Shown one piece after another: positions 1 through 64,000 of a stretch of 64,000 nucleotides of DNA (position 1 is its first letter; every line of letters starts with the position of its first letter). Under the pieces are notes generated by a model, which worked only from the letters and a program-made list of their open reading frames with translations, was not told where the DNA came from and ran no database searches. Position numbers and translations under genes: made by a program. The stretch comes from Herbaspirillum sp. LeCh32-8 (GTDB lineage: Bacteria; Pseudomonadota; Gammaproteobacteria; Burkholderiales; Burkholderiaceae_D): positions 403,084 through 467,083 of the forward strand of contig NZ_JAGIPZ010000002.1 of the NCBI RefSeq assembly GCF_017814915.1, read 5' to 3'.

Positions 1-326
1 CTGTGCAGCGCCCACTGGCGCGCCACATGCGGCCAGATGAAGCCATGGAAACCCATCAGCGCCCACAGCGGCCAACCCACAGGGTTTTGCACGAAGCCCG
101 CGGCCACGCAGAAAAAGCCGATGCCAAGCCCGATGGCGCGCAGCACATAGATGCGGTTGACGAAGCGCACGCCCTTGCCGATCAACTCCTCCGGCGACGG
201 ATCGTCGGCGCGCGCCGGGCGCTTGCGGTACAGCGCCAGCGGATTGAGCAAGGCCAGCACGGCGGCCAATTGCCGCTGCCGTCTGCTCCTGCCGGTGCGC
301 CGTGCTTTGGTGCTGCTGGAAGACAT
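1..326 (-). CDS. MASE2-domain membrane protein, N-terminal part (probable diguanylate cyclase)
   Basis: The first 108 residues of a protein that runs off the left edge of the window. After a basic, Ser/Arg-rich start there are two hydrophobic segments (about residues 61-79 and 84-99). The motifs RIYVLRAIGLG (58-68) and GFHGFIWPHVARQW (92-105) fit the MASE2 membrane sensor region. MASE2 usually precedes a GGDEF diguanylate cyclase domain that makes c-di-GMP, but that part lies outside the window, so the catalytic role is inferred from the family. Only a weak ribosome site is visible before the ATG at 326. It is transcribed divergently from dacB. Confidence 0.7.
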   Translation of the reverse strand, partial: MSSSSTKARRTGRSRRQRQLAAVLALLNPLALYRKRPARADDPSPEELIGKGVRFVNRIYVLRAIGLGIGFFCVAAGFVQNPVGWPLWALMGFHGFIWPHVARQWALH

Positions 327-456
327 GATGCCGTTTCTTTCTCGTCCTGCCGCCGGCCTTGGCCCGACTGCCTGGAACGTGAGCGCATTTCCCTGGCGAC
401 GCCCCCTGCGTACGGGTAAATGCGTTTTGTTGTGTGACTCAGCGTAACTCCATTGT

Positions 457-477
457 CGTCGTACTTGCAATACGACG
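457..477. promoter_or_regulatory. Short perfect palindrome, possible operator
   Basis: Two 7-base arms, CGTCGTA (457-463) and TACGACG (471-477), flank a 7-base spacer. It lies in the 335-base divergent region between the MASE2 gene and dacB, about 130 bases upstream of the former. Size and position suit a dimeric regulator, but no regulator can be named. I saw nothing else in this gap except the dacB -10 box. Confidence 0.3.
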
Positions 478-629
478 GCCTGCTGCGGCGACATCCCGGG
501 TGCAGCGCCGGGGCCATCACGGCGTCGCCATGATGTCGTTATGGCAACGTCGACCGGCGCCATTCTCGCAGATATTGCACTGCAAGTGCCTGTTCCGTGC
601 GGGCGTCAGCCGGCCCTGATGCTTCACCC

Positions 630-635
630 TATAAT
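630..635 (+). promoter_or_regulatory. Probable -10 box of dacB
   Basis: A perfect TATAAT lies 26 bases before the dacB ATG. No good -35 box is found at 16-18 bases upstream. A start near 642 would leave a leader of about 20 bases without a clear ribosome site. Confidence 0.45.
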
Positions 636-661
636 GGGCCATCTCCATTTTCGGTTGAATC

Positions 662-2125
662 ATGCTGCGTTTCCTATCAGGCTTTTCCTTGCTTGTTCCT
701 CGTTTTCCGTCCTCCCGTCTTCTTTCCCCGGCCATTGCCGTTGCACTGCTAGGCGCCGCCACTGCGGCGTCGGCCCAGAGCTTGCCGCCGCCGGTGGTGG
801 GCGCGTTGCGGGTGGCGCATATTCCCCAGCAAAACGTCGGCGTGCTGGTGCTCGATGCCGACACCGGCAAGCGCGCGCTGGCGGCAGTCAATGTCACCCA
901 GCCGTTCAACCCGGCCTCGGTGATGAAGCTGGTGACGACCGATGCGGCGCTGGAGCTGCTCGGCCCGACCTATTCCTGGAAGACCCAGGCCTACATCGAC
1001 GGCGCGCTCGATCAGGGCGTGCTGAACGGCGACCTGATCATCAAGGGCGGCGGCGACCCCAAGCTGGTGATGGAGAATTTCTGGCTGTTCCTGCGCCAGC
1101 TGCGCGCGCGAGGCGTGAAGGATATCCGCGGTAACCTGGTGCTCGACCGCAGCTATTTCGCCGAGTCGACCTATGATCCTTCGCAGTTCGACGGCGACCC
1201 GCAAAAGCCGTACAACGCCGGTCCGGATGCGCTGCTGATCAACTACAAGACCCTGGCCTTCCGCTTCGAGCCCAATCCCGCCGCCGGCACCGTGTCGGTG
1301 ACTATGGATCCGCCGCTGGCCGGCTATGCCATCACGCCGCCGCGCCTGTCGCAGGAGCCGTGCGGCGACTGGCAGGGCAAGCTGATGCTGTCCAATGAGG
1401 CGACGTCGGCCGCCTTCAACGGCAGCTTCTCGGCCGACTGCGGCCCCAAGGTCTGGTACGTGCATCCGTATCGCATGAGCAGCGCGCAGTACGCCGGCGC
1501 GATGTTCGCGCAGATGTGGGCCGATCTGGGCGGCAGTTTTTCCGGCCGCGTGGTCAACGGACTGGTGACGCCGTCGGCGCGGCTGATGGCGGAGTCGCAG
1601 TCGCCGACGCTGCCGGAAGTGATCCGCGACATCAACAAGTACAGCAACAACGTCATGGCGCGCCAGGTCTTGCTGACGCTGGCAGCAGAGATGAGCGGGC
1701 AGGCCGGCGATACCGTCGGCGGCGCGCGCGTGGTGCGTTCCTGGCTCAGCGACAAGGGGCTGGACACCAGCGGCCTGGCCATCGAGAACGGCGCCGGCCT
1801 GTCGCGCATCGAGCGCGTCACGCCCGCCTTGCTGGCCGGCATGCTGGCCCAGGCCTATCGCTCGCCGCTGATGCCTGAGTATGTGTCGTCGATGCCGCTG
1901 GTGGGTTACGACGGCACCATGCGCCGCCGCCTGAAGACGCAAAGCGTGGCAGGCCAGGCGCACATCAAGACCGGCACTCTGAACGATGTGCGCTCCATCG
2001 CCGGCTTCGTGCAAGCCGCTTCGGGCAAGTCGTATGTGGTGGTGTTCCTGATCAACCACCAGAACGCCCCGTCCGGGCAGAAGGCCCAGGATGCGCTGTT
2101 GCAATGGGTGTATGAGAACGGTTGA
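662..2125 (+). CDS. dacB: D-alanyl-D-alanine carboxypeptidase/endopeptidase (PBP4 type)
   Basis: Periplasmic low-molecular-weight penicillin-binding protein of the S13 peptidase family, which trims D-Ala and cuts cross-links in peptidoglycan. The 487-residue protein has an N-terminal signal segment ending near AASAQS. All three active-site motifs are present in order: SVMK (S86-K89), SNN (328-330) and KTG (436-438). The long insert between the first two motifs is typical of the PBP4 class. The ATG at 662 is preceded by a TATAAT box. A bidirectional hairpin separates it from the convergent TPM operon. Length and motifs agree with the family, so the call is secure. Confidence 0.93.
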   Translation: MLRFLSGFSLLVPRFPSSRLLSPAIAVALLGAATAASAQSLPPPVVGALRVAHIPQQNVGVLVLDADTGKRALAAVNVTQPFNPASVMKLVTTDAALELLGPTYSWKTQAYIDGALDQGVLNGDLIIKGGGDPKLVMENFWLFLRQLRARGVKDIRGNLVLDRSYFAESTYDPSQFDGDPQKPYNAGPDALLINYKTLAFRFEPNPAAGTVSVTMDPPLAGYAITPPRLSQEPCGDWQGKLMLSNEATSAAFNGSFSADCGPKVWYVHPYRMSSAQYAGAMFAQMWADLGGSFSGRVVNGLVTPSARLMAESQSPTLPEVIRDINKYSNNVMARQVLLTLAAEMSGQAGDTVGGARVVRSWLSDKGLDTSGLAIENGAGLSRIERVTPALLAGMLAQAYRSPLMPEYVSSMPLVGYDGTMRRRLKTQSVAGQAHIKTGTLNDVRSIAGFVQAASGKSYVVVFLINHQNAPSGQKAQDALLQWVYENG

Positions 2126-2144
2126 GCGTCGCCGGCATTCATGA

Positions 2145-2182
2145 AAAAACGCCGCCGGGGGTGATGCCACGGCGGCGTTTTT
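2145..2182. terminator. Bidirectional terminator between dacB and the TPM operon
   Basis: A 13-base perfect stem (2145-2157 with 2170-2182) has A-runs on the left and T-runs on the right. It can stop transcription from both convergent sides: dacB on plus, the lemA-TPM operon on minus. Confidence 0.85.
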
Positions 2183-2216
2183 CATTGCGGCAGATGATGC
2201 CCGCAGGTGAGCGTCT

Positions 2217-2744
2217 TCAGAGCACCAGCGGCTTGTCGGACAGCTCGTTGTGCTCCCGGGTGTCGCCATCGCGCGGCATGACGTGGGCCAGCACGGCGTG
2301 CAGCTGCCCCAGCGCGGCCAGCGTGCTGTCGCTGTAGTCGCCGCGGGCGTAGCCGGTGGTCATGGCCTGGCAAATGTCCTGCCATTGCTGGCGCGTGACC
2401 AGGCGCGCCACGCCGCGGTCGGCGACGATCTCCACCTTGTGGTCGGCCAGGTTCAGGTAGACCAGCACGCCGCAGTTTTCCTCCGTGTCCCAGATGCGGT
2501 AACGCGCGAACAATTCGTGCGCGCGCTGGCGCGAAGTTTCGCCGCGCCAGACGGCGCCCAGCGACAGCGCAGCTTCGACGATCAGCTTCACTTGCGCGCG
2601 GTGGCGCTGTTCGCCGTCGGCGATGCTGGCCTGGATGGCCTTGAGGGCAGGGGAGGGGAACAGGCGCCGCGCCGTGGCCTTGGTGCTCTGCAGATGGCGC
2701 AGCGCGCGGGTGGGCAGCGATGGCTGTGTGTTGTTCCGGTTCAT
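2217..2744 (-). CDS. Small TPM-domain protein (no signal peptide)
   Basis: A 175-residue protein with a TPM-type (formerly DUF477) fold. The central part reads FARYRIWDTEENCGVLVYLN, followed by VEIVADRGV and a C-terminal helical segment. TPM domains occur with LemA-type proteins in envelope or stress-related operons, but the biochemical role is unsettled. There is no signal peptide or membrane segment, unlike the larger TPM protein just upstream. Its ATG lies one base after the TGA of that gene, implying translational coupling. It is the last gene of the lemA-TPM-TPM operon. The longer in-frame extension upstream is rejected because it would run back through the neighbouring gene. Confidence 0.82.
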   Translation of the reverse strand: MNRNNTQPSLPTRALRHLQSTKATARRLFPSPALKAIQASIADGEQRHRAQVKLIVEAALSLGAVWRGETSRQRAHELFARYRIWDTEENCGVLVYLNLADHKVEIVADRGVARLVTRQQWQDICQAMTTGYARGDYSDSTLAALGQLHAVLAHVMPRDGDTREHNELSDKPLVL

Positions 2745-2745
2745 C

Positions 2746-3600
2746 TCACCAATCCCCCGAGGCGCCGCCGCCGTCGAATGTGCCGCCGCCGCCCGAGAAC
2801 GAATCGCCGCCGGAAGAGAAGCCGCCCGACGAGCCGCCGAATCCGCCCGAGCTCGTGAAGCCGCCGGAGCGGCCCGACGACGCATTGCGCGCGGCCTGTT
2901 CGAGGATGCTGCCGATGATCACGCCGGCGCCGTGGCCCCAGTCGTTACTGTTGAGGTTGTTGCGGGCATGGCGGCGCGATCTCAACAGCACGGTGAAGAA
3001 CACCGCCAGGAACACCAGCACCACGATCAGCGCCACCCAGCCGCCGCCGTCATCCTGCGCCGCCGGCGCATGGCGTTGTGCGGCCGGCAGGTTTTCCTTG
3101 TCGAGCAGGCCGGCGATGGCGGAGACGCCGGCCGCCAGGCCGCCATAAAAATCGTTCTGGCGGAAGTGCGGCGCGATCACGTCTTCCAGGATGCGCTTGG
3201 ATTGCGCATCGGTCAGGCTGCCCTGCACACCGCGCCCGGCTTCGATGCGCAGGCGTCGCAGCGCCTTCGGATTGTCTTTGGCGACGACCAGGATCACGCC
3301 GTCGTCGACGCCTTTGCGCCCCAGCTTCCAGGCCTCGGCCACGCGGATGCTGTATTGCTCGATGGCTTCCGGCGCGGTGGTGGCCACCAGCAGTACCGCG
3401 ATCTGGCTGCCGGTGCGGGTTTCGTACTCGGCCAGCACGCCTTCCAGCGAGGCGCGCTGCTGGGTGGACAGCATGCCGACCTGGTCGGTCACGTGGGTCG
3501 ACAGCGGCGGGACGGCGACGAAGCCGTCATCGGCCGCCACGCAGCTCAGCGTCCACAACAGGGCCGGCAACAGGAACAGCCGCAGCAAAAGCGTGCGCAT
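2746..3600 (-). CDS. TPM-domain exported membrane protein, YgcG-like
   Basis: 284 residues: an N-terminal signal peptide (about 1-22), a TPM domain (about 30-165, with VTDQVGMLSTQQRASLE and the core SQIAVLLVAT), one transmembrane helix (about 188-208), and a C-terminal tail very rich in Gly and Ser with repeated GGF and SGG. The family is membrane anchored with the TPM domain outside the cytoplasm; its function is not firmly known. The gene starts 9 bases after lemA and is followed by a second, soluble TPM gene. The Gly/Ser tail is low complexity but is common in this family. Confidence 0.85.
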   Translation of the reverse strand: MRTLLLRLFLLPALLWTLSCVAADDGFVAVPPLSTHVTDQVGMLSTQQRASLEGVLAEYETRTGSQIAVLLVATTAPEAIEQYSIRVAEAWKLGRKGVDDGVILVVAKDNPKALRRLRIEAGRGVQGSLTDAQSKRILEDVIAPHFRQNDFYGGLAAGVSAIAGLLDKENLPAAQRHAPAAQDDGGGWVALIVVLVFLAVFFTVLLRSRRHARNNLNSNDWGHGAGVIIGSILEQAARNASSGRSGGFTSSGGFGGSSGGFSSGGDSFSGGGGTFDGGGASGDW

Positions 3601-3609
3601 TGCCGGCGC

Positions 3610-4212
3610 TTACTTGCCGAAGTTGACGGTGGGCGCGGTCGAGATGGCTTTCTCGTTTTCCACCGTGAAGGACGGCTTGACTTCATAGCTGAACAGCTTG
3701 GCCGTGATGTTGGTGGGGAAGCTGCGCGCCAGGATGTTGTACTCCTGGACCGAGGCGATGTAGCGCTGGCGCGCCACGGTGATGCGGTTCTCGGTGCCTT
3801 CCAGCTGCGACTGCAGGTCGCGGAAGCTGGTGTCGGCCTTCAGCTGCGGGTAATTCTCGGAGACCGCCATCAGGCGCGACAGCGCCGAGGACAGCTCACC
3901 CTGCACCTGCTGGAATTTCTTGAAGGCCTCCGGGTTGTTCAGCACTTCCGGGGTGATCTGGAAGCTGGTGGCCGCGGCGCGCGCCTTGGTGACGGCTTCC
4001 AGCGTGTCCTTCTCGTGGGCGGCATAGCCCTTGACGGTGTTGACGAGGTTGGGGATCAGGTCGGCGCGGCGCTGGTACTGGTTCACCACTTCACCCCAGG
4101 CGGCCTTGGTGGCTTCGTCCTTGGCCTGGAAGTCGTTGTAGCCGCAGCCGGAGAGCGTGAGCGCCAGCACGGCGACGGCCAGCCAGGCGAACGGTTTGAA
4201 CGGTGTCTTCAT
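3610..4212 (-). CDS. lemA: LemA family lipoprotein
   Basis: 200-residue LemA-family protein. It has a lipoprotein signal ending LTLSGC, so the mature protein is probably lipid-anchored at Cys, followed by a long helical domain with the typical NQYQRRADLIPNLVNTVKGY and a C-terminal stretch ending TVNFGK. LemA proteins are widespread, often sit next to TPM proteins, and have no settled function. The ATG at 4212 was chosen because it starts the signal peptide; the longer frame upstream is not protein-like. It is the first gene of the operon and diverges from pyrF. Confidence 0.9.
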   Translation of the reverse strand: MKTPFKPFAWLAVAVLALTLSGCGYNDFQAKDEATKAAWGEVVNQYQRRADLIPNLVNTVKGYAAHEKDTLEAVTKARAAATSFQITPEVLNNPEAFKKFQQVQGELSSALSRLMAVSENYPQLKADTSFRDLQSQLEGTENRITVARQRYIASVQEYNILARSFPTNITAKLFSYEVKPSFTVENEKAISTAPTVNFGK

Positions 4213-4333
4213 GTTGTTGTTCCTCGTCAGAAATAGAAGCGTTTGAGACCGGCAATGCTGCCAGAGGTGCCCGATTTCCCCTGAAATGCGGTGAAAATCC
4301 GGTAAAAATCGCGGTTCGGGCAGGCCGGCGCGA

Positions 4334-4339
4334 TACAAT
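4334..4339 (+). promoter_or_regulatory. Probable -10 box of pyrF
   Basis: TACAAT lies 29 bases before the pyrF GTG. The -35 region is poor. The 155-base divergent gap to lemA shows nothing else clear. Confidence 0.4.
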
Positions 4340-4367
4340 AGCGCATCTTCAAGCTTAAGGCATCACC

Positions 4368-5186
4368 GTGACATTCATCGAGAAACTCAACGCCGCGTGG
4401 ACTTCGCGTAACTCCCTGCTGTGCGTCGGCCTGGACCCTGACGTCAAGAAATTCCCCGAGGAGCTGCAGGGCAAGCCCGACGCTATCTACGAATTCTGCC
4501 GCGCCATCATCGACGCCACGGCCGACACCGCCTGCGCCTTCAAGCCGCAGATCGCCTACTTCGCCGCGCTGGGCGCGGAAGAGCAGCTGGAGCGCATCTG
4601 CTCCTACCTGCGCACCAATTATCCCGACATCCCGCTGGTGCTGGACGCCAAGCGCGGCGACATCGGCGCCACTGCCGAGCAGTACGCGCGCGAAGCCTTC
4701 GAGCGCTACAACGCCGACGTCGTCACCGTCAGCCCTTACATGGGCTGGGACTCGGTTTCGCCCTACCTGGAGTGGAAGGATCGCGGCGTGATCGTGCTGT
4801 GCCGCACCTCCAACGCCGGCGGCTCCGACCTGCAATTCCTGGAAGTCGAGGGCAAGCCGCTGTACCAGCACGTGGCGCGCCTCGTGGCCGAGAAGTGGAA
4901 CACCAACGGCCAGTGCGGCCTGGTGGTGGGCGCCACCTTCCCGCATGAACTGGCGCAGGTGCGCTCCATCATCGGCGACATGCCGCTGTTGGTGCCGGGC
5001 GTGGGCGCCCAGGGCGGCGACGTGGAAGCAACCGTCAAGTCCGGCAAGACCGCCGCCGGCGCCGGCATGATGATCAACTCCTCGCGCGCCATCCTGTACG
5101 CCAAGCGCGAAGCGGGCGAGGACTTCGCCGCCGCAGCGCGCCGCGTGGCCATCGAAACGCGCGACGCGATCAATCTGCATCGTTGA
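4368..5186 (+). CDS. pyrF: Orotidine 5'-phosphate decarboxylase
   Basis: Converts OMP to UMP, the last step of de novo pyrimidine synthesis, in the cytoplasm. The 272-residue protein is of the longer type found in many betaproteobacteria. It carries the catalytic signature [11 protein letters not shown] (about residues 97-107), with the Lys/Asp set of the active site, and the phosphate-binding end [10 protein letters not shown]. The start is GTG at 4368, with an AAGG about ten bases upstream. It stands alone, between divergent lemA and a strong terminator shared with pncC. Confidence 0.95.
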
Positions 5187-5198
5187 TCTGATCAGATG

Positions 5199-5300
5199 AC
5201 GGTCATCCCTGCGAAGGCAGGGATCCGGTGTCGTTCGCACACCATCCGCAGCTTGATGCGAGAGGAAAGCCGCCGGCTTCCTGCTTGCGCAGAATGACAG
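5199..5300. repeat. Degenerate intergenic repeat with inverted ends
   Basis: The left end (GTCATCCCTGCGAAGGCAGG) resembles a dispersed intergenic repeat common in betaproteobacteria. The right end carries a degenerate inverted counterpart (CCTGCTTGCGCAGAATGAC). It is not coding and lies between the pyrF stop and its terminator. Confidence 0.5.
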
Positions 5301-5306
5301 GAGTAC

Positions 5307-5355
5307 CAAAAGAAACAGGCCGCGCTGCCAAGGCAAGCGCGGCCTGTTTCTTTTG
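5307..5355. terminator. Bidirectional terminator between pyrF and pncC
   Basis: A 20-base perfect stem (5307-5326 with 5336-5355) and a 9-base loop, with an A-rich left base and a T-rich right base. It serves the convergent pyrF and pncC genes. Confidence 0.9.
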
Positions 5356-5366
5356 TACGGTCGTGT

Positions 5367-5849
5367 TCAGTCAGCCAGCAGTTTCAGCAAGCCCTTCAAG
5401 GCATGTTCCACCGTCTGCTGGCGCACCGCCTGGCGGTCGCCGGAAAACACTAGTCGTTCGGTATAGGTCTTGTCGCCCAGGCGCCAGCCGAAGCAGACGG
5501 TGCCGACCGGCTTGCCGGGCACCGCGCCGCCCGGGCCGGCGATGCCGGTGGTGGAGACCGCGATATCCGAGCTGCTGTTGGCAACCGCGCCTTCGGCCAT
5601 GGCGCCGGCGATCTCTTCGCTGACTGCGCCATGCTGCGCGATCGTGGCTTCGGAAATGTCCAGCAGTTCGTTCTTGGAGGCGTTGGAGTAGGTCACGAAG
5701 CCGCAGTCGAACCATTCGGAAGAGCCTGCGATCTCGGTGATGGCGTGTGCGATGCCGCCGCCGGTGCACGATTCGGCGGTGGCTAACAGCAGGCCCTTGG
5801 CCTTCAAGGCCTGGCCGACGCGTGCGGCTAAGTCAATCGTGGTGTCCAT
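5367..5849 (-). CDS. pncC: Nicotinamide-nucleotide amidohydrolase (CinA C-terminal family)
   Basis: Hydrolyses the amide of nicotinamide mononucleotide to give nicotinate mononucleotide and ammonia in the pyridine nucleotide salvage cycle. It is the short stand-alone CinA C-terminal form, 160 residues. Family motifs are ATAESCTGGGIA near the N-terminus, the segment VTYSNASK, and STTGIAGPGGAVPGKPVGTV. The ATG at 5849 is preferred over the one at 5858 because an AGGG lies 9 bases before the former and directly against the latter. It follows pgpA on the same strand after a gap of about 125 bases. Confidence 0.92.
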   Translation of the reverse strand: MDTTIDLAARVGQALKAKGLLLATAESCTGGGIAHAITEIAGSSEWFDCGFVTYSNASKNELLDISEATIAQHGAVSEEIAGAMAEGAVANSSSDIAVSTTGIAGPGGAVPGKPVGTVCFGWRLGDKTYTERLVFSGDRQAVRQQTVEHALKGLLKLLAD

Positions 5850-5975
5850 GAGTGTCATCCCTGGTTGTGCCTGCAGCCCCTTCCGATGACTGCGGCCGGT
5901 TGATCATGAGCATGCACGAACTAGCATACTCCCTCCGCCGGGTTTGTTGAACCGGCTTTCTTCTTCAGCTGCCGA

Positions 5976-6539
5976 TCAGGAATACGCGCGCCAGAACGCG
6001 AACACCAGCAGCGTGTAGAAGGCCGCCACGATGTCGTCCCACATCACGCCGAAGCCGCCTTTAAAGCGGCGGTCGAACCAGGCGATCGGCGGCGGCTTGA
6101 CCATGTCGAAGAAGCGGAACACCACGAAGGCCGCGAACTGCACCTTGAGGCTGGCCGGCGTTACCAGCACCAGCACTAGCCAGAAGGCGATGATCTCGTC
6201 CCACACCATGCTGCCGTCGTCGGGCGAATTGAGCGCACGGCCGGTGCGGTGGCAGGCCCAGATGCCGACCACGAAGCCGGCCACGATGATGGCCAGCCAG
6301 TTGGCGGCGGTGAAGATGTGCGGCCAGCGTGCGGAGAGCACGGCATACGACAGCCATGCGAACAGCGTGCCCGCGGTGCCCGGCATGATGGGCGAGAGCC
6401 CGCTGCCGAAACCCTGCGCGATCCAGTGCGCGGGATGGGCCAGCATGAACTGCGAGGTCGGCTTGCGTTTCTTCGCCGCCGGCGGCGGTGGCGGGGGAAA
6501 TGCGGTGGTCGCGGAGGAGGGCGTTGGTTCTTGGTTCAT
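5976..6539 (-). CDS. pgpA: Phosphatidylglycerophosphatase A
   Basis: Inner-membrane phosphatase that dephosphorylates phosphatidylglycerophosphate to phosphatidylglycerol. 187 residues with a Pro-rich, Lys-rich N-terminal tail (about 1-30, including six consecutive Pro) that is longer than in E. coli. The family core follows: GFGSGLSPIMPGTAGTL, the acidic signature DDGSMVWDEIIAFW, and FFDMVKPPPIAWFD. Several membrane helices are evident. Its ATG overlaps the thiL stop by four bases (ATGA), so the two genes are co-translated. Confidence 0.94.
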   Translation of the reverse strand: MNQEPTPSSATTAFPPPPPPAAKKRKPTSQFMLAHPAHWIAQGFGSGLSPIMPGTAGTLFAWLSYAVLSARWPHIFTAANWLAIIVAGFVVGIWACHRTGRALNSPDDGSMVWDEIIAFWLVLVLVTPASLKVQFAAFVVFRFFDMVKPPPIAWFDRRFKGGFGVMWDDIVAAFYTLLVFAFWRAYS

Positions 6540-7501
6540 GTGCGGAAATGGTCGAAGGACGCGAGGTCCAGTTGCAGCGCTTGGCCGGATGCGTCCACCA
6601 GCCGCAGGCCGGGTTCGCTGTCGATGACGCCCACGCGGGCCACCTCGACGCCGGCCGCGTGCGCGGCTTTTTCCACCGTCTCGCGCAGGCGCGCCGGCGC
6701 GGTGAAGCAGAGTTCGTAGTCGTCGCCGCCGGCCAGCGTGAAACGGCGGCGCAGTTCGGCGTCGCGTTGCTGCAGCGTATTGCCGGGCGGCAGGGCGTCC
6801 ACGTTCAAGGTCGCGCCGTGGCGCGAGCGCGCCAGGATATGGCCGAGATCGCCGACCAGGCCGTCGGAGATGTCGATGGCGGCGTGGGCGATGCCGCGCA
6901 GCGCCACCCCCAGCTCCACCCGCGGCGTCGGCTCGTGCAGGCGCGGCGCGGCCTGCAACAACTCGGTGTCGGACAGCGGGAATTCATTGCGGTAACCGGC
7001 CAGCGCCAGGCGCGCATCGCCCAGCGAGCCGGATACCCAGATGTCATCGCCCACGCGCGCGGTGTCGCGGCGCAGCGCCTGTTGCGGCGGCACTTCGCCG
7101 AACACGGTGATGCTGATGGTCAGCGGCCCCTTGGTGGTATCGCCGCCGATGAGTTCGCAGCCGTGGCGGTCGGCCAGCGCCAGCATGCCCTGCGAGAACG
7201 GCGCCAGCCACTCCGGATTGGCCTCGGGCAGCGCCAGCGCCAGCGTGAAGGCGATCGGCTGCGCGCCCATGGCGGCCAGGTCGGACAGGTTCACGGCCAG
7301 GCACTTGCGGCCCAGCGCCAGCGGATCGGCGCCGGGGAAGAAATGGCGGCCTTCCACCAGCATGTCGCTGGAGATGGCCAGCTGCATGCCCGGGGCCGGC
7401 GTCATCAGCGCGCAGTCGTCGCCCACGCCGAGCGCCGTGCGGCTGTCGGGAGCGGGCGGGCGGCTGAAATAGCGCGCGATGAGTTCGAATTCGGTCAGCA
7501 T
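6536..7501 (-). CDS. thiL: Thiamine-monophosphate kinase
   Basis: Phosphorylates thiamine monophosphate to thiamine pyrophosphate with ATP. 321 residues with family landmarks: N-terminal EFELIARYFSRP, ALGVGDDCALM (first Mg/ATP site), SDMLVEGRHFFP, VNLSDLAAMGAQP, IDISDGLVGDLGHI and GGDDYELCFTAP. It is the first gene of thiL-pgpA-pncC. No Shine-Dalgarno sequence precedes the ATG, and a TACAAT -10-like box ends only 6 bases before it (7508-7513), so the mRNA could be leaderless. Confidence 0.94.
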   Translation of the reverse strand: MLTEFELIARYFSRPPAPDSRTALGVGDDCALMTPAPGMQLAISSDMLVEGRHFFPGADPLALGRKCLAVNLSDLAAMGAQPIAFTLALALPEANPEWLAPFSQGMLALADRHGCELIGGDTTKGPLTISITVFGEVPPQQALRRDTARVGDDIWVSGSLGDARLALAGYRNEFPLSDTELLQAAPRLHEPTPRVELGVALRGIAHAAIDISDGLVGDLGHILARSRHGATLNVDALPPGNTLQQRDAELRRRFTLAGGDDYELCFTAPARLRETVEKAAHAAGVEVARVGVIDSEPGLRLVDASGQALQLDLASFDHFRT

Positions 7502-8030
7502 GGGGCGATTGTAACCAATCCGTCATGGCTTCTGGAGGACAATAGCGTGGATCGTTCATCGCGGGGATGAGGGCATCTGCCCCATGTTGCGTCGCAGCAT
7601 GTGCGCCAAAATCGCGCAGCCGCGATTTGTCGCGGCGCAGCGTCCCGTGCACCGCCGGCGGCATGGCAACGCAGCCCCGGCAGCTGCCCGCAACTCGGCT
7701 CAACGGCAGCGTCGATGCGCCGATCAGCGCAGCGGGCGGCCTCCTGATGCGATAAGGACTTTCCACAAGTCGGCCGCCAGGGCGCGGCAAGCGAGCAAAG
7801 ATTCGTCATTGCAGCGCTGTGCCCAACGTGCGCCGATCACACCGCAAACGGACGTCATTTGCACCGTCAAAGGGCATGTTCGCGGACATCACGCACCGCC
7901 AGTGAAAGCCCGCAAAGCCTTTTCCGGACTGGCTTTGCGCGGAGCAGCATGGCGTCGGCGGCCTATGATTGAGGGCCGACCTCTGCTAGAATCGGCGGTC
8001 TTCGCAAGTCAACATAGAGAATACAGAGTT
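7502..8030. other. Long non-coding gap between thiL and maeB
   Basis: 529 bases between divergent genes. The short open frames here have unusual composition and no recognisable domain, so I call none. Visible signals are the thiL -10 box at 7508-7513 (minus) and an extended -10, TGCTAGAAT (7984-7992), in front of maeB, neither with a convincing -35. The rest shows no clear hairpin or repeat. Confidence 0.5.
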
Positions 8031-10343
8031 ATGGATTCGATGATCAGTAAGAAAGAAGAAGTGCGTCAGCAACTTCGTCAGGCAGCGCTGGATTACCACG
8101 AGTTTCCGACCCCGGGCAAAATCAGCGTCACTCCCACCAAGCTGCTGACCAACCAGCGTGATCTCTCCCTGGCCTATTCTCCCGGCGTGGCCGCGGCTTG
8201 CGAAGAAATCGTCGCCGACCCGCTCAACGCCTTCAAGTACACCGCCCGCGGCAACCTGGTCGCCGTGATCTCCAACGGCACCGCCGTGCTCGGCCTGGGC
8301 AATATCGGCGCGCTGGCCTCCAAGCCTGTGATGGAAGGCAAGGGCGTGCTGTTCAAGAAGTTCGCCGGCATCGACGTCTTCGACATCGAAGTCAACGAAA
8401 CCGACCCGGACAAGCTGATCGACGTCATCGCGGCCCTGGAGCCGACCTTCGGCGGCATCAACCTGGAAGACATCAAGGCGCCCGAGTGCTTCTACATCGA
8501 GCGCAAGCTGCGCGAGAAGATGAAGATCCCGGTCTTCCACGATGACCAGCACGGCACCGCCATCATCGTCGGCGCGGCCATCCTGAACGGCCTGAAGGTG
8601 GTTGGCAAGAACATCAAGGAAGTCAAGCTGGTGGTCTCCGGCGCCGGCGCGGCCGCGCTGGCCTGCCTGGACCTGATCGTCGACCTCGGCTTCCCGATCG
8701 AAAACATCTACGTCACCGACTTGGCCGGCGTGGTCTACAAGGGCCGCAAGGAACTGATGGATCCGGACAAGGAGCGCTTCGCCCGCGAAACCGACGCGCG
8801 CACCCTGGCCGAAGTCATCCCCAATGCCGACATCTTCCTGGGCCTGTCCGCCGCCGGCGTGTTGAAGCAGGACATGGTCAAGCAGATGGCGCCGCGTCCG
8901 TTGGTGCTGGCGCTGGCCAACCCGACCCCGGAAATCCTGCCGGAAGACGTCAAGGCCGTGCGCGACGACGCCGTCATCGCCACCGGCCGTTCGGATTATC
9001 CGAACCAGGTCAACAACGTGCTGTGCTTCCCCTACATCTTCCGCGGCGCGCTGGACTCCGGCGCCACCACCATCACGCGCGAGATGGAGATCGCCACCGT
9101 GCACGCCATCGCCGAACTGGCGCAGGCCGAGCAGTCCGACATCGTGGCCGCCACCTACGGCGTGACCAACCTGTCGTTCGGTCCTGAATACATCATCCCG
9201 AAGCCGTTCGACCCGCGCCTGATGATCAAGATCGCGCCGGCCGTCGCGCGCGCCGCCGAGACTTCCGGCGTGGCCGCCCGTCCGATCCAGGACATGGACG
9301 CCTACATCGAGAAGCTGGAGCAGTTCGTCTACCACAGCGGCACCTTCATGCGCCCGATCTTCCAGGTCGCCAAGAAGGCCGCCGAAGCGAAGAAGCGCAT
9401 CGTCTACGCCGAAGGCGAAGAAGAACGCGTGCTGCGCGCGGTGCAGGTGATCGTCGACGAAAACCTGGCCAAGCCCATCCTGGTGGGCCGTCCGGAAGTG
9501 CTGGAACAGCGCATCAAGAAGTTCGGACTGCGCCTGCGCGCCGGTTCCGACTTCGAGGTGATCAACCCGAACTTCGACGAGCGCTATCGCGACTACTGGC
9601 AGACCTTCCTCGAGATGTCGCGCCGCAAGGGCGTCACCGAGCAGTACGCCAAGCTGGAGATGCGCCGCCGCCACACCCTGATCGGCTCCATGGCGATCCA
9701 CAAGGGCGACGCCGACGGCATGATCTGCGGCACCTACGGCACCACCCAGCTGCACCTGCACTACATCGACCAGGTGCTGGGCAAGCGTGACGGCGTGAAC
9801 GTCTACGCCGCCATGAACGCGGTGATCCTGCCGAACCGCCAGCTGGTGCTGGTCGACACGCACGTCAACGAGAACCCGAACGCCGCCGAGCTGGCCGAGA
9901 TCACCGTGCTGGCCGCTGACGAGATGCGCCGCTTCGGCCTGCATCCGCGCGCCGCGCTGCTGTCACACTCCAACTTCGGTTCTTCCAACAGCGAGTCGGC
10001 GCGCAAGATGCGCAACGCGCTGGCGATCCTGCGTGAAGTTGCGCCGGACCTGGAAGTGGACGGCGAAATGCACGGCGACACCGCGCTGGACGTCAAGCTG
10101 CTGAACGCGGTGATCCCGGATTCGCCGTTGAAGGGCGACGCCAACCTGCTGGTCATGCCCAACATCGACGCCGCCAACATCGCCTACAACCTGTTGAAGA
10201 CTGCATCGGGCAACGGCGTGGCGATCGGCCCCATCCTGCTGGGTTGCGCCAAGCCGGTCCACATCCTGACGCCGTCGGCCACCGTGCGCCGCATCATCAA
10301 CATGACGGCGCTGTGCGTGATGGACGCGCTGTCGGAGCGTTGA
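8031..10343 (+). CDS. maeB: NADP-dependent malic enzyme with C-terminal phosphotransacetylase-like domain
   Basis: Oxidatively decarboxylates malate to pyruvate, producing NADPH. 770 residues in two parts. The malic enzyme domain (about 1-430) has [35 protein letters not shown] and the nucleotide site [15 protein letters not shown]. The phosphotransacetylase-like domain (about 445-770) includes the conserved [20 protein letters not shown] and ends near [16 protein letters not shown]. In MaeB enzymes this second domain is regulatory (acetyl-CoA sensing), not catalytic. ATG 8031 has a weak AGAG upstream; ATG 8040 is an alternative. A strong terminator follows at 10382. Confidence 0.95.
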
Positions 10344-10381
10344 TCGCCGCGTGAGCTGAATTCTCAGCATCAGCAAGACCG

Positions 10382-10419
10382 CAAAAGCGGCGCATGTCGA
10401 AAGGCATGCGCCGCTTTTG
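10382..10419. terminator. Terminator between maeB and the porin
   Basis: A 15-base perfect stem (10382-10396 with 10405-10419) with A's at the left base and T's at the right. It can end both maeB (plus) and the convergent sulfo-ED operon (minus). Confidence 0.88.
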
Positions 10420-10445
10420 TTTTGCCCGCAGCCGGGCTCGCTGCG

Positions 10446-11600
10446 TCAGAAGGAGGTGCGCAATCCGGCGGTGACGGCCCAGGGATCGAAGCCCGGCGTG
10501 ACCGTGGCGGAAGCCGGACTGAGCAGGCCGAAGCCCTGCGTCGACCGGCCATTGTTGACGATGCGGGTGGCATAGCCATACAGCTGCGTGCGCTTTGACA
10601 GGAAGTAGACATAGCCGGCGCTATAGGCCGTGGCCCTGGCGTCGCCCTGCTGCGCGCGGCGCGAGACGCCCAGGTTGATGTCGCCGGGGCCGGTGGCAAT
10701 CCTGGCGTTGAGCATCACGGCCGAGCTGAACCAGGCGCCGGGATCGGTGCGCTTGGAATAGAGGTAATTGGCGCCCAGCATGTTGCCGCCCACGTTGAAG
10801 GTGGCGGCGACCACTTGCGTGAGCTGCGAGATATTGGGCAGCGACGCGGCTGCCGTGCCCGGATCGTAGCGGTGGCGGTTGACGCCATAGCCCAGCGTGA
10901 CCGGGCCGCGCGCATATTGCAGGTTCATGCCGATGTTGCGGCCGTTGCTCAGGTTACTGCTGTCTTCTGCCCCGAACGAGTAGCCGATCTCGCTGGTCAA
11001 GCCATTGAACAACACCGGCGTGCGATAGCGGATGGCGTTGGAATAGAAGCCGCCGGTGCCGGACTTGCCCAGGGTGGAGGAGTGCTCCAGCGACATGATG
11101 GCCGACGGATTGGCCAGGCCATAGGTGGCGACATCCGAGCCGAGAAATACCCAATAGATCGGCAAATACAAGGAGCCGACATCGATACTGCCGTAGTCCG
11201 CGCTGGACAATCCCACCGCCGCGCCGCGGTTGAACAGGGTGGTGCCGCCGCCGACGCCGGTGTCGATGCTGAAGCCGGTCTCCAGCTGGAAGTTGGCGCG
11301 ATATCCAGCGCCCAGATCCTCGCTGCCGCGAAAGCCCAGGCGCGAGGCTTGCAGGTTGCCGCTGGCCAGCGCCGCGCTGGCGCCGACGCCCTTGTCGAAC
11401 TTGCCGTACTGGAGCGCGGCGTCCACGATCCCATACAGCGTCACGCTGGAAGGCGCCTCCACGGCGCGGGCGTTTTGCGTCAGGCCTGCCGCGCCCAATG
11501 CCATGGCGCAGAGCACGCGTCCATGTCGCGCGAGTGAGCGCCATGGCCGGCGCTGGCGCGCGGATGCTGCAGGATTTTTTTTGTATTGCTGGGCGGTCAC
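10446..11600 (-). CDS. Gram-negative general porin, last gene of the sulfo-ED operon
   Basis: 384-residue outer-membrane trimeric porin of the betaproteobacterial type. A long signal peptide ends near QNARA. The mature start SSVTLYGIVDAALQYG, the early motif SRLGFRGSEDLGAGYRANFQ and the terminal Phe (LRTSF) are hallmarks of this family. The start is GTG at 11600, supported by AGGAG five bases upstream. It is the most distal gene of the nine-gene operon, 60 bases after the SDR gene. Its position suggests uptake of the operon's sulfosugar or sulfoglycoside across the outer membrane, but pore specificity cannot be read from sequence. Confidence 0.88.
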   Translation of the reverse strand: MTAQQYKKNPAASARQRRPWRSLARHGRVLCAMALGAAGLTQNARAVEAPSSVTLYGIVDAALQYGKFDKGVGASAALASGNLQASRLGFRGSEDLGAGYRANFQLETGFSIDTGVGGGTTLFNRGAAVGLSSADYGSIDVGSLYLPIYWVFLGSDVATYGLANPSAIMSLEHSSTLGKSGTGGFYSNAIRYRTPVLFNGLTSEIGYSFGAEDSSNLSNGRNIGMNLQYARGPVTLGYGVNRHRYDPGTAAASLPNISQLTQVVAATFNVGGNMLGANYLYSKRTDPGAWFSSAVMLNARIATGPGDINLGVSRRAQQGDARATAYSAGYVYFLSKRTQLYGYATRIVNNGRSTQGFGLLSPASATVTPGFDPWAVTAGLRTSF

Positions 11601-11660
11601 GATGTCTCCTTGTTTTTTTCAGGGTGGCGTGGCGGGAATCAGTTGCACATCAACGGGTAA

Positions 11661-12467
11661 TCAGCCGACCACCGACACCTGCGCCAGCCCCGCATCCACC
11701 AGCAGGTTCTGGCCGGTGATGGCGGCGGCCTGGGGACTGGCGAGGAACAGTACGCTGTCGGCGATATGCTTCGGTTCGACGCGCAATTTCAGGCATTGCA
11801 GGTCGATGAATTGCCGGTCGGCGCCGGCATCGCGCCAGAGCGCGGTTTGTCGCTCGGTCACCACCGCGCCCGGCAAGACCGCGTTGACGCGGATGCCGTG
11901 CTCGCCCAGCTCGCGCGCCAGGGTGCGCGTCAGGCCGGAGATGCCGGCTTTCGAGGTGGTGTAGCCGATCAGGTTGGGCCGTCCGCGCAACCAGGAAATC
12001 GACCCCAGATTGATGATCGCGCCGCCGCCGGTGGCGCGCATGCCCGGCGCCACGCACTGGGTGGCGAACACATGGTGGGTCAGGTTCACCGCCAGCATTT
12101 CGTTCCACATGTCGATGTCCAGTTCGTCGAGGCTGTGGCGCGTATCGCGGCCGGCGTTGTTGACCAGGATGGACACCGGGCCGAGCGCGCGCGCGGCGTC
12201 CTCCAGCACCTGGCGATAAGCCTCGATATCGCGCACGTCGCACGCCGCGAACCATGGGGGCAAACGCCGCACCGCGCTGCCGACCGGGGCGGCCTCCAGC
12301 CGCTCGCACAGCGCCGCGCCGCGTTGCGCATCGAGATCGCAAAACGCCACTTGCGCGCCTTGCTCCCAGAAGGCTTGCACCAGTGCTTCGCCGATGCCGG
12401 ACGCGCCGCCGGAAATGAAGGCGACTTGCCCCGCGAGTCCGGGGTAGAGGGGGCTGGGTGGATTCAT
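11661..12467 (-). CDS. SDR dehydrogenase, candidate sulfoquinovose 1-dehydrogenase
   Basis: Classical short-chain dehydrogenase, 268 residues. Visible features are the Rossmann motif SGGASGIGE (19-27), Asp44 at the end of the second strand (favours NAD+), NNAG (103-106), and the catalytic Ser156, Tyr169 and Lys173. SDRs near sugar lactonases usually oxidise C1 of an aldose. In the sulfo-ED route of Pseudomonas putida SQ1 an SDR oxidises sulfoquinovose to the sulfogluconolactone, and I infer that job here from the adjacent GH31, lactonase, dehydratase and aldolase genes. An ordinary galactose or arabinose dehydrogenase is the main alternative. Confidence 0.82.
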   Translation of the reverse strand: MNPPSPLYPGLAGQVAFISGGASGIGEALVQAFWEQGAQVAFCDLDAQRGAALCERLEAAPVGSAVRRLPPWFAACDVRDIEAYRQVLEDAARALGPVSILVNNAGRDTRHSLDELDIDMWNEMLAVNLTHHVFATQCVAPGMRATGGGAIINLGSISWLRGRPNLIGYTTSKAGISGLTRTLARELGEHGIRVNAVLPGAVVTERQTALWRDAGADRQFIDLQCLKLRVEPKHIADSVLFLASPQAAAITGQNLLVDAGLAQVSVVG

Positions 12468-12486
12468 CGTGGTCTCCTCGGGGTGT

Positions 12487-13389
12487 TCATGGATGGTTAG
12501 GCATTGACGTGGGGGCAGTAGCGCAAAGCGTCAGCGAGACGCGCGCCGACAGGCTCGCGCCGGGCTCGAGCACATGCATCGCAGGCAACTGGCCGTGCAA
12601 GGCATTGTTCGCGTGCGATACCGGTTCGAAGGCAAAGAAGGCTTGTCCTTCGGGGCGGAACAGCACCGCGCAGCACAAGGTGTCGCTGGCGGTGAGATGG
12701 ATCGTGTGGCGGGGCGCGCTGATCGTGGCTTCGCGCGTCCAGCCGGTGAAGCAGTTGTCGATCACCGTGTCGTCCAGCGCGCCCAGGGCCGGCGGGGCGA
12801 CTGCTGCGCGCGGCAATTTGTCCGGGCCGTTGAGCAGCATCGACGACCAGCCGGTGTGCAGATGGGTGGGGCCGCGTGCGCTGTCCAGCGGGAAGAAGGG
12901 ATGCCAGCCCAGGCCGCAGGGAGCGCGCTGCGCGGACCGGTTGGTGAACTCCAGCGCCAGCGTCAATGTGTCGCCGTCGACGCTGATGTGCTGGTGCGCC
13001 AAAAACGCAAACGGCCAGGCGCGGTCGGGCTGGTGCTCAAGCGCCAGCGTGATGCTGCCCGCCTCCTGCCGAACCACCTGCCAGGGGCGCTGGAACCCGA
13101 CGCCGTGGATCGCATGCGGCTCACCCGGGAAGTTGGCCAGCAGGGCATGGCGTGCGCCTTCAAACGTGAAGCCGGCATGGGCGATCCTGTTGGAAAACGG
13201 CAGCAACGGATAGCAGGCGGTGCGGCGCACATTGCCCTGGGCCAGGTCGGCCTCGGCGGTGGCGCGCAGCACGTCCTGGCCGCGCCAGCGCGCGCTCGTG
13301 ATCGATCCGCCCAGCGTCGGCGCCAGCGTCACGCGCCAGTCGCCGCTTTCCAGCGTGCACAGCGGCGTCACGGACAAAGTGTCGGACAT
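12487..13389 (-). CDS. Aldose 1-epimerase, candidate sulfoquinovose mutarotase
   Basis: Galactose-mutarotase-fold protein, 300 residues. Conserved parts are LLPFSNRI (sugar-binding Asn/Arg), a HGVGFQRPW segment with the first His, LGWHPFFPLD with the second catalytic-region His, and FEPVSHANNALHG. It interconverts alpha and beta anomers of an aldose. In sulfoglycolytic operons such a protein supplies the anomer used by the dehydrogenase after the glycosidase has released the sugar. It lies 11 bases after the aldolase and 19 bases before the SDR. Substrate specificity is inferred from context only. Confidence 0.83.
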   Translation of the reverse strand: MSDTLSVTPLCTLESGDWRVTLAPTLGGSITSARWRGQDVLRATAEADLAQGNVRRTACYPLLPFSNRIAHAGFTFEGARHALLANFPGEPHAIHGVGFQRPWQVVRQEAGSITLALEHQPDRAWPFAFLAHQHISVDGDTLTLALEFTNRSAQRAPCGLGWHPFFPLDSARGPTHLHTGWSSMLLNGPDKLPRAAVAPPALGALDDTVIDNCFTGWTREATISAPRHTIHLTASDTLCCAVLFRPEGQAFFAFEPVSHANNALHGQLPAMHVLEPGASLSARVSLTLCATAPTSMPNHP

Positions 13390-13400
13390 GACGGCCGGGC

Positions 13401-14243
13401 TCAGTAAGGGCCACCGGCATTGGCCTGCGCCGCGCCGCCGGTCAACTCCGACAGGAAAGCCGCGGCCTGGCGCATCAGCATGCCCATGTCGGACGCGACC
13501 GCGACGAAGTCATAGCCCATCCGGATGAAATCGCCCACCATTGCCGGCGTCGGGCCGACGATACCGATCGGCTTGCCGATCGCCCGGGCGCGGCGCGCGC
13601 AATCGGCCAGCACGGCTTGCAGCTCTGGGTCGTTGATGGCGCCGATCTTTCCCAGCGCCGCCGACAGGTCGCCCGGACCGACGAAGAGCGCATCCACGCC
13701 CGGCACGGCGGCGATGTCTTCCAGCCGCGCGATGGCCTCGGGCGTCTCCAGCTGCACGATGCAGGCGGTGGCGTCGTTGGCGCGCCGGCTGAATTCACTC
13801 CACGTGCCGTAGCGGCTGGCCCGGTGCATGGCGGCAAAACCACGCGTGCCCAGTGGCGGGAACTTGGTGGCGGCGACTGCCGCGCGCGCCTCCTCGACCG
13901 TCTGCACAAAGGGGAACATCAGCGTTTGCGCGCCCATGTCGAGGGCGCGCTTGGCCAGGGTGGCGTCGGTACGCGCCAGCCGTACGACGGGGGCGGCGCG
14001 GCCGCAATCCACCGCGCGCAGGAGGTGCTGCATGTCGGTGAATTCGAAGGGCGCGTGTTCCATGTCGATCAGCAACCAGTCGAAGCCGGCATGCGACAGC
14101 GCCTCGGCCGTGGCCGGGGCGCCGGACATCAGCCAGGTGCCGACGGGGACGGCGCGCACATCGCGCACATCGCGCACATCGCCCATGCCGGGGCCGGACA
14201 GCAGTTCGCAAAACGCATTGCGGGTAGGATCTTGCCGTGTCAT
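13401..14243 (-). CDS. HpcH/HpaI aldolase, candidate KDSG aldolase
   Basis: Class II (metal-dependent) pyruvate aldolase, 280 residues. Catalytic features are LLIDMEHAPFE (His63), VVRLARTD (Arg88), IVQLETPEA (metal ligand Glu166) and VGPGDLSAALG (metal ligand Asp192). In sulfo-ED this family splits 2-keto-3,6-dideoxy-6-sulfogluconate into pyruvate and sulfolactaldehyde. The ATG at 14243 is chosen for the AAAGGA 7 bases upstream. The N-terminus contains three consecutive DVR units encoded by a 9-base tandem repeat, which looks like a slippage product. A KDG or 2-keto-3-deoxy-L-rhamnonate aldolase role is possible if the substrate is not sulfonated. Confidence 0.85.
   Translation of the reverse strand: MTRQDPTRNAFCELLSGPGMGDVRDVRDVRAVPVGTWLMSGAPATAEALSHAGFDWLLIDMEHAPFEFTDMQHLLRAVDCGRAAPVVRLARTDATLAKRALDMGAQTLMFPFVQTVEEARAAVAATKFPPLGTRGFAAMHRASRYGTWSEFSRRANDATACIVQLETPEAIARLEDIAAVPGVDALFVGPGDLSAALGKIGAINDPELQAVLADCARRARAIGKPIGIVGPTPAMVGDFIRMGYDFVAVASDMGMLMRQAAAFLSELTGGAAQANAGGPY
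14154..14180. repeat. Three perfect tandem copies of a 9-base unit inside the aldolase gene
   Basis: GCGCACATC occurs three times head to tail (14154-14162, 14163-14171, 14172-14180). On the coding strand it gives Asp-Val-Arg three times near residue 22 of the aldolase. The unit keeps the reading frame whatever its copy number. Confidence 0.9.
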
Positions 14244-14263
14244 CTCAATTCCTTTGTCAGTGT

Positions 14264-16009
14264 TCAGAAAATCGGCGGCTCGACCGGCGTTTCGTAGCCG
14301 GTGAGGAAATCGAAGTCGCAGCCCTTGTCGGCTTGCGACACGTGCTCCACATAGAGCCGGATGTAGCCGCGCTGGCGCGGCAGCGGCGGCGGCTGCCAGT
14401 CCTCCCGGCGGCGCGCCAGCTCTTCGTCGGACAAGGCCACGTTGAGCTGGCGTGCTGCAACGTCCAGTTCGATGATGTCGCCGGTACGGATCAGCGCCAG
14501 CGGGCCGCCCGCCGCCGCTTCCGGCGCGACGTGCAGCACGCAGGTGCCGTAGTGGGTGCCGCTCATGCGGGCGTCGGAGATGCGCAGCATGTCGCGCACG
14601 CCGGCGGCCAGCAGCTTTTTGGGAATCGGCAGATTGCCCCACTCAGGCATGCCGGGCGCGCCGATCGGGCCGCCTCCGCGCAGCACCAGCACGGTGTCGG
14701 CATCGACGTCGAGATCGGGGGCGTGGATGCGCGCGTTCATCTCCGCCACCGAGTCGAACACCAGGGCGCGGCCGCGATGCTTCAGCAGGTGCGCGCTGGC
14801 CGCACTGGGCTTGATCACCGCACCGTTGGGGGCAAGGTTGCCGTGCAGTACCGCCAGCGCCGCGCCCGGCGTGACCGGCTCGGCCAGCGGACGGATCGCG
14901 GTTTCGCCCTGCACGCGTCCCCGTCCGGTGAATTGCGCGATGTTCTCGCCCAGCGTGGCGCCGGTCACGGTCAGGCAGTCCAGCGACAGGCGCGGCTTCA
15001 ATTGCGCCAGCAGGGTCGGCAATCCGCCGGCGTAATAGAAATCCTCCATCAGGCGCTTGCCGGAAGGGAAGACGTCGGCCAGCACCGGTACGCCGGCGCC
15101 GATGCGCGCGATGTCGTCCAGGCTCAGCTCGACCTGGCCGCGCCCTGCGATGGCGATGGTGTGGATCGCGGCGTTGGTGGAGCCGCCCAGCGCCATGTAG
15201 GCCACGATGCCGTTCTCCACCGAGGCGCGGGTGAAGAAGCGGCTGGGCTTCAGGTCTTCCCACACCATGCCGACGATGCGCTCGGCGCTGGCCGAACACA
15301 TGCGCGTGTGCGCCGAATCCATGGCCGGGATGCTGGTGGCGCCGGGCAGGGTGAAGCCCATCGCCTCCACGATCGAGGTCATGGTGCTGGCCGTGCCCAT
15401 CGTGTTGCAGGTGCCGGGCGCGCGCGTCATGCGCGCTTCCAGCGCCACCCATTCTTCCTGCGGGATGTTGCCGGCGACGTATTCATCCCAGAATTTCTTG
15501 GTGTGCGTGCCCGCACCGACCGCCTGGCCACTGTAGCGGTCGCTCAGCATCGGCCCGGCGGGAACGTAGATGCAGGGCAGGTCGGCCGACAGCGCACCCA
15601 TCAGCAGCCCGGGGGTGGTCTTGTCGCATCCGCCCATCAGCACCGCGCCGTCGACCGGCAGCGAGCGCAGCAGCTCTTCGGTTTCCATCGCCAGGAAATT
15701 GCGGTAGATCATCGTCGTCGGCTTGACCATCACCTCGCCCAGCGACATCGCCGGCAACTCCGCCGGCAGGCCGCCGGCCATCAGGATGCCGCGCTTGACC
15801 GCCTCCGCGCGCTCGCGCAGGTGCGCATGGCAGGGCGACAGGTCGCTCCAGGTATTGATGATTGCGATCACCGGCCGCGTCATGAATTCGTCGCGGCGCA
15901 GCCCCATTTGCTGCAGGCGCTGGCGATGCGCGAAGGAGCGCATGTCGTCGGGGGAGAACCAGCGCTGGCTGCGCAGTTCGGCGAGGGTTTTGAGTTTGTC
16001 TTGCACCAT
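14264..16009 (-). CDS. IlvD/Edd family sugar-acid dehydratase, candidate sulfogluconate dehydratase
   Basis: 581-residue iron-sulfur dehydratase. Three cluster Cys are visible: Cys60 (DLSPCHAH), Cys128 (MGGCDKTTPG) and Cys201 (APGTCNTMG), with the family segments GGSTNAAIH and RISDARMSGTHYGTC. Members dehydrate aldonic acids to 2-keto-3-deoxy acids. In sulfo-ED the substrate is 6-deoxy-6-sulfogluconate. The length matches pentonate/hexonate dehydratases better than Edd (about 600). It sits between the TauE gene (16 bases) and the aldolase (20 bases) in the operon. Substrate is inferred from context. Confidence 0.87.
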   Translation of the reverse strand: MVQDKLKTLAELRSQRWFSPDDMRSFAHRQRLQQMGLRRDEFMTRPVIAIINTWSDLSPCHAHLRERAEAVKRGILMAGGLPAELPAMSLGEVMVKPTTMIYRNFLAMETEELLRSLPVDGAVLMGGCDKTTPGLLMGALSADLPCIYVPAGPMLSDRYSGQAVGAGTHTKKFWDEYVAGNIPQEEWVALEARMTRAPGTCNTMGTASTMTSIVEAMGFTLPGATSIPAMDSAHTRMCSASAERIVGMVWEDLKPSRFFTRASVENGIVAYMALGGSTNAAIHTIAIAGRGQVELSLDDIARIGAGVPVLADVFPSGKRLMEDFYYAGGLPTLLAQLKPRLSLDCLTVTGATLGENIAQFTGRGRVQGETAIRPLAEPVTPGAALAVLHGNLAPNGAVIKPSAASAHLLKHRGRALVFDSVAEMNARIHAPDLDVDADTVLVLRGGGPIGAPGMPEWGNLPIPKKLLAAGVRDMLRISDARMSGTHYGTCVLHVAPEAAAGGPLALIRTGDIIELDVAARQLNVALSDEELARRREDWQPPPLPRQRGYIRLYVEHVSQADKGCDFDFLTGYETPVEPPIF

Positions 16010-16025
16010 GGGATCGGCCGTAGGT

Positions 16026-16820
16026 CTAGCGGGGTTGAATGGGAGAGGGCGACGTCACGGCCGGCTCGTGCGTTACCGGCAGCAGCAGGCTGGCACCGGC
16101 GGCCAGCAGCAGCGCAAACACCGCGCCGCGCATGGCGGCCGGCGGCCAGTCGGGCGGGTAGCGGCGCACCAGCCAGGTGACCAGCAGCACCAGCGGCAGG
16201 GCTTCCAGGCTCAGCATCAGCGACGCCGCGTCGAAGCGTCCCTGCGCCAGCACGATCAGCAGCCGCAGCACGGCGTTGACGGCGAACAGCAACACCAGCG
16301 TGTCGCGCACCACCAGGCGATCGAGCGGCTGGCGGTACAGGTGAAACACCATCGGCGGCCCGGCGCTGGCGAACACGCCGCCCATCACGCCGGACACCGC
16401 GCCGAAAAACGCGAAGGCGCCGGGAGAGGACAGCTGCGTGCGCGTCCGGGTCTGGATCACCAGCAGCACGCTGCAGGCCAGGATGGCGATGCCGAGGGCG
16501 ATGCGGGCGGCGCCGATGGCGTGGTCGGACAGCCAGGCCAGCAGGCAGGCGCCCAGCGCCACGCCCGCCAGGCTGCTGCCGAACGAGGGCAGCAGCAGCC
16601 GGCGTGGCAAGGCCGGCAGGCGCCGCACCAGCAAGGCGGCATTGGCCAGCACCATCACCGTGACGACGTTGGCCGCCACCGGCAGCGGCGCCAGATGGAA
16701 GGCCGCCACCAGGCCCAGTAGCACCAGGCCGAACGCAAAGCCGGTCAGGCTTTGGGTGAAGGTGGCCAGGATGACGCAGGCCGCGAACAGCAGATGATGC
16801 TGGACCAGGGATCCGCTCAT
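16026..16820 (-). CDS. TauE/SafE family permease, candidate sulfolactate/sulfonate exporter
   Basis: 264-residue integral membrane protein with about eight hydrophobic helices and the two-repeat layout of TauE/SafE proteins (first repeat TQSLTGFAFGLVLLGLV, second FFGAVSGVMGGVFASAGPP). The family exports sulfite or small sulfonates. In the sulfo-ED operon of P. putida SQ1 a TauE-type protein is thought to release the C3-sulfonate product. The ATG overlaps the last base of the GH31 stop (TGATG), so translation is coupled. Its presence in this operon is strong contextual support for a sulfonated substrate. Confidence 0.85.
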   Translation of the reverse strand: MSGSLVQHHLLFAACVILATFTQSLTGFAFGLVLLGLVAAFHLAPLPVAANVVTVMVLANAALLVRRLPALPRRLLLPSFGSSLAGVALGACLLAWLSDHAIGAARIALGIAILACSVLLVIQTRTRTQLSSPGAFAFFGAVSGVMGGVFASAGPPMVFHLYRQPLDRLVVRDTLVLLFAVNAVLRLLIVLAQGRFDAASLMLSLEALPLVLLVTWLVRRYPPDWPPAAMRGAVFALLLAAGASLLLPVTHEPAVTSPSPIQPR

Positions 16821-18859
16821 CAAAGGCTTCCCGCCAGCGTCAGCAGGGCGGGCGCGCACGCTGCGCCGTCGCGCACGAACACCGGCGGCTCGCCGATGGG
16901 GGCGGCGACGTCCACGCGCCGCCCGCCGTCGAAACGCGCGCCGCTCCACAGATGGATCCAGCGATCGCCGCGCGGCAGATAGGGCTGCCAGCGTTCCTGG
17001 CCGGCCTGATGCACCGGCGCCACCAGCACATCGCGACCGTACAGGTATTGGTCCTGGATGGCGTAGGTCGCCGCGTCCTGTTCGTAGTGCAGGAACAGCG
17101 GGCGTTGCAGCGGCAGGCCGCGTTCGGCGGCTTCGGCCGCCAGGGCGCGCACGTAGGGTTTCAGGCCGACGAATAGGCGCGTCATGCGGGCAAAATGGGC
17201 CAGCACCGCATCGTCCTGCCAGAACTGGAAATTTTCGTCCGGGCGGTTGCCTTCATGGGTGCGCATCACCGGCGTGAACGCCGCCATCTCGGCCCAGCGC
17301 TGGAACAGTTCGGGCGTACGGCGATTGCCGAACAGGCTGGTGTAGCCGCCGATGTCGCTGTGGTGGTAGGCATTGCCGAGCAGGCCGGAGGAGAGCGCGC
17401 CGCAGATGACGGTCTGCAGGCCGTCATGGCGGGTGAAATCGACCGACTGGTCGCCCGCCCACAGCAAGGGGCAATGCGCCTGCACGCCGGTGTAGCCGGC
17501 GCGCATGAAGAACATGGCGTCGCCGGTGCGGCCGGCGGCGGCGATGGCGCGCGCATTGACCTCGGCCCACAGCGTCGGCCAGGCGTTGTGCATCAGCATC
17601 GGGGACACGCCGTTGGCCAGCGTGACGTCGGTGGGCAGGTATTCGCCGAAATCGGCCATCCAGCCGTCCAGGCCTTGCGCCAGCATCTCGTCGCGCAGGA
17701 TGCGCTGTTCGAACCAGCGTGCCGCCGCCGGGCTGGTGAAGTCGACCACGCCGCAATCGAATTCGCCGAAATCGACCAGGTAGTCGCCGTCATCGGCCTG
17801 CGTCGCCAGGTGGCCCAGCTCGCGGGCTTCCTGGTACAGCTGCCCGTCCACGCACAGATAGGGATTCACATAGCCGAGGAAGCGCACGCCCTCGCGCTTG
17901 AGTTGACGCACCCAGTCCTCGTGGCCGGGATAGCGCGCCGCGTTCCAGCGCCAATCCCAGAACAGGCGCTTGCCGAACGAGGTCTGGCGGATGCCGACCC
18001 AGTCCTCGCACCACAGGCCGCTCACGGCGACGCCGGCGGCGCGGCTTTGCTCCATGATGTGCGCGGCGTGCTCGCGGCCGTTCTTCAGGCCCAGCACGGC
18101 GCCGTCGGACAGCCACTCGGGCAGCATGGGTTGGCGGCCGAAGCGGGTCGAGACGTGTCCGACCAGGGTGGGGAAGTCCTCCGCGAGGATGAATTCCAGG
18201 CGCTCCGGAATGGCCCAGAACTGCAGCTCGTGCCAATCCGCGTGACGAAAATCGAAGTCGGCATACGCGCTGGTCTGCGCATGCAGGCAATAGCGCTGGG
18301 AAGACAGGAAGCTCGGTTGCGGGTAATTGGTGTGGTAATAGTCGCCGCCGGCGCGGCCGCTCACGTCGGCTTGCCAGGTCAGCTGCGTGGTCTTGTCGCG
18401 ACCCACGCCGGGCTCGGACGTCCACAGCGGGAAATGCCGGCCGCGCATGTCGAAATACGACATCTGCTCGCCGCAGCCCCACACGTGCTCCTGCGCCAGC
18501 GCAGGCACGCGCCACCACAGGCGATTGATGCCCTGCGCGCCGCTCAACATGAGGTGGGCGCCGGTGGCGGTGATCCGGGCGGTGATCGTGATTTCCGTCG
18601 CCGCGTCGGCGTGGCGGGCCAGCTCGATGCGCACCTGTTGCGGGCCGTGCTCGGTGATGCGCGCTTGGCGCAGCGCGACGCGCTCTTCCACGTAGTCGCT
18701 GATGTCGAAATTGCCGCGATACATCTCCACCTGTTCACGCCCGTGTCCGATGAATACGCAGGGGGTGTCGGGATGGTGTTTGAACAGCGTGCGACCGGCG
18801 AGTTGCAGCGTCAGCCGGCCGTCGGCGTCTTGGGTCCAGTTCATGTTGTGAGATTCCAT
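16820..18859 (-). CDS. yihQ: GH31 sulfoquinovosidase (YihQ type)
   Basis: Retaining alpha-glycosidase that releases sulfoquinovose from sulfoquinovosyl glycerol and similar plant sulfolipid products. 679 residues, close to E. coli YihQ (678), which it resembles throughout. Nucleophile Asp403 lies in GWMADFGEYLPTD and acid/base Asp470 in LLWAGDQSVDF. The sulfonate-binding set of YihQ (Arg301, Trp304, Tyr508) is matched by Arg298-x-x-Trp301 in TSFGKRLFWDW and Tyr506 in HHSDIGGYT. Ordinary alpha-glucosidases of GH31 lack this Arg/Trp pair. No signal peptide, so the glycoside is cleaved in the cytoplasm. Start 18859 is 11 bases after the symporter stop; ATG 18844 is an alternative. Confidence 0.95.
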   Translation of the reverse strand: MESHNMNWTQDADGRLTLQLAGRTLFKHHPDTPCVFIGHGREQVEMYRGNFDISDYVEERVALRQARITEHGPQQVRIELARHADAATEITITARITATGAHLMLSGAQGINRLWWRVPALAQEHVWGCGEQMSYFDMRGRHFPLWTSEPGVGRDKTTQLTWQADVSGRAGGDYYHTNYPQPSFLSSQRYCLHAQTSAYADFDFRHADWHELQFWAIPERLEFILAEDFPTLVGHVSTRFGRQPMLPEWLSDGAVLGLKNGREHAAHIMEQSRAAGVAVSGLWCEDWVGIRQTSFGKRLFWDWRWNAARYPGHEDWVRQLKREGVRFLGYVNPYLCVDGQLYQEARELGHLATQADDGDYLVDFGEFDCGVVDFTSPAAARWFEQRILRDEMLAQGLDGWMADFGEYLPTDVTLANGVSPMLMHNAWPTLWAEVNARAIAAAGRTGDAMFFMRAGYTGVQAHCPLLWAGDQSVDFTRHDGLQTVICGALSSGLLGNAYHHSDIGGYTSLFGNRRTPELFQRWAEMAAFTPVMRTHEGNRPDENFQFWQDDAVLAHFARMTRLFVGLKPYVRALAAEAAERGLPLQRPLFLHYEQDAATYAIQDQYLYGRDVLVAPVHQAGQERWQPYLPRGDRWIHLWSGARFDGGRRVDVAAPIGEPPVFVRDGAACAPALLTLAGSL

Positions 18860-18870
18860 GTCGGGCTTGG

Positions 18871-20631
18871 TCAATGATCCGCAGCCTTGGCCAGCTTCGG
18901 TCCTGCGGACGAACGTCCGGCGCTCATACGTGCGATGTGCGCGTGGTGATAACGGCGCGACACCACCAGCAGCACCAGCGCCGCGATCCAGGTGAGGGCC
19001 ATCCACACGAGATAGTCGGAGGTCACGCCGCCGTGGCGGGCAATGCCCAGCGGCGAGAAGGTCAGGTAGATGCTCACCAGCAGCGCGATCAGCAGCACGC
19101 TCATGGTGCTGGCATGGCGCCACGGTGTCAGGTCGCCATGCTCGCGCGAGCGCGCCTGGTAGGGTTGGACGCGGCGATAGCGCCGGCCCAGCAACAGCAT
19201 CAGCGCGACCTCGCAGACAAACAGGATGCCCATGATGTGGATGAAGTTGATGCCGTAGACCTTGTCGACCTTGAACACGAAGATCAGCAGGGTGTAGACG
19301 ATCACGTGCAACAGCAGCACCACCTTGGCCGGGAAGGCGTCGATGCGGCGGCTGAAGAAGCCCACCAGCACCACCGCGATGATGGGGATATTGAAGAAGC
19401 CCGTGAAGCGGCGCATCACGGTATAGATGCCGTCCGGCGCAAACATCAGCAGCGGCGCGATCAGCAGCGAGACCATGGCGATGGCGATGCTGGCCACCTT
19501 GCCGACGCGGATCAGGCGCTCGTCGCTGGCGTCGGGCTTCCAGGCGCGATAGAAGTCGAAGGCGACCAGCGTGGCGGTGCTGTTGATGACCGCGTTGAAG
19601 TGACTCATGATGGTGCCGAACAATACCGCCACGAAGAAGCCGCGCGCCCACCACGGCAGCACATCGGCCACCAGCTGCGGATACGCCAGGTCGGGGCGGC
19701 TCAGCGGATTGTCCGCATACAGGTGGTAGGCGATCACGCCCGGCAGCAGCATCACCAGCGGCACCATCAGTTTCAGCAGGCCGGACAGCAGGACGCCTTT
19801 TTGTCCCTCGGCCAGGTTCTTGGCGGCGAAGGTGCGTTGCACGATCGACTGGTTAGTGCACCAGTAGAACAGGTTGGCGAAGATCATGCCGGTAAACAGC
19901 GTGCCGAACGGGACCGAATCGTTCGGGCCGCCGATGGCGGAGAGTTTTTCCGGGGCCTGCGTGCCGATGATGTGCAAGCCGGTGGAGAAGTCGCCCTTGC
20001 CCAGCGCGACCAGGCCCAGCACCGGCACCATCAGCCCGGCCACCAGAAGGCCGACGCCGTTGATCGTGTCCGACACCGCCACCGCGCGCAGGCCGCCGAA
20101 GATGGCGTACAGCGCGCCGATGATGCCGGAGATCCAGACCAGCAGCGTGATGGTGGTCGGATAGGACGTGCCGAACATTGCCTGCACGCCGAACACCTGG
20201 TTGAAGGTGATCGCGCCCAGGTACAGGCCCGACGGATTGACCACCAGCATATAGCCGACCACGAAGAAGGCGCTGACCACGCGCCGGGTGGTGGCGTCAT
20301 AACGCTCCTCCAGGAATTGCGGCAGCGTCGAGAAGCCCCCGCGCAGGTAACGCGGCAGGAAGAACATCGCCAGCGCCACGGTGGCGATCGCCGCGGTGCA
20401 TTCCCAGGCCATGGCCGACAGGTTGTGCGCGTAGGCGTCACCGTTGAGGCCGACCATCTGCTCCACCGACAGGTTGGTGAGCATCATGGAGCCGGCGATG
20501 AACCAGCCGGTCAAGCCGCCGCTGGCCATGAAGTAGCCGCGCGCGCCGTGATCCTTGGCGCGACGGGTGAAGAGGTACGACACATAGCCGACCAGCGCCG
20601 TAAACAGGACAAAACTCAGGATGGTAAAAAT
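18871..20631 (-). CDS. Sodium:solute symporter, YidK-like, with probable ATT start
   Basis: SSS-family transporter, about 586 residues with some 14 helices. It resembles E. coli YidK and vSGLT-type sugar transporters (MLTNLSVEQMVGLNG, FYWCTNQSIVQRTFA, AEGQKGVLLSGLLKLM). Probable substrate is sulfoquinovose or its glycosides, from operon context. The first ordinary start codon, GTG 20583, lies within helix 1 and would truncate it. The frame continues upstream as IFTILSFVLFTALVGYV, matching the YidK N-terminus, to an in-frame TAA with no ATG, GTG or TTG. AAGGAG sits 6 bases before an ATT at 20631 (and 3 before an ATC at 20634), so an AUU start is likely. Confidence 0.85.
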   Translation of the reverse strand: MFTILSFVLFTALVGYVSYLFTRRAKDHGARGYFMASGGLTGWFIAGSMMLTNLSVEQMVGLNGDAYAHNLSAMAWECTAAIATVALAMFFLPRYLRGGFSTLPQFLEERYDATTRRVVSAFFVVGYMLVVNPSGLYLGAITFNQVFGVQAMFGTSYPTTITLLVWISGIIGALYAIFGGLRAVAVSDTINGVGLLVAGLMVPVLGLVALGKGDFSTGLHIIGTQAPEKLSAIGGPNDSVPFGTLFTGMIFANLFYWCTNQSIVQRTFAAKNLAEGQKGVLLSGLLKLMVPLVMLLPGVIAYHLYADNPLSRPDLAYPQLVADVLPWWARGFFVAVLFGTIMSHFNAVINSTATLVAFDFYRAWKPDASDERLIRVGKVASIAIAMVSLLIAPLLMFAPDGIYTVMRRFTGFFNIPIIAVVLVGFFSRRIDAFPAKVVLLLHVIVYTLLIFVFKVDKVYGINFIHIMGILFVCEVALMLLLGRRYRRVQPYQARSREHGDLTPWRHASTMSVLLIALLVSIYLTFSPLGIARHGGVTSDYLVWMALTWIAALVLLVVSRRYHHAHIARMSAGRSSAGPKLAKAADH

Positions 20632-20760
20632 GATCGTCTCCTTATGGTCTCTTTTTTATGCGACAGCGTCCCCGCAATCTCGTGGCGACGCGCTTTCCGG
20701 CGTTGTCGGATTTCTGGCGATCCGCTTGCGCCGATGGTTCAGTTGGCAGTATTCACGGCC

Positions 20761-21663
20761 TCAGCAGCCGCGCCAGCGCGGTTCGATCAAGCCCGGCACA
20801 GCGGTGCGCAGCGCGAACAGGCCGCCGGCCTGCGGCTGACCGGCGAGCTCCGCGGGCGGGCGGCCTGCGCGCGCGGTGGTGATGTAGAGCGTGCGCAGAT
20901 CAGGCCCGCCGAAGGCGCACATGGTCGGACACTGCACCGGCAGCGGGTACATCGCATCCACTTTTCCCGCCGGCGTGAACCGCACGACCCGGCCGCCTTC
21001 GTAGAAGGCGCTCCAGTAGCCGCCTTCGGCGTCTACCGCCGCGCCGTCCGGGCGTCCGCGATCCTCGGCGGTGGGTGCGATGCTGACCCAGGTCGCGCGT
21101 GGGCCGCATGCCCCCGTCGCGACGTCGTAGGCCGAGCGATAGATCGTGAAGTTGGGGGTATCAGCGTGGTACATCCAGCGGCCGTCAGGGCTGAAGGCCA
21201 GGCCGTTGGAGGTCAGCAGGCCGTGGCTCAGCACCTCCAGGCGTTGCTGCGACAAGCGGTACAGGTGAGCGCGGCCGCCGGCCTTGGGTTCGTCGATCGT
21301 GCCTGCGATGAAGCGGCCGCGCGGGTCGCAACGTCCGTCATTGAAGCGGCTGGTGCGGATGTCTTCCGGGTTGGCGCACAGTTGTTCCTGCGGACGGGCC
21401 TGGGCGTCGAGGCGCCAGATGCCGGAGCGCAGGCCCGCGATGAAGCCGCCGTCTTCAGCCAGCGCGAAGCAGCCGATGGCCTCCGGCAAGGCGAACGTGA
21501 CATCGCTGCCGGTGGCAGGGTCGAAGCGGTGCAGGGCCTGGCCGAGGATGTCGACCCAGTACAGCACCTGCCGGCGCTCATCCCAGCGCGGGCATTCGCC
21601 CAGCTGGGCGCGCGCGTCGAGTACGCACAGGGGGGAAGCGTTGCTTGATGTGTTGGTCTGCAT
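20761..21663 (-). CDS. SMP-30/gluconolactonase family protein, candidate sulfogluconolactonase
   Basis: 300-residue six-bladed propeller lactonase. Metal-binding residues expected for SMP-30 are present: Glu23 in LGECPRW, Asn108 in RFNDGRCD, Asn153 in TSNGLAFSPDG and Asp206 in RPDGAAVDAEG. It opens aldonolactones; in sulfo-ED the substrate is 6-deoxy-6-sulfogluconolactone. It is the first gene of the operon, with its promoter in the 302-base divergent region shared with the LacI gene. The start at 21663 lacks a good ribosome site, but the family begins shortly after it. A 129-base gap separates it from the symporter. Confidence 0.88.
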   Translation of the reverse strand: MQTNTSSNASPLCVLDARAQLGECPRWDERRQVLYWVDILGQALHRFDPATGSDVTFALPEAIGCFALAEDGGFIAGLRSGIWRLDAQARPQEQLCANPEDIRTSRFNDGRCDPRGRFIAGTIDEPKAGGRAHLYRLSQQRLEVLSHGLLTSNGLAFSPDGRWMYHADTPNFTIYRSAYDVATGACGPRATWVSIAPTAEDRGRPDGAAVDAEGGYWSAFYEGGRVVRFTPAGKVDAMYPLPVQCPTMCAFGGPDLRTLYITTARAGRPPAELAGQPQAGGLFALRTAVPGLIEPRWRGC

Positions 21664-21800
21664 AGCGAGCAATGAACAAGCCGGGCTGTTGCTGTGTGCC
21701 TGAAAAATGGTGAGCCGGAATTGCCGGGAAGCGCCGATCGCGCTTTTGCGCCTGCCTGCCGCCGAACCGTGAATCCTGCTTGGATTCATTCAAGGTCATG

Positions 21801-21816
21801 TTTGTTTGGCAACAAA
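21801..21816. promoter_or_regulatory. Perfect inverted repeat in the SMP-30/LacI divergent region
   Basis: TTTGTT (21801-21806) and AACAAA (21811-21816) flank TGGC. It lies just downstream of the predicted start of the sulfo-ED operon, a usual place for a repressor site. It may be a second site for the LacI regulator or for another protein. Confidence 0.4.
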
Positions 21817-21825
21817 TTAAAAATA

Positions 21826-21868
21826 ATAGCGCTGCGAAATTATAGCGCTGCGATTTTTGATTTGTCCA
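21826..21868 (-). promoter_or_regulatory. Promoter of the sulfo-ED operon with paired AGCGCT operator-like repeats
   Basis: On the minus strand, TGGACA (21868-21863) and a perfect TATAAT (21844-21839) are spaced 18 bases apart. A 12-base direct repeat ATAGCGCTGCGA occurs at 21826-21837 and 21842-21853, 16 bases apart. Each copy holds the palindrome AGCGCT, a typical LacI-family half-site core with central CG. The copies sit on both sides of the -10 box, as expected for repression by the divergent LacI protein. Confidence 0.6.
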
Positions 21869-21892
21869 ATGGAGATTGGCTTGCGCCAAGAC

Positions 21893-21921
21893 ATGACGTG
21901 CTGCAACGCAGCGTTTAAAAT
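21893..21921 (+). promoter_or_regulatory. Possible promoter of the lacI-type gene
   Basis: ATGACG (21893-21898) and TAAAAT (21916-21921) are spaced 17 bases apart, 45 bases before the ATG. The -35 match is moderate. Confidence 0.35.
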
Positions 21922-21965
21922 AGCGTTCGTTCCCACCCCAGCGGGGGCTTCCTGGATGCGCACGG

Positions 21966-23048
21966 ATGACCGACACCACTAAGAATTCCTCAAAAAATGC
22001 CGCCCGCAGCCGCCGCGGCACCAATCGCGTCACGATGGATGACGTCGCCGCGCGCGCGCGGGTTTCGGCCAGTTCCGTTTCGCTGTTCCTGCGCAATCCC
22101 GAGGCCGTGTCGGCGCGCATTGCGCCGCGCATCAAGCGCGCCATTGAGGTGCTCGGTTACGTGCCCAACAAGCTGGCGGGCAGCCTGGCCGCGGCGCGCA
22201 CGCGCGCCATCGGGGTGGTGGTGCCGGCGCTGGGCAATGCCTTCTTCGCCGAGACGGTCGCGGCCATGCAAAGCGAATTCGACCGCCACGGCTACCAGCT
22301 GTTGCTGGGCGCGAGCGAGTACGACCTGGAGCGCGAGGCGGAGCTGGTGCGCGCCTTTCTTTCCTGGTCGCCCACCGCCCTGGTGGTCACCGGCTGTCAT
22401 CACAACGAAGCGACCCACACCTTGCTGCGCCAAGCCAATGTGCCGGTGGTGGAGATGTGGGAGACCGGCGAGCAGCCGTTCGACCTGCAGGTCGGTTTTT
22501 CCCACCGGGCAGTGGGCGAAGCTCTGGCCGCGCACCTGCATGGATTGGGCGCGCGCCGCATCGCCTTCATCGGCGCGCGTATGGAAAAGGACATGCGCGC
22601 CGGTCAGCGGCGCGACGGTTTTTGCGACTGGTTCAAGGCGCGCGGGATCGACGCGCTGGCGATCAACCAGCCGGTAGAGGCCTCGCCCACCGCCGGCGGC
22701 GCAGCCCTGAACGCTGCGCTGGACGCGATGCCGGATCTGCAGGCGGTGGCCTGCTCCAACGACGTGATGGCGCTGGGTGTGCTGTTCGAGGCCCAGCGGC
22801 TGGGGATCGCGGTGCCCGATCGGTTGGCGGTCACCGGTTTTGGCGACCTGCCTTTCAGCCAGGCGTGCGTGCCCTCGCTGACCACCATCGAGCCGCGCGC
22901 GAGTGTGATCGGCCTGAGGATCGCGCAGGAATTGCTGGCCCGTCTGGACGCCGAAGCGCAGGGCGAGGACGCGCCGGAACCGAAGGTGGTGGACGTGGCC
23001 TTCGAGCTGATGGTGCGGGATAGCAGCCGCCGCGGCCCGGCGGATTGA
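21966..23048 (+). CDS. LacI-family transcriptional regulator of the sulfo-ED operon
   Basis: 360 residues: a basic N-terminal extension (about 1-20), a LacI helix-turn-helix (VTMDDVAARARVSASSVSLF, 22-41), hinge, and a periplasmic-binding-protein-like sensor domain (from IGVVVPALGNAFFAETVAAM, with VACSNDVMALGVLFEAQRLG). Overall it is closest to the GntR/gluconate-repressor branch of LacI proteins. It is transcribed away from the nine-gene operon, and the shared region carries paired AGCGCT repeats over the operon promoter. A repressor relieved by sulfoquinovose or a pathway intermediate is the simplest reading; the effector is unknown. Confidence 0.9.
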   Translation: MTDTTKNSSKNAARSRRGTNRVTMDDVAARARVSASSVSLFLRNPEAVSARIAPRIKRAIEVLGYVPNKLAGSLAAARTRAIGVVVPALGNAFFAETVAAMQSEFDRHGYQLLLGASEYDLEREAELVRAFLSWSPTALVVTGCHHNEATHTLLRQANVPVVEMWETGEQPFDLQVGFSHRAVGEALAAHLHGLGARRIAFIGARMEKDMRAGQRRDGFCDWFKARGIDALAINQPVEASPTAGGAALNAALDAMPDLQAVACSNDVMALGVLFEAQRLGIAVPDRLAVTGFGDLPFSQACVPSLTTIEPRASVIGLRIAQELLARLDAEAQGEDAPEPKVVDVAFELMVRDSSRRGPAD

Positions 23049-23196
23049 GGCGCCGCCGCCCGGCCGTTCTCATGCAACGGCGGCCCGATGATGGGGGGGA
23101 AGGTCGGCCCGGCGCCCGTCGGCTGGAATTTCGCCCGCGCCCCTGCGGCACATTCCGGGAATCCGCACGAATGCTGCATTGCGGCATATTTTTCTT

Positions 23197-23230
23197 CCGA
23201 AAAAAACCTTTGAAAACAAGGGTTTGTCGG
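23197..23230. promoter_or_regulatory. Imperfect palindrome upstream of the kgtP sigma-54 promoter
   Basis: Arms CCGA...AACC (from 23197) and GGGTTTGTCGG (to 23230) form an imperfect inverted repeat in an AT-rich patch. It ends 22 bases before the -24 element. Activator sites for sigma-54 promoters are usually further away, so this may be an activator site or a site for a bending protein. Confidence 0.3.
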
Positions 23231-23252
23231 ATTTCTTCAAGGTGCCATTCGC

Positions 23253-23268
23253 TGGCACGAAGCCTGCA
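23253..23268 (+). promoter_or_regulatory. Sigma-54 promoter of kgtP
   Basis: TGGCACG-AAGC-CTGCA matches the -24/-12 consensus TGGCACG-N4-TTGCA at all but one position, with the invariant GG and GC correctly spaced. Transcription would start near 23280, giving a leader of about 220 bases before kgtP. The downstream DctD-like protein is a sigma-54 activator, which fits. Confidence 0.8.
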
Positions 23269-23502
23269 ATACCTCCCGCACAAGTAAAGCAAAACGGAGA
23301 CAGACACGATGCGCCCCGCATCCCGCACGCGTTCGCGTCGCGCCTTCCTGCCGGCCTTACCCATTACCCGTTACACATCGTCCATCCGCAGCATTCGCGT
23401 GTCAGCCAAACGGCCGTTCGAGCCGGAGCGCGCACCGGGATGACAGGACTTACCCGGCCGCCAAATCACAGAGGGAGGAGGCGGCCGTCACAGGAGATAT
23501 CC

Positions 23503-24894
23503 ATGAGCGACATCCAGAGCACCAGCCTGAAAGCCGGCCAGCAGGCGCCCAAGCAACTGAGCGCGGCAGACTACCGCAAGCGCATCTTCGCCATCCTCGG
23601 CGCCTCGTCCGGCAACCTGGTCGAGTGGTTCGACTTCTACGTCTATTCCTTCTGCGCGATTTATTTCGCGCCAGCCTTCTTCCCCAAGGGCGACCCCACC
23701 ACCCAGCTGCTGAACACCGCCGGCGTGTTCGCCGCCGGCTTCCTGATGCGCCCGATCGGCGGCTGGCTGTTCGGTCGTATCGCCGACAAGCATGGCCGCA
23801 AGACCTCCATGCTGATCTCGGTGCTGATGATGTGCGGCGGCTCGCTGGCCGTCGCCATGCTGCCGACCTACGCCACCATCGGCGCCTGGGCGCCCGCGCT
23901 GTTGCTGCTGGCGCGCCTGTTCCAGGGCTTGTCGGTGGGTGGCGAATACGGCACTTCGGCCACCTACATGAGTGAAGTCGCGCCGCAGGGCCGTCGCGGC
24001 TTCTTCGCTTCCTTCCAGTACGTGACGCTGATCGGCGGCCAGTTGCTGGCAGTGCTGGTGCTGTTCGGCATGCAGCAGTGGCTGACCAAGGCCGAGCTCA
24101 TGGACTGGGGCTGGCGCGTGCCGTTCGTGCTGGGCGCGGTCGGCGCGCTGGTGGCGATGTACCTGCGCAGCTCGCTGGCCGAGACTGCCTCCGAAGGCAG
24201 TCGAAAGAAGAAGGAAGCCGGCACCCTGAAGGGCCTGCTGCAGCACAAGCGCGCCTTCATCAACGTGGTCGGCTTCACCGCCGGCGGCTCGCTGATGTTC
24301 TACACCTTCACCACCTACATGCAGAAGTACCTGGTCAACACCGCCGGCATGGATCCCAAGGTCGCCAACGGCGTGATGACCGGCGCGTTGTTCGTCTACA
24401 TGATCCTGCAGCCGATCTTCGGCGCCATCTCGGACAAGATCGGCCGCCGCAACTCCATGCTGTGCTTCTCCTTCCTCGGCATGATCTGCACTTTCCCCAT
24501 CCTGCACCTATTGAAGGACGTCACCAGCCCCTACGCCGCCTTCGGCCTGGCGATCCTGGCGCTGACCATCGTCAGTTTCTACACCTCGATCGGCGGCCTG
24601 ATCAAGGCCGAGATGTTCCCGGCCGAAGTACGCGCGCTGGGCGTGGGCCTGTCGTATGCGGTGGGCAACGCCATCTTCGGCGGCTCCGCCGAGTTCGTGG
24701 CGCTGTCGCTGAAGTCGGCCGGCATGGAGTCGAGTTTCTACTGGTACGTCACCGCGCTGTGCCTGGTGGCGCTGGTAGTCACGCTGCGCATGCCTGACCC
24801 GCAGCGCGACGGCCACCTGCACGAGGACGTCGATATGGAACATGACGACGCCGCTCCCCAGGTCGACAGCCTGAAGCAGCACAAGCCGGCCTGA
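23503..24894 (+). CDS. kgtP: 2-oxoglutarate:proton symporter, MHS family
   Basis: Inner-membrane major facilitator that imports 2-oxoglutarate. 463 residues, with 12 predicted helices and close resemblance to E. coli Kgt[19 protein letters not shown], the MFS loop [39 protein letters not shown] and [20 protein letters not shown] charged C-terminal tail (His/Asp/Glu-rich) extends beyond the E. coli protein. ATG 23503 has AGGAG 6 bases upstream. It is preceded by a sigma-54 promoter and followed on the same strand by a sensor kinase and sigma-54 activator that probably control it. Confidence 0.93.
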
Positions 24895-25038
24895 TCCGGC
24901 GCGCCGGGGCGGCATGTGCGCCGCCTCGCGCTATCATTGGGGACTTCGATCCCGTTGCAGCGAGCGGCGCCTTTCGGGGCGCCGCGTCGTATCTGCGCCG
25001 GATCTTTCTCCTGTATTCCGATTTCTGTCATCCCGCGC

Positions 25039-26837
25039 ATGAAAGCCCGAAGAAACCTGCTGCTGTTCGTCGCCTTCGTGGCCGCCACGCTGGTGGTGTG
25101 CGTCGTCACCTACCGGCTCGCCCTGAACAAGGCTCGCGCCGACCAGAAAAACCTGGGCGAGGCCCAGCTGCAGATCGTCGCGCTCGACCTGGAATCCATC
25201 CTGCAGAAGTACGAGACGCTGCCGTTCGCGCTCGGCTTCCAGTCCGACGTGCGCCAGGTGCTGAACCATCCCGAGGACGCGCTGGCGGTGGATCGCCTGA
25301 ACCGCGCCTTCAAGACCATCCAGCAGCAGTCGCGCGCGGTGCACATCTTCATGCTCAACGCCCGCGGCATGACGCTGGCCTCCAGCAACTGGGACGACGA
25401 GTTCAGTTTCGTCGGCCGCGATTTCGGTTTTCGTCCCTACTTCCGCGAGGCGGTGCTGGGCCGGGCAGGGCGCTTCTACGGCATCGGCAATATCTCCAGC
25501 GAGCCGGGCTACTTCATCGCCCAGCCGATCTACCGCCGCCAGGATCAGGCCGAAGGCGACCTGCCGATCGGCGTGATGGTGGTCAAGGTCGACCTCGCCG
25601 AGTTCGAGCACACCTGGCGCAGCAGCGACGACCCGATCACGCTCACCGACGCCGGCGGCGTGGTCTTTCTCAGCAACCGGCCGGAGTGGAAATACCACAG
25701 CCTGCGCCCGCTGACCGGGCCGATGCAGCAGGAGCTGGCCGGTACCCATCAATACGCCGACCAGCCGATCACGCCGGTCTCGGCCTTGCCCGCGCCGCTG
25801 CAGCGCGGCTTCGGCGAGCATGTCTCGCGTCCGGTGGGGCGGCTCGGCTGGCAACTGATGCTGTTCCCCTCGCAGGCGCGCATGGCGCGCTCGGCCACGC
25901 TGTCGGCGCTGGCCGCTGCGTTGGCCATGGCGGCGCTGGCGATCTCGCTGCTGGCCTGGTACCAGCATCGTCGCCGTGTGCAGGAGCGGCTGGAGTCGCG
26001 CGACGCGTTGCGCCGCGCCGCCGAGGAGCTGGACCAGAAGATCGCCCAGCGCACCGGCGAGCTGACTGCCGCCAACCAGGCCATCGCCGCCAAGTACGAC
26101 AAGCTGCAGCAGACCGAGAGCCTGCTGCGCACCACCCAGAACGAACTGGTGCAGGCCGGCAAGCTGGCCATGCTGGGCCAGATGGCTGCCGGCGTGACGC
26201 ACGAGCTGAACCAGCCGCTGGCGGCGATTCGCGCCTTCGCCGACAATTCGGTCAAATTCCTGGCGCGCGGGCAGACCGCGCAGGTGGCGGAAAACCTGGA
26301 GCACATCAGCAGCGCCAGCGCCAACATGGGCAAGATCATCGGCCAGTTGAAAGGCTTCGCGCGCAAGAGCGGCGAGCTGGTGTCGGCGGTTGACCTGCGC
26401 CAGGCCACCGAGGCGGCGGCGCTGCTGCTGGGCAGCGAGTTCCAGAACCACGGCGTGGAGATCGTCATCGACGTGCGCCACGCCGCACGCGTGACCGGCG
26501 ACGCGGTGCGCACCGAACAGGTGTTGATCAACCTGCTGCGCAACGCCCTGGACGCGGTCGAAGAGCGCGACGTCAAGCGCGTGCGCGTGCTGCTCGACAT
26601 CGAAGGCGCACAGGCCGTGGTACGCATCCGCGACAGCGGCGCCGGTATCCCCGACGAGGTCGCGCCGCACCTGTTCGAGCCATTTTTTACCACCAAGTCG
26701 TCCAGCAAGGGGCTGGGGTTGGGGCTGGCGATTTCCTCGTCCATCGTGCAGGCAATGAACGGCCAGCTGAGCGCACACAATCATGAAGAGGGCGGCGCCG
26801 AGTTCGTGGTGCGCCTGCCGCTCTTGAAGGAGACCTG

Positions 26838-26838
<1 letters not shown>
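25039..26838 (+). CDS. DctB-like sensor histidine kinase
   Basis: 599-residue membrane kinase: helix 1 (about 7-28), a periplasmic sensor domain of the DctB/PAS-like fold (30-285, with FGFRPYFREAVLGRAGRFYGI and GYFIAQPIY), helix 2 (286-307), a coiled-coil linker (310-370), phospho-acceptor His388 in GVTHELNQPLAA, and an ATPase domain (DSGAGIP, FEPFFTTK, GLGLGLAIS). DctB proteins sense C4-dicarboxylates; next to kgtP the ligand may be 2-oxoglutarate. ATG 25039 has no clear ribosome site, and a longer frame back to 24916 exists, so the start is uncertain. Its stop overlaps the next gene by one base. Confidence 0.9.
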
Positions 26839-28184
<1,346 letters not shown>

Positions 28185-28200
28185 GCCGGGATTGAAAATA

Positions 28201-28232
28201 AAAAGCCCGCTGTATCGACAGCGGGCTTTTTT
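28201..28232 (+). terminator. Terminator after the DctBD-like pair
   Basis: A 13-base perfect stem (28201-28213 with 28218-28230), a 4-base loop, and a T-run on the plus side. The A-run on the left also makes it usable for the minus-strand lipoprotein gene ending at 28268. Confidence 0.9.
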
Positions 28233-28267
28233 CATGCAGGGCGGGCAGGTGTTACCCCCCAGGCCGC

Positions 28268-29035
28268 TCAGTCCAGTTCCGGACGCAGCATGTCCTGGAA
28301 CTGTTCGGTCTGGAAACCGCGCACGGCGCAGCCGATGCGGGCGCCGGGGAAGGCAGGATCGCGTGAGGCTTCGATCACCAGCGTGCGTTCCCCGTTCAGG
28401 TTGGCCTGGCCGCGGTAGTAATCGAAGCGCGAGGTGCGGTGCCAGCCGTTGCGCTCGAAGATTTCCATGCGGGTGTAGGTGCCGCTGATCTCCTTGCTCA
28501 TGCGCTTGAAGTTGGGGATGGCCGTGCCCAGCACTGCGGCGGCCTGGTCGGGGCTGGCGGTGGTGGTGAAGCCCCAGACCATTTTTTGCAGCGTGCCGTT
28601 GATGTCGGTGCTTTCTTCGTAGTAGCCCGACAGCGTCAGGCCGTAGACCTTGGCCGGTGCGGCCGGCGCCACGATGTTGCGGCCCGGGGTCTTGCGGTCA
28701 GGCACTTCGATGGAGGCGGTCTCGCCCTTGACGGTCACCTGGAAGCTCGGGCTGATCTCGGCCGCGAAGCGCTTGAGCGTGGCGCCGAAGCTGGCGTCGC
28801 AGGCAGCCAGCGCCTTGACGGCGTTTTCCAGCGGGGCGCGCTGGTCGGTGACCGGGCCGCCCGGGGCCGGCGCGCCGCGCGCCTGGTCGCGGTTCTGATT
28901 GCGCTCGGCGAGGCGTTGCGCCTTGAGCTCCAGGCGTTGCTGTTTGATCTGCATCTTGGCCATGCGCTCTTCGGGCGTGGCGCAGGCAGTGGCGAGCAGG
29001 ATGGTAGAGGCTGCAAGCAGCCAGGTGCGTGACAT
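28268..29035 (-). CDS. Putative lipoprotein of unknown function at the end of the aryl polyene locus
   Basis: 255-residue protein with a lipoprotein signal (LLAASTILLATAC, Cys in the lipobox), then a charged helical stretch rich in Lys, Gln, Arg and Glu (about 22-55), and a globular domain with no family I recognise. It has several Tyr/Trp-rich segments (GLTLSGYYEEST, NGWHRTSRFDYYRGQAN) and a late Cys in IGCAVRGF. ATG 29035 is preferred over 29041 because GGGGGA lies 9 bases before it but only 3 before the other. It follows the phosphopantetheinyl transferase gene by 60 bases, so it may be the last gene of the cluster or a neighbour. Confidence 0.7.
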   Translation of the reverse strand: MSRTWLLAASTILLATACATPEERMAKMQIKQQRLELKAQRLAERNQNRDQARGAPAPGGPVTDQRAPLENAVKALAACDASFGATLKRFAAEISPSFQVTVKGETASIEVPDRKTPGRNIVAPAAPAKVYGLTLSGYYEESTDINGTLQKMVWGFTTTASPDQAAAVLGTAIPNFKRMSKEISGTYTRMEIFERNGWHRTSRFDYYRGQANLNGERTLVIEASRDPAFPGARIGCAVRGFQTEQFQDMLRPELD

Positions 29036-29095
29036 GGACATGGATCCCCCGGTTGGTGTATTTTTTTGTGCCTTTGCGGCCAAGGGGATTTTGGC

Positions 29096-29854
29096 TCAGG
29101 CGGCGGACAAATTCAACAGCCGATCACACTCGAGGTGTTCCACTGAATGGCGCGTGGGCGTCGCGGCGCTGCACAGGCACAGATGGTAATCGGCTGTAGC
29201 GTCGTGGCGCAGGAATGCATCCGGGGCGCTGATGGCCTGCGCAGCGTCGCCCTCATTGACACCGCTATCGCCACTGTTATCGCCACCGCATTCCAGCTCG
29301 GGCAGCTCCTGCATGTCGCGCAGGCCGCTGTTGTGGCGCAGCTTGTAGAGCGCCTCCTTGGCGCACCACAGACGGTAGAAGGCCGCTTCATACGCCGGCT
29401 GTCGCTCCAGCCAGGCCAGTTCCCGCGGCGAGAAGGCCAGTCTGGCCAGCGCAGCCAGGTCGCGCTGCGGCGACGGCGCTTCGATATCCACGCCCACCGC
29501 GCACCGCTCGCCCACGGCGCACGCCAGCCAGCCGCGGCTATGTGAAATGCTCAAGCCGGGCAACGCCACGCCGTCGGCCGCATGCGCGCCGATGGTGACC
29601 AGCGGCGAGGCGCCGTGGCGTTCGGTGACGGTGATCTCGGAAGGCGCGCAGGCCAGGGTTTGCACCAACGCATGACGCAGCAGCAAGCGACCCAGCAGGA
29701 ATTCGCGCGCGCGTTGCGGTTTCAGAAAGCGCTGTAAGCGCGCACGCTCGCCGTCGGACAGCAGGGCGGCGAACGCGGGGGGGACGGCCGGCACTTCGTC
29801 GGCGCCGGCCCGGAAATGGCGGCCGTCCACGATCCAGATGCGGGTGGACGGCAC
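29096..29854 (-). CDS. 4'-phosphopantetheinyl transferase (Sfp/AcpT type)
   Basis: Attaches the phosphopantetheine arm of CoA to the conserved Ser of acyl carrier proteins. 252 residues. The two Mg/CoA signatures are clear: GVDIEAP (Asp123, Glu125) and FYRLWCAKEALYK (160-171 region, Trp163, Lys166, Glu167, Lys171); SISHSRGWLA (102-111) supplies the substrate-binding His. A Gly/Asn/Asp-rich insert follows (GGDNSGDSGVNEGD). It sits at the distal end of the aryl polyene operon, where it would activate the two carrier proteins encoded about 15 kb upstream. Confidence 0.88.
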   Translation of the reverse strand: MPSTRIWIVDGRHFRAGADEVPAVPPAFAALLSDGERARLQRFLKPQRAREFLLGRLLLRHALVQTLACAPSEITVTERHGASPLVTIGAHAADGVALPGLSISHSRGWLACAVGERCAVGVDIEAPSPQRDLAALARLAFSPRELAWLERQPAYEAAFYRLWCAKEALYKLRHNSGLRDMQELPELECGGDNSGDSGVNEGDAAQAISAPDAFLRHDATADYHLCLCSAATPTRHSVEHLECDRLLNLSAA

Positions 29855-29863
29855 TTGAGGCTC

Positions 29864-30304
29864 TTACTTCAGCTTGACAATGTCACCCTTCAGGGCGACG
29901 CCGGCGATGGTGGCGCCGGCATGGCATTCGAACTGGGTGGCGCTGGCCATCTCGTTCTTCTTGTAGTAGCTCACGATATTGACCACGGCGTTGCCGCCCA
30001 GCTGCTGGGCCTTCTTCTGCAGCTGCACCAGGGCCGACAGGAACACCCACTTGCAGGCCTCTTCATCGGACTTGCCCACGGCGTTGGTCTTCTGGTTGGT
30101 CACGTCGGTGGAGAGCTTGGTGGCCACGGCCGGGGTCGACTGGCCGGCGAAATAGAACTTCACCGAACCGTCCAGCACGCCTTCCTTGTCCTTCATGGCC
30201 TGGGCTTCTTCGATCGACAGCAGGTGCTTGGTGTCGCGCGCCTGGGCCGACAGGGACGACAGCGCCAGCACGGCGGCGGCCAGGACGAGGGAAGTTTTTT
30301 TCAT
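29864..30304 (-). CDS. Small exported protein of the aryl polyene locus
   Basis: 146 residues with a clear signal peptide (MKKTSLVLAAAVLALSSLSA, then QA). The mature part contains EEACKWVFLSALVQLQKKAQ and GGNAVVNIVSYYKKNEM, then a C-terminal small domain with one further Cys (QFECHAGATIAG). The GGNAVVN segment recalls small YbjQ/heavy-metal-binding-like proteins; related genes in aryl polyene clusters are sometimes annotated as excinuclease-like, which the sequence does not support. AAAGGAG lies 8 bases before the ATG. Role unknown; location suggests the envelope side of pigment export. Confidence 0.75.
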   Translation of the reverse strand: MKKTSLVLAAAVLALSSLSAQARDTKHLLSIEEAQAMKDKEGVLDGSVKFYFAGQSTPAVATKLSTDVTNQKTNAVGKSDEEACKWVFLSALVQLQKKAQQLGGNAVVNIVSYYKKNEMASATQFECHAGATIAGVALKGDIVKLK

Positions 30305-30384
30305 GAGTGAGGCTCCTTTATTGTTGGTTCGTTGGATCGTGGTGGGGAGTGATGCACTTGCTCTTTTTGTCATAAAACCAGGGC

Positions 30385-31629
30385 TTACGCCCAGCGCCTG
30401 AAGATCAGCGAAGTATTGATGCCGCCGAAAGCGAAGTTGTTCGACATCACGTATTCGCAATCTATCCCGCGACCCTCGCCGGCGATGTAATCGAGCTCAC
30501 CGCACTCCGGGTCGACCTGGTTCAGGTTGATGGTGGGCGCAAACCAGCCCAGGCGCATCATCTCGATGGTCATCCAGGCCTCCAGCGCGCCGCAGGCGCC
30601 CAGCGTATGGCCCATGTAGCTTTTCAGCGAGCTGATCGGCGCGCGCCGGCCGAACACGCGTGCGGTGGCGGTGGTCTCGGCCACATCGCCCTGGCGGGTG
30701 CCGGTGCCGTGAGCATTGACGTAGCCGATGGCGTCGGCGATGAGGCCGGCATCGGCCAGCGCCATTTCGATAGCCACCTGCATGGTGGCCGCGTTCGGAT
30801 TGGTGACGTGGCTGCCGTCGCTGTTGGTGCCGAAGCCGACGATCTCGGCGTAGATGCGTGCGCCGCGTGCCTGCGCGTGCTCCAGGTCTTCCAGGATCAG
30901 GCTGCCGGCGCCTTCACCCAGCACCAGGCCGTCGCGGTCCTTGTCGAACGGGCTGGGCGTCACCTGCGGCGTGTCGTTGCGCACGCTGGTGGCGTACAGG
31001 GTGTCGAACACCGCTGCCTCGGTGGCGCACAGCTCCTCGGAGCCGCCCGCGATCATCGCGGTCTGGCGGCCGCTGCGGATCGCCTCGAAGGCGTAGCCGA
31101 TGCCCTGGCTGCCGGAGGTGCAGGCGCTGGAGGTGGTGATGATGCGGCCGGTAATGCCGAAGAACACGCCCATGTTGACCGGCGCGGTATGGGCCATCAT
31201 CTTCAGGTAAGTGTTGGCGTTGATGTCGCGCGTGTTCTTCTCGGCGAACATCATGGCGAAGTCGGCGATCGCATTGGGCGTGCCGGCCGAGGAGCCGTAG
31301 GAGATGCCCAGTTTGCCGCTTTTCAGCAGCGGGTCGTCCAGCAGGCCGGCGTCGGCCAGCGCCCATTCGCTGGCGCGGGTGGCCATCAGCGCCACCCGGC
31401 CCATGCTGCGGGTGGTCTTGCGGTTGTACTTCTCGGACAGCGCGAACTCCGCCGCCGGCGCGCCCAGACGGGTATGCAGGCCGACGTATTCGTCCCAGCC
31501 CGGCATGCGCTGCACGGCGTTGCGCAGCGTTTTCAGGTGCGCCAGCGCGCTGTCCCAGTCGTTGCCGATGGGGCTGATGCCGGCCATACCGGTGACCACC
31601 ACCCGGCGCGGGGCGAAATGAGCGCTCAT
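30385..31629 (-). CDS. Aryl polyene beta-ketoacyl-ACP synthase (FabF-like)
   Basis: 414-residue full-length ketosynthase with complete catalytic triad: Cys170 in TTSSACTSGSQG, His307 in NAHGTGTRQGD and His341 in SYMGHTLGACG, with Lys336 in ISSLKS. It would perform Claisen condensations that lengthen the polyene on an ACP. It starts within the stop of the FabG-like gene (ATGA overlap), indicating co-translation. It is one of two complete ketosynthases in the cluster, alongside one N-terminal-only homologue at the operon start; the elongating enzyme normally pairs with that chain-length factor. Confidence 0.9.
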   Translation of the reverse strand: MSAHFAPRRVVVTGMAGISPIGNDWDSALAHLKTLRNAVQRMPGWDEYVGLHTRLGAPAAEFALSEKYNRKTTRSMGRVALMATRASEWALADAGLLDDPLLKSGKLGISYGSSAGTPNAIADFAMMFAEKNTRDINANTYLKMMAHTAPVNMGVFFGITGRIITTSSACTSGSQGIGYAFEAIRSGRQTAMIAGGSEELCATEAAVFDTLYATSVRNDTPQVTPSPFDKDRDGLVLGEGAGSLILEDLEHAQARGARIYAEIVGFGTNSDGSHVTNPNAATMQVAIEMALADAGLIADAIGYVNAHGTGTRQGDVAETTATARVFGRRAPISSLKSYMGHTLGACGALEAWMTIEMMRLGWFAPTINLNQVDPECGELDYIAGEGRGIDCEYVMSNNFAFGGINTSLIFRRWA

Positions 31630-32363
31630 GCCAGCCCCCCGTTGACCGAGATCACCTGGCGCGTGACATAGGCGGCGTCGGGCGACATCAGGAAGGCCAC
31701 TGCGGCGGCGACTTCCTCCGGCTTGCCGGCGCGGCGCGCGGGGATCAGTTTCATGATTTCCTCCATCGGCGCGTCCTGCGCCATGTCGGTGTCGATCAGG
31801 CCCGGCGCCACGCAGTTGACGGTGATGTCGCGCTTGGCCAGCTCCAGCGCCAGCGCCTTGGTGGCGCCGATGATGCCGGCCTTGGCCGCGCTGTAATTGA
31901 CCTGGCCGCGATTACCGATCAGGCCCGACACCGAGGCCAGCGTGACGATGCGGCCCGCCGCGCGACGACGCACCATCGGCATGGTCAGCGGGTTGAGCAC
32001 GTTGTAGAAGCCGTCGAGGTTGGTGCGCAGCACGCTGTCCCAGTCTTCGCCGGGCATGGCGGGGAAGGCGTTGTCGCGCGTGATGCCGGCGTTGCAGACC
32101 ACGCCGTAGTAGCAGCCGTGCTGCTCGACGTCCTGCAGCAGCACCTGGGCGGCCTGCTGGCGATCAGCGATGTCGAACTGCAGCACGCGCGTCGCGCGGC
32201 CCAGCGCCGCGATCTCGCGCGCGACTTCGTCGGCCGCCTCGCGCCGCTGGTGGCAGTGCAGGACGATGTCGTAGCCGTCGCGCGCCAGCCGCAGCGCGAT
32301 CGCGCGGCCGATGCCCCGGCTTGAGCCGGTGACGAAGATGGTGTGTTGCCCCGGGTGTGTCAT
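31626..32363 (-). CDS. Aryl polyene 3-ketoacyl-ACP reductase (FabG-like)
   Basis: 245-residue short-chain reductase. NADPH motif VTGSSRGIGRA (11-21), NAG (91-93), catalytic Ser144, Tyr157 and Lys161 (LASVSGLIG and VNYSAAKAG), and the C-terminal VISVNGGLA typical of FabG. It reduces each 3-ketoacyl-ACP before dehydration, giving the conjugated chain. It overlaps both neighbours by four bases (dehydratase upstream, ketosynthase downstream), forming a tight condensation-reduction-dehydration block. Confidence 0.9.
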   Translation of the reverse strand: MTHPGQHTIFVTGSSRGIGRAIALRLARDGYDIVLHCHQRREAADEVAREIAALGRATRVLQFDIADRQQAAQVLLQDVEQHGCYYGVVCNAGITRDNAFPAMPGEDWDSVLRTNLDGFYNVLNPLTMPMVRRRAAGRIVTLASVSGLIGNRGQVNYSAAKAGIIGATKALALELAKRDITVNCVAPGLIDTDMAQDAPMEEIMKLIPARRAGKPEEVAAAVAFLMSPDAAYVTRQVISVNGGLA

Positions 32364-32842
32364 GCCATGCCTTCTTGAAGATAGTTTGTTGCGTCGTGCG
32401 GCTGGAACACCGACACGTTGGCGCGCGCCAGTTCCTGTCGGGTGGCGGCGTCGATGATGGCGCAGTCGAACGAGCCCAGGCCGTTCTCGGCCTGCAGCAG
32501 CAGTTTCACCGTCACCTTCAGGCGCGTGCCGTTGGCGAATTCCGGGACGGCGCATTCATAGCGGCGCGATCCGAGCAGAAATCCGATTTTCACGTCCTCG
32601 CCGCGTTGTCTTGCGTGATAGCCGGCCCAGGCGGCGATCGCCTGCGCCATGTATTCGACCCCGACCCAGGAACCCACGCCGGCGCCGCTGTTGAACAGGC
32701 TCTCGGGCCGGATCTGCACATCGGCTTCCAGCGCGTCCGCGTCCACCGCCGTCACGCGGTCGATCAGGATCATCGGCGCCGCGTGCGGCAGCAGCTGTTC
32801 GATCGGCGCGATGGGCTGGGTCGCCTGCGTTGATGGCGTCAT
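32360..32842 (-). CDS. Aryl polyene 3-hydroxyacyl-ACP dehydratase, hotdog fold (ApeP type)
   Basis: 160-residue hotdog-fold protein of the class found in aryl polyene and xanthomonadin clusters. Features are LLPHAAPMILIDRVTAVD at the N-terminus, the substrate-helix segment VGSWVGVEYMAQAIAAWAGY, and IGFLLGSRRYE. These differ from classical FabZ (no GHFPG motif) and are typical of the ApeP-type dehydratase. The ATG at 32842 lies just after the stop of the upstream ketosynthase. A second dehydratase domain is fused to the AMP ligase in this cluster. Confidence 0.87.
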   Translation of the reverse strand: MTPSTQATQPIAPIEQLLPHAAPMILIDRVTAVDADALEADVQIRPESLFNSGAGVGSWVGVEYMAQAIAAWAGYHARQRGEDVKIGFLLGSRRYECAVPEFANGTRLKVTVKLLLQAENGLGSFDCAIIDAATRQELARANVSVFQPHDATNYLQEGMA

Positions 32843-32843
32843 C

Positions 32844-34076
32844 TCAGTCCTCCACCCGCGAGAGCACCAGCGCCACGTTGCTGCCGCCGAAGGCGAACGA
32901 GTTCGACAGCACATGGCGCGGTGCATGGCCCAGCGCGCGGCCGGCGGCGGCCACGTCCAGCACCGGCAGCGCCGGGTCGGCCACGCCGTCCCACAGGTGC
33001 GGCGGCAGCAGGCCGGCGTGGTTGTCGTCCTGCATCGCCAGCCAGCACAGGCCGGCTTCGATGGCGCTGGCCGCGCCCAGGGTGTGGCCGGTGAACGGCT
33101 TGGTCGAGCTGACCGGCACGCCGGCGCCGAACAGCGCGTGCAAGACCTTGGACTCCATCGCGTCGTTTTGCGGCGTGGCGGTGCCGTGCAGGTTGATGTA
33201 GTCGATCTGCGCTGCTTGCAGGCCGGCGCGTTGCAGCGCCTGGGCGATGGCCAGCGCGGCGCCGTGGCCTTCCGGATCGGGCGCCGAAATGTGATGAGCG
33301 TCGGACGACTCGCCCCAGCCGGACAGCGCCACGCGCGCGTTGTCGCGACTCATCAGGAACAGCGCCGCGCCCTCGCCGATGTTGATGCCGTGGCGGTTGA
33401 CCGAGAGCGGGTTGCAACGCTCGGCGCTGACCGACTCCAATGCCGAGAAGCCGGCCACGGTGAAGTCGCACAGGCTGTCGACGCCGCCGCAGATCACCGC
33501 ATCGCACAGGCCCATGTTGAGCAGGCGCGCGGCGCTGGCCATGGCCTTGCCGCTGGAAGAACAGGCGCTGGAATGGACATAGGCCGGCCCGCCCGTGCCC
33601 AGCGTCGCGGCCAGCGCGGCGGCAGGCGAGCCCAGTTCTTGCTGGCCGTAATGGTAGCCGGCAGGGAAGGCGCAGCCGTTGCTGTCGCCGTGGCTGCCGG
33701 GCGAGCGATGGCGAAATGCGTGTTCGCCCTCGGCGATGCCAGAGGTGCTGGTGCCCAGCACGATGCCCACGCGGTGCGCGCCGAAGCGCGCGATGGCGGC
33801 GTCCACCTCGGTGCGGATCGCGGCCAGCGCGGCCAGCGCGATGCGGGTGTTGCGGCTGCGCTCGCGCAGCGGCAGGTGCTCGTCGCCCGGCAGCGCGATG
33901 TCGGCGGCCAGCGCGCCCAGCGCCAGCGCCTGGCCGGCCGGGTTGCGGCGGCTTAGGTCGGGCAGCACGCCGCTCTGGCCGGCGAACAGGCGCGCGCGGA
34001 TGGCGTCGTTCGTGTGGCCGAGCGGGCAGATCATTCCCAGGGAGTTCAGATAGATGCTCATGCGCTGCTGCTTCAT
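32844..34076 (-). CDS. Aryl polyene beta-ketoacyl synthase, second full-length copy
   Basis: 410 residues; Cys172 (HSSACSSSGKAM), His297 (INLHGTATPQND) and His331 (KPFTGHTLGAAS) are all present, so it should be active. It is clearly divergent from the other full-length ketosynthase (short N-terminal domain, different Cys context) and may act at chain initiation. The ATG at 34076 overlaps the stop of the upstream lipoprotein gene as ATGA; a second in-frame ATG at 34061 is possible. Confidence 0.88.
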   Translation of the reverse strand: MKQQRMSIYLNSLGMICPLGHTNDAIRARLFAGQSGVLPDLSRRNPAGQALALGALAADIALPGDEHLPLRERSRNTRIALAALAAIRTEVDAAIARFGAHRVGIVLGTSTSGIAEGEHAFRHRSPGSHGDSNGCAFPAGYHYGQQELGSPAAALAATLGTGGPAYVHSSACSSSGKAMASAARLLNMGLCDAVICGGVDSLCDFTVAGFSALESVSAERCNPLSVNRHGINIGEGAALFLMSRDNARVALSGWGESSDAHHISAPDPEGHGAALAIAQALQRAGLQAAQIDYINLHGTATPQNDAMESKVLHALFGAGVPVSSTKPFTGHTLGAASAIEAGLCWLAMQDDNHAGLLPPHLWDGVADPALPVLDVAAAGRALGHAPRHVLSNSFAFGGSNVALVLSRVED

Positions 34077-34645
34077 TCTGAGGTGACCACCGACTGTATG
34101 GTCAGTTTGTATCGGTAGCGCAGATTGTTCAGGACGACCGTGCCACCCCAAGCGCGGCCGTCGGGATAGTCGATCACGGCGATTGTTTCGCCGTCGAGCA
34201 GGAGGGTACGTTGACCTTGGCTTTCGCGCAACTCCCAGCCGGCGGGAAGCGCCTCCCGGATCGCCTCGGCCGGCCACAGGGTCAGTTGTACATCTTGCAA
34301 CACATCGTCGCCCTGTACCTGCTTGGGCAGCATGAAGTGGCGCCAGACCTGCAATTCGTGACCGTCATAGTGCAGCGACATGACGCGCTGGCCAAAGGCC
34401 AGGCCGACCAGGTCGAGGTGCTCGGCATCGATTTCCAGCGCGGTGTCGAGCTGGTCGGTGCGGCCTTCGCGCTCCACCGTCAGGTGCTGCTGCAGGTTCA
34501 GGGTGCGGCCCAGCGCGGCCGGCGCCAGGCGCAGATGCAGGCGCGCGTCCTGGCTGGCCGGCGCCGGCGCGGTGGCGCAGCCGGCCAGCAGCGTCGCCGC
34601 CAGCGCCAGCAGGGCCGGCCATTGGCATCGCAAGCTCAGGCGCAC
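34073..34645 (-). CDS. DUF3261-type lipoprotein of the aryl polyene cluster
   Basis: 190-residue lipoprotein with signal WPALLALAATLLAGC and then a beta-rich domain (LHLRLAPAALGRTLNLQQHL, LFGQ-like LAFGQRVMSLHYDG, WGGTVVLNNLRYRYKL). It matches the small lipoprotein usually found beside LolA-like and MMPL genes in aryl polyene clusters, possibly an outer-membrane acceptor for the lipid-linked pigment. No ATG is available. The GTG at 34645 is chosen because GGAGG lies 4 bases upstream, inside the end of the oxidoreductase gene, which it overlaps by 10 bases. TTG 34633 is an alternative. Confidence 0.78.
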   Translation of the reverse strand: MRLSLRCQWPALLALAATLLAGCATAPAPASQDARLHLRLAPAALGRTLNLQQHLTVEREGRTDQLDTALEIDAEHLDLVGLAFGQRVMSLHYDGHELQVWRHFMLPKQVQGDDVLQDVQLTLWPAEAIREALPAGWELRESQGQRTLLLDGETIAVIDYPDGRAWGGTVVLNNLRYRYKLTIQSVVTSE

Positions 34646-35874
34646 AGCGCCTCCAGCGCCGTCAAGCGGCGTTTGCTTTCGGCCACGAAGGGATTGCTGA
34701 GATCCCAGGCATAGCCGGCCAGGATGGAGGAGATCATGCCGCGGATCTGCGGCTCCTGCTCCTCGTGGAAGATGACGTCCTGGAAGCCGCCGGCGTACCA
34801 CGACTCCACAAAGGTGCGGAAGGTGTCCATGCCGCGCTTGAGCGGCTGCGCGTAGTCCTGCTCCCAGTCCGGCTGCTCGCCGCCCAGCAGGCGGTGCACG
34901 GCCTTGCTGGCCAGGCTGGCCGACTTCATCGCAATCGTGACGCCGGAGGAGAAGATGGGGTCGAGGAACTCGCCGGCATTGCCCAGCAGCGCATAGCCGG
35001 GCCCGTGCAGCGAGGTGACGTTGGCGGCGTAGCCGGTCAGGCGGCGCGCCGGGGTGTCCCACTCGGCGTCGGCCAGCAGCGCGCGCAGCGCCGGGTCTTC
35101 GTGGACCAGCGTGCGCAGTTTTTCGGTTTCGTCGCCGGTCATCTTTTCGATGAAGCCGTCCGGCGTCACCACGCCGATCGAGCTGCGGCCGTTGGAGAAC
35201 GGGATCAGCCAATACCACACGTCATGGTGGCGCGGATGTACGGTGATGCGGATCTTGTTGCGGTCGAAGGCGCCGCCCGAGCCCGGGATGCCGTCGCGGA
35301 TGTGGGTGAAGTGCGCGGTGCGAACGGGGAAGGCGCTGGGACGCTCCAGCTGCAGCAGGCGCGGCAGCACGCGGCCGAAACCGCTGGCGTCGAGCACGAA
35401 GCGGGCGTGCACGGTGTAGGCAGGCTGGCCGTCGGGCGCTTCGATGCGAATGCGCGGCTGGGCGCTGAGATCGGCCTCGGTCACGCGGTGGCGATAGCGG
35501 ATCTCCACGCCCTGGCGCGCCGCTTCCTTGGCCAGCAGGTGGTCGAAGTCGGCGCGTTGCACCTGGTAGGTGGTGCCCCAGCCAGGCGTATGCTTTTCAC
35601 GGAAATCGAAGGCGGTCTCTTGCTCGCCGCGCACGAACGACGCGCCGTTCTTGAACTGGAAGCCGTGCTCCACCACCGCGCGCAGCATGCCGGCTTCCTC
35701 GATGAACTCCATGCTCTGCGGCAGCAGGCTCTCACCGATGGAAAAGCGCGGGAATTCCTCGCGCTCCACCACCAGCACCTTGTGGCCCTGGCGGTGCAGC
35801 AGCGCTGCGGCGATGGAGCCGGACGGGCCGGCGCCGATGATGAGGACGTCGTGATGTTCAATGTACATGGTCAT
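34636..35874 (-). CDS. FAD-dependent oxidoreductase of the tryptophan-halogenase/geranylgeranyl-reductase type
   Basis: 412-residue flavoprotein. The FAD motif VLIIGAGPSGSIAAALL is at residues 10-26, then FSIGESLLPQSMEF, and a later dinucleotide-region GYALLGNAGEFLDPIFSSGV. Related proteins occur in most aryl polyene, flexirubin and xanthomonadin clusters, where they are proposed to modify the aromatic head (hydroxylation or halogenation); the exact reaction is not established. True tryptophan halogenases carry GWxWxIP, and here the corresponding part reads WYWLIPF, so halogenation cannot be assumed. It overlaps the MMPL gene end by 17 bases. Confidence 0.82.
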   Translation of the reverse strand: MTMYIEHHDVLIIGAGPSGSIAAALLHRQGHKVLVVEREEFPRFSIGESLLPQSMEFIEEAGMLRAVVEHGFQFKNGASFVRGEQETAFDFREKHTPGWGTTYQVQRADFDHLLAKEAARQGVEIRYRHRVTEADLSAQPRIRIEAPDGQPAYTVHARFVLDASGFGRVLPRLLQLERPSAFPVRTAHFTHIRDGIPGSGGAFDRNKIRITVHPRHHDVWYWLIPFSNGRSSIGVVTPDGFIEKMTGDETEKLRTLVHEDPALRALLADAEWDTPARRLTGYAANVTSLHGPGYALLGNAGEFLDPIFSSGVTIAMKSASLASKAVHRLLGGEQPDWEQDYAQPLKRGMDTFRTFVESWYAGGFQDVIFHEEQEPQIRGMISSILAGYAWDLSNPFVAESKRRLTALEALCA

Positions 35875-38290
35875 CGTGTTCGTTGCCTTCGTGTGCTCGA
35901 TGTTGTCGATTCGGGAAAGTGAAGCAGGGCGCCAGCAGCCATACCAGCAGCATGCCGCACAGCATGGTCAGGCCGAAGGCGTGCAGCGGCGGGCTGCCGC
36001 TCAGCGCCAGCAGCCCGAACGACAGCAGGGCGCTGACCGCCGACAGGCAGACCGTCAGCCAGGCGTAGCGGCGCTCGCGCCGGGCCGGCTCCAGCAGGAA
36101 GATGCCGTAATCCACGCCCAGGCCCAGCACCAGCAGCGCGGCCAGCACATGGAACAGCTGCAGCGGCAGGCCCAGCCAGCCGAACAGGCCCAGCGTCAGG
36201 CCGGTCGCCAGCAGCGGCGGCGCCAGCGCGCGCCAAGCGCGGCGGCGATAGCGCAGCGACAGCAACGCAAAGATGGCGGCGTAGGCGGCCAGCAGCGCCC
36301 AGCCCATGTATTGGCGGTAGTACTTCAGGACCGACGAAATCTCGCCGACCTTGTCCACCCATTGCACACCGGGCACCTTGGCGGCGACCTCGGCCAGTTC
36401 GCCCAGGCGGCGATAGTCGGACAGGCCGCGCAGCGCCACGATGCTGGCGTAGCCGCCGTCAACCTTGCCCAGCCACAGGTGGCGGGTGGCCTCGCCGGCG
36501 GCGGAGGCGAGGAAGGCGTCGGGCGTCATCGGGCGTGCGCGCTCCAGCAAGCGGGCGCGCATGCCCGCCACCCATTGCGACGACTCGCCGATGGCCTCGG
36601 CCACCTGCGCCAGCGCGGCCGGCTGGCCGTCACGCGCGTCCAGCAGCGACTGTTGCAGCAGCGCCAGGTTGCGTTGCTGCATGGCCTGCGACGGCACCCA
36701 GTTGGACACCGCCTGCACGCCGCTGATCAGGTGCGCGTCCACCAGCGGCTGCAGCCGCTGCGCCAGTTGTTCTTCTTGCTGCAGCACCGCGTCGGCCGAC
36801 TCGCCGCGCACCAGGTAGAACTGCACCGGCGCGGCCATGTCGAGCAGTTTGCCGATCCTGATCTGATCATCCAGTAAGGCTTGCGGGGTTTTTTGCAGGG
36901 CGCGGATGTCGTCGCTGGCCTGCAGCTTCACCAGGCCGGCCAGGCACAGGCCGATCACGCCGACCGCGGCCGGCAGCATCAGGTGCCAGGCGTGGCCGCC
37001 GAGGAAGTCGGGCCAGCGTTCGATGCTGCGGCTCAAGGCATCGGCGGCGCGGGTGGCGCGCAGGCTTTTGGGGCCGACCAGTTGCGGGAACCAGCAGGCC
37101 ACCGTCAGCCACGCGAACACCAGGCCCAGCGCCGAGAACACCGCCATCTGCTGCAGTCCGGGGAAGGGCGTGGCGGCCAGGCCCAGGTAGCCGATCACCG
37201 CCGCCAGCAGCATCAGCGCCAGTCCGGGCAGGAGCTGCCTGAACAATTGCGGTGAGCTGACGCTCTCGGCCGTGCCCAGCCGCGCGCACAGGAAGTAGAT
37301 GCCGTAATCCTGCGCGATGCCGATCAGGCTGGCGCCGAACACCAGCGTCAGCAGGTGCACATGGCCGAACAGCAGCATGCTCACCGACAGCGCGCCCAGG
37401 CAGCCGACCGCGATCGAGGCGGCGATGTAGAGGATGGGTTTGAGCGAACGGAACGACAGCCACATCAGCAGCAGGATGCCGATCAGCGAGCCGGTGCCGA
37501 TGGTGGCCATCTCGCCGCTGGCCTGTTCGCCGGCGGCCGCCGCATGCAGCACCACGCCGCCGGTGACGACCTCGGCCGCCTGCGCCTGCGCCAGCGCCGC
37601 CTGCCGGGCATTCGCCAGCAGCGGCACCACTTGCTCCTGCGCCTGCAGGGAGAATGCGGACGCCTTCAGCTCCAGCAGCAGCAGCACGTAGGACTTGCCG
37701 TCGCGCTCCACGAACAGGCGGCCGTCGCGCGGACGCACCGGGGTTTCGCGCGCGCGTTCCTGTATCCAGCCGGCGAACAGGCCGAAGGGATCGTCCTGCC
37801 AGGCGCCCAGCTTGGGGCCGCCGAACGCGCCGTACATGCCGGCCAGCGCCTGCTGGCTCCACTGCTGCGGCGAGGCTTGCGCCAGTTGCGCGCGCTGGGC
37901 CTCGGTCAGCAGCAGCGTGCGGCTGTTGCCGAACACGTTCAGCCATTGCTCCTGCAACTGGGCCGAGCCCGCCATCGGCGCCACCAGCGCGGCCTGCGGG
38001 CGCAGCGCGGCGAGGTAGGCGTCGGCGGCGCGGGTGGCGCGCTCCCAGTCGGCGTCGCCGACCAGCACCACCACCTTCTGCTGCGAGGTGTCGACCATGT
38101 GCGAGAAGGCTTGCTGCAGCACCGCGTCGTTGCGCGAGGACGGCAGCAGGGCCAGGATGTCGGTGTCGGGGCTGGCGCGCTGGCCCAGCCACAGCCAGGC
38201 GTTGTGGCCGGCCAGCAGCAGCACGGCCAGCAGCCACAGCGCCGCCAGCCGGCGCTGCAAGGATCCTGCCTTGGGTCCGGACTTAGTCAA
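35858..38290 (-). CDS. MMPL/RND-family exporter of the aryl polyene cluster
   Basis: 810-residue inner-membrane protein with two repeats of one helix, a large periplasmic domain and five helices (first cluster from about IGTGSLIGILLLMWLSF, second near the C-terminus: LSLRYRRRAW, LGLGVDYGIFLLEPARR). The pattern GIAQDYGIYF/GLGVDYGIFL is the repeated helix-4 Asp-Tyr motif of MMPL transporters. It probably moves the lipid-linked polyene toward the outer membrane with the LolA-like and lipoprotein partners. The start codon is TTG 38290 (AAGGGG 6 bases upstream), inside the end of the LolA-like gene; no ATG or GTG is near. Confidence 0.87.
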   Translation of the reverse strand: MTKSGPKAGSLQRRLAALWLLAVLLLAGHNAWLWLGQRASPDTDILALLPSSRNDAVLQQAFSHMVDTSQQKVVVLVGDADWERATRAADAYLAALRPQAALVAPMAGSAQLQEQWLNVFGNSRTLLLTEAQRAQLAQASPQQWSQQALAGMYGAFGGPKLGAWQDDPFGLFAGWIQERARETPVRPRDGRLFVERDGKSYVLLLLELKASAFSLQAQEQVVPLLANARQAALAQAQAAEVVTGGVVLHAAAAGEQASGEMATIGTGSLIGILLLMWLSFRSLKPILYIAASIAVGCLGALSVSMLLFGHVHLLTLVFGASLIGIAQDYGIYFLCARLGTAESVSSPQLFRQLLPGLALMLLAAVIGYLGLAATPFPGLQQMAVFSALGLVFAWLTVACWFPQLVGPKSLRATRAADALSRSIERWPDFLGGHAWHLMLPAAVGVIGLCLAGLVKLQASDDIRALQKTPQALLDDQIRIGKLLDMAAPVQFYLVRGESADAVLQQEEQLAQRLQPLVDAHLISGVQAVSNWVPSQAMQQRNLALLQQSLLDARDGQPAALAQVAEAIGESSQWVAGMRARLLERARPMTPDAFLASAAGEATRHLWLGKVDGGYASIVALRGLSDYRRLGELAEVAAKVPGVQWVDKVGEISSVLKYYRQYMGWALLAAYAAIFALLSLRYRRRAWRALAPPLLATGLTLGLFGWLGLPLQLFHVLAALLVLGLGVDYGIFLLEPARRERRYAWLTVCLSAVSALLSFGLLALSGSPPLHAFGLTMLCGMLLVWLLAPCFTFPNRQHRAHEGNEHDDHVH

Positions 38291-38915
38291 ACATCGCCCC
38301 TTCTTCGGCCGTCAGCGCGGACTCGCCGGTCTTGATGGCGGAAAACACGATGTCGGTGCGGTCGCCGCCGGCTTCCTTCATGCCGACGCGCTCGACGTAG
38401 GCGCCGCCGTCCAGTGTGATGTCGCCGATGGCCTTGGCCAGCGCCGGCTGGCGCGCCTTGAGGGCGACATGCCACGGGCCCTTGCCGTTGTTGCCGATCT
38501 CGCCGTCCAGCTCGAACAGCGAATCGAGCTGGCTCAGGTCACCGGCCAGCAGCGAAAACAGCACGCTGTTGATCATCTTGACCACCGGCTCCTGCTGCGC
38601 GTCCAGCTTCATCGCCACGCGGCCGTTCTGCATCTGGACGATGGCGTCGCGCGTGATGCGCAGCGTGTTGGGGAAGGGCTGCAGCGTCTGCCACAGGATG
38701 CCACGGCCTTTGAGCACGCAGAAGCGGCCGTTGGATTGCAGCGGCTTCTTGATGCCGGTCAGCTGCTTGGTCTGGTCGAAGCGGCCGCACATCACGGCCG
38801 GTTTGGCCAGTGCGGCCTGGATATGCTGCACCGGGGCGGCGGCGCGGGCCGGCAATGCGGCGGCCAGCGTTGCGCCCAGCAGCAGGGAGGTGAAAAGGGG
38901 TTTGCAGGAAATCAT
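38283..38915 (-). CDS. LolA-like outer-membrane lipoprotein carrier
   Basis: 210 residues with an N-terminal signal peptide (about 1-27, ending ALPARAAA) and a LolA-type fold segment: FDQTKQLTGIKKPLQSNGRF, then GILWQTLQPFPNTLRIT and later alternating beta strands. LolA proteins carry lipid-modified cargo through the periplasm. A dedicated paralogue next to MMPL and a small lipoprotein gene is characteristic of aryl polyene loci. ATG 38915 overlaps the thioesterase stop by four bases. Confidence 0.87.
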   Translation of the reverse strand: MISCKPLFTSLLLGATLAAALPARAAAPVQHIQAALAKPAVMCGRFDQTKQLTGIKKPLQSNGRFCVLKGRGILWQTLQPFPNTLRITRDAIVQMQNGRVAMKLDAQQEPVVKMINSVLFSLLAGDLSQLDSLFELDGEIGNNGKGPWHVALKARQPALAKAIGDITLDGGAYVERVGMKEAGGDRTDIVFSAIKTGESALTAEEGAMFD

Positions 38916-39409
38916 GGGGCGGGGGGAATCAGTCCGAGCTTGTGCCACAGCACCGGCGGCGACACGAAGCACATCTCACGGTTGGAAATCTGCACCGCCA
39001 CCTGAACGGTGGCGGCGCGCGTCAGGCGGGCGCCGGTGACGGCGTCGCTGACCTGGTAATCGATCTTGAGGCGGTTTTCCCACTCGACCACGGCCGCCGC
39101 GACCTTGATGCGCTGGCCGAAGGTGGCCGGCGCCGCATAGCGCAGGTGCAGGTCGATCACCGGCCAGGCGTAGCCCGAGTCCTTCATGGCCGGGTAGTTG
39201 TAGCCGAGCTTGTCGAGCAGGGCGCAGCGCGCGGTTTCCAGGTACTCGACGTAGCGGCCGTGCCAGACGATCTCCATCGGGTCTAGGTCGTAGAACTGAA
39301 TCTGCAGCTCGACCTCGGCCTTCCACGGCGAATTGGCCAGCGTCAATTTGCCCGAGGGCAAGCTGGTGCGGGCCTGATGGGCCAGCGGTGAAACGGGGGC
39401 GTCACTCAT
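38912..39409 (-). CDS. Acyl-CoA/ACP thioesterase, 4-hydroxybenzoyl-CoA thioesterase family
   Basis: 165-residue hotdog thioesterase. The signature FYDLDPMEIVWHGRYVEYLE includes the catalytic Asp and the His-Gly helix start of the YbgC/4HBT class. It may hydrolyse the finished polyenoyl thioester or correct stalled intermediates. ATG 39409 is inside the end of the ammonia-lyase gene (8-base overlap). Confidence 0.87.
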   Translation of the reverse strand: MSDAPVSPLAHQARTSLPSGKLTLANSPWKAEVELQIQFYDLDPMEIVWHGRYVEYLETARCALLDKLGYNYPAMKDSGYAWPVIDLHLRYAAPATFGQRIKVAAAVVEWENRLKIDYQVSDAVTGARLTRAATVQVAVQISNREMCFVSPPVLWHKLGLIPPAP

Positions 39410-40973
39410 ACAGCGTCCAGGCCTGTTGGCGGATACGTTGGAGCAGCAGGCGCAGGTCGGGTTCCAGCATGCGGTCTTCGTCGACCACCGCGATGTCGCG
39501 CGCCAGCGCCTCCTGCATGGCGGCCAGGCGGCCACCCGGCAGGTCGCCCAGCGGGGTGTCGCCCGGCTGCTGGCGTTGGCTGCGCAGCCAGGCACCCTGG
39601 CGCACGGTGATCAGCAGCGCCGCCGCCACCTGCTCGGTCAGCTCCAGCACGCGCAGGCAGTCGCGTGCGGCGATGGTGCCCATGCTGACCTTGTCCTGGT
39701 TGTGGCACTCGGTCGAGCGCGAGAACACCGAGGCCGGCATGGTCAGCTTGAGCGCTTCCGCCGTCCAAGCCGAGGCGCTGATCTGCAGGGCCTTCAAGCC
39801 ATGGTTGATGGACGCGCGCGGGCCGGTGGCGCCGGAGAGATTGGAGGGCAGGCCGTTGTTGTAGCGGTTGTCCACCATCAGCGCCATCTGGCGGTCCAGC
39901 AGGTCGGCGATGTTGGCCACGGCGGTCTTCATGCTGTCCATGGCGAAGGCGATGTGGCCGCCGTAGAAGTGGCCGCCATGCAGCACGCGCTCGCCGTCCG
40001 GATCGATCAGGGGATTGTCGTTGGCGCTGTTGAGCTCGTTTTCGATATAGCTGCGCAGCCACGGCAGGGCATCGTTCAGCACGCCGATCACGTGCGGCGC
40101 GCAGCGTACCGAATAGCGGTCCTGCAGGCGCTTCTCGTTGCGGTGCGGCTGGTCGCACGGCAGGTCGGCCTGCAGCCAGGCGGCAACCTGCTGCTGGCCG
40201 GGGTGCGGCTTGGCCGAGAACAGGGTGGCGTCGAAATGGTGGGCGTTGCCGTCCAGCGTGAAGCTGGCCATGGCGGTGATGCGCGTGGCCAGGCGGCACA
40301 GGTATTGCGCGCGGTCGTAGGCCAGGCAGGCCAGCGCGGTCATGACGGCGGTGCCGTTCATGATGGCCAGGCCTTCCTTGGGGCGCAGGCGCAGCGGCGT
40401 CATGCCGGCATCGGACAGGGCCTGCGCTGCGGGAATCTGTTGGCCGTCGCGCCAGACGTCGCGTTCGCCGCACAGCACCGCCGCCAGGTAGGACAGCGGT
40501 GTCAGGTCGCCGCTGGCGCCGACCGAGCCCTCGCTGGGGATCAGCGGCAGCAGGTCGTGTTGCAGCAGCGCTTCGATCTGCTGCAACAGCGCCACGCTCA
40601 CGCCCGAGAAACCTTGCGTGAGCGAGTTCAGGCGCGCGGCCAGGATGGCGCGCGTCTGCTCGGGCGAGAACAGCGCACCCAGGCCGCAGCCGTGGTAGGT
40701 GTAGAGATGGTGCGGCAGCTCGGCCACCAGTTCCGGCGGTACGGTGACGGTGCAGGAGTCGCCGTAGCCGGTGGTGACGCCATAGATGGTGCCGTCTTCG
40801 CGCAGCAGGCGGTCGAGGAAGTCGGCGCCGCGGCGGATGCGGTCCAGGAACGGCGCCTCGCCGGACAGCGCGGCGCGGCCCTTGCGCTGCGACAGCGCGA
40901 CCACGTCTTCGATGGTCAGCGTGCGTGCGCCGAAAATGATGTTGGGGGAATCAGTGTGGGACATGTTGGTCAT
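39402..40973 (-). CDS. Aromatic amino acid ammonia lyase (HAL/TAL/PAL family)
   Basis: 523-residue MIO-dependent lyase. The cofactor-forming ASG is at 153-155 in GSVGASGDLTPL; Tyr64 in GTIYGVTTGYGD and the segment YSVRCAPHVIG are further catalytic landmarks. It would deaminate tyrosine (or Phe/His) to a cinnamic-type acid, a plausible source of the aromatic starter for the AMP ligase. By-eye alignment puts Tyr93-His94 at the position of the tyrosine-selective His89-Leu90 pair of Rhodobacter TAL, so substrate cannot be read off. Starts at 40973 or 40964 are both possible; the first overlaps the acyltransferase by 23 bases. Confidence 0.9.
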   Translation of the reverse strand: MTNMSHTDSPNIIFGARTLTIEDVVALSQRKGRAALSGEAPFLDRIRRGADFLDRLLREDGTIYGVTTGYGDSCTVTVPPELVAELPHHLYTYHGCGLGALFSPEQTRAILAARLNSLTQGFSGVSVALLQQIEALLQHDLLPLIPSEGSVGASGDLTPLSYLAAVLCGERDVWRDGQQIPAAQALSDAGMTPLRLRPKEGLAIMNGTAVMTALACLAYDRAQYLCRLATRITAMASFTLDGNAHHFDATLFSAKPHPGQQQVAAWLQADLPCDQPHRNEKRLQDRYSVRCAPHVIGVLNDALPWLRSYIENELNSANDNPLIDPDGERVLHGGHFYGGHIAFAMDSMKTAVANIADLLDRQMALMVDNRYNNGLPSNLSGATGPRASINHGLKALQISASAWTAEALKLTMPASVFSRSTECHNQDKVSMGTIAARDCLRVLELTEQVAAALLITVRQGAWLRSQRQQPGDTPLGDLPGGRLAAMQEALARDIAVVDEDRMLEPDLRLLLQRIRQQAWTLYE

Positions 40974-41913
40974 CGAGGGCGGAGTCCGCCCAGAAATCGT
41001 AGAAGTTGAACCACTGGAAAGGCGCCTGCAGGCAATGGAATTCGAGCCGGGCCGCGTAGTCTGCGGCCAGCTCGTCCAGGCGTTGGTCGCGCTGTTTGCG
41101 CGGCAACTCGACCAGGTCGCGGAAGAATTCGAAACTTACTTCGGCGCCCTGCGCGGTGCGCCGCGAAAACATCAGATACACCGGGCAGCGCAGCAGCGAG
41201 GCCAGTACGTAGGGGCCGACCGGGAAGGGTGCGCTGCGTCCCATGAAGGCGGCGCGCGCCACGCGCGGATTGGGCGAGACCGGGATGCGGTCGCCCGCGA
41301 TCACCACGAACTCGCCCTGCGCCACCTTGTCGGCCAGCATCATGGCGGTGGCCGGCGACATGTCGGTCACCTGCATCAGGTTCAGCTGGCTGCGCGGGTC
41401 GAGCTGGGCCAGCATGCGGTTGAAGGCCTGGGCGTGCTTGGTGTGCACCAGCACGGTCAGCTTCACCTCGGGATGATCGCGCCCCATCACGCGGCACAGC
41501 TCCAGGTTACCCAGGTGGGTGCAGATGATGAGTCCGCCGCGCCCTTGCTCCACGGCGGCGGCAATGTGTTCCTGGTCGCGCAGCGTGACGCGGTCGGTGC
41601 GAAACAGTCCGCCCCACAGCAGCATCTTGTCCAGCAGGCTCTCGCCGAAGGCGGCGAAGTGGCGGAACACGCCGCCGATGCCGGCCGGAAGACACAGGCC
41701 CGGACGGTAGGCCTGCACCTGCAGCAGATAGGCGCGCGACGCCCGCCGCGCGCGGCCGTTGGCGGCGATGTACCAGCACAGCACCGGGTATAGCATCAGG
41801 CGAAACGGCAAGCGGCCGCACAGCCGGTAGACCGTAAACAGCAGGCGCATGCCGGCCACGAAGCTGACCTCGTTGATCTGCGCCCAGTGGCGCGTCTGTT
41901 TGTGCGCCGTCAT
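40951..41913 (-). CDS. Lysophospholipid acyltransferase family protein (LpxL/HtrB-like)
   Basis: 320-residue membrane-associated acyltransferase. The catalytic motif H-x4-E is His133-Glu138 in CTHLGNLELC; an N-terminal hydrophobic segment (about 22-50) anchors it, and QWFNFYDFW near the C-terminus is typical of LpxL-like enzymes in these clusters. It is likely to acylate the glycolipid carrier of the pigment. Overlaps the glycosyltransferase stop by four bases. Confidence 0.87.
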   Translation of the reverse strand: MTAHKQTRHWAQINEVSFVAGMRLLFTVYRLCGRLPFRLMLYPVLCWYIAANGRARRASRAYLLQVQAYRPGLCLPAGIGGVFRHFAAFGESLLDKMLLWGGLFRTDRVTLRDQEHIAAAVEQGRGGLIICTHLGNLELCRVMGRDHPEVKLTVLVHTKHAQAFNRMLAQLDPRSQLNLMQVTDMSPATAMMLADKVAQGEFVVIAGDRIPVSPNPRVARAAFMGRSAPFPVGPYVLASLLRCPVYLMFSRRTAQGAEVSFEFFRDLVELPRKQRDQRLDELAADYAARLEFHCLQAPFQWFNFYDFWADSALDDQHVPH

Positions 41914-42704
41914 CGCGGCGGCCCCGCCAGCGCGCGGCCCAGTTTGCGCGCCAGCAGCAGCGGCGAGCGCGGCAGCATGCCGAAGAACAGCCGCGCATGC
42001 ATGCGCGAGATCAGCACGTTGTCCAGCCACACCTTGAAGTGGGAGACGCCGTCGGTGGGGTAATGCACGCGCGTGGGCTGGTCGAGAATGCGCAGCCCGC
42101 GCCATTGCAGGCGCACCAGGATCTCGGTGTCGAAATCCATGCGGCGGCCGATGCGCACGCTATCCAGCAGTTTCAGCACGGGCGCCAGCGGGTACACACG
42201 AAAGCCGCACATGGAGTCGCTGATTTCCAGCGACAGGGTGTTGATCCAGACCCATACATGGGTCAGGTAGCGCGCGTACAGGCGGCCCTTGGGGATGCTC
42301 TCGTCGTAGACCGGCTTGCCGTTGATGACCGCGCGCGGCGCGGCCAGCGAGGCGGCCAGGAAGCGCGGGATATCAGCGGCGTCGTGCTGGCCGTCGGCGT
42401 CGATCTGCAGCGCATGGCTGTAGCCGGCCCGGGCGGCGTGGCGCAGGCCGGTGATCACGGCGCCGCCCTTGCCCTGGTTGACGGCGTGGACCAGCAGCGT
42501 GACCTGTTGCGGATGGGCTGCGGCGATCTCGCGCAGCACCTGCGCGCAAGCCGCGCTGCAGCCGTCGTCGACCAGCACGCAGTGCAAGCCGTGGGCCAGC
42601 ACCGCATCCACCACGGCGCCGATGGCGTGCTCGTGGTTGTACACCGGGATGACGGCGGCGGTGGTCGGGGCGATGGTCAGGGCGTCATTCATTGAATCAG
42701 TCAT
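41910..42704 (-). CDS. Family 2 glycosyltransferase
   Basis: 264-residue GT-A fold enzyme. Conserved parts are AAVIPVYNHEHAIGAVVDAV, VLVDDGCS, NQGKGGAVITGLRHA and the metal-binding QIDADGQHD. It resembles polyprenyl-phosphate and lipid glycosyltransferases and would add the sugar between pigment and lipid, an inference from aryl polyene clusters of the same gene set. ATG 42704 forms a four-base overlap with the ligase stop. Confidence 0.9.
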   Translation of the reverse strand: MTDSMNDALTIAPTTAAVIPVYNHEHAIGAVVDAVLAHGLHCVLVDDGCSAACAQVLREIAAAHPQQVTLLVHAVNQGKGGAVITGLRHAARAGYSHALQIDADGQHDAADIPRFLAASLAAPRAVINGKPVYDESIPKGRLYARYLTHVWVWINTLSLEISDSMCGFRVYPLAPVLKLLDSVRIGRRMDFDTEILVRLQWRGLRILDQPTRVHYPTDGVSHFKVWLDNVLISRMHARLFFGMLPRSPLLLARKLGRALAGPPR

Positions 42705-44479
42705 TGCGGCCCCAGCATAAAGCGCCCGCTGGCATGCTGCCCGCCTTCGGAATGCAGGCGGAAACTCAGCGCGCTCTTGGCGGCGTCGTATTGCAGTTCC
42801 AGCGTCACGACGGCGCCGGGCACGACCACGCGCTGGAACTTCAGCGCCGCCACACCCAGAAAGCGCGGCGGCATCTCGAAGTAGCGGCGGCCCAGCAGCA
42901 GCGCCCAGTCGGTCTGCACCACGCCGGGCAGGATGGGCGAGCCGGGGAAGTGGCCCTCGAAATACAGCAGATCAGGCGGGATGCGCAGCGACAGCCGCAC
43001 TGCGTCGACGTCGCGTTGCAGCTCGGTGATGTCGGGCAGCGTGGGGCGGGGCGATGCGGCGGGGGCGGACGTTGCCGGTTCTAGCAGCGCGGTCAGCGCG
43101 GCCACGGTGATCTTGCCTTGTTGGTTCACCGGCATGGCGTCCAGGTAGCGCCACAGGCGCGGCAGCGCGATGCCTTCGATGGCGCCGGCCAGCGCCGTGC
43201 GCAAGGCGGCGTTCATGGCCGGCTTGCCGCGTTGCGCCAGTAGTTGCCGGCCGTCCGCGGTGGGCACCGCGAAGGCGGCGATGAACTGGCGCCCGCGTTT
43301 GCCCTCGTGCACCAGCACGCGCGCCTCGGCCACCAGCGGCGAGGCCAGCAGCAGGCGTTCGATCTGATCCAGCGAGATGCGTTTTTCTTCCAGCTTGACG
43401 ATGCGGTCGGCGCGGCCGTGCAGGGTGAAGCCGCGGTTGGCGCCATCGCGCATCTCGGCGCGGTCGGCCATGGCGAACCAGCCGTCGTCGGGCAGGTGCG
43501 GCGAGCGCACTTCCAGCGTGCCCTCGGCGTTCACGCGCGCGTCCACGCCGGGCATGGCCTGCCAGCGCTCTTCGCGCAGCGCCGGGTCATGGTGCGGCTG
43601 GCGCCAGGCGATGCCGCCGGTCTCCGAGCTGCCGTAGATTTCCAGCGGGCGCTGGTCGAACAGCTGCCAGGTCTGGCGCGCGGCTTCTGCCGGCAACGGA
43701 CCGCCGGAAGAAAATACCGCGCGCAGCAAGGCGGCATCGGGCAGCGTCGGTTGTTCGGGAAAACGCTTCAGGTGCGCCGGGCTGGAGAGCAGCGCCCACG
43801 GCCGCGGCGGCACCATGCGCTTCAAGTCTTCGGGGAAGAAGGCGCTTTGCGCATGCACCGCGCGTGCAGCCGGGATCGGCCACAGCACCTTGAACAGCAG
43901 GCCGTAGATATGTTGGTGCGAGACGGTGGCGACGATCTCGGCATCGTCCAGGCGATCACCGAACAGCGCCTCCAGCGTGGCGACTTCATTGGCCATCTGC
44001 GCCAGCGTCTTGGGGATGGCTTGCGCCTGGCCGGTGCTGCCGGAGGTGTAGACCACCAGGCCCGGGAAGCCGGCCGGCAGTACCGGCCAGGGGGCATCGT
44101 CACCGGCCGTCGGCGCCAGGTGCGACTCGCTCAGGCGCAGCGGCTGCCAGGCCGCGTCGATATCGCCGACCAGGCCGTCGACTTCGCCTTGCAGGGCGCA
44201 GCAGGTGTCGGGCAGGGCGTCACTGGGCAGGTAGACCGTCTTGCCGGCCAGCCAGGCGCCGAACAGGGCCGCGGCGAAATGCAGGGAGTCCGTATGGAAC
44301 AGCGCGAAGCGGCGTCCCGCGCTGGACTCCAGCAACCGGCGCCAGCCGAGGATCTCGCGACGGAACTGCGCGTTGCTCACGCTTGCGCCGTCGCGCCAGC
44401 CGATGACGTGCTCGGCGGGGAAATGTTGGAAGGGCAGTTGCAGCAAGTTCAGCGGCGTCGCGCCGCCCGCCTCACGCAT
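42701..44479 (-). CDS. AMP-dependent acyl ligase fused to a FabZ/ApeI-type dehydratase
   Basis: 592 residues in two parts. Residues about 15-460 are an adenylating ligase: P-loop YTSGSTG (144-150), LEIYGSSETGGIAWR, and GRADRIVKLEEKRIS. Residues about 480-592 are a hotdog dehydratase with FEGHFPGSPILPGV (507-520, catalytic His510). A Pro/Ala-rich linker (about 455-478) separates them. The ligase would activate the aromatic starter and load an ACP; the fused dehydratase would act on 3-hydroxyacyl-ACP. These functions are on separate proteins (ApeH and ApeI) in the E. coli system as I recall it. The start overlaps the membrane-protein stop by 8 bases. Confidence 0.88.
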   Translation of the reverse strand: MREAGGATPLNLLQLPFQHFPAEHVIGWRDGASVSNAQFRREILGWRRLLESSAGRRFALFHTDSLHFAAALFGAWLAGKTVYLPSDALPDTCCALQGEVDGLVGDIDAAWQPLRLSESHLAPTAGDDAPWPVLPAGFPGLVVYTSGSTGQAQAIPKTLAQMANEVATLEALFGDRLDDAEIVATVSHQHIYGLLFKVLWPIPAARAVHAQSAFFPEDLKRMVPPRPWALLSSPAHLKRFPEQPTLPDAALLRAVFSSGGPLPAEAARQTWQLFDQRPLEIYGSSETGGIAWRQPHHDPALREERWQAMPGVDARVNAEGTLEVRSPHLPDDGWFAMADRAEMRDGANRGFTLHGRADRIVKLEEKRISLDQIERLLLASPLVAEARVLVHEGKRGRQFIAAFAVPTADGRQLLAQRGKPAMNAALRTALAGAIEGIALPRLWRYLDAMPVNQQGKITVAALTALLEPATSAPAASPRPTLPDITELQRDVDAVRLSLRIPPDLLYFEGHFPGSPILPGVVQTDWALLLGRRYFEMPPRFLGVAALKFQRVVVPGAVVTLELQYDAAKSALSFRLHSEGGQHASGRFMLGPQ

Positions 44480-45032
44480 GATGGCGGCGCCGCACGTGCA
44501 GGCGCACCAGGTATTCGCCGGCGAACAGCACGCCCATGGCGACATAGGAAATCACGCCGGTGTACATCGACCACACCGCAGGCGAGGCCCACAGCGCGGT
44601 GGCGAAGGCGATGGCGCCGTTGGCGGCGAAGAACACGCACCATACCTGCGTCACGCGGCGGGTATAGGCGATCGCGAAGGGCGGCAACTCCGGGTCACGC
44701 AGGCGCGCCAGGCGCTCGATCATGGACGGCGGATTCAGCAGGCTGTAGCCGAACAGCGCCAGCATGCCGATGCTGATGGCGACCGGATAGAGCTTGAGCG
44801 GCAGCAGCGCGTTCCAGTACAGCGCCGGCGCGGCCAGCGCCAGCGCGGCGATACCGGTCCAACGCACATGGCGGGAGAGGCGGCGCGAGGTCAGCAGCCG
44901 CACGCCGCCGATGGCCAGCAGCAGCAGCGCCAGCTGGCGAGGCTCCAGCCGGCCGTGCGCGCTCCAGATCAGCAGCGGATAAAGCAGGATCAGCAGCGTG
45001 CCGAGCAGGGTCGACAGCTCAGGCCTTTTCAT
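44472..45032 (-). CDS. COG4648-type integral membrane protein of the aryl polyene cluster
   Basis: 186-residue protein, mostly hydrophobic, with about six helices (LGTLLILLYPLLIW, LALLLLAIGGVRLL, TGIAALALAAPALYWN, YPVAISIGMLALFGYSLL and two in the C-terminal half). The central loop LNPPSMIERLARLRDPELPP is the conserved region of this family, which is found almost only in aryl polyene clusters. Function unknown. Overlaps the first ACP gene by 14 bases. Confidence 0.82.
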   Translation of the reverse strand: MKRPELSTLLGTLLILLYPLLIWSAHGRLEPRQLALLLLAIGGVRLLTSRRLSRHVRWTGIAALALAAPALYWNALLPLKLYPVAISIGMLALFGYSLLNPPSMIERLARLRDPELPPFAIAYTRRVTQVWCVFFAANGAIAFATALWASPAVWSMYTGVISYVAMGVLFAGEYLVRLHVRRRHHA

Positions 45033-45300
45033 CCGTACCCATCAGCGTGGCCAGCACGTCGACCACGTCCTGCACGGTGCGCACGGTACGGAAGACGTCC
45101 GGCTGGATGCGCTTGCCGGTCATCTGATTGAGCTTGACCACGATGTCGACGGCGTCGATGCTGTCGATGTCGAGGTCGGTGTAGAGGTTGGACTGAGGCG
45201 TGATCGCAGCCTTGTCGAGCTCGAACATCTCATGCAGCATGTCGACGATCCAGGAGTAGATCTCGTCCTTGTTCATGGTGGGGGCCAAAGTGGTCATCAT
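45019..45300 (-). CDS. Acyl carrier protein (aryl polyene), first copy
   Basis: 93 residues; the phosphopantetheine site is DIDSIDA with Ser47. Acidic helical protein with the expected four-helix pattern. It precedes the membrane-protein gene and follows the second ACP by 26 bases. AAAGG lies 5-8 bases before the twin ATGs. Substrate for the distal phosphopantetheinyl transferase. Confidence 0.9.
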   Translation of the reverse strand: MMTTLAPTMNKDEIYSWIVDMLHEMFELDKAAITPQSNLYTDLDIDSIDAVDIVVKLNQMTGKRIQPDVFRTVRTVQDVVDVLATLMGTDEKA

Positions 45301-45326
45301 GAGCCTTTATTTGTTTCTCGTTGCCG

Positions 45327-45584
45327 TTATTGCTTGTGGCTGGCGACCAGCGCCGCCAGCGCCTGTACCGAAGCGAAATGCTTGCGGGTTTCTTCCGAAT
45401 TTGCCGACAGCGTGATGCCGTAGCGTTTTTGCAGCGCCACGCCCAGTTCCAGCGCGTCGATCGAGTCCAGTCCCAGTCCTTCGCCGAAAAGCGGCGCGGC
45501 GCTGTCGATGTCAGCAGGGCCGATGTCTTCCAGTTCCAGAACCTCGATGATCAGTTCCTTGATTTCTTCTTCGAGCTTTTGCAT
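45327..45584 (-). CDS. Acyl carrier protein (aryl polyene), second copy
   Basis: 85 residues; attachment site GLDSIDALELG with Ser41. It is clearly different in sequence from the other carrier in the cluster, so the two may serve different stages (starter loading against elongation). It begins 3 bases after the acyltransferase stop. Confidence 0.9.
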   Translation of the reverse strand: MQKLEEEIKELIIEVLELEDIGPADIDSAAPLFGEGLGLDSIDALELGVALQKRYGITLSANSEETRKHFASVQALAALVASHKQ

Positions 45585-45587
45585 CGA

Positions 45588-46388
45588 CTAGCTTTCTTTC
45601 ATGAAGTGCTGTTGCAGGTAAGTGGTCAGCTGGCGCGCGGCCAGTGTCGGGTTGTCGGCGCACGCCGGCGCATCGGCGCCGATGGCGTGATCGATGTGGA
45701 TGTCCTGGCCGATCTGCACGGAAAACAGCGGGATCGTGTCCGGCACGTCCCACCATTTCTCGCCCTTGCTCAGCGTGAGCGGGGTGCAGCGGATGTATAC
45801 CGGCGTGATCGGGCATTCGCCGCGCACCGCGACGTTGGCCGCGCCGCGCTTGAAGGTCATGTTGCCGTCGATGGGCGTGCGCGTGCCTTCCGGGAAGATG
45901 ATCAGGTTGCCGCCGCCGCGGATGGAGTCGATGCAATCGTCGATCAGGTCCGGGCCCTGCTCGTTGCTGATGTAGCCGGCCGCACGGATCGGCCCGCGCG
46001 TGAAAGGATTGCGCCACAGCGCATTCTTGACGATGCAGTCGGCATGCTGCACGAAGGCCATCAGCAGCACGGTGTCGATCAGTGTGGGGTGATTGGCCAG
46101 AATCAGCAGGCCACGACGGCGCAGGCGCTCCAGTCCGGAGATTTCATAACGGATCACGCCCAGCGCGCGCATCATCTCGACGAAGCTGCGAAAAGCCAGG
46201 CGAATCACCTGGCGCGCCAGCAGCACGCGGCGCCGACGGTCGCGTACGGCCAGGTCCAGCAGGGGAAAGACGATCAGGCGCAGCATCAGTCCGCCCAGGC
46301 CGAACATGGCGAAGGAAAAGCCGGTGCCGGCCACGCGCCAGCCGCGGTTGAGGCGTTTGCCGAGCTGCTTGGTGGTGCGCTCAATCAT
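45588..46388 (-). CDS. PlsC-type 1-acylglycerol-3-phosphate acyltransferase
   Basis: 266-residue membrane acyltransferase. HX4D motif NHPTLID (His100, Asp105) and the acyl-acceptor motif FPEGTRT (about 165-171). An N-terminal hydrophobic region (20-48) anchors it. Probably acylates the glycerolipid or glycolipid part of the pigment. Overlaps the half-ketosynthase stop by 8 bases. Confidence 0.88.
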   Translation of the reverse strand: MIERTTKQLGKRLNRGWRVAGTGFSFAMFGLGGLMLRLIVFPLLDLAVRDRRRRVLLARQVIRLAFRSFVEMMRALGVIRYEISGLERLRRRGLLILANHPTLIDTVLLMAFVQHADCIVKNALWRNPFTRGPIRAAGYISNEQGPDLIDDCIDSIRGGGNLIIFPEGTRTPIDGNMTFKRGAANVAVRGECPITPVYIRCTPLTLSKGEKWWDVPDTIPLFSVQIGQDIHIDHAIGADAPACADNPTLAARQLTTYLQQHFMKES

Positions 46389-47145
46389 GGCGCATCCAGT
46401 GCCAGCGGCGGCCGTCGGCCTGGCGCACCATGCCGTCCCGGTCGCGGGCAAGGAAAAAACGCAGCACGTCGATGCCGCCGGGAGCGGCGTCGGGCACGGC
46501 CGTCTGGCCGGCTTCGGCAGCGCTCCACTGCAGAGACAGGGTGGGCAGCGGGCCGTCCTCGTCGGCGGCCTGCATCAGCCAGGCCCAACCGAAGGGCTGC
46601 TCGCGGCAGTCGGCGTAGTCTTCAAACGCCTCGGGCAGCGGGCCGTCGGCCGCCACCAGCAGCACCTGCGGGGCGCCGTCGGCCAGCAGGCCGCAGGCCT
46701 CGATCACGGCGTGTTCGACGGTGCTGTGGCCGGCGGCGATGGCGATGCTGTTGCCGCGCGCGCGGCGTGCGATGGAAAACAGGCCGGCGTTGGCGTTGTG
46801 CACCGACAGGCTGAACGCGGTCGGCGACAACGTGGTCCCGTTGGACAACTCCTCAAGCAACTCGACCGAACGCGAGCATTCGCCGTGGCGCGAGGCAAAT
46901 ACAACGGGGGTGTCTTCGGCGATGCCGTGCGCAGGCAGGGCGGCATAGGCGGCTTCCAGGGCGATCTTGCCGGTCGCGCTGGCGCGACGGCGCAGCATGG
47001 GCGGCATGGCTTTGACCGCCGGTTCTCCCGAACCGGCTGCCGACAGATTGCCGCTGACCCATTGCTGCCAGGCTTCTGCGGAATCGATTCCCGGAACCCA
47101 TGCCGCATGCGATGCAACAGTAAAACTGACATCCCCAAAAAGCAT
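46381..47145 (-). CDS. Chain-length-factor-like ketosynthase, N-terminal half only
   Basis: 254-residue protein corresponding to the N-terminal half of a ketosynthase. The nucleophile region reads AFSLSVHNANAGLFSIARR, with no Cys, so it cannot condense on its own. This short family is the usual first gene of aryl polyene clusters, where it pairs with a full ketosynthase and sets chain length. It is the first gene of the about 18-kb operon; the 341-base region before it is AT-rich and probably holds the promoter. Confidence 0.85.
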   Translation of the reverse strand: MLFGDVSFTVASHAAWVPGIDSAEAWQQWVSGNLSAAGSGEPAVKAMPPMLRRRASATGKIALEAAYAALPAHGIAEDTPVVFASRHGECSRSVELLEELSNGTTLSPTAFSLSVHNANAGLFSIARRARGNSIAIAAGHSTVEHAVIEACGLLADGAPQVLLVAADGPLPEAFEDYADCREQPFGWAWLMQAADEDGPLPTLSLQWSAAEAGQTAVPDAAPGGIDVLRFFLARDRDGMVRQADGRRWHWMRHD

Positions 47146-47486
47146 ATCTTCAAAAAGCGGCGAGGCTTTTGTCTTAGCTGTAATTCATTGGCCGGATCCA
47201 TCCTCCCTCATGCGAACCGTTTTTTGACGAGAGATTCTGCAGCAGAGGCCCCCAGCCCGTTTTTGTTGTTGATGTACGGGCCGAATCCGGTGGCGAAAAA
47301 GTTAAATTTTGTAAGCGGGAATGGTACGACAAAACACCTGAATAAACACGAATTTACACTGAAAACTCAGGCCAAAAAAAAGGCAGGAACGAGATTATCG
47401 TACCCACCTGATTTTTGTTGTCCGCGCGAGACGATAACGTCCAGCGCCAAACGATTGTCTGCAGCCATTGCTTATGCAATTTTTGC
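47146..47486. other. Upstream region of the aryl polyene operon
   Basis: 341 bases without a gene. The stretch about 47270-47400 is markedly AT-rich (AAAGTTAAATTTTG, AATAAACACGAATTTACACTG), unlike the surrounding GC-rich DNA. It is the likely promoter and regulatory zone of the minus-strand cluster. I found no convincing -35/-10 pair with correct spacing and no clear palindrome. The tRNA-Leu ends at its right edge and its transcription may enter this zone. Confidence 0.5.
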
Positions 47487-47571
47487 TGGTGCCGGGAGCC
47501 GGAATCGAACCGGCACGCCTTGCGGCGCGGGATTTTGAGTCCCGTGCGTCTACCTATTCCGCCATCCCGGC
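47487..47571 (-). tRNA. tRNA-Leu (anticodon CAA)
   Basis: 85 bases including an encoded CCA end (47489-47487). Acceptor stem GCCGGGA pairs with TCCCGGC; the anticodon loop in GGGACTCAAAATCCC gives CAA (plus-strand 47537-47535). A long variable arm follows, as expected for Leu, and the T loop GGTTCGATTCC is canonical. It reads UUG codons. Confidence 0.93.
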
Positions 47572-47640
47572 AACGCAAGCCGAACATTATGACGCGTTTT
47601 GCCACTGCGAGCAAGAGGTGCGGCCATCGGCCGCCGGGGA

Positions 47641-48084
47641 TTATTTGCCGCAGACGGCCTCGATGGCGCGTTCGCCGGTCGAGCCGGGGATGGGGTCTTG
47701 CAGCTTCACGTCCGCATAGGCCAGCTGGGGCGCCAGCAGCAACTGGCCCTTGCCGTCCGGCTGGGCGTACATCTTGCGGCTGCCGAAGCCGAGCTGGCGA
47801 TTGTTGCAGTCGAAATAGGCGGTCGAGACTTCCGACGAGTAGTAGGTCTTGCTGCCCTGGCCCATCAGCAATTGCGGCCGGGTCCAGTTCAGCAGGATCT
47901 GCGCCTGGCGGATGCTGCGGGTGACGACGATGCTGTTCTTGTCGACGAAGAAGCTGCCGATGGTGTTGTCGCCCAGCGGCGACCATTCCGCATGCGCGGA
48001 GGCGGCGACGCAACACAGCGCCAGCGCGGTCGCCATGCGTGCCGACGCGCGCAGGACGGAGGAGGGGGAAATCTGTACATCCAT
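47641..48084 (-). CDS. Secreted protein, surface-adhesin E-like
   Basis: 147 residues with an N-terminal signal peptide (ALALCCVAASAHA, then EWSPLG). The mature domain resembles the adhesin E family: FFVDKNSIVV, a YFDCNNRQLGFG Cys loop, and IEAVCGK with a second Cys at the C-terminus likely to form a disulfide. Many members are of unknown function. Start chosen at ATG 48084; an in-frame ATG at 48123 would add 13 residues. It is about 70 bases upstream of the tRNA on the same strand. Confidence 0.7.
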   Translation of the reverse strand: MDVQISPSSVLRASARMATALALCCVAASAHAEWSPLGDNTIGSFFVDKNSIVVTRSIRQAQILLNWTRPQLLMGQGSKTYYSSEVSTAYFDCNNRQLGFGSRKMYAQPDGKGQLLLAPQLAYADVKLQDPIPGSTGERAIEAVCGK

Positions 48085-48122
48085 ATCGGCAGAGTGCGCC
48101 GCGATCACCGGGTGCGACGGCA

Positions 48123-48308
48123 TCAGCTGAACATCACGGCCAGCATGGCCACGTCGTCTTCCAGCAGCAGCGCCAGCGTGACACCCCAGAACAGCGTTTC
48201 CGCCGCCAACAGGTGCCACGTGCGCTGCAGGTTCGAATGCTTGTTCAACACCGGGATCGCGAAAGTTTGAGTTGCAGCAATCCTAACATGCGCGCGACGA
48301 ACGGTCAT
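48123..48308 (-). CDS. Possible small hydrophobic protein
   Basis: 61 residues beginning MTVRRAHVRIAATQTFAIPV and ending in one hydrophobic stretch (LFWGVTLALLLEDDVAMLAVM). No recognisable family and no good ribosome site. It fills a gap of about 270 bases between the TRAP binding protein and the adhesin-E-like gene. It could be a membrane miniprotein or chance coding; I lean slightly against it. Confidence 0.3.
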   Translation of the reverse strand: MTVRRAHVRIAATQTFAIPVLNKHSNLQRTWHLLAAETLFWGVTLALLLEDDVAMLAVMFS

Positions 48309-48355
48309 CGCACGCGGCGGCGGGGCGGCCCGCCGCCGCTGCGCTGCCGCCAGGC

Positions 48356-49375
48356 TTACTTCAGTCCGGCCGGGTCGCGCCCGATGGTGGTGAAGATCTC
48401 CGTCATCAGTTCCTTGCCCACGCGCTTTTCCATCTCGTGATAGACCGGCGCCTGTGCCTTGCGCCATTCGTCCTTGTCCTGCGCGGTCATGGTCAGGATC
48501 TTGGTCTTGCCGGTCTGGCGGATTTCCTCCAGGGCGTCGTCGTTTTCCTTTTTCGAATTGCTGTTGAAGTAGGTGGTGGTGTCCGTGACAGCCTGGTCCA
48601 TGATGGGACGGAGGTCGGCCGGCAGCGCATCCCAGAAGCGCTTGTTGGCGATCAGCACGTAGCCGTGGTAGCCGTGTTCGGAGACCGTCAGGAATTTTTG
48701 CACCTCATAGAACTTGGAGGTGCTGACGATGGACGGCGGATTTTCCTGGCCGTCCACCACGCCGGTCTGCAGGCCCTGGTACACCTCGGCGAACGCCATC
48801 ACCTGCGGCAGCGCACCCACCGCGCGGGTGCGCGCGTCGATCACCTTGGAGGACTGGATGCGGATCTTCATGCCCTTGATGTCGCCCGGCTTGACGATGG
48901 GACGGTTGGAGGTCCAGTCGAGGAAGCCGCTGTCCAGCATGGCCAGGCCGGTGATGCCTTTGCTGTCGAGCTTCTTGAGCAGCTTGTGGCCGATCGGGCC
49001 TTGCGTGACCTTCTGCGCCTGCTCCATGTTATCAAACAGATAGGGCAGGTCGAACACCTCGAACTCGCGCACGCCGATCGGGCCGAACTTGCCGAAGGTC
49101 GGGGCCAGCATCTGCACCGAGCCCAGCTGCAGCGCCTCCAGCTCTTCCTTGTCCTTGTAGAGCTGGCTGTTGGCGTAGACCTCCACCTTCACGCGGCCCT
49201 GCGTGCGTTCTTCCACGATCTTCTTGAAATACTCGGCGGCCTTGCCCTTGGAGGTGTTGGTCGCCACCACATGGCTGAACTTGATGACGATGGGTTGTTG
49301 GGCGAGGGCGGAGCCGGCGCCCACGGCCAGCTGTGCAAGCAGGGCGAGCGCGCCCAGGGTCTTCCAGGACTTCAT
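48356..49375 (-). CDS. TRAP transporter solute-binding protein (DctP family), orphan
   Basis: Periplasmic dicarboxylate-type binding protein, 339 residues. Signal peptide ends GAGSALA; then IVIKFSHVVATNTSKGKAAE, the ligand-carboxylate Arg in GMKIRIQSSKVID, and VDGQENPPS, all typical of DctP. ATG 49375 has AAGGAG 6 bases upstream. No DctQ or DctM membrane gene is adjacent, so the transporter partner must be elsewhere. The next gene upstream is a tartrate/D-malate dehydrogenase, suggesting C4 hydroxy-acid uptake. Confidence 0.9.
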   Translation of the reverse strand: MKSWKTLGALALLAQLAVGAGSALAQQPIVIKFSHVVATNTSKGKAAEYFKKIVEERTQGRVKVEVYANSQLYKDKEELEALQLGSVQMLAPTFGKFGPIGVREFEVFDLPYLFDNMEQAQKVTQGPIGHKLLKKLDSKGITGLAMLDSGFLDWTSNRPIVKPGDIKGMKIRIQSSKVIDARTRAVGALPQVMAFAEVYQGLQTGVVDGQENPPSIVSTSKFYEVQKFLTVSEHGYHGYVLIANKRFWDALPADLRPIMDQAVTDTTTYFNSNSKKENDDALEEIRQTGKTKILTMTAQDKDEWRKAQAPVYHEMEKRVGKELMTEIFTTIGRDPAGLK

Positions 49376-49528
49376 CTTTGTCTCCTTCGTTATTGTCATG
49401 GCGGCACGGCGCCGCCTGCGGGCCTGCAATGCTGCTGCTCCGCTCTGCGGCGGATGCGTGAACAATAGGGTGATGACGGGATGCTGCGTATTGCCTGATG
49501 TTGCCGGATGTTGCCTGCTGCGGTGGGG

Positions 49529-49550
49529 CCGGCGGGCGCGAGCCCGCCGG
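49529..49550. terminator. GC hairpin without T-run between ttuC and the TRAP gene
   Basis: A 9-base perfect stem (49529-49537 with 49542-49550) and a GCGA loop. It lacks a T-run, so it may only slow transcription or protect RNA ends. Confidence 0.35.
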
Positions 49551-49594
49551 TGAAGCGGCGGCCGGGAAGCCGCCTGGAGTGTGTTGCCGTCGGC

Positions 49595-50674
49595 TCAGAT
49601 CGCCGCGGCGATCGCCTTGCCGACGGTGGTGGTGTCGCCCTTGCCGCCCAGGTCAGGCGTCTTGGGGCCGTCCACCAGTACGCGTTCCACCGCGGCCAGG
49701 ATGGCGTCGTGCGCCTGCTTGTACTTGGCGTCGCCGTTGCCGAGGAAGTCCAGCATCATCGCGCCCGACCAGATGGTGGCGATGGGGTTGGCGATGTTCC
49801 TGCCGAAGATGTCCGGCGCCGAGCCGTGCACCGGCTCGAACAGCGAAGGCAGTTCGCGCGAGGGGTTGATGTTGGCCGACGGCGCGATGCCGATGGTGCC
49901 GGCGCAGGCCGGGCCGAGGTCGGACAGGATGTCGCCGAACAGGTTGGAGGCCACCACCACGTCGAAGCGATCCGGGTTCAGCACGAAGTGCGCGGTGAGG
50001 ATGTCGATGTGGTACTTGTCGCGCTTCACGTCCGGATACTGCTTGCCCATGGCTTCCACGCGCTCGTCCCAATAGGGCATGGTGATGGCGATGCCGTTGG
50101 ACTTGGTGGCCGAGGTCAGGTGCTTCTTGGGACGGCTTTGCGCCAGGTCGTAGGCGAACTTCAGGATGCGGTCGGTGCCCTTGCGGGTGAACACCGATTC
50201 CTGGATCACGGTCTCGCGCTCGGTGCCCTCATACATGCGGCCGCCGATGGAGGAATATTCGCCTTCGGTGTTTTCGCGCACCACGTAGAAGTCGATGTCG
50301 CCGGGCTTGCGGTTGGCCAACGGGCAGGGCACGCCGGGCATCAGGCGCACCGGACGCAGGTTGACATAGAGGTCGAACTCGCGGCGGAACTTCAGCAGCG
50401 AGCCCCACAGCGAGACGTGGTCAGGCACCGTGGCCGGCCAGCCGACCGCGCCGAAGAAGATGGCTTCAAAGCCTTTCAACTGGTCGAACCAGTCGTCCGG
50501 CATCATCTTGCCGTGTTTTTCGTAATAGCCGCAGTGGGCCCAGTCGAAGTGGGTGTACTCGATCTCGATGCCGAACTTCTTGCTGGCGGCCTCGACCGCG
50601 CGCAGGCCTTCGGGAATCACTTCCTGGCCGATGCCGTCGCCGGCGATGACTGCTACCTTGTGCTTGTTTGCCAT
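49595..50674 (-). CDS. ttuC: Tartrate dehydrogenase / D-malate dehydrogenase (decarboxylating)
   Basis: 359-residue NAD- and metal-dependent beta-decarboxylating dehydrogenase. Landmarks are VAVIAGDGIGQEVIPEG, FYVVRENTEGEYSS (substrate Arg), TSATKSNGIAITMPYWDERV and the metal Asp cluster ASNLFGDILSDLGPACAGT. It oxidises tartrate or D-malate; the two activities overlap in this family and cannot be separated by eye. AGGAG lies before the ATG at 50674. A DmlR-type LysR regulator is encoded 1.3 kb away, separated by an unrelated mutarotase gene. Confidence 0.9.
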   Translation of the reverse strand: MANKHKVAVIAGDGIGQEVIPEGLRAVEAASKKFGIEIEYTHFDWAHCGYYEKHGKMMPDDWFDQLKGFEAIFFGAVGWPATVPDHVSLWGSLLKFRREFDLYVNLRPVRLMPGVPCPLANRKPGDIDFYVVRENTEGEYSSIGGRMYEGTERETVIQESVFTRKGTDRILKFAYDLAQSRPKKHLTSATKSNGIAITMPYWDERVEAMGKQYPDVKRDKYHIDILTAHFVLNPDRFDVVVASNLFGDILSDLGPACAGTIGIAPSANINPSRELPSLFEPVHGSAPDIFGRNIANPIATIWSGAMMLDFLGNGDAKYKQAHDAILAAVERVLVDGPKTPDLGGKGDTTTVGKAIAAAI

Positions 50675-50738
50675 GCGTCTTTCTCCTCGATGATGCGGCG
50701 CCTTGGCTGACGGAGTCTGGCGGCGCCTGTCGGAAGAA

Positions 50739-50776
50739 GATCATAAACGCAATCGCGCGGCGATCATGCACGCAAT
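50739..50776. repeat. Two 15-base direct repeats in the ttuC promoter region
   Basis: GATCATAAACGCAAT (50739-50753) and GATCATGCACGCAAT (50762-50776) match at 13 of 15 bases, with 23-base spacing (about two helical turns). Position upstream of ttuC suggests an activator or repressor site. Confidence 0.5.
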
Positions 50777-50791
50777 GGTGGTTCCATGAAA

Positions 50792-50802
50792 CACGATTCG
50801 TG
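50792..50802. promoter_or_regulatory. Palindrome upstream of ttuC, candidate LysR site
   Basis: CACGA-T-TCGTG is a perfect 5+5 palindrome about 120 bases upstream of the ttuC ATG. Size and position suit a LysR-type recognition site for the DmlR-like protein, but no binding data exist. Confidence 0.4.
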
Positions 50803-50831
50803 AATAATTGAGACGTGAAGCCAAGACGTGA

Positions 50832-50858
50832 AAAAGGCACTGCCGCGCAGTGCCTTTT
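50832..50858. terminator. Terminator between the mutarotase gene and ttuC
   Basis: An 11-base stem (50832-50842 with 50848-50858) with a 5-base loop. The minus-strand RNA ends in T's, so it terminates the mutarotase gene and isolates ttuC. Confidence 0.85.
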
Positions 50859-50892
50859 CCTGTCCTGCTTTGATTGCGACGCCGTCTGCCGC

Positions 50893-51831
50893 TCAGCCGC
50901 CCAGCGGCTCCGCCCACAGCGCCACGCCCATGCTGTGTTCCTCGCCGGGCGCCAGCTCCACCAGGTCTTCCATGACGTTGGCGGTCTCGATGCACAGCAT
51001 GCGCTGCCAGGCGTCGTCGGCGAACTGCGACAAGCGGCGTGCCTTGCTGGCCCAGGGATTCCACACCACGGCCGAGGTCGAGCCGCTGGCCTCGATGCGG
51101 ATGCGGCGGTTCCAGCCGTCGTCGCGGATGGCCAGCTGCGGCGGCAGGTCGAGGTAGATGCGGTCGGTTTCGCTGCTGACCACCAGCGCGCGCTTTTGCA
51201 GGCGCTCGGCCCAGCCCTCCAGGGTCTCGATGTAGCGTTGGCCTTCCAGGCCTTCCACCGTCGCGTTGTGGATGCTGCTGACCGCAAAGTAGCTGTGCAG
51301 CGCCTGTGACAGGGCGATGTGCTGCTCGCTGCCGTTGCGGGTGGCCAGGTTCAGGTGCAGGCGGTCGTCCAGCACGATGTCCAGGCGCAGCTCCAGCCCG
51401 TGGGGCAGGTGGCGCAGGCTGGGCGAATCGGTGACCGGCGGGATCGCCAGCGACAGGCGCACGGTGTCGCCTTCGATGGCGTTCTCCACCAGGATCCAGT
51501 CGATGCCGCGCACCAGGCCGTGCGCCGGCAGGCGGCCGCCCGAGTGCAGCGCCTGCACCTGCGGCGGATTGCGCATCAGGTCGCCGAACCAGGGCCAGCA
51601 GACGGGGATGCCGCCGCGCACCGAGTTGCCGGCCTCGAAGGCGGCTTCCTCGCTCATCCAGATCACCGGCTCCTGGCCGAACACCTGGTAGCGCAGCACC
51701 TGCGCGCCTTGCTCGGCGATCAGCAATTCGGCGCGCGAGGTCTGCACCCGCAGGCATTGCAACTGGTTGACTTCGATGCGCTGGATATGCGGCACTTCGG
51801 GCGGGACTTCTTGCTCCTCTGTGAAGATCAT
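50893..51831 (-). CDS. D-hexose-6-phosphate mutarotase-like protein (YeaD family)
   Basis: 312-residue galactose-mutarotase-fold protein. Family features are GAQVLRYQVFGQEPVIWMSE, GNSVRGGIPVCWPWFGD (phosphate-side Arg), the HGLVRGIDW segment, QALHSYFAVSSI with the catalytic-region His, and VVWNPWASKARRL. It is predicted to equilibrate anomers of hexose 6-phosphates; physiological need is unclear. It has its own terminator and a divergent LysR gene, and is not obviously tied to ttuC. ATG 51831 is preferred; 51876 would add 15 residues. Confidence 0.88.
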   Translation of the reverse strand: MIFTEEQEVPPEVPHIQRIEVNQLQCLRVQTSRAELLIAEQGAQVLRYQVFGQEPVIWMSEEAAFEAGNSVRGGIPVCWPWFGDLMRNPPQVQALHSGGRLPAHGLVRGIDWILVENAIEGDTVRLSLAIPPVTDSPSLRHLPHGLELRLDIVLDDRLHLNLATRNGSEQHIALSQALHSYFAVSSIHNATVEGLEGQRYIETLEGWAERLQKRALVVSSETDRIYLDLPPQLAIRDDGWNRRIRIEASGSTSAVVWNPWASKARRLSQFADDAWQRMLCIETANVMEDLVELAPGEEHSMGVALWAEPLGG

Positions 51832-52001
51832 GCTGGGAAACTCCGAAAGATCATTGCGATACTGCAAGCCTGCCACATTTCAGCCATGCGCGGGAGGATT
51901 TGCCCCAGGCAGCGGCGGCGGATCATGACAAAACGGCAAATGTCGGCGACGCCGGGCGCTGACTATAATCCACGCATCGTAGACCTGATCCGACACATAA
52001 C

Positions 52002-52916
52002 GTGAACAATTCCCCGATGCTCGAAGACCTGCGCCTGTTCTGCGTGGTCGCCCGCCGCAGCAGCTTTGCCGAGTCGGCCAAGGAAGTCGGCGCCTCGCCG
52101 GCCTACATCAGCAAGCGCATCGCGCTGCTGGAGCAGGCGCTGGGCGTACGCCTGTTTCACCGCACCACGCGCAGCGTGGTGATGACGGAAGAGGGCGGCA
52201 ACGTGCATGAGTGGGCGCGCCGTATCCTGGACGACGTCGAGCAGATGATGGAAACCGTCAGCAGCGCCAAGCGCGTGCCGCGCGGGCTGCTCAAGATCAG
52301 CACCAGCTTCGGGCTGGGGCGCAAGTTCGTCTCGCCGATCCTGTCGCAGTTCGCGGCGCTGCATCCTGAGCTGAAGATCCAGCTGGAGCTGGTGGACCGC
52401 CAGATCGACCTGGTCAACGAAGGTATCGACCTCGACATCCGGGTCGGCCCGGTGCACGAGCCGCAGCTCTTTTCCAAGCGTATCCTCCCCAGCCAGCGCG
52501 TGCTCTGCGCCAGCCCCGCCTATCTGAAGCGGCACGGCGTGCCGACCGAATTGTCGGCGCTGCGCCAGCACCAGTGCCTGGTGATCCGCGAGCGCAACCA
52601 GTCTTTCGGCATCTGGCGCATGATGGGCCCCAAGGGGCAGGAGACGGTGAAGGTGTCGGGCGGGCTGGCGTCCAACCACGGCGAGATCATCCACCAGTGG
52701 GCGGTCGACGGCCACGGCATCATCCTGCGCTCGATCTGGGACGTGGCCGAGAGCATCAAGCGCGGCCGCCTGGTGCGGGTGCTGCCGCAGTATTACCAGG
52801 AGGCCGATCTGTGCGCGGTCTATCCGCTGCAGTTGAAGAATTCAGCCAAGGTGCGCGAATGCGTGCGCTTCCTGCAAAAGCACCTGGATGTGAATGCGCC
52901 GGCCTTGAACCTGTAG
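52002..52916 (+). CDS. LysR-family regulator, DmlR-like
   Basis: 304 residues: LysR helix-turn-helix (DLRLFCVVARRSSFAESAKE, then VGASPAYISKRIALLEQALG) and a substrate-binding domain (VNEGIDLDIRVGPV, VSGGLASNHGEIIHQWAVDG). It strongly resembles E. coli DmlR, the activator of the D-malate dehydrogenase gene, supporting control of ttuC nearby. Start is GTG 52002, or ATG 52017 five codons later. Divergent from the mutarotase gene. Confidence 0.9.
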   Translation: MNNSPMLEDLRLFCVVARRSSFAESAKEVGASPAYISKRIALLEQALGVRLFHRTTRSVVMTEEGGNVHEWARRILDDVEQMMETVSSAKRVPRGLLKISTSFGLGRKFVSPILSQFAALHPELKIQLELVDRQIDLVNEGIDLDIRVGPVHEPQLFSKRILPSQRVLCASPAYLKRHGVPTELSALRQHQCLVIRERNQSFGIWRMMGPKGQETVKVSGGLASNHGEIIHQWAVDGHGIILRSIWDVAESIKRGRLVRVLPQYYQEADLCAVYPLQLKNSAKVRECVRFLQKHLDVNAPALNL

Positions 52917-52931
52917 GGACGTCGCTGCGCC

Positions 52932-53852
52932 TCAGCGGCCGGCAAGCTGCTGGCGCACCACGCGCTCCAGTACATCGGCCACATGCATGACGGCGATGTC
53001 GTCATCGCTGCGCTGGTGGCGCTGCAAGTGCAACGACAGCCCGGCCACCGGCAGCGGGGGACGCAGGCAGCTCAGCGGCACCGGATGCGCGGCGGTGGCC
53101 GCCGGCACGCAATACATCGGCATCAGTGCGATCAGGTCCGAGCCTTGCAGCAGCGGCGCGGCCATCAGGAAGTTAGGCACCGTCATGCCTACCCGCGGCG
53201 CCAGGCCTTGCGCGGCCAGCTGCTCGTCCAGCATCTTGTTGAGCGTGTCGTGGCTCGATACCCGCAGGTGCGGATAGGCCAGCCATTTCTGCAAGGTCAG
53301 CTGCTGCGCCGCCGGATGGTCGTGCCGCATCACCGCCACGCAGCGCTCCTGCAGCACCTCGCGACTGCGTACCGGCGCCTGCGCGCGTGCGGGGGAGCCG
53401 ATCACCAGTTCGGCCTCGCCGCGCTCCAGGCTGTCGGCTGCGGCCGCATCGTTTTTCCATGGCAGGAATTCCAGATCCAGCAGCGGCGCACTGGGGTGCA
53501 GCTCGGCGTACAGCGCCTGCGCCACGACCTGCGCGGGGTAATCCGCCATCAGCAGGCGTACGCGCCGCTGCATGCCGGCGACGCCGGCTTCCTGCTCGCG
53601 CGCGCCGTGGCCGATGGCCGCCAGCGCCTGCTGCAGCGGCGCGCGCAACGCCTTTGCCGCTTCGGTCAGCCGCATGGCTTGGCCGCCGTCTTCCAACAGC
53701 GGATCCCGGAACAGCTGGCGGCAGCGCTCCAGCGCACTGGCGGCGGCCGGCAGCGGCAGGCCGATGCGCGCGGCGCCGCGCGCCAGGTGCGCCTCGTCGA
53801 GGACGGCGTTGAGCAGTTGCAGGAGTTTGGGATCGATGGCGGAGAGATTCAT
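52932..53852 (-). CDS. LysR-family regulator, divergent member
   Basis: 306 residues. The N-terminal segment (about 8-65) has a LysR-like layout but a degenerate helix-turn-helix (VLDEAHLARGAARIGLPLPA), followed by a substrate-binding domain (LLDLEFLPWKNDAAAADSLE, LVIGSPARAQ). No target is evident; it is divergent from the FecI-type sigma gene, with the Fur box between. It ends 15 bases after the convergent DmlR-like gene, with no terminator visible between them. Confidence 0.8.
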   Translation of the reverse strand: MNLSAIDPKLLQLLNAVLDEAHLARGAARIGLPLPAAASALERCRQLFRDPLLEDGGQAMRLTEAAKALRAPLQQALAAIGHGAREQEAGVAGMQRRVRLLMADYPAQVVAQALYAELHPSAPLLDLEFLPWKNDAAAADSLERGEAELVIGSPARAQAPVRSREVLQERCVAVMRHDHPAAQQLTLQKWLAYPHLRVSSHDTLNKMLDEQLAAQGLAPRVGMTVPNFLMAAPLLQGSDLIALMPMYCVPAATAAHPVPLSCLRPPLPVAGLSLHLQRHQRSDDDIAVMHVADVLERVVRQQLAGR

Positions 53853-53972
53853 GAAACGGGATGGTCTGGGGCACCCAGTCCCGTGCAGCAGGGGATTGCA
53901 GCCGGTTGGGGCGCGGCAGTGTAGCCTGATCAAGTGCGTCGGACAAGCAGCTTTGCACAATATTGCTGATAG

Positions 53973-53991
53973 AATGATATTTATTCTCATT
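53973..53991. promoter_or_regulatory. Fur box upstream of the FecI-type sigma gene
   Basis: AATGATATTTATTCTCATT has outer arms AATGA/TCATT and the AT-rich core of a 19-base Fur site. It lies 93 bases before fecI, in the only AT-rich part of that gap. Iron-dependent repression of the sigma factor is the expected effect. Confidence 0.7.
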
Positions 53992-54083
53992 CTCAACATT
54001 CCGGCGTCGCCGCTCACCAAGCCACGCAACAAGCGCGCGCCGCCGGTTTTCGGAATCCTACAATCGCGTCCCGACACCGGCTC

Positions 54084-54620
54084 ATGTCTACTACCGATCC
54101 TCAGCATCGGCATCTGGAGATGCTCTACAGCGACCATCATGGCTGGCTCAAGGGCTGGCTGCGCGCCAAGCTGGGATGCACAGCGGACGCCGCGGATCTG
54201 GCGCAGGACACCTTCCTGCGCCTGCTCAATCGCGACGAGCGGGCCGACGGCGGTGATGGCGCTGCGCCGGCGCGCGACCTGCGCCAGCCGCGCGCCTACC
54301 TGACCCGCATCGCGCAAGGCCTGGTCATCGACCACTGGCGCCGGCGCGACGTCGAGCGCGCCTACCTCGACGCGCTGGCCAACCAGCCCGAAGCGGAGGC
54401 GCCGTCGCCCGAGACGCGCGCGCTGATCATCGAGACGCTGGTGCGCATGGACGCCGCGCTCGATGCGCTCAAGCCGCGCACGCGCGAGGCTTTCCTGCTG
54501 GCCCAGCTGGATGGCATGACCGGCCCCGCCATCGCGGCGCGGCTGGGCGTGTCGCTGGCTACCGTCGAGCGCGACCTGGTCGCCGGCTGGCAGCAGTGCT
54601 ACCGGGTGTATTTCCTGTGA
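54084..54620 (+). CDS. FecI-type ECF sigma factor
   Basis: 178-residue extracytoplasmic-function sigma factor of the iron-starvation class. Region 2 includes ADAADLAQDTFLRLL and region 4 includes LDGMTGPAIAARLGVSLATV. It would direct transcription of the downstream TonB receptor when the anti-sigma FecR signals ligand binding. Its stop overlaps the fecR GTG (GTGA). A Fur box lies upstream. Confidence 0.93.
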   Translation: MSTTDPQHRHLEMLYSDHHGWLKGWLRAKLGCTADAADLAQDTFLRLLNRDERADGGDGAAPARDLRQPRAYLTRIAQGLVIDHWRRRDVERAYLDALANQPEAEAPSPETRALIIETLVRMDAALDALKPRTREAFLLAQLDGMTGPAIAARLGVSLATVERDLVAGWQQCYRVYFL

Positions 54621-55600
54621 ACGCCTTCGCCCATCTCGATCCCAAGCTGGTGGACCAGGCGATCGCCTGGAGCGTGCGCTTGCGCCTGCATGCGGGCGAT
54701 CAGAAGCAACTGCAGGCGTTTCATGCGTGGCGCACCACCGACGCCCGGCACGAGGAGGCATGGCGGCGCATCGAATCAATGCAGCAGGCCATTGCGGCCT
54801 TGCCTCCCCAGCTGGCCGGTCAGGTGTTGGCGGCGCGCGCGGCGCAGAACGCGGGCCGCGCAGGTCGCCGCAACGCCTTGAAGCTGGCGCTGGGCGCGGT
54901 CATCGTGGGGGCGGCAGCCTATGCCGGCCGCGATACCCCGTGGATGGAAGAAGCCATGGCCGACTACGCCACCGGCGTCGGCCAGCGCCGGCAAGTGGTG
55001 CTGGATGACGGCACCGAGCTGCTGCTCAATACCGGCACCGCGATCAATGTTCGCTATGCGGCGCAGCAGCGCGTGGTGGAGGTGCGGCGCGGCGAGGTCA
55101 TGATCACCACCGGGCGCGACCCGTCTTCGCCCACGCATCGCCCGTTCCTGGCCAGTACCGACGACGGCGTCATGCTGGCCAAGGGCACGCGCTTCCTGGT
55201 ACGCAAGGACGGTGAGCACACCCGCCTGACCGTGCTGGAGCACGCAGTCGAACTGAATAACGGCAGCAGCGCGCCGGTGCTGGCGCAGGCGGGGGACAGT
55301 TACTTCATGTCGCGCGCCGCGATCTGGAAGGCCGGCGTGGCCGAGTTCGATCCCAGCGCCTGGACTGAGGGCCTGATCGCCGCGCGCGAGATGCCCATGG
55401 CGCGCTTCGTCGCCGAACTGTCGCGCTATCGCCCAGGCCTGCTGCGTTGCGACCCGTCGGTCGCCGATTTACCTGTCTCGGGTATTTTCCAGCTGGCCGA
55501 TACCGACCGCACGCTGGAGGTGCTGCTGGCGACCCAGCCGGTGGCCGCCCTGTACCGCACGCGCTGGTGGGTCACGATCATCCCGCGGCGGCCTGAATAG
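54617..55600 (+). CDS. FecR-type anti-sigma regulator
   Basis: 327-residue inner-membrane protein. A cytoplasmic N-terminal FecR_N segment includes FHAWRTTDARHEEAWRRIES; one transmembrane helix lies at about 89-103 (LALGAVIVGAAAYAG); the periplasmic FecR domain has VVLDDGTELLLNTGTAINVR and a C-terminal secretin-like part. It relays the state of the receptor's STN domain to the sigma factor. GTG 54617 gives a four-base overlap with the sigma gene. Confidence 0.92.
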   Translation: MNAFAHLDPKLVDQAIAWSVRLRLHAGDQKQLQAFHAWRTTDARHEEAWRRIESMQQAIAALPPQLAGQVLAARAAQNAGRAGRRNALKLALGAVIVGAAAYAGRDTPWMEEAMADYATGVGQRRQVVLDDGTELLLNTGTAINVRYAAQQRVVEVRRGEVMITTGRDPSSPTHRPFLASTDDGVMLAKGTRFLVRKDGEHTRLTVLEHAVELNNGSSAPVLAQAGDSYFMSRAAIWKAGVAEFDPSAWTEGLIAAREMPMARFVAELSRYRPGLLRCDPSVADLPVSGIFQLADTDRTLEVLLATQPVAALYRTRWWVTIIPRRPE

Positions 55601-55713
55601 GCCGTGGCGCCGGGCAGATAAAAATATTTTAAAAAACATGAGGGGATTGTCGAAGTGCCCCGGCATACAGGTTGAAGCTCCCATCAACCTGACCAGTGCC
55701 ACCCTCGAACTCC

Positions 55714-58242
55714 ATGTCCATCCGATATCAAGCGCCGGCCGCGTCTGCTGCCACGATTTGCGCCTCCTCCGCCGTTCCCGTCCCTCGTCCGCTGGCTCAC
55801 GCCGTCGCCGGCGCCTTGCTGGTGCTGGCGTTCGGCCTGCCGGCGGCGCAGCCTGCCTGGGCGCAGGCTTCCACCGGCAGCGCCGCCGCGCATGCCTACC
55901 GTATCCCCGCCGGTCCGCTGGACGCCACGCTGGACCGCTTTGCCCGCGAAGCCCGCATCACCCTGGCCTATGACGCGGCCAGCCTGCGCGGCCTGCAAAG
56001 CGCAGGCCTGAACGGCAGCTATACCGTCGACGCCGCCCTGGCCGCGTTGCTGTCCGGCAGCGGCATGAGCGCGGTGCGCCTGGCCGAGGGCGACTACACG
56101 GTGCGCGCGGGCGGGGTAACACCGGCGGCAGCGCCGGCGTCAACATCGCTGCCGACCGTGATCGTGAAGGACCGCGCCGAAGCCGAAACCGCGCTCACTC
56201 CAGTGGTCGGCAACGTGGCGCGCATCAGCCGCGTCGGCACCAAGACCGATACCTCGCTGAAAGAAACGCCGCAAGCGATCTCCGTGATCACGCGCGACCA
56301 GCTCGACGCCCAAGGCGTGGAAAGCCTGGCCGAAGGCCTGCGCTACACGCCCGGCGTGGTCACGCAATACGGCAACACCGACCTGCGCTACGACTGGCTG
56401 ACGGTGCGCGGCTTCGTGCCGGGGCGTTACCTGGACGGCCTGCGCCTGCCGTTCGGCTCGCGCGGTTACGCGCAGCCGCGTATCGAACCCTTCGGCCTGG
56501 AGCGCATCGAGGTGCTGAAGGGGCCGTCGTCGCTGCTCTATGGACAGGCGGCGCCGGGCGGGCTGGTCAACATGGTCAGCAAGCGCCCCACCACCGAGAC
56601 CGTGCGCGAGGTCGAGCTGCAATACGGCAACAACAACCGCAAGCAGCTGGCGGTGGACCTGGGCGGGCAGTTCGACGAGCACAGCGATCTCAGCTATCGC
56701 CTGGTCGCGTTGGGACGCAAGAGCGACACCTCGTATGACTATGTGAGCGAGGAACGAACCTACTTCGCACCGTCGCTGACCTGGCGTCCGAATGCCTCCA
56801 CCCAGTTCACCCTGCTGGCCCAGTATCAGAAGATCGATTCCAAGGGCGGCGGCGGCGCGCCGGTGCTGCCGGCCAACGGCACGCTCTACACTAGCGTCTA
56901 TCCGGCGCTGTCGCGCAGCACCTTCGCCGGCGAGCCGAACTACGACCGCTTCTCCAACGAGCAGTATTTCGTCGGCTACGAATTCGAGCACCGCTTCAAT
57001 GACGACTGGAGCGTGCGCCAGAACCTGCGGGTGGGTGAGGTCAATACCGAGACCAGGCGCGTGCAGGCGTTCTGCCTGTCCGCCGCCTCGTGCAATCCGT
57101 CGTCGCTGCAGCGCTACGCGTGGGCCTTCCCTGAGACCTCGCGCATGTGGACCATCGACAACCAGCTACAAGGCAAATTCAGTCTGGGCGCCACCCGCCA
57201 CACCCTGTTGCTGGGCGCGGATTACTCTTCCGAGAGCAGCCACTACGAGGAAAGCAGCCTGAGCGTGCTGGCCGGCTCTTTCAACGCCTACGCGCCGGTC
57301 TATGGCCGCTACAGCGGCACGGTGCCGCCGGTGGCCACGCGCATCCAGCAGGATCGCGACCAGTTCGGCCTCTACCTGCAAGACCAGATCCGCCTGGATC
57401 GCTGGACCCTGGTCGCCGGCGGCCGTTACGACTGGGCCGATACCGATACCCTGACCACCACCAGCACCACCCGCACCCCGGTGCGCCAGCGCGACAGCGC
57501 CTTCACCGGCCGTCTCGGCCTGCTGTACAGCTTCGACAACGGCATCACGCCCTACGTCAGCTATTCCACCTCGTTCCAGCCGACCATCGGTGTGAGCCGC
57601 ACCAGCGACCCGTTCAAGCCGACCAAGGGCAAGCAGACCGAGGCCGGCGTGAAGTACCAGCCGGATGGCTCGCGCACCATGGTCACGCTGTCGACGTATG
57701 AGATGACCCAGCAAAACGTGACCACGCCCGATCCGCTCAACACCAACTTCAGCGTGCAGACCGGTGAAGTGCGTGTGCGCGGCGTGGAGCTGGAGGGCAA
57801 GGTGCAGATCGACAAGGGACTGGACCTGATCGCCTCTTACGCCTATACCGACAGCAAGATCATGAAGGCCAACACCAGCGGCGGCGTCAACACCACCGGC
57901 AACCGCCTGGCCTTCGTCCCGCAGAACCAGGCCAGCGCCTGGCTGGACTACACCGTGCAGGATGCGGCGCTGGCCGGATTGGGCGGCGGCTTCGGCGCGC
58001 GTTACCTGGGTGAGAGCTTCGGCGACAACGCCAACCTCTATCACACGCCCGGCGTGACCCTGTTCGACGCGGCGCTGCGCTACGACTTCGGCAAGACCAA
58101 TGCGCAGCTCAAGGGCCTGCGCATTGCACTGAACGCCTCCAACATCTTCAACAAGACCTACGTCGCCGCTTGCCTGAGCGCGGCCGGGTGCTACTACGGT
58201 GACGGCCGCAGTGTCTACCTGACCTTGAAGTACGGCTGGTAA
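55714..58242 (+). CDS. TonB-dependent siderophore receptor with STN signalling domain
   Basis: 842-residue outer-membrane receptor. A signal peptide ends near PAWAQA, then an STN domain (about 55-105, AYRIPAGPLDATLDRFAREA), a plug (SLKETPQAISVITRDQLDAQ, GPSSLLYGQAAPGGLVN) and a 22-strand barrel ending in Trp (LTLKYGW). The STN domain contacts FecR, so this is a self-inducing receptor. Plug and barrel features match ferrichrome/ferrioxamine-type receptors, but the ligand is unknown. ATG 55714 is used; GTG 55696 is possible. Ribosome site weak. Confidence 0.93.
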   Translation: MSIRYQAPAASAATICASSAVPVPRPLAHAVAGALLVLAFGLPAAQPAWAQASTGSAAAHAYRIPAGPLDATLDRFAREARITLAYDAASLRGLQSAGLNGSYTVDAALAALLSGSGMSAVRLAEGDYTVRAGGVTPAAAPASTSLPTVIVKDRAEAETALTPVVGNVARISRVGTKTDTSLKETPQAISVITRDQLDAQGVESLAEGLRYTPGVVTQYGNTDLRYDWLTVRGFVPGRYLDGLRLPFGSRGYAQPRIEPFGLERIEVLKGPSSLLYGQAAPGGLVNMVSKRPTTETVREVELQYGNNNRKQLAVDLGGQFDEHSDLSYRLVALGRKSDTSYDYVSEERTYFAPSLTWRPNASTQFTLLAQYQKIDSKGGGGAPVLPANGTLYTSVYPALSRSTFAGEPNYDRFSNEQYFVGYEFEHRFNDDWSVRQNLRVGEVNTETRRVQAFCLSAASCNPSSLQRYAWAFPETSRMWTIDNQLQGKFSLGATRHTLLLGADYSSESSHYEESSLSVLAGSFNAYAPVYGRYSGTVPPVATRIQQDRDQFGLYLQDQIRLDRWTLVAGGRYDWADTDTLTTTSTTRTPVRQRDSAFTGRLGLLYSFDNGITPYVSYSTSFQPTIGVSRTSDPFKPTKGKQTEAGVKYQPDGSRTMVTLSTYEMTQQNVTTPDPLNTNFSVQTGEVRVRGVELEGKVQIDKGLDLIASYAYTDSKIMKANTSGGVNTTGNRLAFVPQNQASAWLDYTVQDAALAGLGGGFGARYLGESFGDNANLYHTPGVTLFDAALRYDFGKTNAQLKGLRIALNASNIFNKTYVAACLSAAGCYYGDGRSVYLTLKYGW

Positions 58243-58294
58243 GCAAGTCTGAAAGCACCGCCGGCAGGCGTTCAATGCCGGCGCATATGAGAAT

Positions 58295-58323
58295 GGCGCG
58301 GATGCAAGTCCGCGCCGTTTTTT
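58295..58323 (+). terminator. Terminator after the TonB receptor
   Basis: An 8-base GC stem (58295-58302 with 58309-58316) and a 6-base loop, followed by G and a run of six T's. Confidence 0.85.
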
Positions 58324-58347
58324 ATTTGTCCACAGCAATGGGGCAAC

Positions 58348-59415
58348 TCAGCCGAAGGCTTCCTTCAGCGTCTGGATCTTGCCGGTGTCGGTGGCGTCGT
58401 AGCCGGCCAGGCCGTTGACCACGTTGCGGAAGGATTCCGACTGCAGGATGTCGATCACCGAGCGAACCAGCGGATCGTGCAGCGAGGCCGCGGGCAGGGC
58501 GAAGAAGTAGCGCTCGCGCACCAGCGGGATGAATTCCAACCCGAAGCGCTGCGACGCGGTCTGCACGCCGAAGCCGACGTCGGCCATGCCGCTGGCGATG
58601 AAGGCCGCCACCGCCGAGTGCGTGAACTCGGTGTTCTCGAAGCCGTTGATCTTCTTGTGGGCGATGCCGGCGTCGGCCAGCATCAGCTCCAGCAGCATGC
58701 GCGTGCCCGAGCCGGCCTCGCGGTTGACGAAACGCAGGTCGCTGCGCGTGAGGTCTTGCAGCGAATGCACGTTCTTGGGATTGCCCGGCTCCACGAACAG
58801 GCCCTGGGCGCGCACCGCCAAGTGGATCAGGCAGTCGCTGCGCTTGTTCAGCCACTTGGCGTAGGTGGCGATGGCCGGTTTTTCGAATTCGCCCAGCGGC
58901 ACATGGAAGCCGGCCAGGTCGCATTCCTGGCGCGACAGCGCGGCCACGGCGTCGGTGCTGTGGCGATAGCGCACCTCGACCGGCAGGCGCGCCTCGTTGA
59001 TCTTGCCCAACAGCGCAGCCACCGCGAAGCCGTGGCTGGCGTTCAGGCGCACCGTCTCCGACTTACCTTCCACCGTCTTGCCCAGCTCGATCTCCAGCTC
59101 CGAGGCCAAGGTGTCCAGGGTGGGAGAGAGGCGGGCCGTCACCAGGCGGTCGGCCCACAGCAGTTTGCTGGCGAAATCGGTCAGTGTTGTGCCGCGCCCA
59201 CGGCCGCTCTCGATCAGCGAGTTGCCGAAAATACGCTCGGCATCCCGCAGCAGGCCCCAGGCGTGGCGATAGGAGTAGCGGATCTGCTGGGCGGCCTGGG
59301 CGATCGATCCGCTCTGCTGGATGGCGGTCAACAGGGTGAGCAGGTTGGCCGTGTCCAGCGGCGCCTCGTTGTCGTAGGCGATTTCCCAGTGGGGTTTGAT
59401 GTGGACTTTATACAT
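58348..59415 (-). CDS. fdsR: ModE/LysR-like regulator next to formate dehydrogenase genes
   Basis: 355 residues: an N-terminal ModE-type winged helix (LLTAIQQSGSIAQAAQQIRY, then SYRHAWGLLRDAERIFGNSL), followed by a periplasmic-binding-protein-like domain (HGFAVAALLGKINEARLPVE, NREAGSGTRMLLELML). This layout occurs beside the molybdenum formate dehydrogenase genes of Cupriavidus and relatives (fdsR-fdsGBACD), which is the basis for the name. It is divergent from the OFA transporter, with palindromes between. It could sense formate, molybdate or a related anion. Confidence 0.82.
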   Translation of the reverse strand: MYKVHIKPHWEIAYDNEAPLDTANLLTLLTAIQQSGSIAQAAQQIRYSYRHAWGLLRDAERIFGNSLIESGRGRGTTLTDFASKLLWADRLVTARLSPTLDTLASELEIELGKTVEGKSETVRLNASHGFAVAALLGKINEARLPVEVRYRHSTDAVAALSRQECDLAGFHVPLGEFEKPAIATYAKWLNKRSDCLIHLAVRAQGLFVEPGNPKNVHSLQDLTRSDLRFVNREAGSGTRMLLELMLADAGIAHKKINGFENTEFTHSAVAAFIASGMADVGFGVQTASQRFGLEFIPLVRERYFFALPAASLHDPLVRSVIDILQSESFRNVVNGLAGYDATDTGKIQTLKEAFG

Positions 59416-59490
59416 TTATGAAAAAGATAGCATATTAGGCTCGTCATTTTTAGGCGATAATTTCGCCGCAGTCTGCATAAATGATAAAAA

Positions 59491-59514
59491 ATATATGCAG
59501 TGTTGTACATATAT
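59491..59514. promoter_or_regulatory. AT-rich palindrome between fdsR and the OFA transporter
   Basis: TATATGCA and TACATATA flank a short centre. The layout resembles ModE boxes (TATAT/ATATA half-sites), in keeping with the ModE-like regulator. A second overlapping inverted pair uses TGCATA (59474-59479). This AT-rich gap of 213 bases holds the promoter of both divergent genes. Confidence 0.5.
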
Positions 59515-59628
59515 AAACAGAGAGGGATTTCACCGCAAACAGATGAGGCCGGCCTCCACCCGGTCTTTTCGGCCTTGCCGCGGTCTCCCTCCCGATCCAC
59601 ACCACACATATAAATATTCGGAGGAATA

Positions 59629-61275
59629 ATGGCTTTCGATTTCCTGAACAAGGAACATACAGTCGCCAAGCCTGGCTTCAACCGTTGGCTGGTACCGCCG
59701 GCCGCGCTCGCAATTCACCTTTGTATCGGCATGGCCTACGGCTTTTCCGTGTTCTGGCTGCCGTTGTCGAAGGCCTTGGGCGTCACCGCGCCCATCGCCT
59801 GCGGCGCTGATGTCGGCTTCTTCGCCCAGATCTTCTCGTCCACCTGCGACTGGAAGATCTCGATGTTGGGCTGGATGTACACCATGTTCTTCGTCCTCCT
59901 GGGCATTTCCGCCGCGATCTGGGGCGGGTGGCTGGAACACGCCGGTCCCCGCAAGGCCGGTGTCGTGGCAGCGATCTGCTGGTGCGGCGGCCTGCTGATC
60001 TCCGCGCTGGGCGTGAAGACTCACCAGCTGTGGCTGATGTGGGTCGGCTCCGGCGTGATCGGCGGCGTCGGCCTGGGCCTGGGGTATATCTCGCCCGTCT
60101 CGACCCTGATCAAGTGGTTCCCTGACCGTCGCGGCATGGCCACCGGCATGGCGATCATGGGCTTCGGCGGCGGCGCGCTGGTCGGCACCCCGCTGGCTGA
60201 CGCCCTGATGAAGAAGTTCGCCACCCCGACCTCGGTCGGCGTGTGGGAAACCTTCGTCGTCATGGCGATCATCTACTTCGTGTTCATGATGGCCGGCGCC
60301 TTCGGCTACCGCGTTCCGCCTTCGGGCTGGAAGCCGGCCGGCTGGACCCCGCCTGCCGCCAACAACAGCGGCACCATGATCACCCAGAACCACGTGCACG
60401 TCTCCAAGGTCTGGGGCATTCCCCAGTTTTGGCTGGTGTGGCTGGTGCTGTGCCTGAACGTGTCGGCCGGTATCGGCGTGATCGGCATCGCCTCGCCGAT
60501 GCTGCAAGAAGTGTTCGGCGGTCACCTGCTGGGCCTGGACGTCGGCTTCAACGACCTGTCGGTTGAGCAGAAGGCGGCGATTGCCGCACTGGCGGCCGGC
60601 TTCACCGGTCTGATCAGCCTGTTCAACATCGGCGGTCGTTTCGCCTGGGCCTCGTGCTCGGACTTCTTCGGCCGCAAGATGACCTACGCGATCTTCTTTG
60701 TGCTGGGCTTTGTGCTGTATGTCAGCCTGCCGTGGTCGGCCAAGGGCCACAGCATCGCCCTGTTCGTCGGCGCGGTCTGCATCATCCTGTCGATGTACGG
60801 CGGCGGCTTCGCCACTGTGCCGGCTTACCTGGCCGACCTGTTCGGCACCCAGATGGTGGGCGCCATCCACGGCCGCCTGCTGACCGCGTGGGCGACCGCC
60901 GGCATCCTGGGCCCGGTGGTGGTGAACTACATGCGTGAATACCAGCTGTCGCTGGGCATGCCCAAGGACCAGGTCTACAACACCACGATGTACATCCTGG
61001 CCGGCATGCTGGTGCTGGGTCTGATCTGCAACCTGCTGATCCGCCCGGTTGCCGCCAAGCACTTCATGACGCCGGAAGAACTGGCCCATGAAAAGAAGCT
61101 GGCGCACGAGAAGTCGGCTGCCGAAGCGGCTGCCACCGCGTCCTCGGACGACATGTCCAAGATCGGTTCCGGCGGCAACCCGCTGGTGATCGGCCTGGCA
61201 TGGGCCGCAGTGGGCATCCCGCTGATCTGGGGCATCACCCTGGTGCTGCAAAAGTCGGCCGTGCTGTTCCGTTGA
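59629..61275 (+). CDS. OFA-family MFS transporter (oxalate:formate antiporter-like)
   Basis: 548-residue major facilitator with 12 predicted helices and long loops. Family features are MAYGFSVFWLPLSKALGV, the central LGLGYISPVSTLIKWFPDRR, GGGALVGTPLAD and GGFATVPAYLADLFGTQMVG. OFA members exchange oxalate for formate or transport related monocarboxylates. GGAGG lies 4 bases before the ATG. Neighbours are a ModE-like regulator and formate dehydrogenase, so the likely cargo is formate and/or oxalate. An oxalate-to-formate pathway is not present in the window. Confidence 0.9.
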   Translation: MAFDFLNKEHTVAKPGFNRWLVPPAALAIHLCIGMAYGFSVFWLPLSKALGVTAPIACGADVGFFAQIFSSTCDWKISMLGWMYTMFFVLLGISAAIWGGWLEHAGPRKAGVVAAICWCGGLLISALGVKTHQLWLMWVGSGVIGGVGLGLGYISPVSTLIKWFPDRRGMATGMAIMGFGGGALVGTPLADALMKKFATPTSVGVWETFVVMAIIYFVFMMAGAFGYRVPPSGWKPAGWTPPAANNSGTMITQNHVHVSKVWGIPQFWLVWLVLCLNVSAGIGVIGIASPMLQEVFGGHLLGLDVGFNDLSVEQKAAIAALAAGFTGLISLFNIGGRFAWASCSDFFGRKMTYAIFFVLGFVLYVSLPWSAKGHSIALFVGAVCIILSMYGGGFATVPAYLADLFGTQMVGAIHGRLLTAWATAGILGPVVVNYMREYQLSLGMPKDQVYNTTMYILAGMLVLGLICNLLIRPVAAKHFMTPEELAHEKKLAHEKSAAEAAATASSDDMSKIGSGGNPLVIGLAWAAVGIPLIWGITLVLQKSAVLFR

Positions 61276-61733
61276 TCGACGACTGAAGCAAAAGCAATAC
61301 CGCCGGCGTCCGCAAGGACGCCGGCAAGCGGCGAAAGCCGCTGACACAACCCGCAAGGGGAGCGCATCCGCAGGCGGGTTGTGTCAGCGACTATCAAGAA
61401 AAATAGCAAGCAGGAGCGAGGCTCGCCCGATCGAAGGCGGCCCGCATCCAAGTGTTCAGTACCAACCGACAAGGCAGGGAGAACATGCAACGACGGAGAC
61501 AAGCTGTATCCATACGCGGAGCCGTTTCCCATGGCTTCGCGCTGCGCGCGTCATGGCGATGGCCATGGCGGACGCGCACGCCATCCTTTTTCCGTGTTCC
61601 CCATCTGACGTGTTTCAAGCAGGTCGACCCTTAGTCAAAGGGGCGACCTTACCCGGTTTCATTTGAAATTCGCGGCCGGCCACCAAGATCCCGAAGGGAC
61701 GACGGCCGCACCAACGCAAGGCAGGAGACTTCA
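61276..61733. other. 458-base structured gap before fdsG
   Basis: No convincing gene; the short frames here lack family features. Structure is striking. A 9-base GC stem (CCGGCGTCC/GGACGCCGG, 61305-61326) with a GCAA loop follows the transporter. Then a 16-base perfect inverted repeat, CGCTGACACAACCCGC (61339-61354) with its complement at 61374-61389, encloses a 19-base loop. Near the fdsG ribosome site, GCGGCCG and CGGCCGC (about 61672-61709) enclose a TCCC-GAA-GGGA hairpin. It could be a terminator plus promoter, or a regulatory RNA leader. Confidence 0.6.
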
Positions 61734-62213
61734 ATGAACAGGCAACAGGTTTTCGACGTGGCGGCGGTGCGCGGCATCATCGCCGAACGTAAAGGGATGG
61801 CGGGCGCGATGCTGCCCATCCTGCACGGGATACAGGAGAAGGTCGGTTACGTGCCGGCCGACGCCGTGCCCATGATCGCAAGCGAGCTCAACGTTTCGCG
61901 CGCCGAGGTGCATGGCGTGATTTCCTTCTACCACTTCTTCCGCCAGCAGCCGCCGGGCAAGCATGTGGTGCAGGTGTGCCGCGCCGAGGCCTGCCAGGCG
62001 CGCGGCGCAGAAGCGCTGGCCGAACATGCGCAAAACGTGCTGGGCTGCGGCTTCCATGAAACCAGCGCCGACGGACAGTTCACGCTGGAGCCGGTCTATT
62101 GCCTCGGCCAGTGCGCCTGCGGCCCCAACATCGTGATCGACGAGGAGCTGCACGCCCGTGTCGGCGCCGACAAATTCCAGCGGCTGGTGCAGGCCAAGCG
62201 GGAGGCGACATGA
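61734..62213 (+). CDS. fdsG: NAD-dependent formate dehydrogenase, gamma subunit (NuoE-like)
   Basis: 159-residue subunit with one [2Fe-2S] site: Cys82, Cys87, Cys123 and Cys127 (VCRAEACQARG and CLGQCACGP). It passes electrons from the alpha subunit towards the FMN/NAD-binding beta subunit in the soluble cytoplasmic complex. AGGAG lies 8 bases before the ATG. Its TGA overlaps the fdsB ATG (ATGA). Confidence 0.95.
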   Translation: MNRQQVFDVAAVRGIIAERKGMAGAMLPILHGIQEKVGYVPADAVPMIASELNVSRAEVHGVISFYHFFRQQPPGKHVVQVCRAEACQARGAEALAEHAQNVLGCGFHETSADGQFTLEPVYCLGQCACGPNIVIDEELHARVGADKFQRLVQAKREAT

Positions 62214-63778
62214 GCGCCGATCTCAACAACGCCATCACCGTCTACGTCCCGCGCGACTCCACCGCGCTGGCGCTGGGCGCCAATGACGTGGCCGCGGCCA
62301 TCGTCGCCGAGGCCGGCAAGCGCGGCATCAACGTCAACCTGGTGCGCAACGGATCGCGCGGCATGTTCTGGCTGGAGCCGCTGGTCGAGGTAGCCACCAC
62401 GGCAGGCCGCATCGGTTACGGCCCGGTCGAGGCCGGCGATGTGGCATGCCTGTTCGATGCCAATTTCCTGAGCGGCGGCGAGCATCCACTTAAGCAGGGC
62501 GAGGTCGACGCCTTGCCCTACCTGAAGAACCAGGAGCGCCTGACCTTTGCCCGCGTCGGCATTACCGATCCGGTTTCGCTCGACGATTATCTGGCGCACG
62601 AGGGCTACGCCGGCCTGACCCGCGCGCTGGCCATGGAGCCCGAAGCGATCGTCCAGGCCGTGCTCGACTCCGGCCTGCGCGGGCGCGGCGGCGCGGCCTT
62701 TCCGACCGGCATCAAGTGGCAGACCGTGGCCGGCGCCAAGGCCGACCGCAAGTACGTGGTGTGCAATGCCGACGAGGGCGACTCCGGCACCTTCTCCGAC
62801 CGCATGGTGATGGAAGACGACCCGTTCATGCTGATCGAGGGCATGACGATTGCCGGCCTCGCCGTAGGTGCCACGCACGGTTACGTGTATGTGCGTTCCG
62901 AATATCCGCACGCCATCGCCACCCTGAACGAAGCCATCGCCATCGCCGAGCAGCGCGGCTACCTGGGCGACGACATCCAGGGCTCCGGCAGGCAGTTTCA
63001 CCTGGAGGTGCGCAAGGGCGCCGGCGCCTACATCTGCGGCGAAGAAACCGCCATGCTGGAAAGCCTGGAAGGCAAGCGCGGCGTGGTGCGCGCCAAGCCG
63101 CCGCTGCCGGCACTGGAGGGCCTGTTCGGCAAGCCGACGGTGATCAACAACCTGATCTCGCTGGCGTCCGTGCCCATCATCCTGGCGCGCGGCGCGGACT
63201 TCTACAAGAACTACGGCGTGGGCCGCTCGATGGGCACGTTGCCGTTCCAGCTGGCCGGCAACATCAAACACGGCGGCCTGGTGGAGAAAGCCTTCGGCCT
63301 GACGTTGCGCCAGCTGCTGGAAGACTTCGGCGGCGGCAGCGAGAGCGGCCGCGCCATCCGTGCGGTGCAGATGGGCGGCCCGCTGGGCGCCTACATGCCG
63401 CCAAGCCAGTTCGACACGCCGCTGGACTACGAGGCCTTCGCCGCCATCGGCGCCATGATCGGCCACGGCGGCCTGGTGGCCTTCGACGATACGGTGGACA
63501 TGGCCAGGCAGGCGCGCTACGCGATGGAGTTCTGCGCGGTGGAATCCTGCGGCAAGTGCACGCCGTGCCGCATCGGCTCGACCCGCGGGGTGGAGGTGAT
63601 CGACAAGATCATCGCCAACCAGGAGCGGGCGCAGCAAGTGCACCTGCTGCGCAGCCTGTGCGACACCATGGTCAACGGCTCGCTGTGCGCCATGGGCGGC
63701 ATGACGCCGTTCCCGGTGCTGTCGGCGCTGAACCACTTCCCGGAAGACTTCGGCACGCCCCATGAGAAGGCGGCCTGA
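62210..63778 (+). CDS. fdsB: NAD-dependent formate dehydrogenase, beta subunit (NuoF-like)
   Basis: 522 residues: an N-terminal thioredoxin-like part (1-120), then an FMN- and NADH-binding domain (GLRGRGGAAFPTGIKW, CNADEGDSGTFSDR, GAGAYICGEETAML), and a 4Fe-4S motif CGKCTPCRIGSTRG with Cys447, Cys450 and Cys453. It reduces NAD+ with electrons from formate. The four-base ATGA overlap with fdsG sets the start at 62210. Confidence 0.95.
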   Translation: MSADLNNAITVYVPRDSTALALGANDVAAAIVAEAGKRGINVNLVRNGSRGMFWLEPLVEVATTAGRIGYGPVEAGDVACLFDANFLSGGEHPLKQGEVDALPYLKNQERLTFARVGITDPVSLDDYLAHEGYAGLTRALAMEPEAIVQAVLDSGLRGRGGAAFPTGIKWQTVAGAKADRKYVVCNADEGDSGTFSDRMVMEDDPFMLIEGMTIAGLAVGATHGYVYVRSEYPHAIATLNEAIAIAEQRGYLGDDIQGSGRQFHLEVRKGAGAYICGEETAMLESLEGKRGVVRAKPPLPALEGLFGKPTVINNLISLASVPIILARGADFYKNYGVGRSMGTLPFQLAGNIKHGGLVEKAFGLTLRQLLEDFGGGSESGRAIRAVQMGGPLGAYMPPSQFDTPLDYEAFAAIGAMIGHGGLVAFDDTVDMARQARYAMEFCAVESCGKCTPCRIGSTRGVEVIDKIIANQERAQQVHLLRSLCDTMVNGSLCAMGGMTPFPVLSALNHFPEDFGTPHEKAA

Positions 63779-63808
63779 TCCACTTATCGCATTGCGGAGG
63801 TTTGCATC

Positions 63809-64000
63809 ATGAATCAGCTTAACGAAACCGATTACGGCACCCCGGCGCGGGTGTCCGAACAGGAAGTCACGCTGGAGATCGACGGCGTATCGATCACGGT
63901 GCCGGCCGGCACCTCGGTCATGCGCGCCTCGGTCGAGGCCGGCATCAACGTGCCCAAACTGTGCGCCACCGACAGCCTGGAGCCGTTCGGCTCCTGCCGC
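63809..64000 (+). CDS. fdsA: NAD-dependent formate dehydrogenase, alpha subunit, N-terminal part
   Basis: First 64 residues, cut by the right window edge. They begin an N-terminal [2Fe-2S] ferredoxin domain: EVTLEIDGVSITVPAGTSVM, and a Cys in KLCATDS and FGSC. In full-length homologues a molybdenum (bis-MGD) active site follows. GCGGAGG is 8 bases before the ATG. It follows fdsB by 30 bases. Confidence 0.9.
   Translation, partial: MNQLNETDYGTPARVSEQEVTLEIDGVSITVPAGTSVMRASVEAGINVPKLCATDSLEPFGSCR

Follow-up and report, generated by a model that had tools for sequence, protein, structure and literature searches.

A LacI-linked sulfo-Entner-Doudoroff operon in Herbaspirillum sp. LeCh32-8, predicted to end at SLA and likely to have lost its SLA dehydrogenase gene

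The window, a stretch of 64,000 nucleotides of the Herbaspirillum sp. LeCh32-8 genome, contains nine co-directional genes on the minus strand (10446-21663/21789) and a divergent gene on the plus strand coding for a LacI-family regulator (21966-23048). The genes and associated features are as follows.

10446..11600, minus strand: outer-membrane porin (Porin_4; PF13609, E=1.5e-43), predicted entry of sulfosugar glycosides
11661..12467, minus strand: SDR, predicted sulfoquinovose dehydrogenase (PF13561, E=3.2e-53)
12487..13389, minus strand: aldose-1-epimerase family, predicted sulfoquinovose mutarotase (PF01263, E=3.3e-30; nearest solved relative 3nre)
13401..14243, minus strand: HpcH/HpaI aldolase, predicted KDSG aldolase (PF03328, E=7.6e-39; nearest solved relative 1dxe)
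14264..16009, minus strand: IlvD/Edd protein, predicted 6-deoxy-6-sulfogluconate dehydratase (PF00920, E=9.6e-101)
16026..16820, minus strand: TauE/SafE-family exporter, predicted sulfonate export (PF01925, E=9.5e-16)
16820..18859, minus strand: predicted GH31 sulfoquinovosidase (NCBIfam PRK10426, 941.7 bits, cut-off 553)
18871..about 20631-20634, minus strand: SSS sodium:solute symporter, predicted uptake (PF00474, E=2.4e-48; PRK10484, 706.1 bits, cut-off 401)
20635..20760, minus strand: lactonase-symporter junction, the slot of the sulfolactaldehyde (SLA) dehydrogenase gene in relatives (read directly)
20761..21663 (or 21789), minus strand: SMP-30 protein, predicted 6-deoxy-6-sulfogluconolactone lactonase (PF08450, E=1.4e-85)
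21826-21837 and 21842-21853: two tandem ATAGCGCTGCGA sites, predicted LacI operators (pattern search)
21844-21839, minus strand: TATAAT -10 box, sigma-70-like, between the GCGCTGCGA cores of the two operators
21966..23048, plus strand: LacI-family regulator, divergent (PF00356, E=9.1e-12; PF13377, E=3e-31)

All ten genes were found as uninterrupted open frames at the positions claimed in the first-pass annotation, and Pfam searches, with top scores per protein between E=9.5e-16 (TauE) and E=9.6e-101 (IlvD/Edd), confirm the families on which its proposal of a nine-gene operon with a LacI regulator was based. The leader sequences of two related loci (L001 and L002) favour the ATG at 21663 over 21789 as the lactonase start. 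Two details were passed over in that annotation, namely the absence of an SLA dehydrogenase or reductase gene and a symporter gene lacking an ATG, GTG or TTG start.

The GH31 protein aligns along its length to solved sulfoquinovosidases (PDB 5ohy, E=3.3e-283; 5ohs, E=1.4e-282) and is matched by six solved chains at E<=4.3e-222, with the next match at 8.6e-46. Four of the six chains are named YihQ or sulfoquinovosidase and two are generally named (8r56, 6pnr). The sulfonate pocket of sulfoquinovosidases comprises Arg, Trp and Tyr, plus either Lys/Glu (motif KERWY) or Gln/Gln. In the alignments, including that to 5ohy, the pocket residues K259, E285, R298, W301 and Y506 and the catalytic Asp pair D403 and D470 are all present in the window protein. 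The numbering previously given for D403, D470, R298, W301 and Y506 is correct when counted from the ATG at 18859, and the alignment to 5ohy bears out the assignment of Arg298 and Trp301 as a sulfonate-pocket pair. 5ohs is an A. tumefaciens enzyme, and its best structural matches place the window enzyme with the A. tumefaciens type. The GH31 protein is a predicted sulfoquinovosidase.

The sulfo-ED pathway is defined, in the available part of PMC13372026, by four enzymes: SQ dehydrogenase, SGL lactonase, SG dehydratase and KDSG aldolase. Counterparts of all four are encoded in the operon, as an SDR with SQ-binding residues, a PF00920 protein, a PF08450 protein (assigned at the family level) and a PF03328 protein; PF00920 and PF03328 are the sulfo-ED dehydratase and aldolase families in the accessible passages of PMC12421959 and PMC9594981. 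The SDR shares 52% identity over 254 aligned residues with the SQ dehydrogenase of P. putida (PpSQDH). Compared at the eleven residues named in the available text of PMC12133307, it retains ten (Asp45, Asp99, Arg101, Asn119, Ser147, Arg152, Arg154, Tyr160, Lys164 and Gln198 in PpSQDH numbering), among them Arg152 and Arg154, which bind the sulfonate in PpSQDH, while the C-terminal Gln260 of PpSQDH is not conserved in the alignment. With NCBIfam, the dehydratase scores 876.5, just below the cut-off of 882 for L-arabinonate dehydratase, and no sulfogluconate model is found among its matches; the substrates of the dehydratase, aldolase and lactonase are therefore assigned by family and neighbourhood. 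The GH31 alignment, the SDR residues and the dehydratase and aldolase families all fit the sulfo-ED assignment originally made. That the substrate is instead a related sulfosugar, such as sulfofucose, is extremely improbable. An ED-like pathway exists for the latter, in a strain that, in the available sections of PMC12421959, likewise has no recognised SLA dehydrogenase. The dehydratase of that pathway is, however, of the enolase type (PF13378/PF02746), which is not found among the ten proteins of the locus, where the PF00920 protein is the sole dehydratase, and the A. tumefaciens and E. coli sulfoquinovosidases are described in the same sections as inactive on a sulfofucoside.

The operator pattern occurs as two exact sites in the 5.03 Mb genome, both at the window locus, while the reversed-pattern control yields none in the genome. 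A further LacI-regulated gene was sought with a longer pattern, allowing up to two mismatches, and rejected: four of the six matches are the known sites on both strands, and the remaining two equal the number given by the reversed-pattern control (2). The same search in four Paraburkholderia genomes gave 16-30 matches per genome versus 16-31 for the control, so that only zero-mismatch matches carry weight there, and these all lie inside the clusters.

The gene order of the operon, described in the first-pass annotation as a distinct layout, recurs in relatives. The GH31 gene is present in 13 of the 144 genomes of the genus Paraburkholderia searched, and the same order, with porin and symporter included, is found in twelve of these (loci L148-L159) and in a genome of the same genus as the window (G264; locus L111). 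Each runs LacI, lactonase, symporter, GH31, TauE, dehydratase, aldolase, mutarotase, SDR and porin. The porins at the same place in the twelve Paraburkholderia loci are 64-70% identical to that of the window, and the dehydratases of the same-layout loci, L111 included, are 85-88% identical. An SLA dehydrogenase (SLADH) gene is located between the lactonase and symporter genes in nine of the twelve Paraburkholderia loci and L111, but not in L153, L155, L156 or the window; across the 16 clusters compared, it occupies this position in 12 and is absent from four, including the window.

No SLADH or SLA reductase gene is encoded in the window operon, and reading of the junction (20635..20760) by eye in three frames revealed neither a dehydrogenase nor a remnant of one. 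None of the 16 Aldedh (PF00171) matches of the genome lies on the contig that holds the window (C22), and neither a query with the G264 SLADH nor the tree placed any copy of the SLADH clade of the same-layout loci elsewhere in the genome. An in-cluster PF00171 SLADH, the mark of the sulfolactate-ending sub-type (P. putida SQ1, R. leguminosarum), was thus not found, and the operon is accordingly not filed under this sub-type. Breakdown to pyruvate and a C3-sulfonate, as first proposed, stands as far as the encoded steps to pyruvate and SLA; with the SLADH absent from both the operon and the genome search, the last step of the pathway is drawn from other genes. The genome is a draft of 43 contigs and a misassembly at the lactonase-symporter junction, which falls within a 591-kb contig, may mimic a missing gene.

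A concatenated tree of 16 taxa groups L148 with the trio L153/L155/L156 (support 100) and L111 with the window (89). L160 (no full cluster), L001 (the same place as L155) and L002 (the same place as L152) were left out of this tree, while L005, whose stretch contains no mutarotase, SDR or porin gene, was included. Monophyly of the four clusters that lack the SLADH is rejected (AU test, p = 9e-76), which together with the tree indicates at least two independent SLADH losses. The trio groups with L148 in all seven single-gene trees; the window and L111 pair in four of seven (SSS, EDD, SMP and POR) and are weakly placed in the other three (GH31, LacI and SDR; supports 0.007-0.588). Loss of the gene on separate occasions, in this lineage and in a few relatives, is the likely history. 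A single clade of the dehydrogenase tree (support 1.000) holds the SLADHs of the shared layout together with that of L005, so that the slot probably dates back a long way; SLADHs encoded within clusters of other layouts do not join them in one clade. The slot could also have been refilled in the carriers rather than emptied in the SLADH-less clusters.

The symporter gene has no ATG, GTG, TTG or CTG start, an ATC standing at the start position behind AAGGAG. The same lack of an ATG, GTG or TTG start, with ATC instead, is common to the window and five relatives, two of which (L111 and L148) retain the SLADH gene. The absent SLADH and the non-canonical start could both be taken as signs of decay, in which loss of the SLADH broke the pathway and the other genes are drifting. 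Decay is nevertheless very unlikely, as all frames are uninterrupted, the start is shared with relatives that still carry the SLADH, the SLADH-less Paraburkholderia trio has also retained the entire operon, and dN/dS of the ten genes of the locus against L148 and L111 is 0.11-0.31, with some dS values near saturation (up to 1.41). The remaining operon genes look constrained.

When the genome was queried with the G264 SLADH, the best matches showed 63% and 62% identity, followed by one at 51%. The first two, encoded on contigs C36 and C5, were considered as a relocated SLADH and rejected, as they group with the GabDs of genus mates in the tree; they show the GabD state at all four discriminating columns and look like housekeeping GabDs. 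One such unlinked GabD likely covers SLA oxidation. An aldehyde dehydrogenase encoded beside the porin in L153 and L156 was likewise discarded as a shared SLADH replacement, being absent from that place in L155 and the window; it shares 31% identity with SLADH, adjoins a frame resembling a FAD-dependent oxidoreductase and presumably is akin to a lysine-catabolism enzyme. In the SLADH-less genome G392, the best SLADH match (47%) is placed weakly (0.713) near the in-cluster copies of Halomonas and relatives, suggesting a possible divergent SLADH.

SLA could instead end as DHPS, rather than sulfolactate, through a reductase encoded outside the operon. There is precedent in a Vibrio sulfo-ED cluster in which an SLA reductase replaces the SLADH and which ends in DHPS, according to the available part of PMC13372026. 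The window genome has 13 PF03446 matches, three of them strong (L228-L230). However, neither the window locus nor any of L153, L155 and L156 yielded an NAD_binding_2-type reductase frame to a three-sequence profile, so that the in-cluster SLA reductase that marks the DHPS-ending sub-type (Vibrio splendidus) is not seen in the window. In addition, L228 lies directly behind an aldehyde dehydrogenase on contig C11, a neighbourhood which we take to suggest valine catabolism, and an NADH-consuming end would be less expected in an aerobe. A DHPS end is accordingly considered unlikely, and oxidation by an unlinked GabD is preferred.

On sequence comparison, the locus is very probably a LacI-linked sulfo-ED operon that ends at SLA and whose SLADH gene was likely lost. 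Sulfoquinovosyl glycerol or a similar glycoside would be imported by the porin and the SSS symporter, and sulfoquinovose released from it by the GH31 enzyme, presumably in the cytosol. The mutarotase would equilibrate the sulfoquinovose anomers and the SDR would oxidise sulfoquinovose with NAD+ to the lactone. The sulfogluconolactone would be opened by the SMP-30 lactonase, the resulting sulfogluconate dehydrated to KDSG by the IlvD/Edd protein, and KDSG cleaved to pyruvate and SLA by the HpcH/HpaI aldolase. SLA would most likely be oxidised to sulfolactate by a GabD-type dehydrogenase, one of the two encoded away from the operon, and the sulfolactate may be exported by the TauE protein. LacI likely represses from the two tandem operators flanking the -10 box until relieved by a pathway compound. 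A broader suggestion, offered tentatively and doubtful in its entirety, is that the SLADH was discarded more than once in operons that stop at SLA on purpose, a housekeeping or unrecognised unlinked enzyme finishing the pathway and the conserved AUC start throttling the Na+ symporter.

Loci for a wider sample were chosen on GH31 similarity, mostly from a list limited to 80 matches. Of 99 loci considered, 49 scored above 120 bits for each of GH31, dehydratase, aldolase and SDR. Removal of L001, which duplicates L155, left 48 loci; L002 and L152, which are one place, both remained, so that the 48 represent 47 distinct places. Within the stretches covered, an aldehyde dehydrogenase frame was not seen in 16 of these 48 sulfo-ED loci. 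Several stretches are incomplete: L035 and L049 run into contig ends, the frame at the edge of L078 is partial, and L162 opens within the dehydratase gene. L153, L156 and L026 were scored as positive, although their aldehyde dehydrogenases are only 26-31% identical to SLADH. The reductase profile gave one weak match in L027 (E=2.2e-4) and one strong match in L046. A Janthinobacterium locus (L003) was rejected as a variant without dehydratase and aldolase, as its stretch begins at an ABC-transporter gene and these genes may lie outside it.

Production of sulfoquinovose, a sugar of plant sulfolipids, is put at around 10 billion tons a year in the available parts of PMC12890257 and PMC10755693, and the product excreted by its degraders, whether sulfolactate, DHPS or another, decides the next feeder. 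It is common to deduce the terminal SLA enzyme from the gene cluster. The SLADH gap in a constrained operon, which recurs in a second lineage, together with the 16 of 48 loci in whose covered stretches no aldehyde dehydrogenase frame was seen, suggests that the end product is not readable from the cluster alone. Two loci with the SLADH, L148 and L111, and four lacking it, the window locus together with L153, L155 and L156, constitute a closely matched set in which the SLA question is directly testable.

Among known systems, Pseudomonas putida SQ1 resembles the window operon in its SDR-type SQ dehydrogenase, the substrate residues of which are shared, its mutarotase and its dehydratase and aldolase families, but oxidises SLA to sulfolactate; an SLA dehydrogenase, whose gene is absent from the window operon, is listed for P. 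putida in the available portions of the sources. Herbaspirillum seropedicae, the source of HsSQM, similarly has a betaproteobacterial predicted sulfo-ED operon with a mutarotase (PMC5902678, in part), but differs in that an SLA dehydrogenase is listed for it in the accessible text of PMC10599462. Vibrio splendidus JLJ25 shares with the window a sulfo-ED core without SLA dehydrogenase, as far as the available part of PMC13372026 describes it, but carries an in-cluster SLA reductase and ends in DHPS.

Nine genes lie on the minus strand of the window, from 10446 to 21663 or 21789, and a LacI-family gene is encoded divergently on the plus strand. The products are assigned by Pfam as follows:

Porin (PF13609), minus strand
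SDR, the predicted sulfoquinovose (SQ) dehydrogenase (PF13561), minus strand
Aldose-1-epimerase (PF01263), minus strand
HpcH/HpaI aldolase (PF03328), minus strand
IlvD/Edd dehydratase (PF00920), minus strand
TauE (PF01925), minus strand
GH31 (PF01055), minus strand
SSS symporter (PF00474), minus strand
SMP-30 lactonase (PF08450), minus strand
21966-23048, plus strand, LacI (PF00356)

The GH31 stop codon overlaps the TauE start by one base and gaps of 11 to 60 bases separate the remaining operon neighbours, with the exception of the symporter and lactonase genes (126 bases); this tight spacing and overlap fits transcription of the nine genes as a single unit. None of the operon frames is interrupted and pairwise dN/dS for the ten genes against a Paraburkholderia locus (L148) and the locus of the same-genus genome G264 (L111) is 0.11-0.31 (dS up to 1.41), which argues against decay of the operon. 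Upstream of the LacI gene (23287-28184), an MFS transporter, a dCache-HisKA sensor kinase and a sigma-54 response regulator are all encoded in one direction and likely constitute an organic-acid uptake system.

The sulfo-Entner-Doudoroff (sulfo-ED) SQ operon proposed in the first-pass annotation is borne out by residue matches in the GH31 and SDR proteins, the gene families and the neighbourhood. The GH31 protein matches six solved chains at E<=4.3e-222, the next match being at 8.6e-46. Four of the six are named YihQ or sulfoquinovosidase (5ohy, 5ohs, 5aed and 5aee); the other two carry generic names, 'glycosyl hydrolase, family 31' for 8r56 and 'alpha-glucosidase' for 6pnr. Counted from the ATG at 18859, with which the earlier numbering of R298, W301, Y506, D403 and D470 is correct, these five residues as well as K259 and E285 are all identical in 5ohy, while the 5ohs chain has Asn at the D470 position, presumably an engineered variant. 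The Lys/Glu pair (K259/E285), which we take to be the Agrobacterium tumefaciens-type motif, as opposed to Gln/Gln in the Escherichia coli type, points to a sulfoquinovosidase of the former type. The motif name KERWY was not found together with sulfoquinovosidase in the literature searched. The SDR shares 52% identity over 254 aligned residues with the Pseudomonas putida SQ dehydrogenase and, among the residues named in the available text of PMC12133307, retains Asp45, Asp99, Arg101, Asn119, Ser147, Arg152, Arg154, Tyr160, Lys164 and Gln198 (P. putida numbering), with Gln260 not conserved. In the P. putida structure, as described there, the sulfonate is salt-bridged by Arg152, and Arg154 contacts it via water (PMC12133307). 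The roles of the dehydratase, aldolase and lactonase are predicted from family and neighbourhood only; the nearest model for the dehydratase is L-arabinonate dehydratase, with a score just below the cut-off of that model.

The layout, previously considered distinct, is shared with relatives. Among 144 genomes of the genus to which G392 belongs, a GH31 search identified 13. Twelve of these contain all ten genes in an identical order (L148-L159), which is also found in L111. In the thirteenth locus, L160, the dehydratase and aldolase genes are separated from GH31. G392 is the genome with Paraburkholderia sejongensis locus L001, which coincides with L155; Paraburkholderia sp. C35 locus L002 likewise coincides with L152. 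The operon is rare. Of 392 genomes in the window's taxonomic family, 15 have a GH31 match at E<=1e-100 (12 at at least 70% identity, including the window's own, and three at 39-40%), and in this search the window's genome (G000) and G264 are the only ones matched among the 34 genus genomes compared. In an order-wide sample, two of 399 genomes match at E<=1e-150, one being the window's own. Horizontal gain of the operon is likely, since the GH31 protein is no closer to that of G264 (78% identity) than to those of Paraburkholderia (76-79% in 12 of 13 genomes, 65% in the thirteenth) and the flanking genes on the porin side, the side compared, differ between the window and L111.

Between the lactonase and symporter genes, an aldehyde dehydrogenase with 70-78% identity to the L111 copy, the predicted sulfolactaldehyde (SLA) dehydrogenase (SLADH), is encoded in L111, L065 and L005 as well as in nine of the twelve Paraburkholderia loci. 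In the window this 126-base slot contains no dehydrogenase and no visible remnant in the three frames inspected by eye, and L153, L155 and L156 show the same gap. With L005 as the root, a concatenated ten-protein tree of 16 clusters unites L153, L155 and L156 with one another and with the SLADH-bearing L148 (support 100), and it pairs the window with the SLADH-bearing L111 (support 89). The trio falls with L148 in all seven single-gene trees; the window and L111 pair in four of the seven and are weakly placed in the other three. A clade of the four SLADH-less clusters was rejected by the AU test (p = 9e-76), the topology forcing them together being worse by 275 log units. The SLADHs of the window layout and L005 form one clade (support 1.000). 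The simplest reading of these trees is two separate losses of SLADH from an ancestral slot. The available portions of the published literature contained no description of SLADH loss from Paraburkholderia or Massilia-type sulfo-ED operons. The flanks of the SLADH-less Paraburkholderia loci are not all alike, L155 differing from L153 and L156 on both sides.

None of the 16 Aldedh matches in G000, a 5.03-Mb draft of 43 contigs, is located on C22, the contig whose positions 403084-467083 make up the window. The dehydrogenases closest to the G264 SLADH show 63% (contig C36) and 62% (C5) identity, followed by a third at 51%. SLADH-like matches at E<=1e-150 occur in 31 of 34 genus genomes, and the operon in two of 34. 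A dehydrogenase tree was built from 33 in-cluster sequences and 38 others, with both G000 copies and two in-cluster places each entered twice. The G000 copies are nested among GabDs from other members of the genus and have the GabD residue at all four columns separating the in-cluster from the other set (80% level). Not all in-cluster SLADHs from other layouts join those of the window layout in one clade. The nearest solved relatives of the L111 SLADH are named succinate-semialdehyde dehydrogenases (4v6h, 1.2e-203; 8c54, 2e-185), the latter presumably being RlGabD. Two arginines of RlGabD are proposed to bind the sulfonate in the available text of PMC10599462. The catalytic cysteine and both arginines are present in 33/33 in-cluster sequences, and among the other dehydrogenases the cysteine and first arginine occur in 38/38 and the second arginine in 37/38; these residues do not separate SLADH from other dehydrogenases. 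This lack of discrimination makes turnover of SLA by a GabD plausible. The best SLADH matches in the SLADH-less Paraburkholderia genomes reach 47% (G392), 59% (G399) and 61% (G485), so that a copy in the 70-78% range seen for this layout is missing from all three. The tree places the G392 copy, with weak support (0.713), close to in-cluster dehydrogenases from Halomonas and related bacteria, and it may be a divergent SLADH. Directly downstream of the operon, L153 (16924-18645) and L156 (16907-18604, both in operon orientation) encode an unrelated aldehyde dehydrogenase, which adjoins a frame resembling an FAD-dependent oxidoreductase; we assume that this pair probably belongs to lysine catabolism.

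A feature shared with relatives is the symporter start. From the upstream stop up to the conserved N-terminal residues (IFTILSF), no in-frame ATG, GTG, TTG or CTG occurs in the window, L111, L148, L153, L155 or L156, which make up six of the 16 tree-set clusters and represent two genera. At the start position, nine Paraburkholderia clusters (L149-L152, L154, L157-L159 and L065) have ATG and the six have ATC (window: 20626-20640, minus strand) with a retained Shine-Dalgarno context, GAGGAGAC or AAGGAGAC; in L005 an ATG is located four codons ahead of the first Ile. Changes in the next 16 codons are mainly synonymous or conservative, and this stretch is therefore coding, with initiation at AUC or AUU as the simplest reading.

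Between the LacI and lactonase genes, ATAGCGCTGCGA occurs twice (21826-21837 and 21842-21853). The exact degenerate pattern WYAGCGCTRCGAWWW has only these two sites in the 5.03 Mb of G000 (reversed control, 0), and 0-2 sites in five other genomes vs 0-2 for the reversed control. The -10 box of a sigma-70-like site (TGGACA-18-TATAAT, 11 of 12, minus strand, 21868..21839) lies between the cores of both copies and overlaps bases 1 to 3 of the second copy; the stretch has two promoter-like sites against a mean of 0.2 in shuffles. Zero-mismatch sites of a longer palindromic pattern are confined to operon clusters in the five relatives searched, with two places in each of four Paraburkholderia genomes, one ahead of the lactonase gene and one ahead of the symporter gene, and a single place in G264; the G000 sites carry two mismatches. 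LacI would repress through promoter occlusion at these predicted operators.

The absence of SLADH is not unique to the window, since 16 of 48 sulfo-ED loci with four core genes (47 distinct places, picked by GH31 similarity) show no aldehyde dehydrogenase frame within the examined stretch; 14 also lack a hydroxyisobutyrate-dehydrogenase-type reductase, both counts being upper bounds as several loci are incomplete. To this survey the matched layout adds the direction of change. Eight loci with neither frame in the fetched stretch (L036, L037, L040, L042, L063, L071, L066 and L023) are alphaproteobacterial in seven cases, including Microvirga, Salinarimonas and Acidocella. Near the GH31 and TauE genes, Janthinobacterium locus L003 has a frame (14237-15850) that we take by eye to be a putative glycerol kinase, in keeping with possible use of sulfoquinovosyl glycerol; ABC-transporter-like frames lie on the opposite side, and the stretch searched gave no symporter match. 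According to the available text of the respective sources, a Vibrio sulfo-ED cluster has a reductase in place of SLADH (PMC13372026), and sulfolactate is still formed by a sulfofucose degrader in which no SLA dehydrogenase is recognised (PMC12421959). The pathway is of a known kind; what is new is the open-ended form that its operon takes within a matched layout, together with the probable repeated loss of SLADH and the shared, probably non-AUG start of the symporter gene.
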